Below, piece after piece: positions 1 through 48,420 of a DNA stretch of 48,420 nt. The notes beneath the pieces are model-generated. The model was not told the DNA's origin. It did not search any database and worked only from the letters and a program-made list of their open reading frames with translations. Source of the stretch: Clostridia bacterium (GTDB lineage Bacteria; Bacillota; Clostridia; Christensenellales; UBA1242). The stretch is from NCBI GenBank assembly GCA_028709705.1, contig JAQVWL010000006.1, forward strand, positions 1 through 48,420. The letters run 5' to 3'. The position numbers were made by a program, and so were the translations under genes. Position 1 is the first letter of the stretch, and every line of letters begins with the position of its first letter.

Positions 1-94
1 TTTACAAATCTCATTATTTTCTCTTTTTAATTATGATTTTAGCATATCACACAAAAGTTTTTTTGGCAAGCAAAATTTTCGGTAAAAAAATAAC

Positions 95-872
95 TTTATT
101 TTTTGTGAAACAAAAAACAAGCACAAAGGGCAGATTTTTGCACCGCGGGCGGAGCGATTGCCCCAAATTCTGCGGGGCAATCACTTCCGCCCGCTTGTTT
201 ATATTACAAAAAATTTTGGTAGTAATAAAACATTGGTATTGCAAAAATGGGGGATTTGAGTGCCGATAGGCAATGATATTTTGGTGGTAGTGCAGTTTGT
301 TTTTTAGCAAGGGTCAACGGGGAACATAGTAGTAAGGGTCAACGGGGACGTTAGTAACTGACACGAAGCGAACAGCGGAGGGTCAGTTGACTACGTCCCC
401 TTGACCTGTTTTTTGTAATACAATTTGATAATAATTCTTGGAACAACTGCTTTCAAAAAAAAGTACGGGCAAAACCGCCAACGCAGTGCGGTTTTCGTTT
501 GGCCCGTAAAAGCAAAAACTTGCCTGATAAAGCGATGCTTTTTTGTGAAACAAAAAACAAGCAAAAAGGCAAGTTTTTGCGTGTGTCAAGGGGACCGTAG
601 CACTCCTTGACCGTTCGCCCTCGGCTCCTGTCAATTGCTAGCGTCCCCGTTGACCCTTGACCTGTTGTTTGCAGTAAAATTTGATAAAAACTTCTTGAAA
701 CGCTCTTCGAAGGCTCTTGGAACACTCTTGGAACAACCGCTATTCACAAAAGTACGGACAAAACCGCCAACGCAGTGCGGTTTTCGCTTGGTCCGTAAGG
801 GAGCAAAAACTTGCCCGTCAAGGCGATGCTTTTTTGTGAAACAAAAAACAAGCACAAAGGGCAAGTTTTTGC
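95..872. repeat. Composite hairpin-repeat array, gene-free
   Basis: No credible gene lies in bases 1-984. The stretch is built from repeated palindromic modules. Module A (337-406 and 585-654) has outer arms of the type GGTCAACGGGGACG / CGTCCCCTTGACC; the first copy also has inner arms AACTGAC/GTCAGTT. Module B (about 407-515 and 660-795) begins TGACCTGTT and contains an ACCGCC...GCGGT hairpin. Module C (about 515-580 and 793-871) has arms GCAAAAACTTGCC / GGCAAGTTTTTGC around an inner TTTTTTGTGAAACAAAAAAC. A partial module C begins near 95. Copies of C and A recur at 23269-23304 and 38207-38247. Short ORFs here merely read through the repeats. Confidence 0.8.
145..194. repeat. GC-rich hairpin
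   Basis: The arms GCGGGCGGAGCGATTGCCCC and GGGGCAATCACTTCCGCCCGC pair almost perfectly (one bulge, one G-T) around a 9-base loop. It is strikingly GC-rich for this genome and follows the partial module C. No U tract follows, so it is not an obvious terminator. Confidence 0.7.
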
Positions 873-873
873 G

Positions 874-909
874 ACATACAAGATAACATACAAGATAACA
901 TACAAGATA
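874..909. repeat. Three tandem 12-bp repeats
   Basis: Three perfect head-to-tail copies of ACATACAAGATA directly follow the last module C of the array. No function is evident; the copy number is probably prone to slippage. Confidence 0.85.
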
Positions 910-936
910 AAGCAAATTTGTTGTAAAAAAAAACAA

Positions 937-967
937 CAAAAAAACTCAGTTTGACTGAGTTTTTTTT
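937..967 (-). terminator. Rho-independent terminator
   Basis: Stem ACTCAG/CTGAGT with a 5-base loop, flanked by seven A and seven T, so it can act on either strand. It lies 18 bases beyond the stop codon of the membrane-anchored gene at 985-1671 and would end that transcript. Confidence 0.8.
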
Positions 968-984
968 ACTTACTTTCTTTTCAA

Positions 985-1671
985 CTAATCAAATTTTTTC
1001 AAAAAAGCGTCATATGTTTGTGTTTCAAAATTTTCTATTTTTTCAAGTTTTAGTTCTTCTGCCAAGTTTTTAAAACAATTTTTTGCTTTTGCAAGTTCCC
1101 CTTCTCCGCTCAATGCAAATTCCATCGGAGTTTTTTGATATTTTTTAAACTCGGTTGATTGACTGTCAAACATTTGCAACAAATCTTTTTTGCTCAATTT
1201 CAAAAAAAGTTTTAAGGTGTCATTTTTGATGGTTAAAGCACCAACAATAATATTTTTAACTTTGAAAATTTCGCCATCAAGGGTCAAGGAGTTTGTTAAG
1301 TTTTCAAAACTTAATAATGTATTTTTTAAAATAGTATAGTTTTCTTTTTGCTCTGCAGTCAAATTTTTGTGTTTTTTTATATAAAAATTGACAATTTTTT
1401 CTTGTTTTGCTTCGGTTTCAGTTTCTTCTTTCGCGACTGTTTCAACTTTTGCAACTACTACTTCTTTTGAGGTATCGTTTTTGGGTTCAATTTTTTCAAG
1501 ATTGTCTTTGTGTTCGCTTGTTTTACTTGCCCGTTCTTTTTCTTTTTTTATTTCTTTTAAAGATTTTACCATTATGACAATCACAAAAACTAGCATCATG
1601 CAAGCGAGAAATATCATAACACAGCCGAAAATTTGGATAACAGTTGGCGAAAGTCCTAACCAGTCAAACAT
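985..1671 (-). CDS. Membrane-anchored hypothetical protein
   Basis: A 228-residue protein I do not recognise. Residues about 10-36 form one strongly hydrophobic transmembrane segment, followed by a highly charged Lys/Glu-rich linker (about 37-90, coiled-coil-like) and a globular, Lys/Leu-rich C-terminal part (about 95-228). The topology suggests an N-terminal anchor; the basic residues after the membrane segment favour a cytoplasmic C-terminal domain, which is inference. The start has a GGGG Shine-Dalgarno 6 bases upstream. It has its own promoter (1694-1722) and a terminator just downstream, so it is probably monocistronic. Confidence 0.7.
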   Translation of the reverse strand: MFDWLGLSPTVIQIFGCVMIFLACMMLVFVIVIMVKSLKEIKKEKERASKTSEHKDNLEKIEPKNDTSKEVVVAKVETVAKEETETEAKQEKIVNFYIKKHKNLTAEQKENYTILKNTLLSFENLTNSLTLDGEIFKVKNIIVGALTIKNDTLKLFLKLSKKDLLQMFDSQSTEFKKYQKTPMEFALSGEGELAKAKNCFKNLAEELKLEKIENFETQTYDAFLKKFD

Positions 1672-1693
1672 CTTTAACCCCTTTTTTGTTTAC

Positions 1694-1722
1694 ATAATAC
1701 TACAAAAAGGGATATTTTTCAA
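1694..1722 (-). promoter_or_regulatory. Promoter of membrane-anchored gene
   Basis: TTGAAA, 17-bp spacer, TATTAT on the minus strand, placing the start of transcription about 20 bases before the ATG at 1671. The -35 box lies 7 bp from the stop codon of the hydrolase gene upstream. Confidence 0.65.
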
Positions 1723-1728
1723 TAGTTT

Positions 1729-2466
1729 TTAAAAAATATTTCTTATATTGTTGTCGCAAATGTCAACATTTTGCTCTTTTTCTAAAATTTTTATTATTTG
1801 ATTTGCAATAATTTCTTGACCTTTTTCGTTTGGGTGAACTCCATCTTCGGCGTAAAATTCCAAAGTGTTTCTTATTTTCAAAAATGGCGAACGGATATCC
1901 AAAAACTTACAACCGCACTTCATTGCAACCTTAAAAAGTATCATATTGTAAAGTTCTTGATGCCTTTGAATGTTGGAAATATCTCCGCCAAAAAATTGCA
2001 TAACCTTGTCGCCATCGGCAACTTTTTTTATAACATTTTTAAAATAATTTTCAGAATTTACGGGCGGAATTCCACAAATCCAAACTTCAATATTTTTTGA
2101 TTTTAATTTTGATATTAGATTTAACAAAATGTTTTCAAATTCTTTTTCCAAAGTTTTGGGGTCTTGATTTTCATAAGGGCTTTGTGCCACCGCCTGCCAA
2201 TTAAAATCGGCATCATTGCCTCCAACAGCGAACACAACAACGTTTCTGCGGTCTGCGTTAACCGCTTGAAGATAGTCTTCCACCATATTTTTTTCAAAAA
2301 TTCTTTTAAGCGTTTGCCCAAAGCAAGAGTTGTTGTTTATTTCTATATTATAATGTTTTTCCAAAATTTCAACTGCATTAGTTTTCAATTTTTGCGGTCT
2401 TCCATTTTCTATTTTCATACCTTTTCCAAGTGAATCACCTAGAATTGTAACATTTAATTTTTCCAT
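1729..2466 (-). CDS. GDSL/SGNH-family hydrolase
   Basis: A 245-residue serine hydrolase of the SGNH superfamily, which cleaves esters of lipids, sugars or acylated polymers; the substrate cannot be told from sequence. The family blocks are visible: the nucleophile motif GDSLGKG near the N terminus, GGND about a third of the way in, and DGVHPNEKG near the C terminus with the catalytic Asp and His. There is no signal peptide, so it is probably cytoplasmic. I chose the ATG at 2466 because GAGGTG lies 6 bases upstream of it. An in-frame GTG at 2475 overlaps that site and is less likely. It is divergent from the XRE regulator at 2643 and may share its operators. Confidence 0.85.
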   Translation of the reverse strand: MEKLNVTILGDSLGKGMKIENGRPQKLKTNAVEILEKHYNIEINNNSCFGQTLKRIFEKNMVEDYLQAVNADRRNVVVFAVGGNDADFNWQAVAQSPYENQDPKTLEKEFENILLNLISKLKSKNIEVWICGIPPVNSENYFKNVIKKVADGDKVMQFFGGDISNIQRHQELYNMILFKVAMKCGCKFLDIRSPFLKIRNTLEFYAEDGVHPNEKGQEIIANQIIKILEKEQNVDICDNNIRNIF

Positions 2467-2495
2467 TTCTTTCACCTCACAACTATTTTAACCAT

Positions 2496-2524
2496 TTAAT
2501 ACGCAAAATTTACCTACTGTACAA
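2496..2524 (-). promoter_or_regulatory. Promoter of SGNH hydrolase gene
   Basis: TTGTAC, 17-bp spacer, TATTAA on the minus strand. An ACAGTAG box overlaps the -35 region and spacer, so a repressor bound there would block RNA polymerase. Confidence 0.6.
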
Positions 2525-2590
2525 TTTTGTGGCTATCTTTGTCAAGCATCAAACAGTAGAGAAGAAAAACCCCCACTCTACCAACAGTAG
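2514..2590. promoter_or_regulatory. Three ACAGTAG boxes, putative operators
   Basis: The heptamer ACAGTAG occurs at 2514-2520 (minus), 2553-2559 (plus) and 2584-2590 (plus) inside the divergent intergenic region. One box overlaps the hydrolase promoter and one ends 17 bp upstream of the regulator's -35. The neighbouring XRE regulator is the natural candidate to bind them; this is inference. Confidence 0.5.
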
Positions 2591-2607
2591 AATTGTTAAA
2601 AAAATGG

Positions 2608-2636
2608 TTGACATTTGAAGAAAACTTTGCCATAAT
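2608..2636 (+). promoter_or_regulatory. Promoter of XRE regulator (predicted leaderless)
   Basis: TTGACA at 2608-2613, exactly 17 bp, CATAAT at 2631-2636. Transcription would begin about 7 bases later, at 2642-2643, which is the A of the start codon ATG at 2643. No Shine-Dalgarno precedes the ATG. Confidence 0.75.
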
Positions 2637-2642
2637 AGGTTT

Positions 2643-3239
2643 ATGGAAAATATAAAGCAAACAATTGCAGATAACATTGCAAAGTATAGAAAAATTGCAG
2701 GGCTTACCCAATTTGAATTGGCAACAAAACTAAATTACTCCGACAAAGCAATTTCAAAATGGGAAAGAGGAGATTCTTTGCCTGATGTTGTAGTGCTAAA
2801 AGAAATTGCAAATTTGTTCGGTATTTCACTTGACAGTTTGACTTGTGAACAAAAAGAGCAACCCAAATTTTTGAAAAAAATATGGTTCAAAATCAACCAC
2901 AAAAGCGTTATTATATCTTCAATTTCAAGCATTTTTGTTTGGCTTGTTGCCACAAGCGTTTTTGTTTTTGGGTCAATGATTTTTGAAGTTCCAAAACTTT
3001 GGCTTGCATTTATTTATGCAATTCCCGTAAATTGTATTGTGCTTTTGGCACTTACAAAATTTTGGAAAAATAAATGGTACAACTTTATTGTTGTTTCGGT
3101 TTTGATTTTGTCTATTATTTTATCTTTGTTTTTAACTTTTGATTATCACAGCGTTTGGCTTTTGTTTATAATTGCCATTCCCCTTATTGCTCTTGCGTTT
3201 TTGTGGTTCGTTGCAAGGCACTGGACAGTGAAAAAATAG
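2643..3239 (+). CDS. XRE-family regulator with C-terminal membrane segments
   Basis: A 198-residue protein. Residues 1-65 are a helix-turn-helix of the XRE/Cro-CI type (IAKYRKIAGLTQFELA, then SDKAISKWERGDSLPDV), a DNA-binding repressor or activator fold. Residues about 85-195 contain four hydrophobic segments, so the protein is probably tethered to the membrane with its HTH in the cytoplasm, an arrangement common in Bacillota and often tied to envelope or stress signals. It is transcribed divergently from the SGNH hydrolase and probably autoregulates through the ACAGTAG boxes (inference). Its promoter places the transcript start on the initiator ATG. The stop codon lies inside a hairpin repeat at 3231-3253. 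Confidence 0.85.
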   Translation: MENIKQTIADNIAKYRKIAGLTQFELATKLNYSDKAISKWERGDSLPDVVVLKEIANLFGISLDSLTCEQKEQPKFLKKIWFKINHKSVIISSISSIFVWLVATSVFVFGSMIFEVPKLWLAFIYAIPVNCIVLLALTKFWKNKWYNFIVVSVLILSIILSLFLTFDYHSVWLLFIIAIPLIALAFLWFVARHWTVKK

Positions 3240-3253
3240 CGTTGCTATTTTTT
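3231..3253 (+). terminator. Terminator-like hairpin repeat over stop codon
   Basis: Perfect stem AAAAAATAGC / GCTATTTTTT with a GTT loop; the stop codon TAG is inside the left arm and the right arm ends in a T tract. A related hairpin with the same downstream GATAAATGAT text overlaps the stop of the DUF1858 gene (19395-19415). Confidence 0.7.
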
Positions 3254-3440
3254 AATGATAAATGATGAATGATGAATGAAGAATTGTATGCGTTAGCATA
3301 TTGCATTAGCATAGCGAATTGCATAAATTCGTAAGAATTTATTGCATTATCTTGGCGTGCTGGCTTCGCAACAAAATTTTGATATTACGCAAAAAAATTT
3401 TTAAAAAAACCCATAAGTAACCATTATCCAATATTTATTA
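3254..3440. repeat. Intergenic repeat region with small hairpins
   Basis: No gene seen. The stretch starts with ATGATAAATGATGAATGATG-type direct repeats, then small palindromes (ATGCGTTAGCAT; arms ATAAATTC/GAATTTAT around GTAA). A 27-bp tract at 3362-3388 matches 32661-32687 at 25 positions. It is a patch of dispersed intergenic repeat. Confidence 0.65.
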
Positions 3441-3444
3441 ATCA

Positions 3445-3481
3445 TAAAAAAAAACAAATCCTTATAGGATTTTGTTTTTTT
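3445..3481 (-). terminator. Terminator of the S10-spc-alpha superoperon
   Basis: Stem AATCC/GGATT with a 5-base loop, extended by A and T tracts on both sides (bidirectional). It lies 35-70 bases beyond the rplQ stop codon and would end the ribosomal-protein transcript. Confidence 0.8.
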
Positions 3482-3545
3482 AAACTAGTTTAACTTTCAC
3501 TAATTGTGCAGTTTTTACACAAGTTCAATTTTTACTAATTGTGCG
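3482..3545. repeat. 35-bp offset tandem duplication of the rplQ 3' end
   Basis: Bases 3482-3510 match 3517-3545 at 23 of 29 positions. Read on the minus strand the outer copy would encode AQLVKVKLV and a stop, matching the AQLVKIELV and stop that end L17. The 35-bp offset puts it out of frame, so it is an untranslated fossil of the gene end. Confidence 0.75.
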
Positions 3546-4024
3546 GAATCGCCTCTTCTTTGATTTAATTTAATTATTCTTGTGTATCCACCGCGAGTGC
3601 CCAATTCTTTTGCCCTTGCGTCATATTTTGGTGCATAAACATTGAACATTTTTTCAATAAGTGGGTGATTTATTCCAAGCGTTCTTGTTTTGAAGTTTGC
3701 TTTGCTTTCTTTGTCTTGTTTTTGTTCTTGCAAATCATACAAAAATGCCATTAACGCTCTTCTTGCTGCCAATTTTTTTGGACCATCGTTAAGAACTTCT
3801 CTATCGGCTTTAACGCCTTTGTCATCTGTTATTGTTTTAACGGCTTTGATTGTGTCTTCATAGGTGTTCATTGCAAGTGTTATAAGTTTTTCTGCTTTGC
3901 TTCTTACAGACCTTGCTCTTACTGCTGTGGTTTCAAGTTTTCCATACCAAAGTAAGTATGACACTTGATTTCTAATCAAGGCAAGTCTTTCCTTTGAAGG
4001 CAATCCCAATTTATCGTTTGCCAT
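3515..4024 (-). CDS. rplQ: 50S ribosomal protein L17
   Basis: 169 residues, somewhat longer than the usual 115-130 because of an internal segment. The family start LGLPSKERLALIRNQVSYLL and the ending GDSAQLVKIELV are clear. L17 lies near the exit of the peptide tunnel. It is the last gene of the alpha operon, 11 bases after rpoA, and is followed by the superoperon terminator. A second, out-of-frame copy of its 3' end follows the stop codon. Confidence 0.95.
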   Translation of the reverse strand: MANDKLGLPSKERLALIRNQVSYLLWYGKLETTAVRARSVRSKAEKLITLAMNTYEDTIKAVKTITDDKGVKADREVLNDGPKKLAARRALMAFLYDLQEQKQDKESKANFKTRTLGINHPLIEKMFNVYAPKYDARAKELGTRGGYTRIIKLNQRRGDSAQLVKIELV

Positions 4025-4035
4025 AATATCTCCTT

Positions 4036-4992
4036 TTATTCCTCTTCTTCTTGTCGAAGTCCCAAACCATAAGTTTCAAGTTTTTGGACAACTTCGTCTA
4101 TTGATTTTAATCCTAAATTACGAACTTTCAACATATCAGCCTTAGACTTGTTAACCAAGTCTTCAACAGTGTTGATGTTTGCTCTTTTTAAGCAATTATA
4201 TGACCTAACTGAAAAATCCATTTCTTCAATAGGTAATGTAAGAACTTTTGATTGAATATCATCATCTTTTGAGATTAAAACGTTTAAATCAGCAAAATTT
4301 TCTGACATTTCTGTGAACAAACTAATATGTTCGTTTATAATTTTGCCAGCAAGAGCAACAACTTCTTTTGCAGAAATTGCACCGTTTGTTTTAACTTCAA
4401 GCATCAATTTGTCTAAATCAATATTTTGACCAACACGAGTGCTTTCCACACTGTAATTTACGCGAACAACAGGGGAATATAAAGAGTCTATTGCAATGTA
4501 TTCCAAACTTTCCATTCTTTCTTTGTTAACAACATTTGGAACATAACCTCTTCCTCTGCCAACAAGAATTTCAATATCAAAAATAGAATTGTCATCAACA
4601 GTGCAAATATGCAAGTCTTTGTTCAAAACTTCCACAAGGTCGTTTGATTCAAAGTCGCCTGCTTTAACTTCGCCTGCTTTTGTTCTTTTAAGTTTTAAAG
4701 TTGTTGTAAAATCTTTGTTAAGGTCCACAGATTTCAAGACCATTTGCTTTATGTTCAAAACAATGTCAACAACATCTTCTTTTACTCCCGGAACAGTTGA
4801 AAACTCGTGCAAAACGCCGGCAATTTTGATGCCAATAGGTGCTATTCCTGGCATTGCAGAAAGAAGAGTTCTTCTCATACAATTTCCAAGGGTAATACCA
4901 TATCCTTTTTCCAATGGTTCTATAATAAATTTTGCAAAACAGCCATTTTCAGTTTCTTCACAAGTAAGTTTTGGTTTTTCAATTTCAATCAT
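4036..4992 (-). CDS. rpoA: RNA polymerase alpha subunit
   Basis: 318 residues, normal length. Residues 1-230 are the dimerisation domain that nucleates core assembly (EPLEKGYGITLGNCMRRTLL at the front). Residues about 245-312 are the C-terminal DNA- and activator-binding domain with its helix-hairpin-helix (NCLKRANINTVEDLVNKS). It lies between rpsD and rplQ, the normal alpha-operon position. Confidence 0.98.
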   Translation of the reverse strand: MIEIEKPKLTCEETENGCFAKFIIEPLEKGYGITLGNCMRRTLLSAMPGIAPIGIKIAGVLHEFSTVPGVKEDVVDIVLNIKQMVLKSVDLNKDFTTTLKLKRTKAGEVKAGDFESNDLVEVLNKDLHICTVDDNSIFDIEILVGRGRGYVPNVVNKERMESLEYIAIDSLYSPVVRVNYSVESTRVGQNIDLDKLMLEVKTNGAISAKEVVALAGKIINEHISLFTEMSENFADLNVLISKDDDIQSKVLTLPIEEMDFSVRSYNCLKRANINTVEDLVNKSKADMLKVRNLGLKSIDEVVQKLETYGLGLRQEEEE

Positions 4993-5010
4993 TATTTGTT
5001 CTCCTTCCTA

Positions 5011-5631
5011 TTATCTTGAATATAATTCGATAATCAAATGTTCGCTGATATTCATATCAATATCTTCTCTTTTTGGTAAAGCCAAAATTTTTCCGATTAG
5101 TTTGTCTGAATCAAACTCTAACCATTTTGGCATAACAACCTTCATACCCTTTAATTCTTTAAACATTTCAAGGGGTTTTTTGTTGTCTTTTATTTCAATA
5201 ATATCGCCAACTTTAACCATAAATGATGGAATATCCACCCTTCTTCCGTTAACTGTGATATGTCCGTGGTTTACTATTTGACGGCTTTCGGCTCTTGAAG
5301 AACCAATGCCCATTCTGTAAATAACATTGTCCAATCTTCTTTCGATTAATGAAAGCATATTTTCACCAACGATACCTTTCATTTTTTCGGCTTCGTCGTA
5401 ATATCCTTCAAATTGTTTTTCCAAAATACCGTATGCTCTTTTAACTTTTTGTTTTTCACGAAGTTGAATTCCATATTGAGTAACTCTTTTTCTTGCTTGT
5501 CCGTGTTGTCCTGGAACAACAGGTCTTCTTTCAAGCGGACATTTTTTTGTGGTGCATTTTTCACCTTTTAAAAACAATTTGCAACCTTCGCGTCTGCATT
5601 GACGACATTTTGCATCAAGTAATCTTGCCAT
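5011..5631 (-). CDS. rpsD: 30S ribosomal protein S4
   Basis: 206 residues. S4 binds 16S rRNA early in 30S assembly. The N terminus carries the zinc-binding cysteines of the C+ form (C9, C12, C26, C31), and the S4 RNA-binding domain follows at about 95-160 (RLDNVIYRMGIGSSRAESRQ). In many bacteria S4 is the translational regulator of this operon; I see no obvious S4-binding leader here. rpoA follows 18 bases downstream. Confidence 0.97.
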   Translation of the reverse strand: MARLLDAKCRQCRREGCKLFLKGEKCTTKKCPLERRPVVPGQHGQARKRVTQYGIQLREKQKVKRAYGILEKQFEGYYDEAEKMKGIVGENMLSLIERRLDNVIYRMGIGSSRAESRQIVNHGHITVNGRRVDIPSFMVKVGDIIEIKDNKKPLEMFKELKGMKVVMPKWLEFDSDKLIGKILALPKREDIDMNISEHLIIELYSR

Positions 5632-5643
5632 TTTTCCTCCTTT

Positions 5644-6039
5644 TTATAACCTTCTTGCTTTTGGTGGACGACACCCGTTATGTGCTATTGGTGAAACGTC
5701 TCTTATCATTGTAACATTAAATTCAAGTGCTGTTAATGCACGGATAGCGGCTTCTCTGCCATTGCCCGGACCTTTTACAAACACTTCAACATTTCTTATG
5801 CCTTGTTCTTTTGCAACTTTTCCTGCTGTTTCAACACATTGTTGAGAAGCAAAAGGAGTGCTTTTTTTTGAACCTCTGAAACCCAACATTCCAGAACTTG
5901 CCCAAGATATAGCATTACCTACTGAATCAGTAAAAGTAACCAAAGTGTTATTAAAAGATGCTTGAATATGAACTTGTCCCTTGTCACTTGCTCTTACAAT
6001 CTTTTTCTTTTTTGTTGTAGTTTTTTTTGCAATTGCCAT
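5644..6039 (-). CDS. rpsK: 30S ribosomal protein S11
   Basis: 131 residues, normal length. S11 forms part of the 30S platform near the E site. Family signatures [16 protein letters not shown] and the ending [10 protein letters not shown] are present. The N terminus is lysine-rich (KKTTTKKKK). The gene lies 12 bases upstream of rpsD. Confidence 0.97.
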
Positions 6040-6048
6040 AATTATCTC

Positions 6049-6429
6049 CTATTTTTTTCCTTTTTTAGCACTTCCGCCAACAATTCGTTTTGGACCTTTT
6101 CTTGTTCTTGCATTTGTTTTTGTTTTTTGTCCACGAACAGGTAAACCTTTTCTGTGACGGATTCCACGATAAGAGCCAATTTCGGTAAGACGTTTAATAT
6201 TCATTGAAACTTCTTTCCTCAATTCCCCTTCAACTTGGTATTCCTTATCAATATATTGACGAAGTTTAGCAACATCGTTTTCGTCCAAATCTTTAACTCT
6301 TGTGTCAGGGCTGATGCCTGTTTTGGTTAAAATTTTGTTTGCTGTTACTCTACCTATTCCATAAATATAAGTAAGACCAATTTCAATGCGTTTTTCTCTT
6401 GGTAAGTCAACGCCCGCAATTCTTGCCAT
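6049..6429 (-). CDS. rpsM: 30S ribosomal protein S13
   Basis: 126 residues. S13 sits in the 30S head and contacts the P-site tRNA and the 50S subunit. It begins [20 protein letters not shown] and has the HTH-type [11 protein letters not shown] segment and the basic tail [17 protein letters not shown]. An 8-bp inverted repeat lies between rpmJ and this gene. Confidence 0.97.
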
Positions 6430-6472
6430 ATTTTAATTTTCCTCCAAAATTTTTTTTTAAATATATATAAAC

Positions 6473-6500
6473 GATACCATAATTTTGCCGCGATGGTATC
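6473..6500. repeat. Inverted repeat between rpmJ and rpsM
   Basis: Perfect 8-bp arms GATACCAT / ATGGTATC around a 12-base loop in the 79-base gap before rpsM. Downstream in the transcription direction there is no clean U tract, so I read it as a possible mRNA structure or processing site rather than a terminator. Confidence 0.5.
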
Positions 6501-6508
6501 TGGTTTTT

Positions 6509-6622
6509 TTAACCTTGTGTTTGTTTGTGTTTTTTGTTTGTACAAATAACCATTACTTTGCCATCTCTTTTGATAACTTTGCATTTATCACAGATTGGCT
6601 TAACAGATGCTCTTACTTTCAT
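6509..6622 (-). CDS. rpmJ: 50S ribosomal protein L36
   Basis: 37 residues beginning [14 protein letters not shown], in the standard position between infA and rpsM. The zinc ligands C11, C14, C27 and H32 are intact, so this is the zinc-containing form. L36 stabilises 23S rRNA helices near the peptidyl transferase. AAAAGGAG lies 5 bases before the ATG. The tail KKHKQTQG is typical. Confidence 0.95.
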
Positions 6623-6634
6623 GGTTTTCTCCTT

Positions 6635-6871
6635 TTACCTTTTTTGATTTGTTTTATAAATCCAAGTTATTCGACCTTTTGTCAAGTCGTATGGACTCAT
6701 TTCAATTTTGACTTTATCGCCTTCAAGAATGCGAATATAACTTCTTATTCTTATTCTTCCAGAAATATAAGACAATACTGTGTGGCCGTTTTCCAATTTT
6801 ACCATAAAAGTTGTATTTGGTAAAACTTCAACCACTTCGCCATCAAATGTGATGACATCTTCCTTAGACAT
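6635..6871 (-). CDS. infA: Translation initiation factor IF-1
   Basis: 78 residues, a single S1-like OB fold. IF-1 occupies the 30S A site during initiation. Signatures are the [18 protein letters not shown] start and the [17 protein letters not shown] core. It lies between map and rpmJ, as in most Bacillota. Confidence 0.97.
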
Positions 6872-6880
6872 AATAACTCC

Positions 6881-7624
6881 TTAAAGTGTTAAGATTTCTA
6901 CGCCATTATTTGTAACCAAAACAGTGTTTTCATAATGGGCTGATGGCAAGCCATCTCTTGTTCTAACAGTCCAACCATCTTTTTCCAAAAATATTGCTCG
7001 TTTGCCCATATTTATCATTGGTTCTATTGCCAAAAAGATGTTTTCGGGTATTGTAATACCTTCGGTTGTTTTGCCATAATTGGGAATGTTTGGAATTTCG
7101 TGCAGTTCGTGACCAATTCCGTGGCCGACAAGTTCTCTAACCACACTGTAACCGTTGCTTTCGGCGTGTTTTTGAATAGCATTTGACAACTCGCCAAGTT
7201 TTCCGCCAACATATAAGTGTGATATTCCTTCAAAAAAGCACTGCTGGGTGACATCAATAAGTTTTTGCTTTTCTGCTGAAATCTTGCCAACGGGAAAAGT
7301 TCTTGCTGCATCACCGTTGAAACCCTTGTAAGTTACGCCAATATCAACGCTAACAATGTCGCCTTCTTTGAGAATAATCTTGCTAGAAGGTATGCCGTGA
7401 ACGACAACATCGTTGACTGATATGCACGCACTACCCGGAAAGCCTTGATAACCCAAAAAAGTTGGTGTTGCATTATTGTCTATTATAAACTTTTTTATTG
7501 ATTTGTCAAGGTCTTGTGTTGAGATGCCTGCTTTGATTAATGTTTTTGCAAAGTCAAGAGTGTTTTTTGTTATCTCTCCTGCTTTTCTCATTAATACTAT
7601 ATCATTTGGTGATTGTGCAATCAA
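6881..7624 (-). CDS. map: Methionine aminopeptidase, type I
   Basis: 247 residues. It removes the initiator methionine from nascent proteins and needs two metal ions. The ligands are visible: two Asp in SVDIGVTYKGFNGDAA, His in VGHGIGHELHEIPN, Glu in FLAIEPM and Glu in HYENTVLVT. The start is TTG, with AAGGAAG 9 bases upstream inside the end of adk, so translation is probably coupled to adk. No N-terminal extension is present. Confidence 0.96.
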   Translation of the reverse strand: MIAQSPNDIVLMRKAGEITKNTLDFAKTLIKAGISTQDLDKSIKKFIIDNNATPTFLGYQGFPGSACISVNDVVVHGIPSSKIILKEGDIVSVDIGVTYKGFNGDAARTFPVGKISAEKQKLIDVTQQCFFEGISHLYVGGKLGELSNAIQKHAESNGYSVVRELVGHGIGHELHEIPNIPNYGKTTEGITIPENIFLAIEPMINMGKRAIFLEKDGWTVRTRDGLPSAHYENTVLVTNNGVEILTL

Positions 7625-7627
7625 CTT

Positions 7628-8251
7628 TTAACACTTCCTTTTTTTTAAAAATTCTCTCACAAGTTTATATGTTTCTTCTCTTGTTTTTGAGCCTGCCACT
7701 TCAAACATTTGCTTTTGATAATATTTTATCAAAGGTTGGCTTTCTTTTGTGTAAATGTCATAACGCTGTTCTATTGCAACTAGATTGTCGTCTGCTCGCT
7801 TTTCAAGTTTTCCGCCACATTGGTCACAAACTGATTTTTTGTAAATAATTTTGTCAAAATTTTTTTTGCATTTTGTGCAAATCATTCTATTTTCTATTCG
7901 GTTTAAAATGTCTTGCTTTGGCACATTAATGTAAATTACTGCATCAATTTGAGTAAGTTTTGAAAGTGCTTTTGCTTGCTCCAATGTTCTTGGAAAACCA
8001 TCAAGCACATAACCATTTTTGCAATCAGTTTGTAACAAGCGGTCTTTGACAAGGGCAATGGTAATATTGTCTGGCATTAAACTGCCGTTGTCAATTAGTT
8101 GCTTTGCAAGTTTGCCAATTTCTGTTCCCTTTTCTATGTTATCTCTAAAAATAACGCCTGTTGAAATGTGGGGAATATTGAACTCGGCACATATTTGGTC
8201 TGCAACTGTACCCTTTCCGCTACCCGGGGCACCAAGTAAAATAATTTTCAT
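7628..8251 (-). CDS. adk: Adenylate kinase
   Basis: 207 residues. It converts ATP and AMP to two ADP. The P-loop GAPGSGKG is at residues 7-14 and GFPRTLEQA marks the core. The LID domain carries four cysteines (CTKCKKNF...VCDQCGGKL), the zinc-binding form of Gram-positive bacteria. I chose the ATG at 8251, 10 bases after AGGAG; an in-frame TTG at 8260 sits only one base from that site. Confidence 0.96.
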   Translation of the reverse strand: MKIILLGAPGSGKGTVADQICAEFNIPHISTGVIFRDNIEKGTEIGKLAKQLIDNGSLMPDNITIALVKDRLLQTDCKNGYVLDGFPRTLEQAKALSKLTQIDAVIYINVPKQDILNRIENRMICTKCKKNFDKIIYKKSVCDQCGGKLEKRADDNLVAIEQRYDIYTKESQPLIKYYQKQMFEVAGSKTREETYKLVREFLKKRKC

Positions 8252-8268
8252 ACTTTTCAATCTCCTGC

Positions 8269-9561
8269 TTATTTTAAAAAGCCTTTGTAAGAACGCATCA
8301 TAAGTTGAGCATCAAGTCTTTTTTCAAATTCAAGGGCGACTGAAACTATAATTAATAGCCCCGTCGCACTGAACGCTGAAACTATTGAACTTGTGGAACT
8401 TGTGTCTATTATTTTGAAAACGAACCCCGGAACCAATGCAATTATTGCAAGGAATATTGCACCGAACAAGGTAATTCTGTGAGATATTCTTTTCAAATAC
8501 TCTGTTGTTGGCTTGCCCGGTCTTATACCTGGAACAAAACCGCCATTTTGCTGTATTCTTCTGGAAATATCTTCTGGATTGAATGTTATTTGAGCATAGA
8601 AATATGCAAAGAACAAAATTAGTAATGCAGACAAAACGATATACGCCCACGAATTTGTGCCTAGCACGTTTGAATACCAATCTGATTCTGGCCAAAAAAT
8701 GCTAGAAATAAGTTGTGGGAATGTTATCAATGCAGTTGCGAAAATAATTGGCATAACCCCTGAACCATTTACACGAACAGGGATATATGTGCTTTGTCCG
8801 CCATACATTTTTCTGCCTTTGATTTGTTTTGCATATTGCACTGGTATTCGCCTTTCGGCAAGGTCAATGATTACAATAAATGTAAAGATTAACAACAATG
8901 CAACCAAGAATATTAAAATGTTCCACAAAAAGTCAATGTTTGTGCCAATTTGTGAAGTTGCAGTCATAAGCGAACTCATTGCTGATGACAAAATACCTAT
9001 AAAAATCAACAAAGACATACCGTTGCCAATTCCCAAATCGGTAATTCTTTCGCCAAGCCAAACAACGAACATTCCGCCCGCAACGAGCATAATTGTTGTC
9101 ATTGTGCCAACAAGCCAAGTTGGAGCACCCGCCCAAAGTATGTCAGGGGTCAAGTATTCTCCAAACGCAACAACAATGCCGACTGCTTGTGCAATGGAAA
9201 GCCCAAGAGCAATCCATCTTGTAATAAGGTTTATTTTTTTTCTGCCTTCTTCTCCGCCTTCTTTGGAAAGTTTTTCAAGCGCTGGAACAGCAATGGTCAT
9301 TAACTGAATAATGATTGATGCTGTAATGTAAGGTGAAACACCAAGTGCAAGCAATGCACCGTTCGCCAAAGCACCACCGCTTACGAAACTTAAAAGACTT
9401 AAAAAGTCGTTTGCATCGGTTGTTGTTTGGAAAATATCAAGGTCAATACCTGGAAGTGGAATCCAACATCCAACACGATAAATAAACAATAAAAGAAGAG
9501 TTAGAAGAAGTTTTTTTCTAACATCTTTTACTTTAAAGGCATTGATTATTGTTTTAAACAT
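8269..9561 (-). CDS. secY: Protein translocase subunit SecY
   Basis: 430 residues, ten predicted transmembrane segments. SecY forms the channel through which unfolded proteins cross the cytoplasmic membrane. Family features are the LLLFIYRVGCWIPLPGID start, plug-region GGALANGALLALGVSPYI, the PVQYAKQIKGRKMYGGQ loop and the PGIRPGKPT loop. The ATG overlaps the rplO stop (TAATG), indicating coupled translation. Confidence 0.97.
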   Translation of the reverse strand: MFKTIINAFKVKDVRKKLLLTLLLLFIYRVGCWIPLPGIDLDIFQTTTDANDFLSLLSFVSGGALANGALLALGVSPYITASIIIQLMTIAVPALEKLSKEGGEEGRKKINLITRWIALGLSIAQAVGIVVAFGEYLTPDILWAGAPTWLVGTMTTIMLVAGGMFVVWLGERITDLGIGNGMSLLIFIGILSSAMSSLMTATSQIGTNIDFLWNILIFLVALLLIFTFIVIIDLAERRIPVQYAKQIKGRKMYGGQSTYIPVRVNGSGVMPIIFATALITFPQLISSIFWPESDWYSNVLGTNSWAYIVLSALLILFFAYFYAQITFNPEDISRRIQQNGGFVPGIRPGKPTTEYLKRISHRITLFGAIFLAIIALVPGFVFKIIDTSSTSSIVSAFSATGLLIIVSVALEFEKRLDAQLMMRSYKGFLK

Positions 9562-10007
9562 TAAACCACCTCAGTTTTTCCACCGGCTTTTTCAATTTTT
9601 TCTTTGGCAGATTTTGAGAATTTTTTTGCTTGAACTATTAAAGGTTTTGTAATCTCGCCATTTCCTAAAACTTTTAAGCCGTATGGTTGCATTTTTCCTA
9701 CTATTCTATTGATATATAAAAATTCTTCTGTTACGACTGTGTTTGGTTCAAGTTGTTCCAAATCTGCAACATTTACAGTGGAATATATTTTTGCAAAATT
9801 TTTGTTGTTAAAGCCACGAATTGCTAGTTTTCTTATAAGTGGTAATTGTCCACCTTCAAAGCCCAATCTAACTCCACCGCCTGCTCTAGAATTTTGCCCT
9901 TTCATACCTCGGCCAGAGGATTTACCTCTTCCCGAACCTGTTCCTCTTCCAACTCTAAACGCTTTTTTGTTTGAACCTTCTGCTGGTTTTAGTGTTTGAA
10001 TATCCAT
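9561..10007 (-). CDS. rplO: 50S ribosomal protein L15
   Basis: 148 residues from the ATG at 10007, which is preceded by GGAGGG at a proper distance; an upstream ATG at 10019 overlaps that Shine-Dalgarno and is unlikely. L15 is a late-assembly 23S rRNA-binding protein. The Gly/Arg-rich N-terminal extension (GRGTGSGRGKSSGRGMKGQ) and GFEGGQLPLIRKL are typical. The stop overlaps the secY start. Confidence 0.95.
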   Translation of the reverse strand: MDIQTLKPAEGSNKKAFRVGRGTGSGRGKSSGRGMKGQNSRAGGGVRLGFEGGQLPLIRKLAIRGFNNKNFAKIYSTVNVADLEQLEPNTVVTEEFLYINRIVGKMQPYGLKVLGNGEITKPLIVQAKKFSKSAKEKIEKAGGKTEVV

Positions 10008-10018
10008 TCTTCCCTCCA

Positions 10019-10201
10019 TTATATTTCTTCAACTCTCACAAGATGTCTTACATGAAATAAACTTCCACGAATTGACTCATTATCTGGGAGAATTCTTGTT
10101 TGATTTAGTTTTTTGAAACCAAGGGCTACCATAATTTTGCTCTGGTTTTTGTTATAGCCAATAGTACTTTTTATCCAAGTAACTTTTAAACTTTTGCTCA
10201 T
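10019..10201 (-). CDS. rpmD: 50S ribosomal protein L30
   Basis: 60 residues, normal length. The sequence KVTWIKSTIGYNKNQ followed by LGFKKLNQTR is the family core. L30 binds 23S rRNA on the 50S surface. It lies between rpsE and rplO, as in the standard spc operon. Confidence 0.95.
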   Translation of the reverse strand: MSKSLKVTWIKSTIGYNKNQSKIMVALGFKKLNQTRILPDNESIRGSLFHVRHLVRVEEI

Positions 10202-10231
10202 TAATTTCTCCTTTAATATTAAGGTTTGACC

Positions 10232-10849
10232 TTAAATTTCTTCAACTGCCTTATTTCTTTTTTCTGCAATTTGTTCTTTGGTTTTTATTTTGCTTAAACC
10301 ATCAAAAGTTGCTTTTACAACGTTGATTTTGTTGGTTGAGCCGTGAACTTTTGTAACAACATCGGTCAATCCCGCAAGTTCCAAAACTGCACGAGCGCTT
10401 CCACCAGCAATCAAGCCTGTTCCTGTTTTTGCAGGAATCATTAAAATTTCTGATGTTCCAAATTTTCCAATAACTTGATGAGAAATTGTTCCGTTAACGC
10501 CATTAACGAGTTGCATATGTTTTTTTGCTATTGCAGTTGCCTTGTCAATTGCAGGAGGAACTTCGCTTGCTTTTCCAATACCAATTCCAACTTTGCCTTT
10601 TTTGTCGCCAACAACAACCATAGCGCTAAAACGCATAGTTCTTCCGCCCTTTACAACTTTTGTAACACGACGAACAGAAACCAAAACTTTGTCTATGTCG
10701 GAAACTTCTTTTCTTCGGTCATCTCTTCTGCCTCTGTTATCTTTTTTAAAGTCTTTTTTAGGTCTTGGTTTTTGATTTGTATTTTCTGCTGTTTGAGCAG
10801 TTTGTTCGGTCACATCTTGTGTGATTTCTTCTTTTAATTCTTCTGCCAT
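10232..10849 (-). CDS. rpsE: 30S ribosomal protein S5
   Basis: 205 residues, longer than the usual 165 because of a charged N-terminal extension (about residues 1-48, first Glu/Thr/Gln-rich, then Lys/Arg/Asp-rich). The conserved part starts at [20 protein letters not shown]; the double-stranded RNA-binding domain and the C-terminal [18 protein letters not shown] segment are intact. S5 helps set decoding accuracy. The extension is probably disordered and solvent-exposed (inference). Confidence 0.96.
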
Positions 10850-10857
10850 AATTCCTC

Positions 10858-11226
10858 CTAAAACTTTAAGCCCGCTTCACGAGCAGACTCCGCAAGTGCT
10901 TTAACTCTGCCGATATATAGATATCCGCCTCTATCAAAAACCACTTCTGTAATTTTGTTTTTGATTGCTTTTTCAGCAATATCTTTTCCAACAAGTTTTG
11001 CTTGTTCAGTTTTGTTCAATTTTGCAACTTTTTTTGCCAATTCTTTATCAAGGGTTGAAGAACTTGCAAGAGTTGTGCCTTTGACATCGTCAATAATTTG
11101 TGCATAGATACTGTTCAAACTTCTATAAACATTAAGTCTTGGTCTTTCGCTAGTGCCAAAAATTTTGTTTCTTACCCTTTTGTGACGGGCAACTCTTTCA
11201 ACGTTTTTATCTTTTTTTATAATCAT
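10858..11226 (-). CDS. rplR: 50S ribosomal protein L18
   Basis: 122 residues. L18 binds 5S rRNA and places it on the 50S subunit. Family features are [20 protein letters not shown] near the start and the ending [13 protein letters not shown]. Immediately upstream of rpsE in the spc order. Confidence 0.97.
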
Positions 11227-11245
11227 TATAAATTACTCCTATAAA

Positions 11246-11797
11246 TTATTTCTTACCTTTGCCCGCTGTTTTACCAACTTTGTGGATAACAACTTCATCA
11301 TTGTATCTAACGCCATAACCGTGATAAGGTTCAACTGGTCTTAAATCACGAATTTTGGAAGCAATTTGACCGACTTTTTGTTTGTCTGTTCCAGAAATTT
11401 TGATTTCTGTAACAGAAGGACATTCCAATGTAATACCTTTTTCTTCTTCAACTATAATTTGATGAGAAAGACCAAGATTTAACAAAAGTTTATTTTCTTT
11501 TTTTTGTGCTTTGTAACCAACACCTTTGATTGTCAAAGTTTTTGTAAAACCGTTTGAAACACCTTCTACCATATTGGCAATAAGTGCTCTATACAAGCCG
11601 TGTTTTGCTCTAACTGTGTTGATATCGTTTGCTCTTGTAAGTGTAACAATATTGTCTTTGTTGTTAACAGTTATAACTTTGTCAATTTGTTGTGTAAGTT
11701 CGCCTTTTTTGCCTGAAACTGTCACTAAATTGTTTTTATCAACAGTAAGTGAAACGCCTGCTGGCAAAATAATTTCTTTTCTACCTATTCTTGACAT
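11246..11797 (-). CDS. rplF: 50S ribosomal protein L6
   Basis: 183 residues, normal length, made of two repeated alpha/beta domains. It begins MSRIGRKEIILPAGV and has the conserved RPVEPYHGYGVRY loop near the C terminus, which contacts 23S rRNA near the sarcin-ricin loop. Confidence 0.97.
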   Translation of the reverse strand: MSRIGRKEIILPAGVSLTVDKNNLVTVSGKKGELTQQIDKVITVNNKDNIVTLTRANDINTVRAKHGLYRALIANMVEGVSNGFTKTLTIKGVGYKAQKKENKLLLNLGLSHQIIVEEEKGITLECPSVTEIKISGTDKQKVGQIASKIRDLRPVEPYHGYGVRYNDEVVIHKVGKTAGKGKK

Positions 11798-11809
11798 ACT
11801 TTCCCCCTA

Positions 11810-12205
11810 TTACCAAACATACGCAAGCACTTCGCCACCAATGTGATGTGCCTGTGCTTGATTGTTTGTCATAATTCCTTTGTTTGTGCTTAAAATTGCA
11901 ATGCCTAAACCGCTGATAACTTTTGGAAGATTATCGCTATTTGCATAAATACGAAGACCGGGTTTTGAAATTCTTTTCAAGCCTTGAATTGCATTTTCGC
12001 CACTGCTTAAATATTTTAAAGAAATATTAATATCTTTAAACTTTTTGTTGTCTACAACTTTAAATGATGAGATATAACCTTCTTGTTCAAGAATTTTTGC
12101 AATATTCAATTTCTCTTTTGAAAGAGATAATGCAACATCTTCGTGTTTTGCTGTGATTGCATTTCTTATTCTTGTAAGCATATCTGCTATTGGATCTGTA
12201 ACCAT
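11810..12205 (-). CDS. rpsH: 30S ribosomal protein S8
   Basis: 131 residues. S8 binds helix 21 of 16S rRNA. It begins MVTDPIADMLTRIRNAI and ends with IGGEVLAYVW, both typical. In enterobacteria S8 represses its own operon; no equivalent mRNA site is evident here. Confidence 0.97.
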   Translation of the reverse strand: MVTDPIADMLTRIRNAITAKHEDVALSLSKEKLNIAKILEQEGYISSFKVVDNKKFKDINISLKYLSSGENAIQGLKRISKPGLRIYANSDNLPKVISGLGIAILSTNKGIMTNNQAQAHHIGGEVLAYVW

Positions 12206-12215
12206 AATTTCCTCC

Positions 12216-12401
12216 TTACCAACTTGACTTTTTCACTCCCGGAATTTCGCCTTTTGCGACTAATTCACGGAAACAAATTCTGCAAATTCCATATTTTTTT
12301 AATACTGCGTGTGGTCTTCCACAAATTTTACAACGAGTATATTCTCTTGTACTAAATTTTTGTTTTTTCTCTTGCTTTTGAACTAATGCTTTTCTTGCCA
12401 C
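12216..12401 (-). CDS. rpsN: 30S ribosomal protein S14, zinc form
   Basis: 61 residues, the short type Z (zinc) form found in Gram-positive bacteria. The four cysteines are in CKICG and CRICF. S14 assembles late into the 30S head. The short form supports the Bacillota assignment. Confidence 0.96.
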
Positions 12402-12413
12402 TTAATTCCCCTC

Positions 12414-12962
12414 CTACTTTCTAAAAGGCATTCCGAATGCCTTTAATAATGCTTTCGCTTCTGCATTTGATTTTGCTGTTGTAACAAAGTTTATATCAAA
12501 ACCTCTTATAACGTCAATCTTGTCGTAAACGATTTCAGGAAAAAGCATTTGTTCTTTGACACCCATAGAGTAGTTTCCTCTGCCATCAAAAGATTTTTCA
12601 GAAACGCCCGAGAAATCTCTTACACGAGGAAGAGCGATGGAAATCAATCTGTCAACAAATTCGTACATTTTTGTTCCACGAAGTGTAACACGAGCACCAA
12701 TATTCATATTTTCTCTAAGTTTGAAGTTGGAAATTGCTTTTTTTGAAACAGTTGGCACTGCTTTTTGCCCAGCAATCAAAGATAATTCATCAACTGCGAT
12801 ATTGAAACTTTTTGAGTTGTCTTTAACGCTTCCAAGCCCCATATTGAGAGTAACTTTTACAAGTTTTGGAACTTCGTTAACATTTTTATATTCAAATTGT
12901 TTCATAAGTGCGGGAACAATTTCTGTTCTATACATTTCAATAAGTCTATTCTTTTCTGCCAT
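12414..12962 (-). CDS. rplE: 50S ribosomal protein L5
   Basis: 182 residues. L5 binds 5S rRNA and contacts the P-site tRNA. Family features are [18 protein letters not shown] near the start, [17 protein letters not shown], and the ending [13 protein letters not shown]. Confidence 0.97.
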
Positions 12963-12973
12963 AACTTTCTCCT

Positions 12974-13495
12974 TTAATTACCCCTGTTTGAAGCCTTGTG
13001 AATTTGTGTTGTTATATTTGCACTTGCTTTTTTGGCACTTACTTTTTCACTTGCTGTTTTTGTTGCAGGTTTTTTTACTGCTGTTGTTTTTGCAGTGTTT
13101 TCAACCTTTTCGGTTTGTTTTTCGACTTTTACTTCTTCTTTCTTTTTGGCATCTTTTTTGACTGCTTTTACAAAAGCCTTGTCAAGACTTGCACCGCATT
13201 TTTTGCAAATACGAGCATTTTTTCCGTCAATTTCTTTTTTTGCTATTCTTGTTGCTTTTCCGCAAGCAGAGCAAATCACCATAAGGTTTGAAATTTGAAT
13301 GCCGGCAGGTTTTTTCACAATCCCGCCTTTTTCTTTTGCACTTTTTGGTTTTTGATGTCTTGTTATTATATTAACGCCATCAACAACCGCTCTGTTTGAA
13401 ACCATTTCTGTTTCCAAAACTTTGCCTGTTTTTCCTTTGTCTTTTCCAGAGATAACAACAACAGTATCTCCCTTTTTAATGTTTAATTTTGCCAT
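12974..13495 (-). CDS. rplX: 50S ribosomal protein L24 with C-terminal extension
   Basis: 173 residues against the usual 100-110. Residues 1-106 are a normal L24 with a KOW motif ([20 protein letters not shown]), an initiator of 50S assembly, and a CxxC...CxxC zinc-ribbon-like pair (C75, C78, C97, C100). Residues about 107-173 are a lysine/alanine/threonine-rich low-complexity tail with no resemblance to L24. The reading frame is continuous into a normal stop, so the tail appears to be real. Its function is unknown; it is probably disordered and cationic. Confidence 0.95.
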
Positions 13496-13505
13496 TTATA
13501 TCTCC

Positions 13506-13874
13506 TTAAATAACCTCTGGGGCAAGAGAAATAATTTTCATATAATCTCTTTCTCGTAACTCTCTTGCAATAGGTCCAAATATACGAGTGCCTTTGGGTT
13601 GCTTTTGGTTGTCGATAATAACTGCGGCATTGTCATCAAAACGGATATGAGAACCATCTTGTCTGCGAAGACCTTTGCTTGTTCGAACAATAACTGCTTT
13701 AATAACATCACCCTTTTTTACCATTCCGCCGGGAATGGCTTTTTTGACTGATGCAACAATAACATCGCCAATGTTGCCACTTCTTCTAAAAGAACCACCA
13801 AGCACACGAATACACATAATCAATTTTGCACCAGTGTTATCTGCAACCTTCAATATTGTTTGTGGTTGTATCAT
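13506..13874 (-). CDS. rplN: 50S ribosomal protein L14
   Basis: 122 residues, normal length. Begins [17 protein letters not shown] and contains the conserved [15 protein letters not shown] segment. L14 forms an intersubunit bridge with 16S rRNA. Confidence 0.97.
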
Positions 13875-13890
13875 TTTCCTTCTCCTCCCC

Positions 13891-14157
13891 TTATATCGCT
13901 TTTTTTATAATTTCTACAAGTCTGTAATATTTGTCTTTACTTATATGACGAGTTTCCATAATCAAAACAGTGTCGCCTTCTTTGGCTATGTTTTGTTCGT
14001 CGTGAACTTTAAACTTTGTGGTCTTTTTAACAAATTTTTTATAAAGTGGATGTTTCAAACTTGAAACAACGGCAACAACTATGGTTTTGTCCATTTTTCC
14101 GCTACTAACTACCACACCTATTTTGGTTGGTCTGTTATTTCTTAATTCCTTTTCCAT
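13891..14157 (-). CDS. rpsQ: 30S ribosomal protein S17
   Basis: 88 residues, an OB-fold primary 16S rRNA-binding protein. Signatures are [19 protein letters not shown] and [20 protein letters not shown]. Confidence 0.97.
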
Positions 14158-14166
14158 ATTATCTCC

Positions 14167-14376
14167 TTACACCCTTGTTCCAGAGGCTTTAATTTCTCTT
14201 TCTCTTAAAATTGTTTTTACTCTTGCAATGTCTTTTTTTACATTTTTGATTTGCATATTGTTAGACAAATTTCCTGTTGCCAAAGAAAATCTAAGATTAA
14301 ACAATTCGGTTTTTAAATCTGAAAGTTTTGACACAAGTTCGTTGTTTGTCATACTTTTTATATCAATCTTTTTCAT
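14167..14376 (-). CDS. rpmC: 50S ribosomal protein L29
   Basis: 69 residues, an all-helical protein at the tunnel exit where it helps dock trigger factor and the signal recognition particle. The core [20 protein letters not shown] is typical. The ATG overlaps the rplP stop by four bases. Confidence 0.96.
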
Positions 14377-14798
14377 ACAGTCGCCTCCTGTGTTTGTCTT
14401 TTAATAAACTTTGTTTTGCAAGGAAGTTTGTGTGCTGCAAGTCTAAACGCTTCTCTCGCTTCGGCTTCTGAAATTCCGTTCATTTCAAACAAAATTCTGC
14501 CTGGTTTTACAACTGCAACCCAAAATTCTGGTGAACCTTTTCCGGAACCCATTCTAGTTTCGGCTGGTTTTTTTGTAACCGGTTTGTCCGGAAATATTTT
14601 TATCCAAACTTTACCGTTTCTTTTTGTATATCTTGTCATAGCAATACGCGCTGCTTCAATTTGATTTGATTTTATCCAACAAGGTTCTGTTGTAACAAGA
14701 CCAAAATCACCATAAGCCAATTCGTTTCCACGAGTTGCAACGCCTGTCATACGGCCACGATGAACTTTTCTTCTTTTAACTCTTTTAGGCATCAACAT
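14373..14798 (-). CDS. rplP: 50S ribosomal protein L16
   Basis: 141 residues from the ATG at 14798, which gives the family start [17 protein letters not shown] and has GGAGG 11 bases upstream. An ATG at 14825 would add nine residues overlapping rpsC and is not supported. L16 organises the A-site region of the 50S subunit. The [20 protein letters not shown] segment is diagnostic. Confidence 0.95.
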
Positions 14799-14799
14799 T

Positions 14800-15471
14800 T
14801 TAGTCTTGTCCTCCTTTGTTTTCATTTTTCACAGAACCAAGGATTTCACCTTTATAAACCCAACATTTAACGCCAAGTTTGCCATAGTTTGTAAACGCTG
14901 ATGCAACACCATAGTCAATGTCTGCTCTGATTGTATGAAGAGGCAAATTACCTTCCATATAATGTTCAGTTCTTGCTATTGTGTTTGCACCGTCAACAAC
15001 ACCGCTGACTTGAACTTTGCAACCCTTTGCTCCTGCTTTCATAACTCTTTGAAGAGCCATTTTCATTGCTCTTTTAAAGGCAACTCTTTTTTCAAGTTGA
15101 GTTGCAATGCTTTCTGCAACCAAAGTTGCGTCAAGGTCCACTTTTTTAACTTCTTTGATATTAACAACAACATTTGGGCTTGTTTTGATAAGTTTTGTAA
15201 GTTCTTTTTTAAGAAGTTCTGCACCCGCACCTTTTTGACCAATAAGCATACCAGGTCTGCCCGTAAAGATGTTAACAACAACTCTTTTTGCAGTTCTTTC
15301 TATACTTATTTTTGAAATTGCACTTGTGTAATATTTTTTCTTTAAAAAAGTTCTAATTTTGTGGTCTTCAATAAGAAAGTCAGCAAAATCTGCCTTGTTT
15401 GCAAACCAAGTTGCGTCCCAATCTTTATTGATACCGACTCTAAGTCCAATTGGATTAACTTTTTGTCCCAT
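14800..15471 (-). CDS. rpsC: 30S ribosomal protein S3
   Basis: 223 residues. S3 lines the mRNA entry channel and has helicase activity with S4 and S5. The KH domain ([20 protein letters not shown]) and the C-terminal [19 protein letters not shown] segment are clear. It begins [19 protein letters not shown]. Confidence 0.97.
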
Positions 15472-15480
15472 TCTATCCTC

Positions 15481-15867
15481 CTATTTCACCACATCTAAAA
15501 TAACTGTGATATGGCAAGTTCTTTTCAAAAGTCTGTCTGCTCTGCCTCTTGCTCTTATGTTTATTCTTTTCATTATTGGTCCAGGACCTGCCCAAGTTTC
15601 TGCAACAAACAAGTCGCTTCTGTTAAGACCTTTGTTGTTTTCTGCGTTAGCAATAGCAGATTTCAACACTTTTACAATAATTTCGCCCGCACCTTGTTTT
15701 GAATTTTCTAGAATTGCAACCGCTTCTTCGGCTTTTTTTCCACGAATATTGTCAAGAACAATTCTTACTTTTGAAGGGCTCATTCCAATATATTTTACTT
15801 TGGCTTGCGGACGATTGTCTTTTGCTTTTTTTCTTTGTTCCGCTTTTTCTCTAATTCTTGTTGCCAT
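15481..15867 (-). CDS. rplV: 50S ribosomal protein L22
   Basis: 128 residues. L22 has a beta-hairpin that lines the peptide exit tunnel. Family features are AKVKYIGMSPSKVRIVLDNI and the hairpin with GPGPIMKRINIRARGRADRL. A short lysine/arginine-rich leader of about 20 residues precedes the conserved part. Confidence 0.97.
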   Translation of the reverse strand: MATRIREKAEQRKKAKDNRPQAKVKYIGMSPSKVRIVLDNIRGKKAEEAVAILENSKQGAGEIIVKVLKSAIANAENNKGLNRSDLFVAETWAGPGPIMKRINIRARGRADRLLKRTCHITVILDVVK

Positions 15868-15877
15868 CTAACGCCTC

Positions 15878-16159
15878 CTACTTTTTGACAGCGGCTGCTT
15901 TTTTGCCACCGTGCCCTTTAAATGTTCTTGTTGGAGCAAACTCGCCAAGTTTATGCCCTACCATTTCCACAGTACAATAAACTGGAATATGTTTTTTTCC
16001 GTTATATACAGCGAAAGTATATCCTACAAATTCTGGATAAACAACTGATGCTCTTGACCAAGTTTTGATAGGTTTTTTACTTTCGCCCTTACTCATTTCT
16101 GCAACTCTTGTTAAAAGTTTTTGAAACACATACGGTTCTTTTTTAAGTGATCTACTCAT
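15878..16159 (-). CDS. rpsS: 30S ribosomal protein S19
   Basis: 93 residues, normal length. It begins [16 protein letters not shown] and has the conserved [17 protein letters not shown] segment. S19 in the 30S head contacts the 50S subunit and the A-site tRNA region. Confidence 0.97.
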
Positions 16160-16178
16160 TTTTCCTCCAATTTACCTT

Positions 16179-17006
16179 TTAATTTATTCTTTTTACCATC
16201 AATTTTGTTGATGCTTTTTTTCTATCTCTTGTTTTCTTTCCAAGAGTTGGTTTTCCCCAAGGTGTTACTGGGCAAGGTCTGCCGATTGGGCTTTTACCTT
16301 CACCACCACCGTGAGGGTGATCGCAAGGGTTCATAACCACACCGCGAACAGATGGTCTTATTCCCATATGTCTTGATCTTCCTGCTTTTCCGATTGAAAC
16401 TAATTCGTGGTCAACATTGCCAACTGTGCCAAGTGTTGCTCTGCAAGTTAGCAAAACTTTTCTCATTTCACCGCTTGGCATTTTAAGAGTTGCATATTTG
16501 CCTTCTTTTGCCATAAGTTGAATGCTTGTTCCCGCACTTCTTGCAATTTGTCCGCCTTTTCCGGCTTGCAATTCAATGTTGTGAATTGTTGAACCAAGTG
16601 GAATAAAATTAAGTGGAAGTGAGTTTCCAATTTTGATTTCTGCATTTTCGCCACTCAAAAGTGTGTCGCCAACTTGAAGCCCAAGTGGTGCAAGAATGTA
16701 TTTCTTTTCGCCGTCTGCGTAAGTAAGTAATGCGATATAAGCGGTTCTGTTTGGGTCGTATTCAATGCTTGTTACTTTTGCAGAAACGCCATCTTTGTTT
16801 CTTTTAAAGTCAATAATTCTATATTTTTGTCTGTTTCCGCCACCTTTATGTCTTACAGTAATTCTGCCATAAGAGTTTCGACCTGCGTGCTTCTTTTTTG
16901 TTGTCAACAAACTTTTTTCTGGTTTTACTTTTGACAATTCTTCAAAAGTTGCTGTTGTAAGGGCTCGCCTTGCAGGTGATGTTGGTTTGTGTATTTTTAT
17001 TGCCAT
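16179..17006 (-). CDS. rplB: 50S ribosomal protein L2
   Basis: 275 residues, normal length. L2 is essential for subunit joining and peptidyl transfer. The conserved [20 protein letters not shown] segment with the universally conserved histidine is present, as are the RNA-binding [20 protein letters not shown] and [14 protein letters not shown] segments. Confidence 0.98.
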
Positions 17007-17016
17007 TTTTCCCCTC

Positions 17017-17319
17017 CTAACTCAAACTCTCGAAGAACGCGATTGGTTTGGAATCTTTTTTCAAGGTTACGATTGCTTTTTTGTAATCACTTGTTCTTCC
17101 AATTGTTCTTCCCGACTTTGTGTTTTGTGATTTTGTGTGACCTTTAACAACCATTGTGTTAACTCTTGCCACTTCTACTTTAAAGATTTCTTCAACTGCT
17201 TTTCTAATTTCAATTTTGTTTGCATTTTTGTCTACAACAAAAGTATAAGTTTTGTTTGGAATGTTTGCATAACTTTTTTCGCTCATCAGAGGTTTTTTTA
17301 TAATGTCATATGCTTTCAT
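17017..17319 (-). CDS. rplW: 50S ribosomal protein L23
   Basis: 100 residues. L23 lies at the tunnel exit and is a docking site for trigger factor, SRP and SecYEG. Family features are [20 protein letters not shown] and the [20 protein letters not shown] loop. Confidence 0.97.
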
Positions 17320-17320
17320 A

Positions 17321-17944
17321 TTAAATTCTAACCTCCTCTAATCTTTTAATTGCATTTTTTGAAATAACTACATTTTTGTTTTTTACAATTTCGCCAACAT
17401 TCAAAAGGTCTGCGGTTGTCAATTCCAAATTTGGAATGTTTGCAGTTGCTTTTAAAATGTTTTCGTTGTTGTCTTCAATAACCATAATGGTTTTTCTGTC
17501 AAACTTGAACGCGGTCATCATATCTGCAATAAGTTTTGTTTTTGGCTCTGCAACTTTGATTTCGTCAATAACAGTGATTTCGTTTTGAGCAAATTTTTGA
17601 CTTAAAGCAGAAACAAATGCCAAATATTTTACTTGTTTGTTGATTTTTTTAGAAAAATCTCTTGGTTTCATAGCATGCACAACTCCGCCACCTTTGTATT
17701 GTGGGGCTTTTGTGTTACCATGACGGGCATTTCCCGTATGTTTTTGAGCGTAAGGTTTTTTGTGATGTCCTCTAACTTCGCTCACTGAAAGAACACTTTT
17801 TGTTCCTTGTCTTGCATTTGCGTTTTCAGCAACAATAACTTGATGAATAACGGGTTCGTTATATTCCACTTTAAAGACTTCGTCGCTAAGGGAAAGCGAA
17901 CCAACTTCTTGTGCAGACATATCAAAAACTTTTATTTTAGCCAT
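17321..17944 (-). CDS. rplD: 50S ribosomal protein L4
   Basis: 207 residues. L4 extends a loop into the exit tunnel; the loop is recognisable as ARHGNTKAPQYKGGGVVHAM. In many bacteria L4 is the autoregulator of the S10 operon. Its ATG overlaps the rplC stop (TAATG), so the two are translationally coupled. Confidence 0.97.
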   Translation of the reverse strand: MAKIKVFDMSAQEVGSLSLSDEVFKVEYNEPVIHQVIVAENANARQGTKSVLSVSEVRGHHKKPYAQKHTGNARHGNTKAPQYKGGGVVHAMKPRDFSKKINKQVKYLAFVSALSQKFAQNEITVIDEIKVAEPKTKLIADMMTAFKFDRKTIMVIEDNNENILKATANIPNLELTTADLLNVGEIVKNKNVVISKNAIKRLEEVRI

Positions 17945-18579
17945 TATTTGTTACCCCCTTTGACAGCAGATTTAATAAATATTACAGAACCTCTTGGTCC
18001 AGGAATGCAACCTTTTATTAACAAAAGATTTCTTTCTGCATCAACTCTAACCACTTCAAGATTTTGAATAGTTACTTTTTCATGACCGTAATGTCCGGGC
18101 ATTGTTTTACCTTTAAACACTCTTGCGTAGGTGTTACCATTGCCTTGTGAACCAACTTGTCTGTGAGTTACACTGACACCATGGCTCATTCTTAATCTTT
18201 GGTGATTCCATCTTTGAATAGCGCCGGTAAAACCACGACCGCGTGTTATGCCTGAAACATCAACTTTTTCATTTTCGGAAAAAATATCGCACTTGATATC
18301 TGTGCCAATTTCATAATCTCCGTCAATTTTCAATTCTTTTACAATTCTTTTTGCTTCAACATTAGCTTTTTTAAAAGCACCAAGTTTGGCTTTGTTAAGT
18401 CTAGCCTCTTTGATGCTGTCGTAACCGACAACTAATGAAGTGTAGCCGTTTTTCTCATTGGTTTTCTTCGCCAAAACACTGCAAGGACCAGCCTCTACTA
18501 CTGTAACTGGAATAACCTTGCCATTTGGAGTGAAAACTTGAGTCATACCGAGTTTTTTCCCGATAATTGCTTTTTTCAT
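17944..18579 (-). CDS. rplC: 50S ribosomal protein L3
   Basis: 211 residues. L3 starts 50S assembly and reaches the peptidyl transferase centre. It begins MKKAIIGKKLGMTQVFTPNG and carries the conserved HRQVGSQGNGNTYARVFKG segment, whose glutamine is methylated in other bacteria. It is separated from rpsJ by 228 bases holding a long hairpin, an unusual break in this operon. Confidence 0.97.
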   Translation of the reverse strand: MKKAIIGKKLGMTQVFTPNGKVIPVTVVEAGPCSVLAKKTNEKNGYTSLVVGYDSIKEARLNKAKLGAFKKANVEAKRIVKELKIDGDYEIGTDIKCDIFSENEKVDVSGITRGRGFTGAIQRWNHQRLRMSHGVSVTHRQVGSQGNGNTYARVFKGKTMPGHYGHEKVTIQNLEVVRVDAERNLLLIKGCIPGPRGSVIFIKSAVKGGNK

Positions 18580-18672
18580 TCTAACTTTCTCCTTATTTGA
18601 TTTTGTGTTTGTTGTTTTTTCTGAAATTGTTTTGCGGTGGAATTAATTTTTAATGTCGCAAGTTTTATGTTT

Positions 18673-18812
18673 TTTAAATAACGTTGGATTTTTGATGAAA
18701 TTTAGACGCTCGGCCGCTCTGCTTTGGCTCGGTGCGTACATTGACGTACGTACCAGTCAAAGCAAGGGCGGACAGAAAGTTTAAATTTCGCAAAAAGACA
18801 ATGTTATTTAAA
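18673..18812 (-). repeat. 140-nt imperfect hairpin between rpsJ and rplC
   Basis: Outer arms TTTAAATAACGTTG (18673-18686) and CAATGTTATTTAAA (18799-18812) pair with one G-T. The middle arms around GAAATTT (18697-18703) and AAATTTC (18783-18789) enclose a long imperfect stem that ends in GCGTAC/GTACGT around ATTGAC (18740-18745). The outer right arm overlaps the rpsJ stop codon. It may be a miniature inverted-repeat element or an operon-internal RNA structure. Confidence 0.75.
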
Positions 18813-19116
18813 GTTTTATTTTAATATCAACCCCAGCCGGCAATTCAATCTTCATAAGTGCATCAACAGCCTTTGCACTTGGACTAACAATGTCAATCAT
18901 TCTTTTATGAGTTCTTGACTCATATTGCTCTCTGCTATCTTTGTGTTTGTGCGGTGAGCGAATAACGGTGATAATTTCTCTGTCTGTTGGTAATGGAATT
19001 GGTCCCGTTACACTTGCTCCGCCTTTGTTAGCAGTGTCTATGATTCTTCTGCACGCTTCGTCAAGAAGTGCGTGGTCATAGGCCTTTAATTTAATTCTGA
19101 TGTTCTCTGTTGCCAT
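18808..19116 (-). CDS. rpsJ: 30S ribosomal protein S10
   Basis: 102 residues, normal length; first gene of the superoperon. S10 acts in the 30S head and, as NusE, in transcription antitermination. Family features are [20 protein letters not shown] and the [16 protein letters not shown] segment. AGGAGG lies 10-15 bases before the ATG. Its stop codon is buried in the outer stem of the long hairpin that follows. Confidence 0.98.
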
Positions 19117-19221
19117 AAATTACAAAATCCTCCTGTTTGATTAACTGCATTTTGCTTGCAATTTTCTAGTACACTTATCCGTGTGTTTCGGGCATAAAGC
19201 ATAAAAAAATTGCTTTTAGCT
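19117..19221 (-). promoter_or_regulatory. Leader of the S10-spc-alpha superoperon
   Basis: About 105 bases of untranslated leader run from the predicted transcription start to the rpsJ ATG. It contains small self-complementary stretches, including an ACAC...GTGT stem with an eight-base loop near 19170-19185. I cannot match it confidently to a known r-protein leader. There is no riboswitch or T-box motif. Confidence 0.5.
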
Positions 19222-19227
19222 TTGGTT

Positions 19228-19256
19228 AGTATAACCCACCGCCAAGCAATTGTCAA
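19228..19256 (-). promoter_or_regulatory. Promoter of the S10-spc-alpha superoperon
   Basis: TTGACA (19251-19256), exactly 17 bp, TATACT (19228-19233) on the minus strand. This near-consensus sigma-A promoter fits a highly expressed ribosomal operon and is the only strong promoter I see for the 31 genes. Confidence 0.85.
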
Positions 19257-19311
19257 TAGTTTTTTCAAAAAAAAGTTTGTAATATAAGTTAGAACGAATT
19301 TTGGTGTAAAG

Positions 19312-19321
19312 CCCCCCCCCC
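19312..19321. repeat. Homopolymer of ten C
   Basis: Ten consecutive C (G on the coding strand of the ribosomal operon) lie about 55 bp upstream of the S10 -35 box. Such a run is exceptional in this AT-rich sequence and is prone to slippage or sequencing error. Confidence 0.9.
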
Positions 19322-19394
19322 GCATATTTGGTTTTAATGATTAGTGAAGTATAAAGAATTATGGTTTTTGTTTTTCATTAATCATTTATCACCA

Positions 19395-19415
19395 AAAAAT
19401 AGTGCAACTATTTTT
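19395..19415 (-). terminator. Terminator-like hairpin over DUF1858 stop codon
   Basis: Stem AAAAATAGT / ACTATTTTT with a 3-base loop. The stop codon TAG lies in the stem. It is followed on the minus strand by GGTGATAAATGAT text, the same layout as the hairpin at the end of the XRE gene (3231-3253). Confidence 0.7.
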
Positions 19416-19611
19416 CATTAAGGCGGGCAAGAACAAAGTCAAGGTCAAGTTCATGCACTTCGCAGGCTTGTTCAAGCGTTTCCATTTGGCTCATTGGGCA
19501 ACCACAGCAGTGCATTCCAAAACCCATTAAAATAATTGAATTTTCGGGGTCGGCGTTCATAATTTGCCCCAAAGTCATATCTTTTGTGTATATAATTTTT
19601 TTCTTTTTCAT
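19408..19611 (-). CDS. DUF1858-family redox-disulfide protein
   Basis: 67 residues matching the DUF1858 family (hybrid-cluster-protein-associated redox disulfide domain). The segment DMTLGQIMNADPENSIILMG leads to three cysteines in HCCGCPMSQMETLEQACE, with a fourth near its end. Members occur alone or fused to redox proteins in anaerobes; the role is not settled, but a metal or disulfide function is likely. AAAGG precedes the ATG. It has its own promoter and terminator. Confidence 0.88.
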   Translation of the reverse strand: MKKKKIIYTKDMTLGQIMNADPENSIILMGFGMHCCGCPMSQMETLEQACEVHELDLDFVLARLNEK

Positions 19612-19631
19612 ATTTTTTTCCTTTTCGCTTT

Positions 19632-19660
19632 ACATTATCAAAATTTGTTTTTTTTGTCAA
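19632..19660 (-). promoter_or_regulatory. Promoter of DUF1858 gene
   Basis: TTGACA (19655-19660), 17 bp, TAATGT (19632-19637) on the minus strand, ending about 20 bases before the ATG. Confidence 0.7.
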
Positions 19661-19705
19661 GCGATATTTATATTGTTATTATTACTAATATATACTTATT
19701 ATATA

Positions 19706-20590
19706 TTACTCCAACTCAACAAACTTTTTGGGTGATTTGTTTTCAGGTTGATTTTCATTGTTGAGTTTGTTTTCAATACTTTCATTTTGAATGTTTGTTT
19801 TTTCTTCGGCAACTTGACTTTCAAAAGTTTCCAAACCTTGCCAAGTGTTCTTTGCTTGATTTTCTGCCAATTTTTGCAAAACTTCTTTTGTTTTTTTGCT
19901 TTCTTTGCTTTTTGACATTTTTATTTCCTTAAACCTTAAATCAATAAGTTCAGCACCAATATTTGAAAGATTTTTTTGCACTTTTAAAAACAAAACTTGC
20001 AAAAGTTCGGCTTTGTTTTCTTGAAAATTGGAACGCATATAATCGGTTTTTAACATTTGCGTTGTCACAAAATCGCTTAACCAATCGCCCAAAATGCTTT
20101 CGCTTTCATTTGGTTTTAGGTAAGCATATTGGGTCAACAAAAACTGCAAAAGTTTTTCGGGATTTGCCACTTTAAAATCAATTTCAAAATTTATGTCAAC
20201 CCAAAATTTTCCATCTTTTTCGTTTTTGTATTTTAGTTTTTTATAGGTCGAAAATTCAAAATTTTTGTGTTCTGACAAACTAACAAAATAGGCATTTGCT
20301 TTAAAATCCTTGGGAACACTGCCATCTTTGTTTAGTTTGTAAAGTTTAAATTTTTTACTGCATTTGGGCAAAGTAACTGCCCCAAGCATTGTTTCGCCCG
20401 CTTGCAAGCAATCAAATGTTTTTCCATTGCTACCAAAAACAAGAACGGTGTCTTGCGGAACAACCGCTTTGCAATTCAAGTATATTTTGTTGTTTTTCGC
20501 CTTAAACGGAAAAACAAGGTATCCTGAAATATCTTGCTCCGTTTTTATATCTTTTGAAAACTTTTTTTTGAAATATGCAATCAAACCCAT
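19706..20590 (-). CDS. SPFH/band-7-like protein
   Basis: 294 residues, third gene of a three-gene operon. Residues about 15-240 resemble the SPFH-related family often annotated as virion core protein-like: a beta-rich start (PQDTVLVFGSNGKTFDCLQA), a central LKYKNEKDGKFWVDINFEIDF region, and a helical LSDFVTTQMLKTDYM segment. Residues about 240-294 are a hydrophilic Glu/Asn/Lys tail. There is no signal peptide or membrane segment. SPFH proteins usually act as membrane scaffolds; a scaffold for the membrane protein encoded upstream is plausible but inferred. The family call rests on layout rather than a sharp motif. Confidence 0.5.
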   Translation of the reverse strand: MGLIAYFKKKFSKDIKTEQDISGYLVFPFKAKNNKIYLNCKAVVPQDTVLVFGSNGKTFDCLQAGETMLGAVTLPKCSKKFKLYKLNKDGSVPKDFKANAYFVSLSEHKNFEFSTYKKLKYKNEKDGKFWVDINFEIDFKVANPEKLLQFLLTQYAYLKPNESESILGDWLSDFVTTQMLKTDYMRSNFQENKAELLQVLFLKVQKNLSNIGAELIDLRFKEIKMSKSKESKKTKEVLQKLAENQAKNTWQGLETFESQVAEEKTNIQNESIENKLNNENQPENKSPKKFVELE

Positions 20591-20597
20591 AATGTTT

Positions 20598-20792
20598 TTA
20601 TTGTTTTTCTAATTCTGCTTCCTTTTTTCTTATTTTAACTTTTTCTTCTTTGCTAGAAAACCCATACAGCAAATCACTTTCAAATGATTTTGCCAAGTCA
20701 AGTCCCATTTTAAAGCCTTGAACAACATTGATTTTGTCAACTGCATTTAAAACTTTTTCTTTTGTTGTTATTTTTTTGCTATATTTTGCCAT
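20598..20792 (-). CDS. Small basic/charged protein, coupled to upstream gene
   Basis: 64 residues, no recognised family. Lysine-rich N terminus (MAKYSKKITTKEKVLNAV), a central helix, and a charged Glu/Lys C terminus. The ATG lies inside the end of the VirB6-like gene (25-bp overlap in another frame), with AAGGAAAA just upstream, which points to translational coupling and equal expression. The next gene starts 7 bases downstream. A soluble partner of the membrane protein is possible. Confidence 0.65.
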   Translation of the reverse strand: MAKYSKKITTKEKVLNAVDKINVVQGFKMGLDLAKSFESDLLYGFSSKEEKVKIRKKEAELEKQ

Positions 20793-23170
20793 TTATTTTC
20801 CTTTTCCTTTTGTGCCTTCAATTTTTCTTCTATTTCTTTTTTCAATTTCTCTCTAGCAGCGTCTTCACTTTTAAGTTTTTCATATGCATCTTTGATTTCT
20901 TTTTCTTGTTTTTTGGCCTTATCAATTGCACCAGAAGGGTTACCCATTGTACTCAAAATTTTGGCAAAACCGCCCGCATCACTGAACCCTTTTGTAAGCC
21001 CATTTTCTTTGAATGAGTCATATCCCATACCATACAAATTGCTTATACTTTTTGTTATTGGAGCAAACATAGGACTGTCAACCCAATCGCCAATACCTTT
21101 TCCCGCTCTCAATGCTCCGCTTTTTATACCTCTGCCAATGCCAGATGCTCCGCCTTTTATACCCGCCTTTGCTGCCGCCAATGGATGTGCGGTGTAGTCA
21201 TAATAATCTGGTGCTTTGGTTTTGTGTGTGTCAAGCGCATTGCTTGCAGAGGCTCGGTCTGCTTGTGCTTGTTTTTTTGCTGCCGCAGACAAGGCTGTAT
21301 CTTGATACTTATCTTTTTCGCTTTGGTATTTTGCCCTGTTTGCATCATCGCTTTTCCACATACTATATGCCATATCATCACTCCCGTTAAAGCCTTGTTC
21401 TTTTGCAAAAGCGTTTTCTGCTTCTTTGTCAATCTCCGCCATTTTTGCTTCATCGCTTCTAATGTTATTTGCAACTTCGTTTTCATAATCAGGGGCTTTT
21501 GTTTTATTATAAGCATCAGACAATTCAGTTTCTTTGGAAGCGTGGTCTGTTTCTGCCTTTGCAAATCTAGATTTTGCGGTTGCTGCTTTTTTTATTCCAC
21601 TGGCAAGCGACTTTCCGCCTTTGTAACCTGTTTTTATACCTCTTGCACCAAGTTTTCCTACCGCCAACAATCCTGCGCCGCCGGTTGCAACTGCCGCTGC
21701 GGTCATTAAGCCCGCTTTGGCAATTGTTCCGCCAACATCTTTGGCAATCGCACCACCAGCTGCTTCTGCGTTTTCTGCACCAATAAAGTCGCCAATAAGC
21801 CCAATAAAACTTTTTACCGAAACCAAACCAACAATAATAATAATTGTGGAAATTATGCGGTCAATAGGCAAAATGTTGAAAAACTGAATTTCGTTAAGAT
21901 AAGGAAAGATTAAGAAAAAGATATTCATACCGCCCACAGCACCATACGCCATTAATGTCTTTTTAATAAAACTTTCTCGCCATTTGTTGTAACCTTTGCC
22001 ATCATCAAGTGGCATTAAGGCAACAAGTGGTGCAGAAATTAAGAATAAGCCAAAAAGTTCAACAATCCTTTTCATAAGCCCAATTATGATATTTATGAAA
22101 ATAACAATCATAACAATGCCAGCACCAAACGCAACAATAAAGTTGTATTGCCACAAGTCATAATAATACCAAACCAATTCAACATTGTATCGGTTGATTG
22201 AATCAATCACCACATCTTGCATAGTTGCAAAAGGGTCAAAATCTCTTAGGTTGTAATCTTGTATGTATTGTGAATCGTATTTTAATTTATAATTGTCGGA
22301 ACTTCCGGTAATTTTTAGTTTAACAAAATCACAAAATGCTTGGTCAATATATTCGGCAACCTTATCGGCACTGCCATTGTCATCTCTAAACAGTCCGTTC
22401 CAGTTGTTTGCAACATTTGCTTGAACAAGACCAAAAAAACCATTGTAGTTTATTCCGCCACTTTCAATTGTTTGATTTAAAGTTGTTCGCACCCTGTTGG
22501 CGTTATAAGCAGATGCTTTGAAAACTACTCCGCTAAAAGTTGCGGTGGTGGTGGCAACAGGAATTCCAAAAAAATTGTATGCAACATAGGATTGCACAGT
22601 GGAGTCGGACTCGCCTTCTTCATCGTTTACTTTTGTATATTTTTCCAGCAAATTTACTTTCAAAATTGTACTTGTTGCTGTTGATGGCGAAGTGACTTTG
22701 TCGACCGCGACCAGCACAACATTGGCAAGATAAACACCAAAAAGCACCACAATTGGAACAATGGCAAAAAAGAAAATTGATTTGAAACTTTTTCCAATAA
22801 TTTTGCCTTTTGAATTGCCATCTTTTTCAGCAGTGTATTCGTTTCTAATAATTGAAATTATGGTTGACAAGAAAAGAAGGATAAAACCAAAGATAATCAA
22901 GCCCCAAAAAACATTTGTCAAAGTTGGGTATTCGCCCATTACGGTGCCTTTCAAGAATTGGTAAACAATGTCGCCTTCTTGATAATTTCCGTTGACATAA
23001 TAGCCATCAAGCCCTGCCAATTTTCTGAAAAGAAGTTGGAATATATCTAAAACTGTTAAAAAACAATTTGAAAGCAAATAAGTGACTTTGGGTATTAAAG
23101 AAACAATGCAATAAATCATTTCTCCAATGCCAGCAGCAAGAGTGTTTATACCAAAACTGACAAGACTCAT
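20768..23170 (-). CDS. VirB6/TrbL-like polytopic membrane protein
   Basis: 800 residues. Hydrophobic segments cluster at about 10-45, 85-112, 130-158, 340-385, 405-430 and 440-470, with an extracytoplasmic-looking Ser/Thr/Asn-rich loop at about 160-335. The segment SAPLVALMPLDDGKGYNKWR, followed by further membrane helices (AYGAVGGMNIFFLIFPY), resembles the VirB6/TrbL channel proteins of Gram-positive conjugative elements. Residues about 475-800 form a Gly/Ala-rich then Lys/Glu/Ala-rich, coiled-coil-prone cytoplasmic tail. No VirB4, VirD4, relaxase or other conjugation gene is in the window, so it is either an orphan or part of a chromosomal variant. First gene of a three-gene operon with its own promoter. 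Confidence 0.7.
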   Translation of the reverse strand: MSLVSFGINTLAAGIGEMIYCIVSLIPKVTYLLSNCFLTVLDIFQLLFRKLAGLDGYYVNGNYQEGDIVYQFLKGTVMGEYPTLTNVFWGLIIFGFILLFLSTIISIIRNEYTAEKDGNSKGKIIGKSFKSIFFFAIVPIVVLFGVYLANVVLVAVDKVTSPSTATSTILKVNLLEKYTKVNDEEGESDSTVQSYVAYNFFGIPVATTTATFSGVVFKASAYNANRVRTTLNQTIESGGINYNGFFGLVQANVANNWNGLFRDDNGSADKVAEYIDQAFCDFVKLKITGSSDNYKLKYDSQYIQDYNLRDFDPFATMQDVVIDSINRYNVELVWYYYDLWQYNFIVAFGAGIVMIVIFINIIIGLMKRIVELFGLFLISAPLVALMPLDDGKGYNKWRESFIKKTLMAYGAVGGMNIFFLIFPYLNEIQFFNILPIDRIISTIIIIVGLVSVKSFIGLIGDFIGAENAEAAGGAIAKDVGGTIAKAGLMTAAAVATGGAGLLAVGKLGARGIKTGYKGGKSLASGIKKAATAKSRFAKAETDHASKETELSDAYNKTKAPDYENEVANNIRSDEAKMAEIDKEAENAFAKEQGFNGSDDMAYSMWKSDDANRAKYQSEKDKYQDTALSAAAKKQAQADRASASNALDTHKTKAPDYYDYTAHPLAAAKAGIKGGASGIGRGIKSGALRAGKGIGDWVDSPMFAPITKSISNLYGMGYDSFKENGLTKGFSDAGGFAKILSTMGNPSGAIDKAKKQEKEIKDAYEKLKSEDAAREKLKKEIEEKLKAQKEKENKWQNIAKK

Positions 23171-23196
23171 AAATACCTCTTTTTATAGTTTAGGTA

Positions 23197-23225
23197 ATTA
23201 TAACAAAAAAAAACACGAAAAACAA
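23197..23225 (-). promoter_or_regulatory. Promoter of VirB6-like operon
   Basis: TTGTTT (23220-23225), 17 bp, TATAAT (23197-23202) on the minus strand, about 26 bases before the ATG. GAGG lies 6-9 bases upstream of the start codon. Confidence 0.7.
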
Positions 23226-23268
23226 GGTTTTTGCGGTTTTAAAAAAGAATTTTTGTTTTTTTTGTGGA

Positions 23269-23304
23269 GATGCTTTTTTGTGAAACAAAAACAAGCACAA
23301 GGGC
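23269..23304. repeat. Dispersed copy of hairpin-repeat module C
   Basis: The GATGCTTTTTTGTGAAACAA segment and following AACAAGCACAAGGG reproduce the core of module C from the array at 95-872. Only one flank is retained, so this looks like a degenerate copy. Confidence 0.75.
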
Positions 23305-23323
23305 TACCAATTTTGAAACTAGC

Positions 23324-23360
23324 AAAAAGAGATTATAACACAAAATGTAATCTCTCTTTT
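23324..23360 (-). terminator. Terminator of PHP gene
   Basis: Stem AGAGATTA / TAATCTCT with a 12-base loop, flanked by A and T tracts, about 45 bases beyond the stop codon of the minus-strand PHP gene. Confidence 0.75.
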
Positions 23361-23400
23361 ATTTTGTAATAATTTCAAAAAATACAGACTAATCTCTAAT

Positions 23401-24237
23401 TTACTTTTTATTAATAAAAAGTTCTTCGTAATTTGGAACAAACTTGAAATCTTTTGAAAGCCTGCCAAGGTCGGCATTTAATTTTACGGTGCCATGAAAA
23501 TCGCTTCCGCCAGAAATTAAAAGTTTATATTTTTTTGCTAGTTTTCTAAAAAATTCAATTTGGTCTTTTGTGTGCGAAGAGTGATAAATTTCAATCCCTT
23601 GCAAGCCATTTTCACTTAATATTTGCACAAATTTATCAAGTTCTTCATATGAAATATCATTATCCTCAAGTATTATCCCAGGGTGCGCTAAAAACGATTT
23701 TCCGCCCGCATTATTTATTGCTTTTATACCCAAAATTGCATCAATTCTTGTTAAACTTTTAAAGTTTTTAAAATATTTTTTCATCGCCAATTCCGAGGTT
23801 TCAGCATAGCCTTTCGCTTTCAAAAGTTTTGCAATATGTGGCTTGCCAACATTATCAATCCTTTTAAATCTGGCAATCTCATCTTTGGAAAAAGTTATGT
23901 CAAAATTATCTTTAAGATAGTCTAAAATCGCCAAAAGTCGAAGTTGCCTTAATTGTTTTGTCAGTTTAACGATGTGCTTAAAACTGGGCGAGTTACTATC
24001 AAATTCATAACCCAAAATATGCGTTTCAATGTTGTTGAAAATGCAAGAAAGTTCAATGCCGTTGATATAGGTGAAATCAGTTCCCGCAATTAATTTTCTA
24101 ACTTCTTTTTCCGCTTTAAGTGTGTCGTGGTCGGTTATGGAAAACGTTGTAATGTTTTTTTCTTTCAGCATTTGCAAAATTTTTGAAATTCTAAATTCGC
24201 CATCGCTATAAGTGGAGTGTATGTGTAAATCAATCAT
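23401..24237 (-). CDS. PHP-domain phosphoesterase
   Basis: 278 residues from the ATG at 24237. It is a polymerase-and-histidinol-phosphatase (PHP) metallohydrolase of the YciV/TrpH type, whose characterised members hydrolyse nucleoside 3',5'-bisphosphates or short RNAs. All metal-ligand motifs are present in order: DLHIHSTYSDGE, SITDHDT, INGIELSC, SFLAHPGI, EIYHSSHTKDQ and SGGSDFHG. I prefer the ATG that starts MIDLHIHS because its homologue across the divergent region starts identically. An upstream ATG at 24273 adds a non-homologous hydrophobic stretch and overlaps the promoter. No Shine-Dalgarno is present; the mRNA looks leaderless. Confidence 0.88.
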   Translation of the reverse strand: MIDLHIHSTYSDGEFRISKILQMLKEKNITTFSITDHDTLKAEKEVRKLIAGTDFTYINGIELSCIFNNIETHILGYEFDSNSPSFKHIVKLTKQLRQLRLLAILDYLKDNFDITFSKDEIARFKRIDNVGKPHIAKLLKAKGYAETSELAMKKYFKNFKSLTRIDAILGIKAINNAGGKSFLAHPGIILEDNDISYEELDKFVQILSENGLQGIEIYHSSHTKDQIEFFRKLAKKYKLLISGGSDFHGTVKLNADLGRLSKDFKFVPNYEELFINKK

Positions 24238-24244
24238 ATATAAT

Positions 24245-24273
24245 ATTCTATCAAAAAACAACAAAATTATCAA
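24245..24273 (-). promoter_or_regulatory. Promoter of minus-strand PHP gene (predicted leaderless)
   Basis: TTGATA (24268-24273), 17 bp, TAGAAT (24245-24250) on the minus strand. Only seven bases separate the -10 box from the ATG at 24237, so transcription should start on or one base before the start codon. Confidence 0.65.
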
Positions 24274-24328
24274 GTGAAAATTTGTTTATTATTTTTTTGT
24301 TTACATTTACAATCTAATTTAATATTAT

Positions 24329-24357
24329 TTGACTTTTTTGGAAAAATATCTTATAAT
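24329..24357 (+). promoter_or_regulatory. Promoter of plus-strand PHP gene
   Basis: TTGACT (24329-24334), 17 bp, TATAAT (24352-24357), then AGGAG at 24365-24369, 7 bases before the ATG at 24377. The leader is about 13 bases. Confidence 0.8.
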
Positions 24358-24376
24358 TAAATATAGGAGTTTTAAT

Positions 24377-25222
24377 ATGATAGATTTACACATTCATTCA
24401 AATATTTCAGTAGATGGCGAACTTCCAATTGAAGAAATTCTTGAACTTGCTGAAAAAAAAGGGGTAAAAGCAATATCTTTAACCGACCATAACTCCGCCC
24501 TAGCACACGTTGTTATTGAGCATATAAATAAAGACAAATATTTCTCTGGCAAGGTGATTTCCGGTGCTGAGATTGATGCCTGTGAAGATGGTTTAACATT
24601 TGAACTGTTAGCCTATAATTTTGATGTGCATCCAGTTCAAGATTGGTTGTATAAAAAATTTGGCACTGTGTCTTCAAGGCAAAAAACAATTCGCGATAAA
24701 CTTATGAAACTGTGCGAAGAAAAGGGTTTTAAAATAGATAAAAATTATCCTTGGGAACCCAAATCTGAATTTGCCCACATAAATGTTTATAACAACTTAA
24801 TTTTTTTTAGCGAAAATAAAAAACGATTTGGCATAAATATTGTTGACGGAAGCGATTTTTATAGAAACAGCACATCAAATAAAAATTTTGCGCTCTATAT
24901 GGATATGTCGTTTTTGTGGGGAAGTGTTGACGAAATAAATCAAATTATTCACAAAAATAAAGGCGTAACAAGTTTGGCGCATACGTTTGGTTATTCAAAA
25001 GATTTAGATACTGATAAACTTTTAAAATTGTGCGTTGAAAAAGGCGTTGATGGAATTGAAGTTTATCACCCTAAACACAGCCAAGAACAGAAAGAATTTT
25101 TACTTAAATTTTGCAAAAAACATAATCTTTTAATAACAGGCGGAAGCGACTTTCACAAAAAAGAAAATGAGGCAGATTTTGGATATGTTAAAAATGATAA
25201 TTTGCTTGAATTATCTAGATAA
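24377..25222 (+). CDS. PHP-domain phosphoesterase (second copy)
   Basis: 281 residues, a distant homologue of the PHP gene on the other strand. Motifs in order: DLHIHSNISVDGE, SLTDHNS, SGAEIDA, TSLAHTFGY, GIEVYHPKHSQEQ and TGGSDFHKK. The aspartate of the TDHDT motif is replaced by asparagine (TDHNS), a possible change at the metal site or substrate pocket. The start is fixed by AGGAG 7 bases upstream; an ATG at 24329 lies in the promoter. The gene is followed at once by a terminator. The substrate is unknown, and duplication followed by specialisation is inferred. Confidence 0.88.
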   Translation: MIDLHIHSNISVDGELPIEEILELAEKKGVKAISLTDHNSALAHVVIEHINKDKYFSGKVISGAEIDACEDGLTFELLAYNFDVHPVQDWLYKKFGTVSSRQKTIRDKLMKLCEEKGFKIDKNYPWEPKSEFAHINVYNNLIFFSENKKRFGINIVDGSDFYRNSTSNKNFALYMDMSFLWGSVDEINQIIHKNKGVTSLAHTFGYSKDLDTDKLLKLCVEKGVDGIEVYHPKHSQEQKEFLLKFCKKHNLLITGGSDFHKKENEADFGYVKNDNLLELSR

Positions 25223-25224
25223 AC

Positions 25225-25254
25225 AAAAAGTTTGAGAATACTCAAACTTTTTTT
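25225..25254 (+). terminator. Bidirectional terminator
   Basis: Perfect stem AAAAAGTTTGAG / CTCAAACTTTTT with an AATA loop and T tract. It starts three bases beyond the plus-strand PHP stop and could also stop transcription from the giant surface-protein gene. Confidence 0.9.
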
Positions 25255-25269
25255 ATGAAAAATTGTTTA

Positions 25270-25425
25270 TTATTTTTTTAAATCAAATCTATAAATTCGA
25301 TTTGTTTCATTTCTTCCAAGTGGAGCGATTTCAACAAATTCCCACCCCAATTTTTCGTAATATCCTTTATGCTCTGTCATTAAATATAAAAATTCATAAC
25401 CTAAACTAGGCGACTTTTTTTCACA
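25270..25425 (-). pseudogene. C-terminal remnant of a GNAT acetyltransferase
   Basis: On the minus strand an open frame without a proper start encodes about 50 residues: GYEFLYLMTEHKGYYEKLGW, then EFVEIAPLGRNETNRIYRFD and a stop. The GY-x-x-LYL...GYYEKLGW pattern is the last beta strand and helix of a GNAT N-acetyltransferase. The rest of the gene is missing; the frame begins about 7 bases after the stop of the giant surface-protein gene. The remnant suggests that gene was inserted into, or replaced, most of a GNAT gene. Confidence 0.75.
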
Positions 25426-25431
25426 ATTTAA

Positions 25432-28400
25432 TCATTTGTTGTTTTTCTTGTTTTTTTCTTTTTCACGTGCTATTTGTTCTTCAAAACTTTTTAATTTATT
25501 AACTATAAGTTTTCTCTTTTTTGAATTGTTTATTTTGCCTGCTTTTATAGAAATAATAATTGAATATGTTATATATGATAAAATACAAATTGACACAGTT
25601 ATTACAACAAGGCAAAATGTTATTTTTTGAGTCATACTCCATTCTAAAATTACATCAAATCTTGAAAACAAATTAATATTTTCTGTTGCGGTGATAGTTT
25701 CTATTCTGTTTCCGTTTTCTAATGTATCGTACCATCCAATAAAATCGTATCTTAAATTGTTTTCTGTTGCCTTTGAGTCTGAAAACTGAGTTAAATCAAC
25801 AACTGTTAAATATTCTACATTTATTTCATATAAAAGATTTGTTCCTAGTTCATCATAAAATTTAATGTTATATATTTTTATTTCCCAATTAGCAATAGCA
25901 GTTTTGTTTTCAGCAAAAGTCCAAATTGTTTCAGATAAAATTTCAACACCATCTATTTCCCAATTTATAAAATTATAGCCAGTTCTTTCCAAGTTAGGTA
26001 AATCGCCAATTGGTGAATCAAACACAACTTCTAATGTTGTATTTGTATCTTGCGAATAATTGTTATCTAAAGTAAGTAAGTATCTATTGGCAGTGAAATC
26101 AGCAAAAAGCGTTAAAGTTTGAGTTGTATGATTGATAGTGCTAAAAGGTATTTCAGCAGTAAAAATAGTATCGGTATTTATCAAAGTCCCCGTATCTTCA
26201 CTATTGTTTTGTGGGTACCAGCCATTAAAAGTATATCCCAAATTATTAATTTCAGGCAAATTTGCAAGCGAGAAGTTTTCATTGTATATTATTGTAGTAG
26301 AATCGACTACAGTATCGTTGCTTGTGTCATAAAAAATTGTGTAAATGTTGGCAGTAAAGTCAGCAAAAAGCGTCAAAGTTTGAGTTGTATGATTAATAGT
26401 GCTAAAAGGTATTTCAACAGTGAAAATGGTATCGGTAGTTATCAAAGTCCCCGTATCTTCACTGTTGTTTTGTGTGTACCAACCATTGAAAGTATATCCC
26501 AAATCATTAATTTCAGGCAAATTTGCAAGCGAGAAGTTTTCCTTGTATGTTATTGTAGTGGAATCGACTACAGTATCGTTGCTTGTATCATAAAAAATTG
26601 TGTATACTTTGACAGAAAAGTCAGCAAAAAGGGTTAAAGTTTGAGTTGTATGATTAATGGTGCTAAAAGGTATTTCAGCAGTGAAAATGGTATCGGTAGT
26701 TATCAATGTCCCCATATCATCATTGTTATTTTGTGTGTACCAGCCATTAAAAGCATAACCCAAATTATTAATTTCAGGCAAATTTGCAAGCGAGAAGTTT
26801 TCATTGTATGTTATTGTAGTAGAATCGATAATAGTATCGTTGCTTGTATCATAAAAAATTGTGTATACATTGGCAGCAAAGTCAGCAAAAAGCGTCAAAG
26901 TTTGAGTTGTATGATTAATAGTGCTAAAAGATATTTCAGCAGTAAAAATGGTATCTGTAGTTACCAAAGTCCCCATATCATCATTGTTGTTTTGCGTGTA
27001 CCAGCCATTGAAAGTATATCCCAAATCATTAATTTCAGGCAAATTTATTGGCAAAAAACTCTCTCCAAAAATAATTGTAGTAGTATCGACTACATTATCG
27101 CTGTTTGCATCATAAAAAATCGTGTACACATTGGCAGTATAATCAGCAAAGAGAGTCAAAGTATGAGTTGTATGATTGATTGTACTAAAAGGGATATCAA
27201 TAGTAAAAATGGTATCAGTAGTTATTAAAGTCCCCATATCATCATTGTTGTTTTGCGTGTACCAGCCATTGAAAGTATAACCTAAATTATTAATTTCAGG
27301 AAGGTTTATAAGCGAGAAAGTATTGCCGTAGTTTATTTGAGTAGTATCAATGGTATTATCAGTATTTGTTTCATAAGTAATTGTATAAGTATAGCCAGTA
27401 AAGTGGGCAAAAATAGTTAAGGTTTGAGTTGTATGATTGATAATGCTAAATTGCAAATCAATAGTAAATGTCGTATCAGTTGTTATTAAAATTGCCGTAT
27501 CATCATCATTATTTTTCGTAAACCAGCCATCGAAAGTATAACCAAAATTTAAAATATCAGGAAGGTTTGCGGATGAGAAAACATCTCCATAAACTATTGT
27601 AGTGGAATCAAGAATGGAGTCAGTATTTGTTTCATAAATAATTGTATAAGTGTTGGCACTAAAGTCAGCAAAAAGAGTTAAAATTTTGTTTATATGGTTA
27701 ATAGTGCTAAAAGGAATATCAATAGTAAATAATGTGGCAGTAGTTATTTGTGTTCGCATATCATCATCGTTTTTGTGCGTATACCAGCCATTAAAAGTAT
27801 AACCCAAATTAACAACATCAGGTAAATTTGTAGACGAAAAATATTCACCATAAATTATTGTAGTGGATAAAACTGTAATACTATCTGCGTCATAAATTAT
27901 TGTATAAGTATCTCCCGTCCATTGTCCATATAGTGTAACGTCACTTGTTTTGTCCCAAGTTTTTAAACCTACCCCTGTATTTGTATAATATTGTTCACCG
28001 TTAGAAACAGCATCATAAATTCCGTTAAAATTGTTATAGTATAATCTTGTAGTGGTATTTATTGTTAAAACAGGCATATCGCTACCATAAGTAACTATAA
28101 CTTTGTAAGGACTAACATAACAAGTTTCTGAATCAAAAGTAATTGTATAAGCAGAATTTGTTGTTATAGTTGGAAAACCATCATTAAGAGTTGAATGAAG
28201 TGTCCAATATAAATATTCTTCACTTGGGCTAAATGCCACCCAAGCATTAAGAACATTGTATAAATTGTTGTAATCTATTCCATCTATTTGGACGTTTCCA
28301 CTAAGTGTTTGATTTTGGTTAAAAGAATAACAGTTTAACCCCGAATTTTGACCAAAAGGCAAAGTAGCAGTTCCAATTAACCAAAAACATTTATTAGCTG

Positions 28401-31400
28401 CGCCAACAACAACACGACCAGCTAAGCTACCAATATAGCAATCAGTACCAGTTGAAATTATTGTACCAATATTGTAGCAATTTTCAAAGCAATATCCATA
28501 ATCAATCAATGGTCCAACTTCGTTAAAATTTCCAATTATTCCTCCAACCAATAATGAGTTGCCATTAGCAATAATTGTACTTGTATTAAAACAATTTTCA
28601 ATAGAACTACCCCAATTGTAAAGATAACCTGCAATACCACCTACACTATCTTCCATAGAAGCATCAATACCATCATGATAAGTCATTACATAACCGCTGT
28701 TGCTACTATTAAAAACTTCAGCACTGTATCTTATTTGTCCTACAATACCCCCCACAGCTCCTTTGCCAACAACAATTCCATTATTTGAACAGTTTTCAAC
28801 CCTTGCCCCACCAAGCAAGTCTTGTCCATTTGCTCCGACCAAACTACCGACCCTGTTAAGACCTATAACACAAGTATTTGTAAGTTTTGTATTTGAAATT
28901 GTACCCATAAGATTGACACCAAAAAGACCTTGATTTGAAAGAGCAATATCATTAATGTATAGACCACTAATAACAAAATTATTGCCATCAAAATTTCCTG
29001 AAAAAGTATATGTTAAATTCCCCATTGGAGTCCAAGTGTTTAAAGTTCCACCGTAACTACCCAAAGTTCCTGTTTGGTTGATATAAAAAACACCGCTTAA
29101 ACTTGGAGTGGTATCGAAACTTGTATTTAAACCAGATGGATCCCCTTTAATTCCCGTTCCAATGTAAGCAGTATTAACACCATCGGTTACTCGTATTAAT
29201 CCTGTATCAATATTAAAAGTAAAGGTTTCGTCATTCATTTCTATATTTGCAGTAAGTTTATAAAAAGCTTTACCATAGGTTAAAGTGCCTTCAATAATTG
29301 TGGAATTGTAAGAATTTATGTATGTTTGCATTTGTATTAATTCTTCTAAATTTGATATTGTAAAAGGATTTTCTTCTGTGCCAAGACCAGAAGGTGCAGT
29401 ATCCCATACAGCATTAACAGTAAAATCTTTTAGTGTCAAAGTTGACAAACTAGGGTTGATAATTCCAGTGTTGTCAATTATTTGGGTTTCTTCTCCTGTA
29501 TCACTTGCCAAAGAATAATAACCCCCAAAAGTAGAGCCCTCTTTTGTTGGTAACATAGATATTTGCGTAAAAGTCGTTGTACCCGCTTCATCCAAATAAT
29601 AACTACCATTATACATAAAGAAAAATTGAGAAATGTTTGATGGTGTGGTAGGAGATTGGTCGTTTAGAGATACTTTAAATGTAGGTGTTGAAGATGTTAA
29701 AGAAGGTTGAGCGGTTCTTGTCCAATACATATATGTGTTGGGTGCTAGTAGGTTAAACAAAATGGGTGCATTGAGTGCATCGTATAATTTTGTAAAACTA
29801 TAAGTTTTGTCTTGATTGACAAAGTCAGACGTATTTCCATTAACAAAAGTGAACTCTAAGCTAAACTCTAAGCAATTTACTGACTCTGTCCAACCGCTTT
29901 GGTAACCAATTCCAAGCGCTGCAGACCCTGTTAACCAATAACAATTTTCCACAGCAGCACTATTGTTACCTACAATAGCACCACAGTTTGTAGAACCTTG
30001 AATTATTCCCGTATTATAACAGTTATATGTTTTTGCAAATTGTCCAAAATTATATCCCACAATCCCGCCAATATTACCACTTCCAATTATTCTCATACTA
30101 TTATGACAGTTTTCAATAATACCTTCATTATTATATCCTAATATTCCGCCAACAAAACCATCAACATTAATATAACCTTTGGTTGTTCTTACGTTAATTA
30201 TTCTTGCAAGATTTTCTATGTCATCACTACTAACAAACCCAAACAACCCTTGATACATAAACGTATTGTTTGCTATATAAATTCCACTTATTTGAAAACC
30301 ATTGCCGTTGAATGTTCCCCTAAAAGAATTACCACTTTGATAATCGCCAATAGGTATCCAAGAAGTTAAATTGGGGGTATCATAATTCCAACTTGTCCAA
30401 TTTTCTGTGTTTGCTCCATTTAAATTTATATTGTCTACTAAAACATAGTGCAATGGACCATAAATTGGATTGGTAGAAATATCATTGACAATTTCAGACA
30501 AAGAAAAGAGTTGAGTTGAATTATTTATTTCAAAGGGACTAGCACTAGAGCCATCTCCACCATTAAAAATATTTTCCCACACTGCAAAAAGGTCGTATGT
30601 GCCATTTTGACCAACAGTTGAAAAAATCACATTTATTGTTTCGCTATCAATAATTTGTTCATCACTATATACAATCTCACCTTCCGAAATTGTTGCCCAG
30701 CCACAAAAATATTTACCCAACAATGAGTAATTGTTTTTTGGTAAGGTTACATCAATGTCATTGGTTGTTGTTAAAATGTTCATAAAACCATCAGCACCAT
30801 TTGCATTGAAAATAATGTTGAAAGAATTTGCTTCCCAATTTGCATACAAAACAATAGTTCCATCACTAATAGCGTCAGTAATGTTTACCAAGTAGGGAAC
30901 TGAATATGTTGTGTTTAAATCCAAATAAGTTGAAGTATTTCCAACTTTCCAAGAAACTAGAGTGAAACCCTCTTTGGTAAATCCACTACTTTGAGTAGTT
31001 ATTTCGTCACTGCTAGTTACAAATTCAGGATCCAAACTTCCCTGCCCTGTATTGTTGTTATAGGCTATTGTAAAATTGTTATCTATTTGAATATAGGAAT
31101 CTGCATATTTGTTGTCAAAATAAGTTCTAATTTGAACAAATCCTTGAGATATACCTTTTAGATTTCCATTTGCGTCAATTTCTACAAATTCTGAACCGGA
31201 AATTATTTTAGTATTAGCACTTATTTTATTTAGGTAATAAGTTGCTGTATCTCCGCTATTGTAGGTTATATTATATGATACATTGCTTATTGTACTTCCA
31301 GCAGAACAATGGTAAATATCGCTGTTATCACTAATAGAAGTTGCCCAATCTAATTCTGTAAGATAATCCCACCAGTTGTTAGAAAATCCTTGAGAATCTC

Positions 31401-32517
31401 GACCAGCAACATGTGGCATAATAGAAAACCACCACTTTTTATGTGATAAGTTGTTCATATAATCCCATGTACTTAATCCCGACCAAGTTGTTTTATTGAC
31501 TAATTGTTTTTCGTTTGTAAGATTGGGATAGTTATATTTAAAATCATACCAAGAACTATACACATAATCGGTATTTTCCCATTGATAATCTTCATTGCTA
31601 TTAGGTGAAAAATGCACATTTCCCGCAACAGAAAATCCATTGCTTTTTAAATTATATTGAGAAAATTTATCCCAGGTGTTTAGATTATCAAATTCGGTTT
31701 GTGTACTAATAGTTGGTATGCTAATGTTCCAATTATCTTCAAATACTCTTTGCAAAGTGTACTCGGCTGAATGTCCTAAACATTCTAAATATGTTTCACT
31801 TCTAGGCAATGTTAAAGTCATAATTTGAAAGTTTTCACAATTTGCATAAAAAGTTTCGCCATTATCCCAATAGCCAGATTTACCAACAATAACAGATTCA
31901 TATACTCCAGATTCATTTAAATCACATAGCCAGACCATATCAAACTCATTGTTGTTTTTTCTTTCTATAAGATTAAAAGTATTGATTAAATAATTATAAT
32001 TAAAGTCACCGAAATCGTTTGGCAAATTCATTCCTATATCCGTTTCCCAATAACCGTACCAGCCATTTTCCATCATTTCTAGCCATGTTTCTTCGTCAAG
32101 ATTATAATATGTATTAGAACCATCAGACCTTGTTACTGTTTCATTATATGTTGGAAATTCGTTTAGCAATTCTTCTCCAACAATATTGATATTAACTTTT
32201 TCGTTTGAAATATAATTAAAATTAGATACATATTCATTTACTAATGTTGTATAATTTCTGTATAAAAAACTAGTATCAAATGATGCCAAATAATCACTTG
32301 CTCTTTCAGACTTCGAATTTAGCCAAGGGTCTATTCTTATAGTTAAAACATTTAATATTTTTGTTTGAATTGTTGAGTTGTTTAAAGAAGTTTTTGTTTC
32401 AGCGAAAACACTTTCGAGTAAATAAAAACTGTTATAATAATTTTTATTTTCTTCTAATAAAAAACTAAAACACAAAAATAATATTAGTATAATTGTAAAA
32501 ATCTTTATTTCTTTCAC
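25432..32517 (-). CDS. Giant surface protein with InlB-type and GLUG repeats
   Basis: 2361 residues. Residues 1-40 form a signal peptide-like segment. Residues about 60-395 are a domain I do not recognise, with CLGHSAEYTLQRVF (246-259) and SHKKWW (358-363). A Big_2-like immunoglobulin fold follows (about 407-478), then InlB/Listeria-Bacteroides repeats, two blocks of GLUG-type beta-helix motifs (for example GGIVGY, NCYNTG), seven tandem 87-residue InlB-type repeats (about 1535-2145, core LGYTFNGWYTQNN) and two divergent ones. A transmembrane helix (about 2290-2315) and a Lys-rich cytoplasmic tail end it; there is no LPxTG motif. Likely an adhesin or surface structural protein. The start is GTG with GAGGG 7 bases upstream. 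Confidence 0.88.
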   Translation of the reverse strand: MKEIKIFTIILILFLCFSFLLEENKNYYNSFYLLESVFAETKTSLNNSTIQTKILNVLTIRIDPWLNSKSERASDYLASFDTSFLYRNYTTLVNEYVSNFNYISNEKVNINIVGEELLNEFPTYNETVTRSDGSNTYYNLDEETWLEMMENGWYGYWETDIGMNLPNDFGDFNYNYLINTFNLIERKNNNEFDMVWLCDLNESGVYESVIVGKSGYWDNGETFYANCENFQIMTLTLPRSETYLECLGHSAEYTLQRVFEDNWNISIPTISTQTEFDNLNTWDKFSQYNLKSNGFSVAGNVHFSPNSNEDYQWENTDYVYSSWYDFKYNYPNLTNEKQLVNKTTWSGLSTWDYMNNLSHKKWWFSIMPHVAGRDSQGFSNNWWDYLTELDWATSISDNSDIYHCSAGSTISNVSYNITYNSGDTATYYLNKISANTKIISGSEFVEIDANGNLKGISQGFVQIRTYFDNKYADSYIQIDNNFTIAYNNNTGQGSLDPEFVTSSDEITTQSSGFTKEGFTLVSWKVGNTSTYLDLNTTYSVPYLVNITDAISDGTIVLYANWEANSFNIIFNANGADGFMNILTTTNDIDVTLPKNNYSLLGKYFCGWATISEGEIVYSDEQIIDSETINVIFSTVGQNGTYDLFAVWENIFNGGDGSSASPFEINNSTQLFSLSEIVNDISTNPIYGPLHYVLVDNINLNGANTENWTSWNYDTPNLTSWIPIGDYQSGNSFRGTFNGNGFQISGIYIANNTFMYQGLFGFVSSDDIENLARIINVRTTKGYINVDGFVGGILGYNNEGIIENCHNSMRIIGSGNIGGIVGYNFGQFAKTYNCYNTGIIQGSTNCGAIVGNNSAAVENCYWLTGSAALGIGYQSGWTESVNCLEFSLEFTFVNGNTSDFVNQDKTYSFTKLYDALNAPILFNLLAPNTYMYWTRTAQPSLTSSTPTFKVSLNDQSPTTPSNISQFFFMYNGSYYLDEAGTTTFTQISMLPTKEGSTFGGYYSLASDTGEETQIIDNTGIINPSLSTLTLKDFTVNAVWDTAPSGLGTEENPFTISNLEELIQMQTYINSYNSTIIEGTLTYGKAFYKLTANIEMNDETFTFNIDTGLIRVTDGVNTAYIGTGIKGDPSGLNTSFDTTPSLSGVFYINQTGTLGSYGGTLNTWTPMGNLTYTFSGNFDGNNFVISGLYINDIALSNQGLFGVNLMGTISNTKLTNTCVIGLNRVGSLVGANGQDLLGGARVENCSNNGIVVGKGAVGGIVGQIRYSAEVFNSSNSGYVMTYHDGIDASMEDSVGGIAGYLYNWGSSIENCFNTSTIIANGNSLLVGGIIGNFNEVGPLIDYGYCFENCYNIGTIISTGTDCYIGSLAGRVVVGAANKCFWLIGTATLPFGQNSGLNCYSFNQNQTLSGNVQIDGIDYNNLYNVLNAWVAFSPSEEYLYWTLHSTLNDGFPTITTNSAYTITFDSETCYVSPYKVIVTYGSDMPVLTINTTTRLYYNNFNGIYDAVSNGEQYYTNTGVGLKTWDKTSDVTLYGQWTGDTYTIIYDADSITVLSTTIIYGEYFSSTNLPDVVNLGYTFNGWYTHKNDDDMRTQITTATLFTIDIPFSTINHINKILTLFADFSANTYTIIYETNTDSILDSTTIVYGDVFSSANLPDILNFGYTFDGWFTKNNDDDTAILITTDTTFTIDLQFSIINHTTQTLTIFAHFTGYTYTITYETNTDNTIDTTQINYGNTFSLINLPEINNLGYTFNGWYTQNNNDDMGTLITTDTIFTIDIPFSTINHTTHTLTLFADYTANVYTIFYDANSDNVVDTTTIIFGESFLPINLPEINDLGYTFNGWYTQNNNDDMGTLVTTDTIFTAEISFSTINHTTQTLTLFADFAANVYTIFYDTSNDTIIDSTTITYNENFSLANLPEINNLGYAFNGWYTQNNNDDMGTLITTDTIFTAEIPFSTINHTTQTLTLFADFSVKVYTIFYDTSNDTVVDSTTITYKENFSLANLPEINDLGYTFNGWYTQNNSEDTGTLITTDTIFTVEIPFSTINHTTQTLTLFADFTANIYTIFYDTSNDTVVDSTTIIYNENFSLANLPEINNLGYTFNGWYPQNNSEDTGTLINTDTIFTAEIPFSTINHTTQTLTLFADFTANRYLLTLDNNYSQDTNTTLEVVFDSPIGDLPNLERTGYNFINWEIDGVEILSETIWTFAENKTAIANWEIKIYNIKFYDELGTNLLYEINVEYLTVVDLTQFSDSKATENNLRYDFIGWYDTLENGNRIETITATENINLFSRFDVILEWSMTQKITFCLVVITVSICILSYITYSIIISIKAGKINNSKKRKLIVNKLKSFEEQIAREKEKNKKNNK
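26090..27911 (-). repeat. Seven tandem 261-bp coding repeats
   Basis: Seven in-frame units of 87 codons encode InlB-type repeats with the core LGYTFNGWYT. The units nearest the C terminus (low coordinates) are almost identical in DNA; those at the N-terminal end have diverged, which indicates recent expansion from one side. Antisense ORFs of 172 and 195 codons here are by-products of the repetition. Confidence 0.92.
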
Positions 32518-32540
32518 AACTTTCCCTCTGTATAAAATAT

Positions 32541-32569
32541 ATTATACAACATTTTTAACAAATAAACAA
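32541..32569 (-). promoter_or_regulatory. Promoter of giant surface-protein gene
   Basis: TTGTTT (32564-32569), 17 bp, TATAAT (32541-32546) on the minus strand, about 24 bases before the GTG start. Confidence 0.75.
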
Positions 32570-32583
32570 ATAATTACAAGGGA

Positions 32584-32646
32584 CTTGATTTTGCGACAGC
32601 ACTCGCACCCTTGACAAAGGGTGCGAGTGCTGTCGCAAAAATCAAG
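32584..32646. repeat. Near-perfect 29-bp-arm palindrome
   Basis: Arms beginning CTTGATTTTGCGACAGCA pair over 29 bp, with one bulged base, around a GACA loop. It lies 15 bp upstream of the -35 box of the surface-protein gene and has no U tract. It could be a transcription-factor site, an RNA structure if transcribed through, or a transposable palindrome. Confidence 0.85.
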
Positions 32647-32660
32647 AGCATTGGGTGCGG

Positions 32661-32687
32661 GGCTTCGCAATCAAATTTTGATATTAC
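32661..32687. repeat. Dispersed 27-bp intergenic repeat
   Basis: Matches 3362-3388 at 25 of 27 positions (core TTTTGATATTAC). Both copies sit beside clusters of small hairpins, so the tract is probably the edge of one repeat family. Confidence 0.75.
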
Positions 32688-32713
32688 TTATAAAACTGCA
32701 CGGGTCGTTCCCA

Positions 32714-32807
32714 CGCATTAATGCGGGCTTCAGCCCGCTCATCACGCACGCGTTAGCGCGTGCTTATCACGAGCACGAAGTGCTCTCATCATGTGTGCAA
32801 AGCACAC
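32714..32807. repeat. Array of short hairpins with heptamer linkers
   Basis: Perfect palindromes follow each other: CGCATTAATGCG (32714), GCGGGCTTCAGCCCGC (32723), GCACGCG/CGCGTGC (32746), GAGCAC/GTGCTC (32771) and GTGTGC/GCACAC (32793). From the second one on they are separated by TCATCAC, TTATCAC and TCATCAT. Stem sequences differ while the linkers are conserved. Confidence 0.85.
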
Positions 32808-32811
32808 TCAT

Positions 32812-32857
32812 ACACCTAATTAAAAAACACGCGTTCGCGTGCTTTTTAATTAGGTGT
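32812..32857 (-). terminator. Terminator hairpin over murF stop codon
   Basis: Arms ACACCTAATTAAAAA and TTTTTAATTAGGTGT with an inner CACG/CGTG stem. On the minus strand the compact stem GCACGCG/CGCGTGT is followed by six U. The murF-like stop codon TAA is inside the first arm. This closes the operon that begins at 38205. Confidence 0.8.
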
Positions 32858-34502
32858 AGTTATCGGGCAAATCATTCCCAAACAACACCACATATTTCTT
32901 ATTGGTTTGTGTTATTATTGTTTGCAATTTTTGTTTTGCTTGTTCCAAATTTTCGGCAAACAAAATGTTTTCGGGTTTGATTTTGGTTTTTTCAATCCCT
33001 GATTTCAAACTTTGCTCGTTGATTTTGTTGACAATAATAACAAAATCACAAACTTCGCCAAGGGTTTTGCCAAGAGTTTGGTTCACTTGATTTTCTTGCT
33101 TTCCAAGTTCAACAATGCCAGGTGTAACACAAATTTTTGTGTGATTTTTATACAATTTTAAAACTTGGATTGCCATATTTGCACCAACTTCATTGGAAGA
33201 ATATGCGTCATCAAGCACAGTAACATTGCCATTTTCAATTGGTTCTAAACGATGGCTTATTGGTTCCAACTCGGCAACTGCGTTTGCAATTTGATTTAAA
33301 GAAACACCAAGTTTGATTGCAAGGCAAGCACTCATCAAAATGTTTAAAAGGTTATGTTCGCCAAGCAAAGAAGTTTTGCAACTTTGCTTTTGTTCGCCAA
33401 AAACAAGGTCAAATTCTATGCCATTGGTTGAAAGTTTTACATTTTCAGCAGAAACGCAAGATTTTTTGGTTAAAGAAATTGCAAATTTGTTTTTTTGCTT
33501 GCAATTTTTATAAAGTATACAACAATTTTCGCTATCACAATTAAATACAATGTTTGCATTTTCTGGCATTGCTAAAACGAGTTCGTTTTTTGTTTTTAAA
33601 ATGTTTTCAACGCTTCCAAAAGTTTCATAATGCTGATTGCCAATACCTGTCAAAATTGCGTGGTGGGGGTTGATTAGTTTGCACAAATAGTCAATATCGC
33701 CCACTTGTTTTGCACCCATTTCGGCAATCAAAATGTTGTTTTCGGGTTTAAGATATTTCAAAACAACTTTTGTCAAGCCCATTGGCGTGTTGAAACTGTG
33801 CGGGGTCATACAAACATTAAACTTTTCGCCAAGCATTTTGTTAAGAATATATTTTACACTTGTTTTGCCATAACTGCCGGTTATTCCAATTTTTATCAAA
33901 TCGGGTCTTTTTGCAAGCTTTTTCTTGGCTTTTATGATGTATCTTAACCTTATCAAACTTTCAAGCGGGATAAGAAGATAATGCACAAGCGGAACAATAA
34001 GAGGAAGCAAAAGAGGTGTGAAAACAATAATTCCAAAACGCAAAAATGGCGTGTAAACTGTTGCAAGCCAAATCAAAATAAATGTAAGAGCAAAGCAAAT
34101 CAAAAACATTGCTGTCATCATTCTTGACATACGGCGAGTTTGAACAAGCGGAGTTTTTTGCGGTGCTTTGTTAACATTAACCCAAAAAACCATTGAAAAA
34201 TAAATATAAAAAACCAAACCAAAATAAGAATAAAGTGCATCGCTGTTATAAACATCAAAAAGCGAATTTGTGACCCAAACGCAAGCAAAACTTAAAAAAC
34301 TCAAAAGTGCAATTCTGGAAATATATTTGGCCTTGGTATCTTTAAGCCAAACTCTGTATCCGTTGATTTTGTAGCCTGAAATTTGTATTATTTGAAAAAA
34401 CTTTTTTGCCAAAAGCACCAACAAAATAGCATTGATAATGCTAATAAAAATAGCAATAACGCATTGTATATTTCCCAAGTTTAAAAACTCTAATAAACTC
34501 AC
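32850..34502 (-). CDS. MurF-type Mur ligase with N-terminal membrane domain
   Basis: 550 residues. Residues about 1-200 contain some five transmembrane helices; residues about 205-550 are a Mur ligase. Visible motifs are the P-loop GITGSYGKTSVKYI, SFNTPMGLTKVV, IAEMGAKQVGDIDYL, GNQHYETFGSVENIL, GEHNLLNIL and the MurF-like DDAYSSNEVGA. MurF adds D-Ala-D-Ala to the UDP-MurNAc-tripeptide in the last cytoplasmic step of peptidoglycan precursor synthesis. The standard MurF N-terminal substrate domain is replaced by the membrane region, so the protein may act at the membrane; the exact substrate is inferred. Last gene of the operon. Confidence 0.85.
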   Translation of the reverse strand: MSLLEFLNLGNIQCVIAIFISIINAILLVLLAKKFFQIIQISGYKINGYRVWLKDTKAKYISRIALLSFLSFACVWVTNSLFDVYNSDALYSYFGLVFYIYFSMVFWVNVNKAPQKTPLVQTRRMSRMMTAMFLICFALTFILIWLATVYTPFLRFGIIVFTPLLLPLIVPLVHYLLIPLESLIRLRYIIKAKKKLAKRPDLIKIGITGSYGKTSVKYILNKMLGEKFNVCMTPHSFNTPMGLTKVVLKYLKPENNILIAEMGAKQVGDIDYLCKLINPHHAILTGIGNQHYETFGSVENILKTKNELVLAMPENANIVFNCDSENCCILYKNCKQKNKFAISLTKKSCVSAENVKLSTNGIEFDLVFGEQKQSCKTSLLGEHNLLNILMSACLAIKLGVSLNQIANAVAELEPISHRLEPIENGNVTVLDDAYSSNEVGANMAIQVLKLYKNHTKICVTPGIVELGKQENQVNQTLGKTLGEVCDFVIIVNKINEQSLKSGIEKTKIKPENILFAENLEQAKQKLQTIITQTNKKYVVLFGNDLPDNYT

Positions 34503-34505
34503 TTT

Positions 34506-35303
34506 TTACCCCCTGTAATTCAAAAATTGTTTTGTTTTTGAAACAAACTCGCTAAACTTGTCTAGATACGAAAAGTGCCCTGCGTTTTCTAGCAAAAGAA
34601 GTTGACTGTTTTTAATGTATTTGTGCAATTTTTTTGCCATATAAATTGGCGTTTCTTTGTCTTGTTTTCCAAAAACAATAAGTGTTTTGCAAGTTATTTT
34701 TTTGCAATCATTATCCAAAAACTGATTGACCGTTATGACAAAAGTTTTTTTCATATTTTCGGAAAGCAGTTTATAGTCAAGCGAGCCAGAATTTTTTTGC
34801 TGAATTCCCATTTTTTTGAAAAGTTTGTATTTAAAAATTTTAAACCTAACTGCAAAAGATTTTTTGGGTTTTATTCCCGCACTGTCAACAAGCACCAACT
34901 TTTCAACAATATTATAATTGCTGGCAAGCAAAATTGCAACTCTTCCGCCAAAAGAATGAGAAATTATTTTGATTTTTTTTATTTTCAAAAATTTTAACAA
35001 CGCAAAAACCATTTTTACATAATCGTTTAAACTCCAACTTACATTTGGCTCTGCGGAATTGCCAAACGGTGGAAAATCAATGGTTAAGCACCTGTGTTTT
35101 GAAAACTTGGGATAAAGTGGCAAAAAACTTTGACTGTTTCCGCCCCAACCGTGCAAAAAAAGAAGCCAACTGCCCTTTTCGCCAATTATGTTATAAAAAA
35201 CATTTATATTATTAAAATTAAAATACATATTTATATATATGAAAATCACATAGCGAGCGTGAACAAAAAATAAATAAGAAATTGTGCTTATTGTTTTAAA
35301 CAC
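34506..35303 (-). CDS. Alpha/beta-hydrolase fold protein
   Basis: 265 residues. Signatures of the alpha/beta hydrolase fold are LLFLHGWGGNSQSFLPLY (oxyanion region), the nucleophile elbow SHSFGGR, the acid in VFGKQDKETP and the histidine in NAGHFSYL. The substrate is not predictable. The first GTG overlaps the end of rimI by 8 bp, but residues 1-25 are not homologous, so the true start may be ATG at 35228 (MYFNFNNINVFYNI); neither has a clear Shine-Dalgarno. It lies 3 bases upstream of the Mur ligase gene, which suggests a cell-envelope role (inference). Confidence 0.85.
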   Translation of the reverse strand: MFKTISTISYLFFVHARYVIFIYINMYFNFNNINVFYNIIGEKGSWLLFLHGWGGNSQSFLPLYPKFSKHRCLTIDFPPFGNSAEPNVSWSLNDYVKMVFALLKFLKIKKIKIISHSFGGRVAILLASNYNIVEKLVLVDSAGIKPKKSFAVRFKIFKYKLFKKMGIQQKNSGSLDYKLLSENMKKTFVITVNQFLDNDCKKITCKTLIVFGKQDKETPIYMAKKLHKYIKNSQLLLLENAGHFSYLDKFSEFVSKTKQFLNYRG

Positions 35304-35742
35304 TGAAACTCATAATCAGGGCGTTTTCGCCATCGGAATAATATCTTTTTCTTATAAAATCTATTTCAAAACCAAAAGTTTTGTAAAGGTCAATAGCGGT
35401 TTGATTTGACTGTCTTACTTCAAGCCAAAGATTTAATACTTTGTTCTTTTTTGCAAAATCCGCCAAAAAATTGAGCATTTCAGTCGCAAAACCCTTGTTC
35501 GTGCAATTTGATTTTGTTGCCAAGTTTAAAATATTGTATTCTTCGCCCTTTATTCCATAAGTGAACATAAAAAACAAAAAACAAACAGTTTCTTTGCCCA
35601 CTTTTCCAACAAAAGCATAATGGTCTGGTTTGCCCAACTCTTCTTCAAAAAGTTCAAACTGCCAACCTTTTGCATCAAACTGCTCTTGCGAAATTTCAAA
35701 AACTTCACCTATTTCTTGTTTTGAAAGTTTTTTTATTAGCAT
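35296..35742 (-). CDS. rimI: Ribosomal protein S18-alanine N-acetyltransferase
   Basis: 148 residues, a GNAT acetyltransferase. Acetyl-CoA contact region is TKSNCTNKGFATEMLNFL, followed by the LWLEVRQSNQTAIDLYKTFG core and the ending YYSDGENALIMSFSV, all as in RimI. It acetylates the N-terminal alanine of S18. The ATG overlaps the tsaB stop by 7 bp. The tsaE-tsaB-rimI order is widespread in bacteria. Confidence 0.9.
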   Translation of the reverse strand: MLIKKLSKQEIGEVFEISQEQFDAKGWQFELFEEELGKPDHYAFVGKVGKETVCFLFFMFTYGIKGEEYNILNLATKSNCTNKGFATEMLNFLADFAKKNKVLNLWLEVRQSNQTAIDLYKTFGFEIDFIRKRYYSDGENALIMSFSV

Positions 35743-36371
35743 TTTATATCCTTTTTTAATAAGTTTTCTTCTGCTTGCGAAAGTCTTAAATAAATTGGAG
35801 TTAAGTTGTTTAAATCAACAAAATTTTGACTTTTTATTTTTGCATTTGCAAATTCCAAGAGATTTTCTGGCGTTAAAAAAACATAGTGGTTTGCCATTTC
35901 AAGTTTTTCAGTTTCAAGCCCAACCAAAACTCCTTTTGGCACTTCATTTGTAAGCAAGTTTTCGGATATGGGCTTTCCCAAATTGTCAAATTTTGCAACA
36001 AAAAATCTGCCCGACAAAGCATTTTGAATGCAAAAAAACTCTTTTTTGTTTTGCGTTTTTGCAAACTCAAACGCCATTAAGTCTAGGGAATTTATTGCAA
36101 CAACTTTCAAGTTTGGAAAGCAACACATAAAGCCTTTTACCAACGCAACACCAATCCTTATCCCTGTGAACGAACCCGGACCGACAACAACTGCAACAAA
36201 GTCTATGTCTGCAATTTTCAAGTTTTCCAAAACCAAAATGTTTTCAATTTCTGGCAAAACTTTTTCAGAACTTTTTGCATTTGCATCAAGAGTTTTTAAA
36301 ACTTTTTTTCCGTTGTTTTCCAAACAAATAGTAGCCATTGAAAAGGCAGTGTTCAAACACAATATTTTCAT
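35736..36371 (-). CDS. tsaB: tRNA t6A threonylcarbamoyltransferase complex subunit TsaB
   Basis: 211 residues, an ASKHA-fold protein that partners TsaD in making N6-threonylcarbamoyladenosine at position 37 of ANN-decoding tRNAs. The diagnostic VVVGPGSFTGIRIGVALVKG segment and the start MKILCLNTAFSMATICLENN are clear. Its ATG overlaps the tsaE stop (TAATG). tsaD must be elsewhere. Confidence 0.94.
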   Translation of the reverse strand: MKILCLNTAFSMATICLENNGKKVLKTLDANAKSSEKVLPEIENILVLENLKIADIDFVAVVVGPGSFTGIRIGVALVKGFMCCFPNLKVVAINSLDLMAFEFAKTQNKKEFFCIQNALSGRFFVAKFDNLGKPISENLLTNEVPKGVLVGLETEKLEMANHYVFLTPENLLEFANAKIKSQNFVDLNNLTPIYLRLSQAEENLLKKDIKC

Positions 36372-36811
36372 TATATCAACCCCTTTGGTTCAATTTCAAT
36401 CAATCTTTCGGTATCTGATTTTTTTACAAAATTTATTTGATAATGTCTTGCTGGCAAAATGCCCTCCGCATTGCTTGCCCACTCAACCAAAACCACCCCA
36501 TCAAGTTTTGTCAAATCAAAATATTCTTCAAAACCAAGCGAGTGTGCTTCTTCCAAATCTGCAAGTCTGTAAAGGTCAAAATGATATAATTTTTTTTCTT
36601 TGTTTTGATATTCATTTAGCAAAGTAAAAGTTGGACTTGTGATTGTTTCTTCAATGCCAAAACCCAAAGCAAAACCTTTTGCAAAAGTTGTTTTGCCAGC
36701 ACCCAAATCACCAACCAAAGAAATAACGCAAGGCGGAAAAACTGACCTGCCAAATTTTTGTGCTATTGCCATTGTTTCATTTGCATTTTTTGTTTCTATT
36801 TTTAATTTCAT
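36371..36811 (-). CDS. tsaE: tRNA t6A biosynthesis ATPase TsaE
   Basis: 146 residues, a small P-loop ATPase that resets the TsaBD complex during t6A synthesis. Walker A GDLGAGKTTFAKG, the SPTFTLLNEY segment, HFDLYRL and the VLVEWASNAEGILP ending are all typical. AAAGG lies upstream of the ATG. An almost G/C-free tract separates it from deoA. Confidence 0.95.
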   Translation of the reverse strand: MKLKIETKNANETMAIAQKFGRSVFPPCVISLVGDLGAGKTTFAKGFALGFGIEETITSPTFTLLNEYQNKEKKLYHFDLYRLADLEEAHSLGFEEYFDLTKLDGVVLVEWASNAEGILPARHYQINFVKKSDTERLIEIEPKGLI

Positions 36812-36823
36812 TTTTTAACCTTT

Positions 36824-36885
36824 TATTAAAAATTAATTAATTTTATTTAATTTTTTAATTAAAAATAATTAATTTTATTTAATTA
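36824..36885. repeat. Pure A/T tract with direct repeats
   Basis: About 60 bp without G or C, in which a AATTAATTTTATTTAATT-type element occurs twice. A comparable, nearly G/C-free tract lies in the prophage at 43086-43190. It may be a slippage product or an easily melted region. Confidence 0.8.
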
Positions 36886-38142
36886 TTCAATTATTTTTTC
36901 AATTAATTTTATTTTATTTATTTTTTCTTTGCTTGTTACAACGCATTTTTTGAATTTATTTATTATTTTTTTTGATAAATCATTATTTGAATAAATTAAA
37001 AATATATTGTCATTTTTTTCAATTTTTTCGCCTGTTCTTTTTTTGATTTCAACACCCAAAAATTGTGGAAAATTTTTTGAAACTTCCTTACATAAGTATC
37101 CCAAATTTTCGGTTTTTATTTTTTTTACAAAACCATTTTTTGTTGATTTAACATCAAAAATTTTTGCTTGTATTTTTGATTTTGGAAGTTCAAAAATTCC
37201 ACTTTGTGCAACAACAATTTCTTCAAGTTTTTTTAGTGCGTTGCCATTTTTTATTGTTTCCAAAACTTGATTTTTGGCATCTTTAAAACTTATGTTTTTT
37301 GCCATTGAAAAAAGTTTTGATGCAAACAAAACTGAAAGTTTTTGCAAGTTATTTTTTGTTTTGCCTTGCAAAGTTTTTATTGCTTCTCGCACTTCAAGTT
37401 GGTCGCCAACAAAATCGCCAAGCGGTTCTTCCATTGAGGTCAAAACCGCACAAGTTTTTTTGTTTTCTTTTTTTAAAATCTCTACCATTGACACTGCAAG
37501 GTCTTCCGCGTTTTTATAGTTTTTCATAAACGCACCATCACCAAATTTGACATCAAGCAAAACAATGTTTGCCCCGCAAGCAAGTTTTTTGCTGACAATA
37601 GAAGAGGCAATCAACGGCACATTTTGAATAAGTCCCGTTTTGTTTCGCAAGGCATAAATTTTTTTGTCTGCCGGAACAATGTCATCTGTTTGTGTCAAAA
37701 AGCAAGCGTTTGTTTTTTGTAAAACTTTTTTTGCTTCCTTAAATTCTAGTTGATTTTTTATGCCCTTGAACTGCAAAATTTTGTCTGCTGTTCCGCCCGT
37801 AAAACCAAGTCCGCCACCACTTATTTTGAAAACTTTTGTACCCAAACTTGCCAAAATTGGAACAATAATCAAACTTGTGTTGTCGCCAACTCCGCCGGTT
37901 GAATGCTTGTCAACAACTGTGCCAAGACCTTTAAAATCAAAAGTTTTGCCCGAGTTTTGCATTGCTTTTGTCAAAAAATATGTTTCTGCTTGCGACATAC
38001 CTTTTTTGAAAACTGCTTTCAAAAAACTTGTCATTTGCTTGTCATCAATTTTGTTTTGGATATAACTATTTATTATTTCCGCTATTTCATTTTGAGTTAA
38101 ATTTTTACCTTGTTTTTTTTGGGCTATTATACTTTTTATCAT
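36883..38142 (-). CDS. deoA: Pyrimidine-nucleoside phosphorylase-like protein
   Basis: 419 residues, slightly shorter than the usual 430-440. The enzyme cleaves thymidine or uridine with phosphate to base and deoxyribose or ribose 1-phosphate. Conserved: VDKHSTGGVGDNTSLIIVPI, PADKKIYALRNKTG and IASSIVSKKLACGANIVLLD, which retain the catalytic-site His, Arg, Ser and Lys. Unusual: the family SGRGLGHTGGT loop reads SGGGLGFTGGT, and the DVKTGAGAFM segment reads DVKFGDGAFM, so phosphate or base handling may be altered. It is the first gene of the operon and its C-terminal 80 residues are divergent and lysine-rich. Confidence 0.88.
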   Translation of the reverse strand: MIKSIIAQKKQGKNLTQNEIAEIINSYIQNKIDDKQMTSFLKAVFKKGMSQAETYFLTKAMQNSGKTFDFKGLGTVVDKHSTGGVGDNTSLIIVPILASLGTKVFKISGGGLGFTGGTADKILQFKGIKNQLEFKEAKKVLQKTNACFLTQTDDIVPADKKIYALRNKTGLIQNVPLIASSIVSKKLACGANIVLLDVKFGDGAFMKNYKNAEDLAVSMVEILKKENKKTCAVLTSMEEPLGDFVGDQLEVREAIKTLQGKTKNNLQKLSVLFASKLFSMAKNISFKDAKNQVLETIKNGNALKKLEEIVVAQSGIFELPKSKIQAKIFDVKSTKNGFVKKIKTENLGYLCKEVSKNFPQFLGVEIKKRTGEKIEKNDNIFLIYSNNDLSKKIINKFKKCVVTSKEKINKIKLIEKIIE

Positions 38143-38175
38143 TTTGCAAACCTTTTTTTAAGAATAGCATTTTGC

Positions 38176-38205
38176 ATTATAAAAGTAAAGCGAAAAATAT
38201 GTCAA
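38176..38205 (-). promoter_or_regulatory. Promoter of the deoA-tsaEB-rimI-murF operon
   Basis: TTGACA (38200-38205), 18 bp, TATAAT (38176-38181) on the minus strand; both boxes match the consensus. The module A palindrome at 38207-38247 abuts the -35 box. Confidence 0.85.
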
Positions 38206-38206
38206 T

Positions 38207-38247
38207 GGTCAACGCTCTCGTTTCAGTCACTAGCGTCCCCGTTGACC
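38207..38247. repeat. Dispersed copy of hairpin-repeat module A
   Basis: Arms GGTCAACG / CGTTGACC with inner text CAGTCACTAGCGTCCCC, matching modules at 337-406 and 585-654. It lies between the prophage terminator and the deoA promoter, one base from the -35 box. Confidence 0.8.
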
Positions 38248-38270
38248 TTTGCATTCCCTTTTTTGCAACA

Positions 38271-38302
38271 AAAAAACGGGCTTTAAAAAAAGTCCGTTTT
38301 TT
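38271..38302 (-). terminator. Terminator after prophage holin gene
   Basis: Stem AAAAACGGGCTTT / AAGTCCGTTTTT (one mismatch) followed by T tract, about 20 bases beyond the holin stop codon. It isolates the phage late transcript from deoA. Confidence 0.8.
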
Positions 38303-38322
38303 GTTTTTAAGTTTTTACTTGT

Positions 38323-38565
38323 CTACTTGTCGTCAGTTTTTTCATTGTTTTGATTTTGATTTTCTTGCTCGGCGATTGTTTGAACTGGCTTTTCAACCAC
38401 GCCCAAAACTACTAACACACCGCAAAATCCCATTATAAGTCCGTTTATTATCTCTTCTGAAACTTCAAAATTTAAAGCACTTCCAAGAGTTTTTAACAAA
38501 ATAACTAGCGAAGCAGAAAGTGCAACCCAAAATTTATAAGATTTTATTCTGTCTTTTAATTTCAT
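38323..38565 (-). CDS. Phage holin, phi-LC3-like
   Basis: 80 residues. Two hydrophobic segments (about 11-30 and 40-58) separated by a short polar turn, a charged N terminus (MKLKDRIKSYKFWVALSAS) and a hydrophilic Gln/Asn/Glu tail. This is the pattern of phi-LC3-family holins, which make lesions in the membrane to release the lysin. It is the last gene of the phage module, and no lysin gene is adjacent. Confidence 0.8.
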   Translation of the reverse strand: MKLKDRIKSYKFWVALSASLVILLKTLGSALNFEVSEEIINGLIMGFCGVLVVLGVVEKPVQTIAEQENQNQNNEKTDDK

Positions 38566-38567
38566 TG

Positions 38568-38786
38568 CTACTCCCTATTTTGCTTTTTGTAAAGCAAATT
38601 GTCTTTTAGTTCCTTGACATCTTCTTTGACATCTTCTATTGTTTCAAGTTGAATAGAAAGTTTGTCAATAATGTCAATATATCTTTTTTCTCGATTGGAA
38701 CTGTCTTTGAGTTGATAAAACAAAAGCCACACAAAAAGCCCTGCAAATATTCCGTTAGAAATTGCTATTTCTATTAAATTTTCCAT
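38568..38786 (-). CDS. BhlA/UviB-type holin-like protein
   Basis: 72 residues. One hydrophobic segment (about 8-24, ending FVWLLFYQLKDSS) followed by a charged helix (EKRYIDIIDKLSIQLETIED), the layout of BhlA/UviB holin-like peptides of Bacillus and Clostridium phages and plasmids. It starts 2 bases upstream of the second holin gene, so the two probably work together in lysis. Confidence 0.8.
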   Translation of the reverse strand: MENLIEIAISNGIFAGLFVWLLFYQLKDSSNREKRYIDIIDKLSIQLETIEDVKEDVKELKDNLLYKKQNRE

Positions 38787-38810
38787 ATTTTATTTTAACC
38801 AAACACAAAT

Positions 38811-38903
38811 TTATTTTTTTGATTTTTTTCTTTTATAATATAAAATATTATTAAAGATTAAATTTTGCATTTCTTTTGTAAAAATTTGATTTTTGCCTGT
38901 CAA
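38811..38903 (-). CDS. Small ORF of 30 codons with perfect Shine-Dalgarno
   Basis: Reads MTGKNQIFTKEMQ, then a Leu/Ile/Asn/Tyr stretch and the basic tail YYKRKKSKK. The TTG start overlaps the stop codon of the gp10-like gene and follows GGAGGTGAT, which is fully complementary to the 16S rRNA 3' end, at an ideal distance. The otherwise unexplained 113-base gap supports a real small gene. No family is recognised; the peptide is basic and could be membrane-active. Confidence 0.45.
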   Translation of the reverse strand: MTGKNQIFTKEMQNLIFNNILYYKRKKSKK

Positions 38904-40387
38904 TCTATCACCTCCAAAACTAATTTGGGCGGAAAAATTTTTGCTGTTCCGCTTGAAGTTATTTGAGTTTGAATTTCATAACCTTTGACAAAAACTTTTA
39001 TTTTTTGGATTTTTGAACTGCCCACAATGTTAAAACTTTTTTCTTCTAAATCAGTCTTTATTGTAAGCACACAATCATTATATGATTTTATGATAACTTG
39101 TTTAACAAGTTTCAATTTTTCGGGGCAGTCTAGATTTGTCAAAGTTGAAGACCATTGACTGTTTAAAGGTGTGTCAAAAATTTTGCCAGAATTGTCAAGC
39201 TTTGCAAAAGTTTTGCTATGCTCATTATAAAAACTTGCAATAACCGTTGACAAACTTCCTTCATTAAGACTTAAAATCGAATTTATGTCAACACCCCTTG
39301 TAATAACAAGTTCGTTTGTTTCAAGGTCAAGCGAAAGTAATGCGTTGTTTTTGTAACTGACTACATTTTCGCAACCAATTTTGTTTGTGTCAAAAAAATT
39401 TAAACGACAAGCAACAAAATATTTGCCATTGTTAAAGCAAGCAACTGCTTTGTTGTTGTCTATCACTTCAAACATTTTGCTGATGTTAAGGTTATATTTT
39501 TTTGTGGTCGAACCATTGAAAGAATATAAACCATTTTTTGATAAAAACACAATTGTGTCGCCACATTTTGTAACTGTTTCACCAAATATTTTGGAACTTG
39601 TTTGAAACAAATCGCTAACGCTAAAATCGCCAGAAACACTATATTTTGAAACTTTTGTTATGCCAAAATCTCTAAATATGTAAAGGTAGTCATTAAAATT
39701 TATCAAAGAACAAAGCGAACCGCGGTCACCTGTCAAATCTATTTTTGTTTCGGTCGCTTGCCAAGTTGTTGGGTTGAGATTTGAACTGTAAAAAAGTGAG
39801 TTTCGGTCGCCTTCCAAAATTGCAAAAAGATTGTTATAAACCACACACATTTTGACAAATTTTGCACAGTTAGGATTGTAATGTGCAAAAACATTTTGAG
39901 ATAGCGAATACATACCCGCATCATAAGAAAACAACATAAAGTCGGTATCTTCATAGCGGTAATTTGCTCCAACAGGTTCATCTGCAAATGCTGGCAACGA
40001 ATTAAACTCATAGGTGTTTGAATCATAAGTGAAAATGTTTATTGTTGCCAAATATCCGTTTCCATTAAACCACATAAGTTTGTGTTGTCTTGTTTTTGTA
40101 TAAGGGTCAAAAAACTTAAAATGCCACAATTTTTTTATGTCGCAATCTTGATTTATTCTTATATTTCTGTTTATTACTGCACCATCATAAACAGGAAGTT
40201 TGAGGCTAGAAAAACCATAACCCGTTTCCAAAATACCGTTTGTGCAATTAAAATTGTAGCAAACAGTTGTTTGATTTTCGGGCATAATTGAAGCGTCATC
40301 ATCTGTGTTTATGTTGATATTTAGTTTGTTGTAAGTCAAAGTTTTTTTGGTGGTTTTTTTTGTTTTTATGGTATTTTCATAAAACAT
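38900..40387 (-). CDS. Phage beta-propeller-like protein, P22 gp10-like
   Basis: 495 residues with repeated beta-strand patterns (for example YLYIFRDFGITKVSKYSVSG and IVFLSKNGLYSFNGSTTKKY) typical of the packaged-DNA stabilisation proteins of podoviruses related to P22 gp10, which plug the portal and connect to the tail. The N terminus is Lys/Thr-rich. AAAGGAGG lies upstream of the ATG. The position after the connector-region genes fits a tail-attachment role. The assignment rests on fold pattern and position. Confidence 0.55.
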   Translation of the reverse strand: MFYENTIKTKKTTKKTLTYNKLNININTDDDASIMPENQTTVCYNFNCTNGILETGYGFSSLKLPVYDGAVINRNIRINQDCDIKKLWHFKFFDPYTKTRQHKLMWFNGNGYLATINIFTYDSNTYEFNSLPAFADEPVGANYRYEDTDFMLFSYDAGMYSLSQNVFAHYNPNCAKFVKMCVVYNNLFAILEGDRNSLFYSSNLNPTTWQATETKIDLTGDRGSLCSLINFNDYLYIFRDFGITKVSKYSVSGDFSVSDLFQTSSKIFGETVTKCGDTIVFLSKNGLYSFNGSTTKKYNLNISKMFEVIDNNKAVACFNNGKYFVACRLNFFDTNKIGCENVVSYKNNALLSLDLETNELVITRGVDINSILSLNEGSLSTVIASFYNEHSKTFAKLDNSGKIFDTPLNSQWSSTLTNLDCPEKLKLVKQVIIKSYNDCVLTIKTDLEEKSFNIVGSSKIQKIKVFVKGYEIQTQITSSGTAKIFPPKLVLEVID

Positions 40388-40960
40388 TTAGTTCCACCTC
40401 CTTTCCCTTAATCTTATATTTGATTTTTTGCTTATCGCATTAAAAATTCCGTCTTTAAACTTTTTTTCCCAAATATCAGCGGTCGAATAATCCTCATTAA
40501 GCAAACAAAATTTTCTTGCAACACCACTTGCCAAAACTTGTGGCAAGACTTTTCCGCCAAACATATTTACGCTGTCTTCCAAGTCAAAATCTTGTGGAAG
40601 ATAACTATAAACAAGGTCCGCTCTGCTTACCAAAGCTTTGACATAAGAAGGGAAAAGTTCATAAGCAAGATGATTGCCATTTTTGCTTGTAAGTTTGTGG
40701 ATTTCCAAAATTTGATTTTGCAGATTTGCAAATTCAAACTTGCCATTTACAAATACAATTTCTTCTTCAAAAAACAATGGCAAATAACTTGATGCCACTT
40801 CTTTGTAAATAAAATTAAAGCATTTTGTTAAAAGATTTATGTCATTTGCTTGCTCCGTTGTTGGTGCTGTTATGCTTTCGTCATCAAAACTTGTTGTTGT
40901 CAAAAGTTCTTTTTTGTTTAAAAACAAAACTGCAATTTTTAAAATATTCTTAACTGTCAT
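40388..40960 (-). CDS. Phage head-tail connector-region protein
   Basis: 190 residues, Leu/Phe/Asp-rich and mostly helical by composition, ending NAISKKSNIRLRERRWN. No family named with confidence. Its position between the capsid-proximal 102-residue gene and the gp10-like gene, and its size, fit a tail accessory factor such as P22 gp4-type adaptors. The stop codon is directly followed by the next ATG, indicating tight coupling. Confidence 0.55.
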   Translation of the reverse strand: MTVKNILKIAVLFLNKKELLTTTSFDDESITAPTTEQANDINLLTKCFNFIYKEVASSYLPLFFEEEIVFVNGKFEFANLQNQILEIHKLTSKNGNHLAYELFPSYVKALVSRADLVYSYLPQDFDLEDSVNMFGGKVLPQVLASGVARKFCLLNEDYSTADIWEKKFKDGIFNAISKKSNIRLRERRWN

Positions 40961-41265
40961 TTTAATACCTCCTTTGCTAAACTAAAAATTTCTTTGTTTT
41001 TTTGTGTTTCTTTTTTTTGATTTTCTTTTTCAATTTCTTCCATCAATTTTTCAAAATTTTTTGTTTGGGTTTTTCGCACCAAGTCCAAAGTTCTGCTATC
41101 AAGTTCCGCAAAAGGCAAACTCAAACAAAAAGTGTTGTCAAGTTGCCCCTGGTTATGAACTTCAAAATTTTGGGATTTTGTGTTAAAAACAACAAAATAA
41201 TTTGGGTCAATTTCTTTTAGTCTTTGTGCAACAAAAAAATTGTCTGTGTTTATGTTAATTAACAT
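40957..41265 (-). CDS. Conserved phage protein downstream of capsid gene
   Basis: 102 residues. A compact first half (LKEIDPNYFVVFNTKSQNFE, then LPFAELDSRTLDLVRKT) and a charged coiled-coil-like second half (KLMEEIEKENQKKETQKNKE). Proteins with this layout occur after the major capsid gene in clostridial phages; the function is unknown. Overlaps the start of the 190-residue gene by four bases. Confidence 0.65.
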   Translation of the reverse strand: MLININTDNFFVAQRLKEIDPNYFVVFNTKSQNFEVHNQGQLDNTFCLSLPFAELDSRTLDLVRKTQTKNFEKLMEEIEKENQKKETQKNKEIFSLAKEVLK

Positions 41266-41287
41266 TTTCTATCCTATTATATTTTTT

Positions 41288-42616
41288 TTATGGAGTTGTG
41301 TTTGTAGCAATAGTGCCTGTGTTGGTTGCCGTTGTTGCGGTATTTGTAGCAATGCTTGCAGTGTTGGTTGCAACAGTATCAACTGCTGTATCTACGCCAC
41401 TGATTGCCGAAACAATGCTTGCATAAGGGCTTGCAATAGTTGCACTAATGTTAGAAATTTTTGCTTGTGCAATTGGTCTGTCGCAAATAAGGTCTGCATA
41501 TTTGACCAAAGTTGCGTTGTATGTTGGGTAACCCGCAACTTGTTTTATCACTCTGCCATCTTCGCCTTCAAGCCATTGCCAATCGCATAATTGATGTAAA
41601 ATAAAATCTTTTGTGCTTAACAAATACGCTGTTCCGCTTTCAATAAATCTGTCTGCAACCACAGGAATTCCGTTAAAGGTAATTGCCTTAAACCCGCCTG
41701 CAAGTTCCATAACATCAATGTTTCTTTTGTAATTTGCCAAGTATGTTTGATATGCTTTTCGCACATCTTTTGAACAAGATATAAAGTCAACTTCGCTTCC
41801 CGCCTTGTCTTCCAAAGCATCAATCGCGTCTTGCAAAACAATGTCAGATATTTCTGTTCCACTTGAATTGTGGTGCGGTGTTAACCAAGGGTAAGCCGTT
41901 CTGCTTAAACCATATAAATCTTGCGAACCAAAAATTGCTTCAAGACCTGTTATTTCATTGCCTTTTGAACCTTGAACATACAAGTTTGCACCCAAAGCAA
42001 GTTCTGGGCTTAATGTCAAATTTTCAGGAAAGTTAAAATAAACAAAATTTTGCGTTCTGTCTACAAAAGTTATGCGGTATCCGCTTACATTTGTGTTTTT
42101 TACATCGCTTGTAAAAATGTCTACAACCATTCCTTCAATAAGATTTCTTGTGTCTGAAACTTCTAAATAATTTCCGCTTGCAAAACTTGCGGTCGTTGTT
42201 GCCAACAACCCCGTTCCATCGCCATAAATCATTCTGCCAAGATTAAAACTGCTGGCCTTGATAAGACCTTCCATTTCATCGTTTAGCAAATTTACAAAAG
42301 CACCTGCGTTGTTTTCTGATGCCCTAATTGCCTTGTCGGAAATTTCTATTTTTCCATAAAGATTTTTTAAGGTTGTTTTAAATTGAACATATTTGTTGCT
42401 TGCTGCTGTTGGTAAAGCACCATCTTCTGTGCCTGCGCCAATGCCACCATTTATTCCATAAGGTGCAAGTTTTACAATATCTTTGCCCCAAATATTTGCA
42501 CTTGATTGCTTGATTTTGGCAAGCAAAGGATTTGCGTTTATGTTTAATTGGTTTGCAACAACGCCCAAATAAACACTTTTTAGTGCTGCTTCTGCACTTG
42601 TTAAAGTAACTGCCAT
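41288..42616 (-). CDS. Phage major capsid protein
   Basis: 442 residues, by position and sequence the major coat protein, probably of the HK97 fold. It begins MAVTLTSAEAALKSVYLGVV; the TTLKNLYGKIEISDKAIRAS segment and the central Asp/Tyr-rich region fit coat proteins. Residues about 405-442 form an unusual low-complexity tail of heptapeptides (ATNTASI, ATNTATT, ATNTGTI), possibly displayed on the capsid surface. AAGGAG precedes the ATG, and the scaffold gene lies 15 bases upstream. Confidence 0.82.
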   Translation of the reverse strand: MAVTLTSAEAALKSVYLGVVANQLNINANPLLAKIKQSSANIWGKDIVKLAPYGINGGIGAGTEDGALPTAASNKYVQFKTTLKNLYGKIEISDKAIRASENNAGAFVNLLNDEMEGLIKASSFNLGRMIYGDGTGLLATTTASFASGNYLEVSDTRNLIEGMVVDIFTSDVKNTNVSGYRITFVDRTQNFVYFNFPENLTLSPELALGANLYVQGSKGNEITGLEAIFGSQDLYGLSRTAYPWLTPHHNSSGTEISDIVLQDAIDALEDKAGSEVDFISCSKDVRKAYQTYLANYKRNIDVMELAGGFKAITFNGIPVVADRFIESGTAYLLSTKDFILHQLCDWQWLEGEDGRVIKQVAGYPTYNATLVKYADLICDRPIAQAKISNISATIASPYASIVSAISGVDTAVDTVATNTASIATNTATTATNTGTIATNTTP

Positions 42617-42631
42617 TTTTTCTCCTTTTTG

Positions 42632-43078
42632 TTATAAAAACATAGTACTTACAATCTCTTTTGCTTCTTCAAGACTGGTAGGTTTTGGTGGAGTCTTTAA
42701 CGGTATTCCACTTCCTATGTTGCTTGAAATAACTTTGGGAGATTGATTTTTTTGAAGTTCTTCTAAATATGCTTTTAGCAAAGTGTCTTTCAATTCTTGA
42801 TTTGAAGAAACAAACTCTGCCAAAGTTTTGTCATTTTTTATAAGTTCTTCGTGGGTAGGTTGAGTTGGCTTTTCGTTTTCAAGTTCACTCAATTTTTGAC
42901 ACTTTCTGGTAAATTCGGCCTGCAAATTGTTATAGGCACTTAACAAACTTTCGGTGTCTTTAAATTTTCCTATGGAGCCATTTGAAGATACAGGGGTAAC
43001 ATTTTCATTTTCTTTTACTTCCGTAACATTTACTTGTTCTTCATTTGGTTGTTCCATAATTGTTTGATTATTTTCCAT
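42632..43078 (-). CDS. Phage scaffolding protein
   Basis: 148 residues: an acidic, Asn/Glu-rich N-terminal half, a coiled-coil stretch (SLLSAYNNLQAEFTRKCQKL, then NQELKDTLLKAYLEELQKNQ) and a proline-containing C terminus ending TSLEEAKEIVSTMFL. Scaffolding proteins guide coat assembly and leave the head before DNA packaging. It is immediately upstream of the capsid gene, the usual place. Confidence 0.75.
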   Translation of the reverse strand: MENNQTIMEQPNEEQVNVTEVKENENVTPVSSNGSIGKFKDTESLLSAYNNLQAEFTRKCQKLSELENEKPTQPTHEELIKNDKTLAEFVSSNQELKDTLLKAYLEELQKNQSPKVISSNIGSGIPLKTPPKPTSLEEAKEIVSTMFL

Positions 43079-43085
43079 TTTTTTT

Positions 43086-43190
43086 CCTTTTATTTTTTTT
43101 AATAAATAAATAATTAATTAAAAATAATTGTTTTTTTATTATTTTTTATTAAAATTAATTATTTTTTATTTATTTTTATTATTTTTTAAT
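43086..43190. repeat. Nearly G/C-free tract between portal and scaffold
   Basis: About 100 bp with almost only A and T, made of TTTTTATT/AATTAATT-type repeats. No gene. It resembles the tract at 36824-36885. It includes the region around the portal stop codon. Confidence 0.8.
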
Positions 43191-44946
43191 TACATATTTC
43201 ATAAATATTATTATTTATTTTTGTTTTATGATTTTTTATATGTTGCAATATTTTGATTTCAAGGTTTGGATTTTTTTGATTTTGTTTTTCAAATTCATTA
43301 CCCAACATAAAACTTATGTGCTCATTTATGTGAATTTGATGGTCATCAATTTCCAAAATTTTTGGGTCTTGATTTTCCAAAAACAAAAAATTTTCTTTTG
43401 ATGCTTTGTTGGTGTGAAGTTCATTCAAGTCTTGTGCGTTTTCCCAAATTCCAAAACCCAAAAGTTCCAAAACTTTGACTTTCATTCGGTTTGTCAATTT
43501 TCCATTTTCGTCATTCAAAAGTCCATTGTTGAGCAAATCAAAAATCATTTTTTTGTTTTGCGTGTAAGAGTCTGTCATTTCATTTTTTGTTTCAAACACA
43601 ATATCGTCAGAAGATATGTCGCTTGAAGTAAAATAAAACATTTCCATTTCTCCGTTGTCGCCAACAATTTTTGTAAGTTTGGGAATTTTTACAAATTGTT
43701 TATAAAGTCTTAAAATATGTTTGCCTATTGTTTTGATTGCAGATTTGGTATTGTCAGAAGTTATGTTTGTTTTGTTTTCGTCTTGTTCAATAATCAACTC
43801 TAATGCTGTACCGCTTAAATTTCTTGTTGAATAATTTTCACTTGACAAATCTGTTATTCCACTTATTGAAACAAATTCGTCCAAAATTGATTTTTCTTCT
43901 GCGGTAAAATCATAAGGCATTTTATCGTTTTCCATATATTTGGGCGAGGTCGAACCTTGGCGATAAACCAAAACTTTGCCGGGGCAAAGTCCATCTTCTT
44001 CCAAATTTTCTATATCAACCGAACCATCTTCAACCGCCAGAATACCCATAGAAATTCTGTTCAAAAATTCGTGTTTGCGATTTTTTACTGCATTGTAAGA
44101 GCGTTGAAGAGGTATCAATCTTTCTACCAAACTTGTACCCCAAAAACAACCCGCTTGTGAAAAAGCATCTTGCTTGATAAACGGAAAAGTTCTTGTATTG
44201 TCGTTGCAATTTGTATATGGTAATTCGCCCACAAAAAGCAATTTGTTTTTTGCAATTATTATCAATCTGCCATTTGGATATTTCACGCTTGGTGCTTCAT
44301 ATTTTTCCACCACAATTGCATAATCTTTTCTTACGCTTTTCAAAACTTTGGTAGAACTTCCCATTCCCAAAACGCTTGAATGACTTTTGTCAAGTGTAAA
44401 AATATTGATATCTTCGCCTTCAATTTCAACGCCCCATTGATTTTTTATTTCTTCAATATGGTAAGCCCTTGCGTGAATAATACTTCTTGAATTTTGAATA
44501 TCGCTTGAAGAAGAACTTTCAGGAAAAATTTCAAAAGACGAAACTGCTGTGATTTCCACATCGCCAGATTTAAGTGGAACACCGCTTTCTAGTTTTGCCA
44601 CAACATTGCCCAAGTTTGTGTTCCAAATAACCTTATAAAAACCACTACCACAAATTTCACTCCATTTTGTTGCTTCCATAATAATGTTGCTCATATCCGT
44701 TTTGTTGTAAATTGAATTGATAATTTTTTTGGATATTTTTGCAGTTTTTATGTCCCCGTCATTGTTAGAAGCGGGAAAAACATTCATTTTGGGTCTTACT
44801 TTTTGAAGTTTTGAAAGTCGCCTTTCAATGATTGGTAAAATATGATTAAAAACTTCTCGCTCTTGCCAAAAATATTTTTTTTCATACTCGTCAATTTCTC
44901 CATTTTTTCTTATGTCGCAATATTGATTGCCCATCAAAAAGTTCAT
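43186..44946 (-). CDS. Phage portal protein (frame open from internal ATG)
   Basis: 586 residues from the first ATG downstream of an in-frame stop codon. The dodecameric portal is the channel through which DNA enters and leaves the head. Typical segments are MNFLMGNQYCDIRKNGEIDE, FNHILPIIERRLSKLQKVRP and LSENYSTRNLSGTALELIIE. The homologous frame continues 132 bases upstream (see 44947-45078), so this ATG is only an internal methionine and has no Shine-Dalgarno. If translation starts here the protein lacks about 44 N-terminal residues; otherwise the gene is a pseudogene. Confidence 0.82.
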   Translation of the reverse strand: MNFLMGNQYCDIRKNGEIDEYEKKYFWQEREVFNHILPIIERRLSKLQKVRPKMNVFPASNNDGDIKTAKISKKIINSIYNKTDMSNIIMEATKWSEICGSGFYKVIWNTNLGNVVAKLESGVPLKSGDVEITAVSSFEIFPESSSSSDIQNSRSIIHARAYHIEEIKNQWGVEIEGEDINIFTLDKSHSSVLGMGSSTKVLKSVRKDYAIVVEKYEAPSVKYPNGRLIIIAKNKLLFVGELPYTNCNDNTRTFPFIKQDAFSQAGCFWGTSLVERLIPLQRSYNAVKNRKHEFLNRISMGILAVEDGSVDIENLEEDGLCPGKVLVYRQGSTSPKYMENDKMPYDFTAEEKSILDEFVSISGITDLSSENYSTRNLSGTALELIIEQDENKTNITSDNTKSAIKTIGKHILRLYKQFVKIPKLTKIVGDNGEMEMFYFTSSDISSDDIVFETKNEMTDSYTQNKKMIFDLLNNGLLNDENGKLTNRMKVKVLELLGFGIWENAQDLNELHTNKASKENFLFLENQDPKILEIDDHQIHINEHISFMLGNEFEKQNQKNPNLEIKILQHIKNHKTKINNNIYEICN

Positions 44947-45078
44947 ATTTAGTTGCCACTGTGCTTCAAAACTCCGCCTTTCTTCTTGCCTTTACCTAAA
45001 ATCTTTTAGCACCTCTTCAACCAACAATTTTTCTGCCAAATCTTGCTCATCTTTGATTTTTTTTACAATTTTTTTCAT
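44947..45078 (-). pseudogene. Displaced 5' end of the portal gene with in-frame TAA
   Basis: ATG at 45078 preceded by AAGGAG encodes MKKIVKKIKDEQDLAEKLLV, EEVLKDFR, then TAA at 44992-44994, then RQEERRSFEAQWQLN in the same frame, running straight into the portal methionine. The residues on both sides of the stop read as portal N terminus, so the TAA is a nonsense codon at position 29 rather than a gene boundary. Confidence 0.8.
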
Positions 45079-45096
45079 TTTTTCTCCTTATTTTTT

Positions 45097-45393
45097 TTAA
45101 TTTGCGGGATTATTTTCATTTAACAAAAGCAATAACGCATCTCGCTCTTTTATAAGTTCTTCATCGGTCATATTTTCCAACTCATCAAAAGCCTTGTCGC
45201 CATAATAAGCAAGCAATGCCTTTATTGCAGAAACATCGGGCGGATAATGTTTTGTTACAACCTTTTTTTTGCTTGAACATTTTTCGCCATTTTCGTTGTA
45301 ATTTATTTCTTCCGTTGTTTCTTCGGTGTTGTAGCCAACTGCTTTCTTTATTAATGCCTTTTCGACTTTTTTTTGATTGGAGTTTTGCTTCAT
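45097..45393 (-). CDS. Phage packaging-region protein, possible small terminase
   Basis: 98 residues: basic start MKQNSNQKKVEKALIKKAVG, a Glu/Asn/Lys-rich middle, then KHYPPDVSAIKALLAYYGDK and an acidic helical end. The sequence resembles small proteins adjacent to terminase genes in clostridial phages, which may be small terminase subunits recognising DNA for packaging; I cannot confirm this by motif. It lies 18 bases upstream of the portal gene and would normally follow the large terminase. Confidence 0.55.
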   Translation of the reverse strand: MKQNSNQKKVEKALIKKAVGYNTEETTEEINYNENGEKCSSKKKVVTKHYPPDVSAIKALLAYYGDKAFDELENMTDEELIKERDALLLLLNENNPAN

Positions 45394-45413
45394 AAAAATA
45401 TCCCTTTTGTATT

Positions 45414-45450
45414 AAAAAACCCACAAAGTTTTTAAAAACCTTGTGAGTTT
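45414..45450 (-). terminator. Terminator of prophage-borne surface-protein gene
   Basis: Stem AACCCACAAAGTTTTT / AAAAACCTTGTGAGTT; on the minus strand the stem ends in GTGGGTTTTTT. It lies between the surface-protein gene and the 98-residue phage gene, so the surface-protein gene has its own end of transcription. Confidence 0.85.
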
Positions 45451-45507
45451 ATGATTTGATTATAGATTAAAAAATTTAAACTTGATAAAAAAAGTGACAA
45501 ATATTTT

Positions 45508-47670
45508 TTAGTAGTAGTTCAAAAAACTTTCGCGTTTGACTCTTTTGGTAATCAAAACAACTACCAAAACAACAAGCCCAGTGCCACCAAGCCCGCCAAG
45601 AATAGCCCAAAGCCAAGTCAAGTCAGTGTTTTGACTTGCGTTTTCGGTTATGTCAATATACAAAACAAAATCTTCGGCAACTGTTAAGTTTAAAGTCGTT
45701 GAGTTTTCGTTTTCAGTTGTTGCAATAAATCTTGATAGATTTACACCCGCATCGGTCTGCCATTTTTTGAAAGTAAAGCCCTCTTTTGTTTCTATTCTTA
45801 TTTCAATGGGAACGCCCACCTGTACAGACTCGTTAAAGTCATTTAGCCCCAACATTCCGTTTATGTATAGATTGAAACTGTCTTTTTCTAGCAAAGAAAC
45901 TATTTGTAAATTGCACACATTTTCGCTAAAATTTGCTTGAATTGTAAATGTTATGTTGCCAGAAGTGTCTGTTGTAAATGGAATTGTGCTGTTATTTGAA
46001 ATTGTCAAATATGTTTTTGTTGTGTCTGTTCCTGTTATTCCAAAACAAATGTTGATTTGTCTGTTTGCGTTAAGAGTGCTAGTTGCTCCGCCCCTTGTTG
46101 CAGGTAATAAGTCATTTTCAGAATTTAGCCACGCCCAACTTGAAAAAGCAAACGAACTGCTAATTGGGTCTGCAACAAAAGTATATTCCCCGCCATAAAC
46201 GATGTTGTAGGTAATTGAAGCTTGCGAAACTGAACTGCCATATCTAACTTTGCCCTTGTTAATGCTTTCGGATATAACTTGAATTTTGTATTGAATGTTT
46301 TCAGTTGTTGCATAAAACGAACCGGAAGTGTTATAGCAAACAACAAAATCATAAGTTGCAATTTGATTGTTTTCGGCAAAATCAAAATCTAGTGTTTGGG
46401 TTGAACTGTTTTTTACTATTGATTTTATAACTTTGTAATATGCGTAATTTGGATTGATTTCGGCAGTTATTTTCAAACGAGTGCCATATTTAAAAGTGCC
46501 TTCGCTTGCTATATTAACAAAATCGGAACCCGTCCACTCACTTAAAGAACAGGTGGAAAAAATCCCACTAGTGACTGAATCAATGTTTATTGAAAAGTTT
46601 TCAAAAACTTGCAAAACAGGGAACGAACTTGCATTTGTTTTGCACCAAACACTTGAAGTGTTCCAAACAAATTCATAATTCCACATAAGATTTCCACCCA
46701 ACATATAAGTTTCGGCAAAATTTAACATATCACCAAACTTTGCTTTTTCCAAAACTGAAAAATTGGTTTCTGTGTATGCGTTGTTTTTATGCCCAACAAA
46801 ATTTTGAGTTGCAGAGTTATAAGTATAACAAAAAGACAAATTGTCGGCAGAAAAATCATTGACTTGACCAAAGATTTTGCCCGCATATAATTTTGTCAAT
46901 TCTGCTGTTGGAGTTGTAATTGTGCCACCGCAAAAAATGTTTGAAATTTGACCTATCGCACCTTTGACCGCACTGCCAACAAAACCGCCAACAGCAAACA
47001 AGTTGCCTGAACTTGCCAAAGTTGTTTGAACTTCGACCATTTTTGTGCTTGTTGGAACAGAATAGCAGTTTGTTATTTGCGAATTTTCCATTGCCCCCAA
47101 AAAGCCACCAACAATAGTTTCTATTGAGTTGTTTGTTTGTGTTAACAAAATGCTAGAATTGGTATAGCAGTTGTTTATTATTGTTCCATCAAAAACTTTG
47201 CCAATAAAGCCACCAACATTGGCAGAAGTTTTTACTGTTACTTCAACATCACCTTTGGTAAAAACATTTTCAATAAAACTAGCCCTTGCTTCTTGTGCCA
47301 AAAAACCAAAATTGGAATTGACATTTATAAGGTCAGTTGTGTCAAAGATATAAGTTTCATCAATAATTATTCCCAAATTTTTTATGGTTGCGGTATCAAC
47401 AATGGCAAACAAGTTGGTTTTTAGGGTGATTGTGTAACCGTTTCCATCAAGGGTTGCACCAAAATTTATTGGCGTCCATTCTTCCAAAACTATATTTTCT
47501 TCCAAAATATAAACAGCGGAATTGCTGTCAGAAAAACTTGAAGAAAAGTTGTCATTGGTTAAAGAAAAGATAGGGGTATCTTCTGCTTTGGCATTTTGAG
47601 TGTTAACAAAAAAACAAGGCAAACTGCACATAGCAAAAACAAAAGCAAAAAAGCAAAAAAGTTTTTTCAT
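45508..47670 (-). CDS. Secreted, membrane-anchored GLUG-repeat surface protein (phage moron)
   Basis: 720 residues. Signal peptide MKKLFCFFAFVFAMCSLPCF with probable cleavage after AKA (about residue 28). Residues about 50-340 form a right-handed beta-helix-type region with GLUG-like motifs (VGGFIGKVFDG, VGGFLGAMENS, VGGFVGSAVKG). Residues about 355-660 are beta-rich, with an InlB-repeat-like EGFTFKKW near the end. A transmembrane helix (LWAILGGLGGTGLVVLVVVL) and the basic tail TKRVKRESFLNYY close it; there is no LPxTG. It lies between terminase and portal but has its own promoter and terminator, so it is probably expressed in the lysogen. ATG at 47670 follows GGGAG; an upstream in-frame TTG is unlikely. 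Confidence 0.88.
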   Translation of the reverse strand: MKKLFCFFAFVFAMCSLPCFFVNTQNAKAEDTPIFSLTNDNFSSSFSDSNSAVYILEENIVLEEWTPINFGATLDGNGYTITLKTNLFAIVDTATIKNLGIIIDETYIFDTTDLINVNSNFGFLAQEARASFIENVFTKGDVEVTVKTSANVGGFIGKVFDGTIINNCYTNSSILLTQTNNSIETIVGGFLGAMENSQITNCYSVPTSTKMVEVQTTLASSGNLFAVGGFVGSAVKGAIGQISNIFCGGTITTPTAELTKLYAGKIFGQVNDFSADNLSFCYTYNSATQNFVGHKNNAYTETNFSVLEKAKFGDMLNFAETYMLGGNLMWNYEFVWNTSSVWCKTNASSFPVLQVFENFSINIDSVTSGIFSTCSLSEWTGSDFVNIASEGTFKYGTRLKITAEINPNYAYYKVIKSIVKNSSTQTLDFDFAENNQIATYDFVVCYNTSGSFYATTENIQYKIQVISESINKGKVRYGSSVSQASITYNIVYGGEYTFVADPISSSFAFSSWAWLNSENDLLPATRGGATSTLNANRQINICFGITGTDTTKTYLTISNNSTIPFTTDTSGNITFTIQANFSENVCNLQIVSLLEKDSFNLYINGMLGLNDFNESVQVGVPIEIRIETKEGFTFKKWQTDAGVNLSRFIATTENENSTTLNLTVAEDFVLYIDITENASQNTDLTWLWAILGGLGGTGLVVLVVVLITKRVKRESFLNYY

Positions 47671-47691
47671 CTTTTCTCCCAAATTACTTTT

Positions 47692-47719
47692 ATTATACCA
47701 TATTTTAACAAAATTACAA
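47692..47719 (-). promoter_or_regulatory. Promoter of prophage-borne surface-protein gene
   Basis: TTGTAA (47714-47719), 16 bp, TATAAT (47692-47697) on the minus strand, about 21 bases before the ATG. The -35 box overlaps the stop codon of the terminase gene. Confidence 0.75.
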
Positions 47720-48420
47720 ATAATTTCGACCTTTAATTTTTCTAAAAAGCATCTCTTTGTTCTTTTGAATAATTGATTTTTCAGGTTTTATTGGTTTAAT
47801 ATTTTGTTTTGTCATTATATAATATCGAAGTTCATCAAGTGCGTGGTCATCTTTTTTTGTTGGCAAGTCGTCATTACCCCAAAAATAACCTTTGATTTCC
47901 CTTATCAAATTAACACAGTTTTTAAAAATATATAATTTGCTTTCACCTTGTGCATTTTTTAGAAAACTTTTTACTCTGTTTATTCCCGAAAACAAATCTT
48001 TGTTTACTTTTGTGTTGCAATTTATCCCAAAATCGAAAAAAAGTTCTACAACTGATTTTGTTCCGTTCAAGGTTCGCTGTCCCGCCGCCGAATCAATAAG
48101 TGCATCAATTTTTCCATTAAACCCCTTTTGCCAACCCAACCTTTCGCAAATATTTTTTATGGCGTTTGAATGATATTCCACACTTTTGCCCGCCTCATAA
48201 TGCTCTGCAACAACAAAAACATTTCCATCAAAATCGGTTGCATACCAATGTGCTGAAAGCGGATTTTTTAAGCCCGGGTCTATTGAGATTTTCTCATACC
48301 ACTCGTGCGGAACGTCAAACGGCGTAATTACATTACCATTTTCATCAAACTCGCAATACACTTGCCCGCCATTGTTTACAAACTTTCCATAACGCCGACT
48401 TTGCAATTCTTCTTCCGACA
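47714..48420 (-). CDS. Phage terminase large subunit, C-terminal part
   Basis: The frame is open to the window edge, so only the C-terminal 235 or so residues are visible. They form the RNase H-like nuclease domain that cuts concatemeric DNA during packaging: first acidic residue in SIDPGLKNPLSAHWYATDFD, second in DALIDSAAGQRTLNG, third in KDDHALDELRYYI. The ATPase domain must lie beyond 48420. The stop codon overlaps the promoter of the inserted surface-protein gene. Confidence 0.9.
   Translation of the reverse strand, partial: SEEELQSRRYGKFVNNGGQVYCEFDENGNVITPFDVPHEWYEKISIDPGLKNPLSAHWYATDFDGNVFVVAEHYEAGKSVEYHSNAIKNICERLGWQKGFNGKIDALIDSAAGQRTLNGTKSVVELFFDFGINCNTKVNKDLFSGINRVKSFLKNAQGESKLYIFKNCVNLIREIKGYFWGNDDLPTKKDDHALDELRYYIMTKQNIKPIKPEKSIIQKNKEMLFRKIKGRNYL

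Follow-up and report, generated by a model that had tools for sequence, protein, structure and literature searches.

We propose, as the probable reading of this stretch of DNA, that a gene for a host-type surface protein, transcribed independently of its neighbours, is lodged between the terL and terS genes of a domesticated locus of the GTA kind, which it may serve from the side of the cell. The window, i.e. the whole stretch of 48,420 nucleotides analysed here, makes up all of contig C6. The genome, of 0.92 Mb and 99.5% completeness, is assigned to UBA1242, a genome-reduced family of Christensenellales (PMC13155120). The original prediction had recognised an autonomous transcription unit for a host-style surface protein within a set of packaging genes and had called it a moron, through which a phage equips its lysogen. 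As detailed below, the autonomous unit and the host style of its product find support, and the promoter is kept in related loci; the moron and its lysogen do not survive comparison with relatives.

Across the loci we compared, the core gene order is activator, tandem-SH3 membrane protein (on the opposite strand), terL, the surface protein where present, terS, portal, scaffold, capsid, tail and holins. Features of the window and of related loci are collected in Table 1. The part of terL that lies on contig C21 encodes the Walker A motif GGNRSGKTE and the Walker B motif FVWFDEEP. Across the family, and also in some other members of the order, the region upstream of terL encodes a putative late activator (phrog_248, sigma-70 region-4 domain) and, divergent from it, a membrane protein whose SH3-type domains stand in tandem. 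Beyond the holin-like genes the window continues with the host genes deoA, tsaE, tsaB and rimI. One genus of the family has two adjoining major capsid protein genes (L036:8035-10379, genome G008).

Table 1. Features of the capsid-and-packaging locus and its surface gene; positions refer to the window unless a locus or contig is named.
Feature	Position	Strand	Remarks
terL, C-terminal part	47714..48420	-	remainder on contig C21; a 211-bp overlap with C6 joins both parts into one open frame
Extended -10 sigma-A-type promoter of surface gene	47692..47719	-	TTGTAA-N16-TATAAT (TGn); -35 overlaps terL stop
Shine-Dalgarno of surface gene	47676..47680	-	GGGAG, 5-9 nt before ATG
terL-linked surface protein gene (720 aa)	45508..47670	-	signal peptide, GLUG beta-helix, Ig/B-repeat-like domains, C-terminal TM, tail SFLNYY
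Intrinsic terminator of surface gene	45417..45450 (about)	-	15-bp stem, then T-run
TerS-like protein	45097..45393	-	phrog_309
P22-like portal protein	43186..44946	-	
Putative scaffolding protein	42632..43078	-	position, small size, conservation; no family match
Major capsid protein	41288..42616	-	phrog_14242
Conserved small module protein	40957..41265	-	phrog_17018
Head-tail connector candidate, conserved	40388..40960	-	position and conservation
Virion structural protein, podovirus-like tail candidate	38900..40387	-	phrog_3287
BhlA-type holin-like protein	38580..38789	-	PF10960 on homologue
Holin-like protein	38323..38565	-	phrog_297 on homologue
Activator/tandem-SH3 pair	L030:6531-7877 and equivalents; activator G000 C21:1871-2407		conserved upstream of terL
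Alternative surface protein	L030:3554-6220, L032:15372-17936, L029:14227-16755 and relatives		roughly 560-910 residues; NHL- and SH3-like matches
Intracellular protein family	L022:3053-6969, L018:7314-8534, L023:14758-15867		370-440 residues

The open reading frame of the surface gene runs from a TTG (45508-47682, reverse strand), the ATG at 47670 being the likely start. The signals that had been predicted for it are all in place: its own Shine-Dalgarno, its own terminator and its own promoter (47719-47692), in which the -35 hexamer contains the TAA stop of terL (47714-47716) and the TATAAT occupies 47692-47697. The terminator hairpin has a minimum free energy of -18.1 kcal/mol (z = -6.25; none of 200 shuffles was equally good), was absent from the list of a simple terminator scan, and is matched by a hairpin plus T-run 3' of most copies of the gene in homologous loci. 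As to position, the gene does stand among packaging genes and behind terL, as predicted, but not directly before the portal gene, since the TerS-like gene intervenes.

An extended -10 promoter of the same type precedes 25 of 35 homologous surface genes, as against none of 103 terL, none of 183 portal and none of 177 major capsid protein genes and one of 143 terS genes. Because the background frequency of the motif in the same DNA is 0.5% per 230-nt stretch, the promoter is more than a chance occurrence. Note that the surface genes on which the motif was counted had in part served to define it and that some of the loci are nearly identical to others, and we therefore use the result as a contrast between gene classes and attach no p value to it. 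Read in this way, it shows that the surface gene retains a class of promoter which hardly ever precedes any other gene of the locus.

What kind of protein does the gene encode? The AlphaFold2 model (pLDDT 82) agrees with a secreted, membrane-anchored product, as had been proposed: it has a signal helix (2-29), a beta-helix (about 35-360), more than one Ig/B-repeat-like domain and, at 689-723, a membrane helix. For the beta-helix the best structural match is to M26 IgA1 proteases (PDB 7uvk and 6xja; Z 26.6, rmsd 3.1 A over 262 aligned residues, 21% identity), followed by tailspikes and pectate lyases (Z about 13-14). The beta-helix is thus common to our protein and to M26 and GLUG surface proteins. 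Differences from the M26 enzymes lie in the C-terminal transmembrane anchor, the lack of an LPxTG and the protease domain itself: Pfam did not report an M26 catalytic domain, only weak matches to the N-terminal region in two of nine family members. The GLUG and InlB-like architecture that had been claimed was borne out in part, in that Pfam GLUG (PF07581) matches five of the nine members of the family and the model contains a beta-helix, but Pfam finds neither GLUG nor InlB in the window's protein itself. PHROGs assigned the protein to no family. The short cytoplasmic tails end in aromatic residues in 18 of the 19 copies that passed our filter; among 19 unrelated surface proteins encoded in these loci, one has such an end.

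Many host surface proteins contain GLUG beta-helices, and GLUG domains occur at nine places in the window's own genome, so that the description as host-style is apt. One of these several GLUG proteins is the giant protein encoded at 25432-32517 (2361 residues, with Listeria-Bacteroides repeats and one GLUG stretch), with which the surface protein had been said to share its architecture. The GLUG regions do align (BLASTP E = 0.004), but nothing beyond them does, and we reject the idea that the two are paralogues. Full-length relatives of the surface protein are found, among the genomes of the genus, only behind terL. Elsewhere in the window, at 20768-23170, an 800-residue protein with several membrane segments predicted by eye adjoins the ribosomal protein operon.

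The locus itself is found in nearly all of the family and again elsewhere in the order. The portal gene is present in 41 of 60 relatives, at one place in each (a few are fragmented), with identities of mostly 42-67% in the family and 43-48% in the order. It occurs in 127 of 147 genomes of the family, representing 39 of 40 genera and nearly always as one copy, and in just 24 of 291 genomes drawn from across the class. The portal tree resembles that of SecY (Mantel r = 0.79, permutation maximum 0.35; 16 of 28 splits in common), as does the terL tree (r = 0.69). For the major capsid protein r is 0.60 and, within the family alone, 0.39, which is inside the permutation range. Because the capsid and terL trees agree less well with SecY than the portal tree does, there may have been some exchange among lineages. 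Within the window's genus, rpmA/OGG flanks the locus upstream and deoA-tsaE downstream; the open reading frames between these flanks are module genes, gap genes and short frames that lack an assignment, and no integrase or replication genes were seen among them. Values of dN/dS are low throughout (portal 0.033, major capsid protein 0.040, terL 0.042, tail protein 0.040). In four genomes of another Clostridia family (L048-L051; G120, G173, G281 and G219) we observed a lone portal homologue with 37-39% identity and a conserved context, near which neither terL nor a major capsid protein gene was recognisable.

The locus thus shows the genomic features by which GTAs are recognised: clustered packaging, capsid and tail genes of phage origin, a site free of genes for integration or replication, a single, near-universal copy inherited vertically with the host (with weaker congruence for the capsid protein) and purifying selection. 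Because it is single-copy, near-universal, congruent with SecY, identically flanked within the genus and under purifying selection, we conclude that it is best understood, on comparative grounds, as a domesticated, vertically inherited, GTA-like capsid-and-packaging locus and not as an active prophage.

The original prediction had assumed the opposite, namely that the module belongs to an active temperate prophage and that the surface gene is a moron supplying the lysogen with an adhesin or a receptor-masking (superinfection-exclusion) protein. A promoter and terminator between genes of a phage operon are indeed what defines such a cassette, and a cell-surface topology would suit it. However, neither carriage by an active or temperate phage nor variable presence among close relatives of that phage is what we find, and besides the single-copy, host-congruent occurrence at a fixed place in the genus, terL lies 40-100 kb away from terS-portal in several genera, a separation not easily squared with a viable prophage. 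Phage databases point the same way. The best match to the major capsid protein in the phage collection has 30% identity, and nothing closer was found there. When the portal and the surface protein were each searched singly against IMG/VR, there were no matches; an alignment search returned 86 contigs, most of which resemble chromosomal fragments of the same locus, and true phages came up only once portal identity had fallen to about 33-43%. The viral-contig records among our loci (L188-L240) look like pieces of the chromosomal GTA-like locus and are probably false viruses. We consider the prophage reading very unlikely. Vertical descent might also be mimicked by a hotspot at which related phages integrate repeatedly, leaving remnants at the same sites, and the looser fit of the capsid and terL trees to SecY would accord with that; the missing integrase and replication genes, the intact frames under purifying selection, and downstream flanks that differ among genera while the activator-SH3 pair upstream is shared, make such a hotspot just as hard to credit. 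Least probable of all is that the gap gene encodes a virion component such as a tailspike. Its place among packaging genes and the occurrence of beta-helices in tailspikes would fit, but a signal peptide, a membrane helix and a conserved cytoplasmic tail would not; the closest structural match is a bacterial surface protein, the promoter is unlike that of any capsid gene, and the gene is missing from many otherwise complete loci.

If the surface gene is not a moron, how has it been inherited? A full-length homologue is present in six of the seven other genomes of the genus (32-44% identity), the seventh having a contig end near portal, and in two sister genera. In genera that lack the gene, about 435-730 bp separate terL from portal. 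The terminase-portal interval, whose comparison among relatives had been suggested as a check on the moron claim, does not reveal a sporadic cassette: presence of the gene follows the terL tree with four changes over 49 labelled rows (two of them forced by well-supported branches), compared to a mean of 16.5 in shuffled data. The trees of the surface gene and of terL agree closely (r = 0.87; 14 of 20 splits in common), and the gene stands directly behind terL in the linked clade, also where terL lies far from portal. It appears from this to have adjoined the packaging motor gene since very long ago. Its dN/dS of 0.15 indicates evolution about four times faster than that of the capsid genes, yet under constraint. 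The gene is nonetheless dispensable, because the locus persists in genera that lack it and because G435, a genome of a carrying genus, has lost it. In three members of the genus, one to three copies of a gene for an intracellular protein family stand between terL and the surface gene.

Loci without the surface gene often have another candidate for the cell surface. In 21 of 34 such loci a large protein is encoded divergently from and adjoining the activator gene. It measures about 490-1690 aa, contig ends truncating some examples, and in most cases has a signal peptide and a C-terminal membrane helix. It is missing from all 19 surface-gene loci whose flanks could be read (Fisher 4e-6, a value that does not reflect phylogenetically independent cases, as the non-overlap of the two proteins follows phylogeny). 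Most of these proteins, where tested, form one family unrelated to GLUG, which was not found in the window's genus. That it might be the same gene as the terL-linked one can be rejected, the profile showing no kinship. It is possible that this unrelated protein fills the same role in other lineages as a functional replacement.

As to what that role might be, the surface protein would be made in ordinary cells and not only in those producing particles, and would display its beta-helix on the cell surface independently of particle production. We are less sure that it serves the locus from there, on the cell side: most likely, particles of its own lineage would use it as a receptor or for attachment, although a recipient-side attachment factor, stated outright, remains a tentative reading to which we would not give even odds. 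Alternatively, and just as speculatively, the protein may protect against particles of its lineage.

The best rival to the attachment role is that the protein is perhaps no more than a retained host adhesin: a neutral or self-serving passenger whose gene landed once in the terL-terS gap and stayed there, with no tie to the capsid locus. This concerns the functional step only and leaves the GTA-like nature of the locus untouched. Imagine that an insulated unit, independent of its neighbours, had been drawn from the abundant and generic GLUG surface proteins of these genomes; its loss in G435 and its absence from sister genera would then come as no surprise. What such a passenger would not lead us to expect is that the gene should still follow terL after the cluster was split and should diverge along with it, that the genomes of the genus should hold no full-length relative elsewhere, or that loci lacking it should so often have another large surface protein. 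We regard the passenger as a substantial possibility, though not the one we prefer. The reading that we favour, a host-type gene serving the locus from the cell side, can be set beside systems already described.

Closest by description is FpGTA I of Faecalibacterium, a podovirus-like cluster of about 10.5 kb and about ten ORFs that includes TerS, TerL, portal, scaffold and capsid, lacks replication genes and is present in almost all of its host group (Borodovich et al. 2026, PMC12946183). In these respects it resembles the UBA1242 locus, but no surface-protein gene has been described for it. The sequences could be compared via proxy genomes only: among 394 genomes of another Clostridia order, standing in for the FpGTA hosts, the portal profile gave strong matches in few. 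One genus of that other order (3.1 Mb) has a ten-ORF terminase-portal operon of about 10.5 kb with a similar layout, placed between other genes (L321 8010-18541, L322 1408-12392), with only 21-26% identity to the window's locus in portal and TerL. The alphaproteobacterial GTAs, RcGTA among them, derive from another phage lineage and have another architecture, with siphovirus-like tails. They share with the UBA1242 locus a domesticated phage cluster, vertical descent and purifying selection, and differ in that the candidate cell-side factor of the UBA1242 locus is encoded inside the cluster; the receptor of RcGTA is a host extracellular polysaccharide (PMC10218006). With phage morons and lysogenic conversion genes the surface gene has in common the autonomous promoter-gene-terminator cassette among phage genes. 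Unlike them, it is not sporadic, is not carried by an active prophage and is inherited with terL over several genera.

GTA-like packaging has been reported from Christensenellaceae in faecal VLPs with no element identified (PMC12946183). The locus described here is a candidate gene cluster for such packaging, and with it the range of podovirus-like GTA-like loci comes to include an order of common gut bacteria with reduced genomes. A testable idea is also offered on a long-open question about GTAs, namely by what means a lineage ensures that its particles can still recognise their recipients. Put in its general form, which we think more doubtful than the attachment role in the window's own locus, the idea would be that GTA loci of Christensenellales encode their own cell-side partner, a dedicated surface receptor or adhesin that is expressed constitutively and travels with the gene for the packaging motor. 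This partner would come in two unrelated kinds, the terL-linked GLUG beta-helix and the activator-linked NHL/SH3-type protein, which replace each other. If this were true, two interchangeable kinds of surface protein would determine who exchanges DNA with whom.
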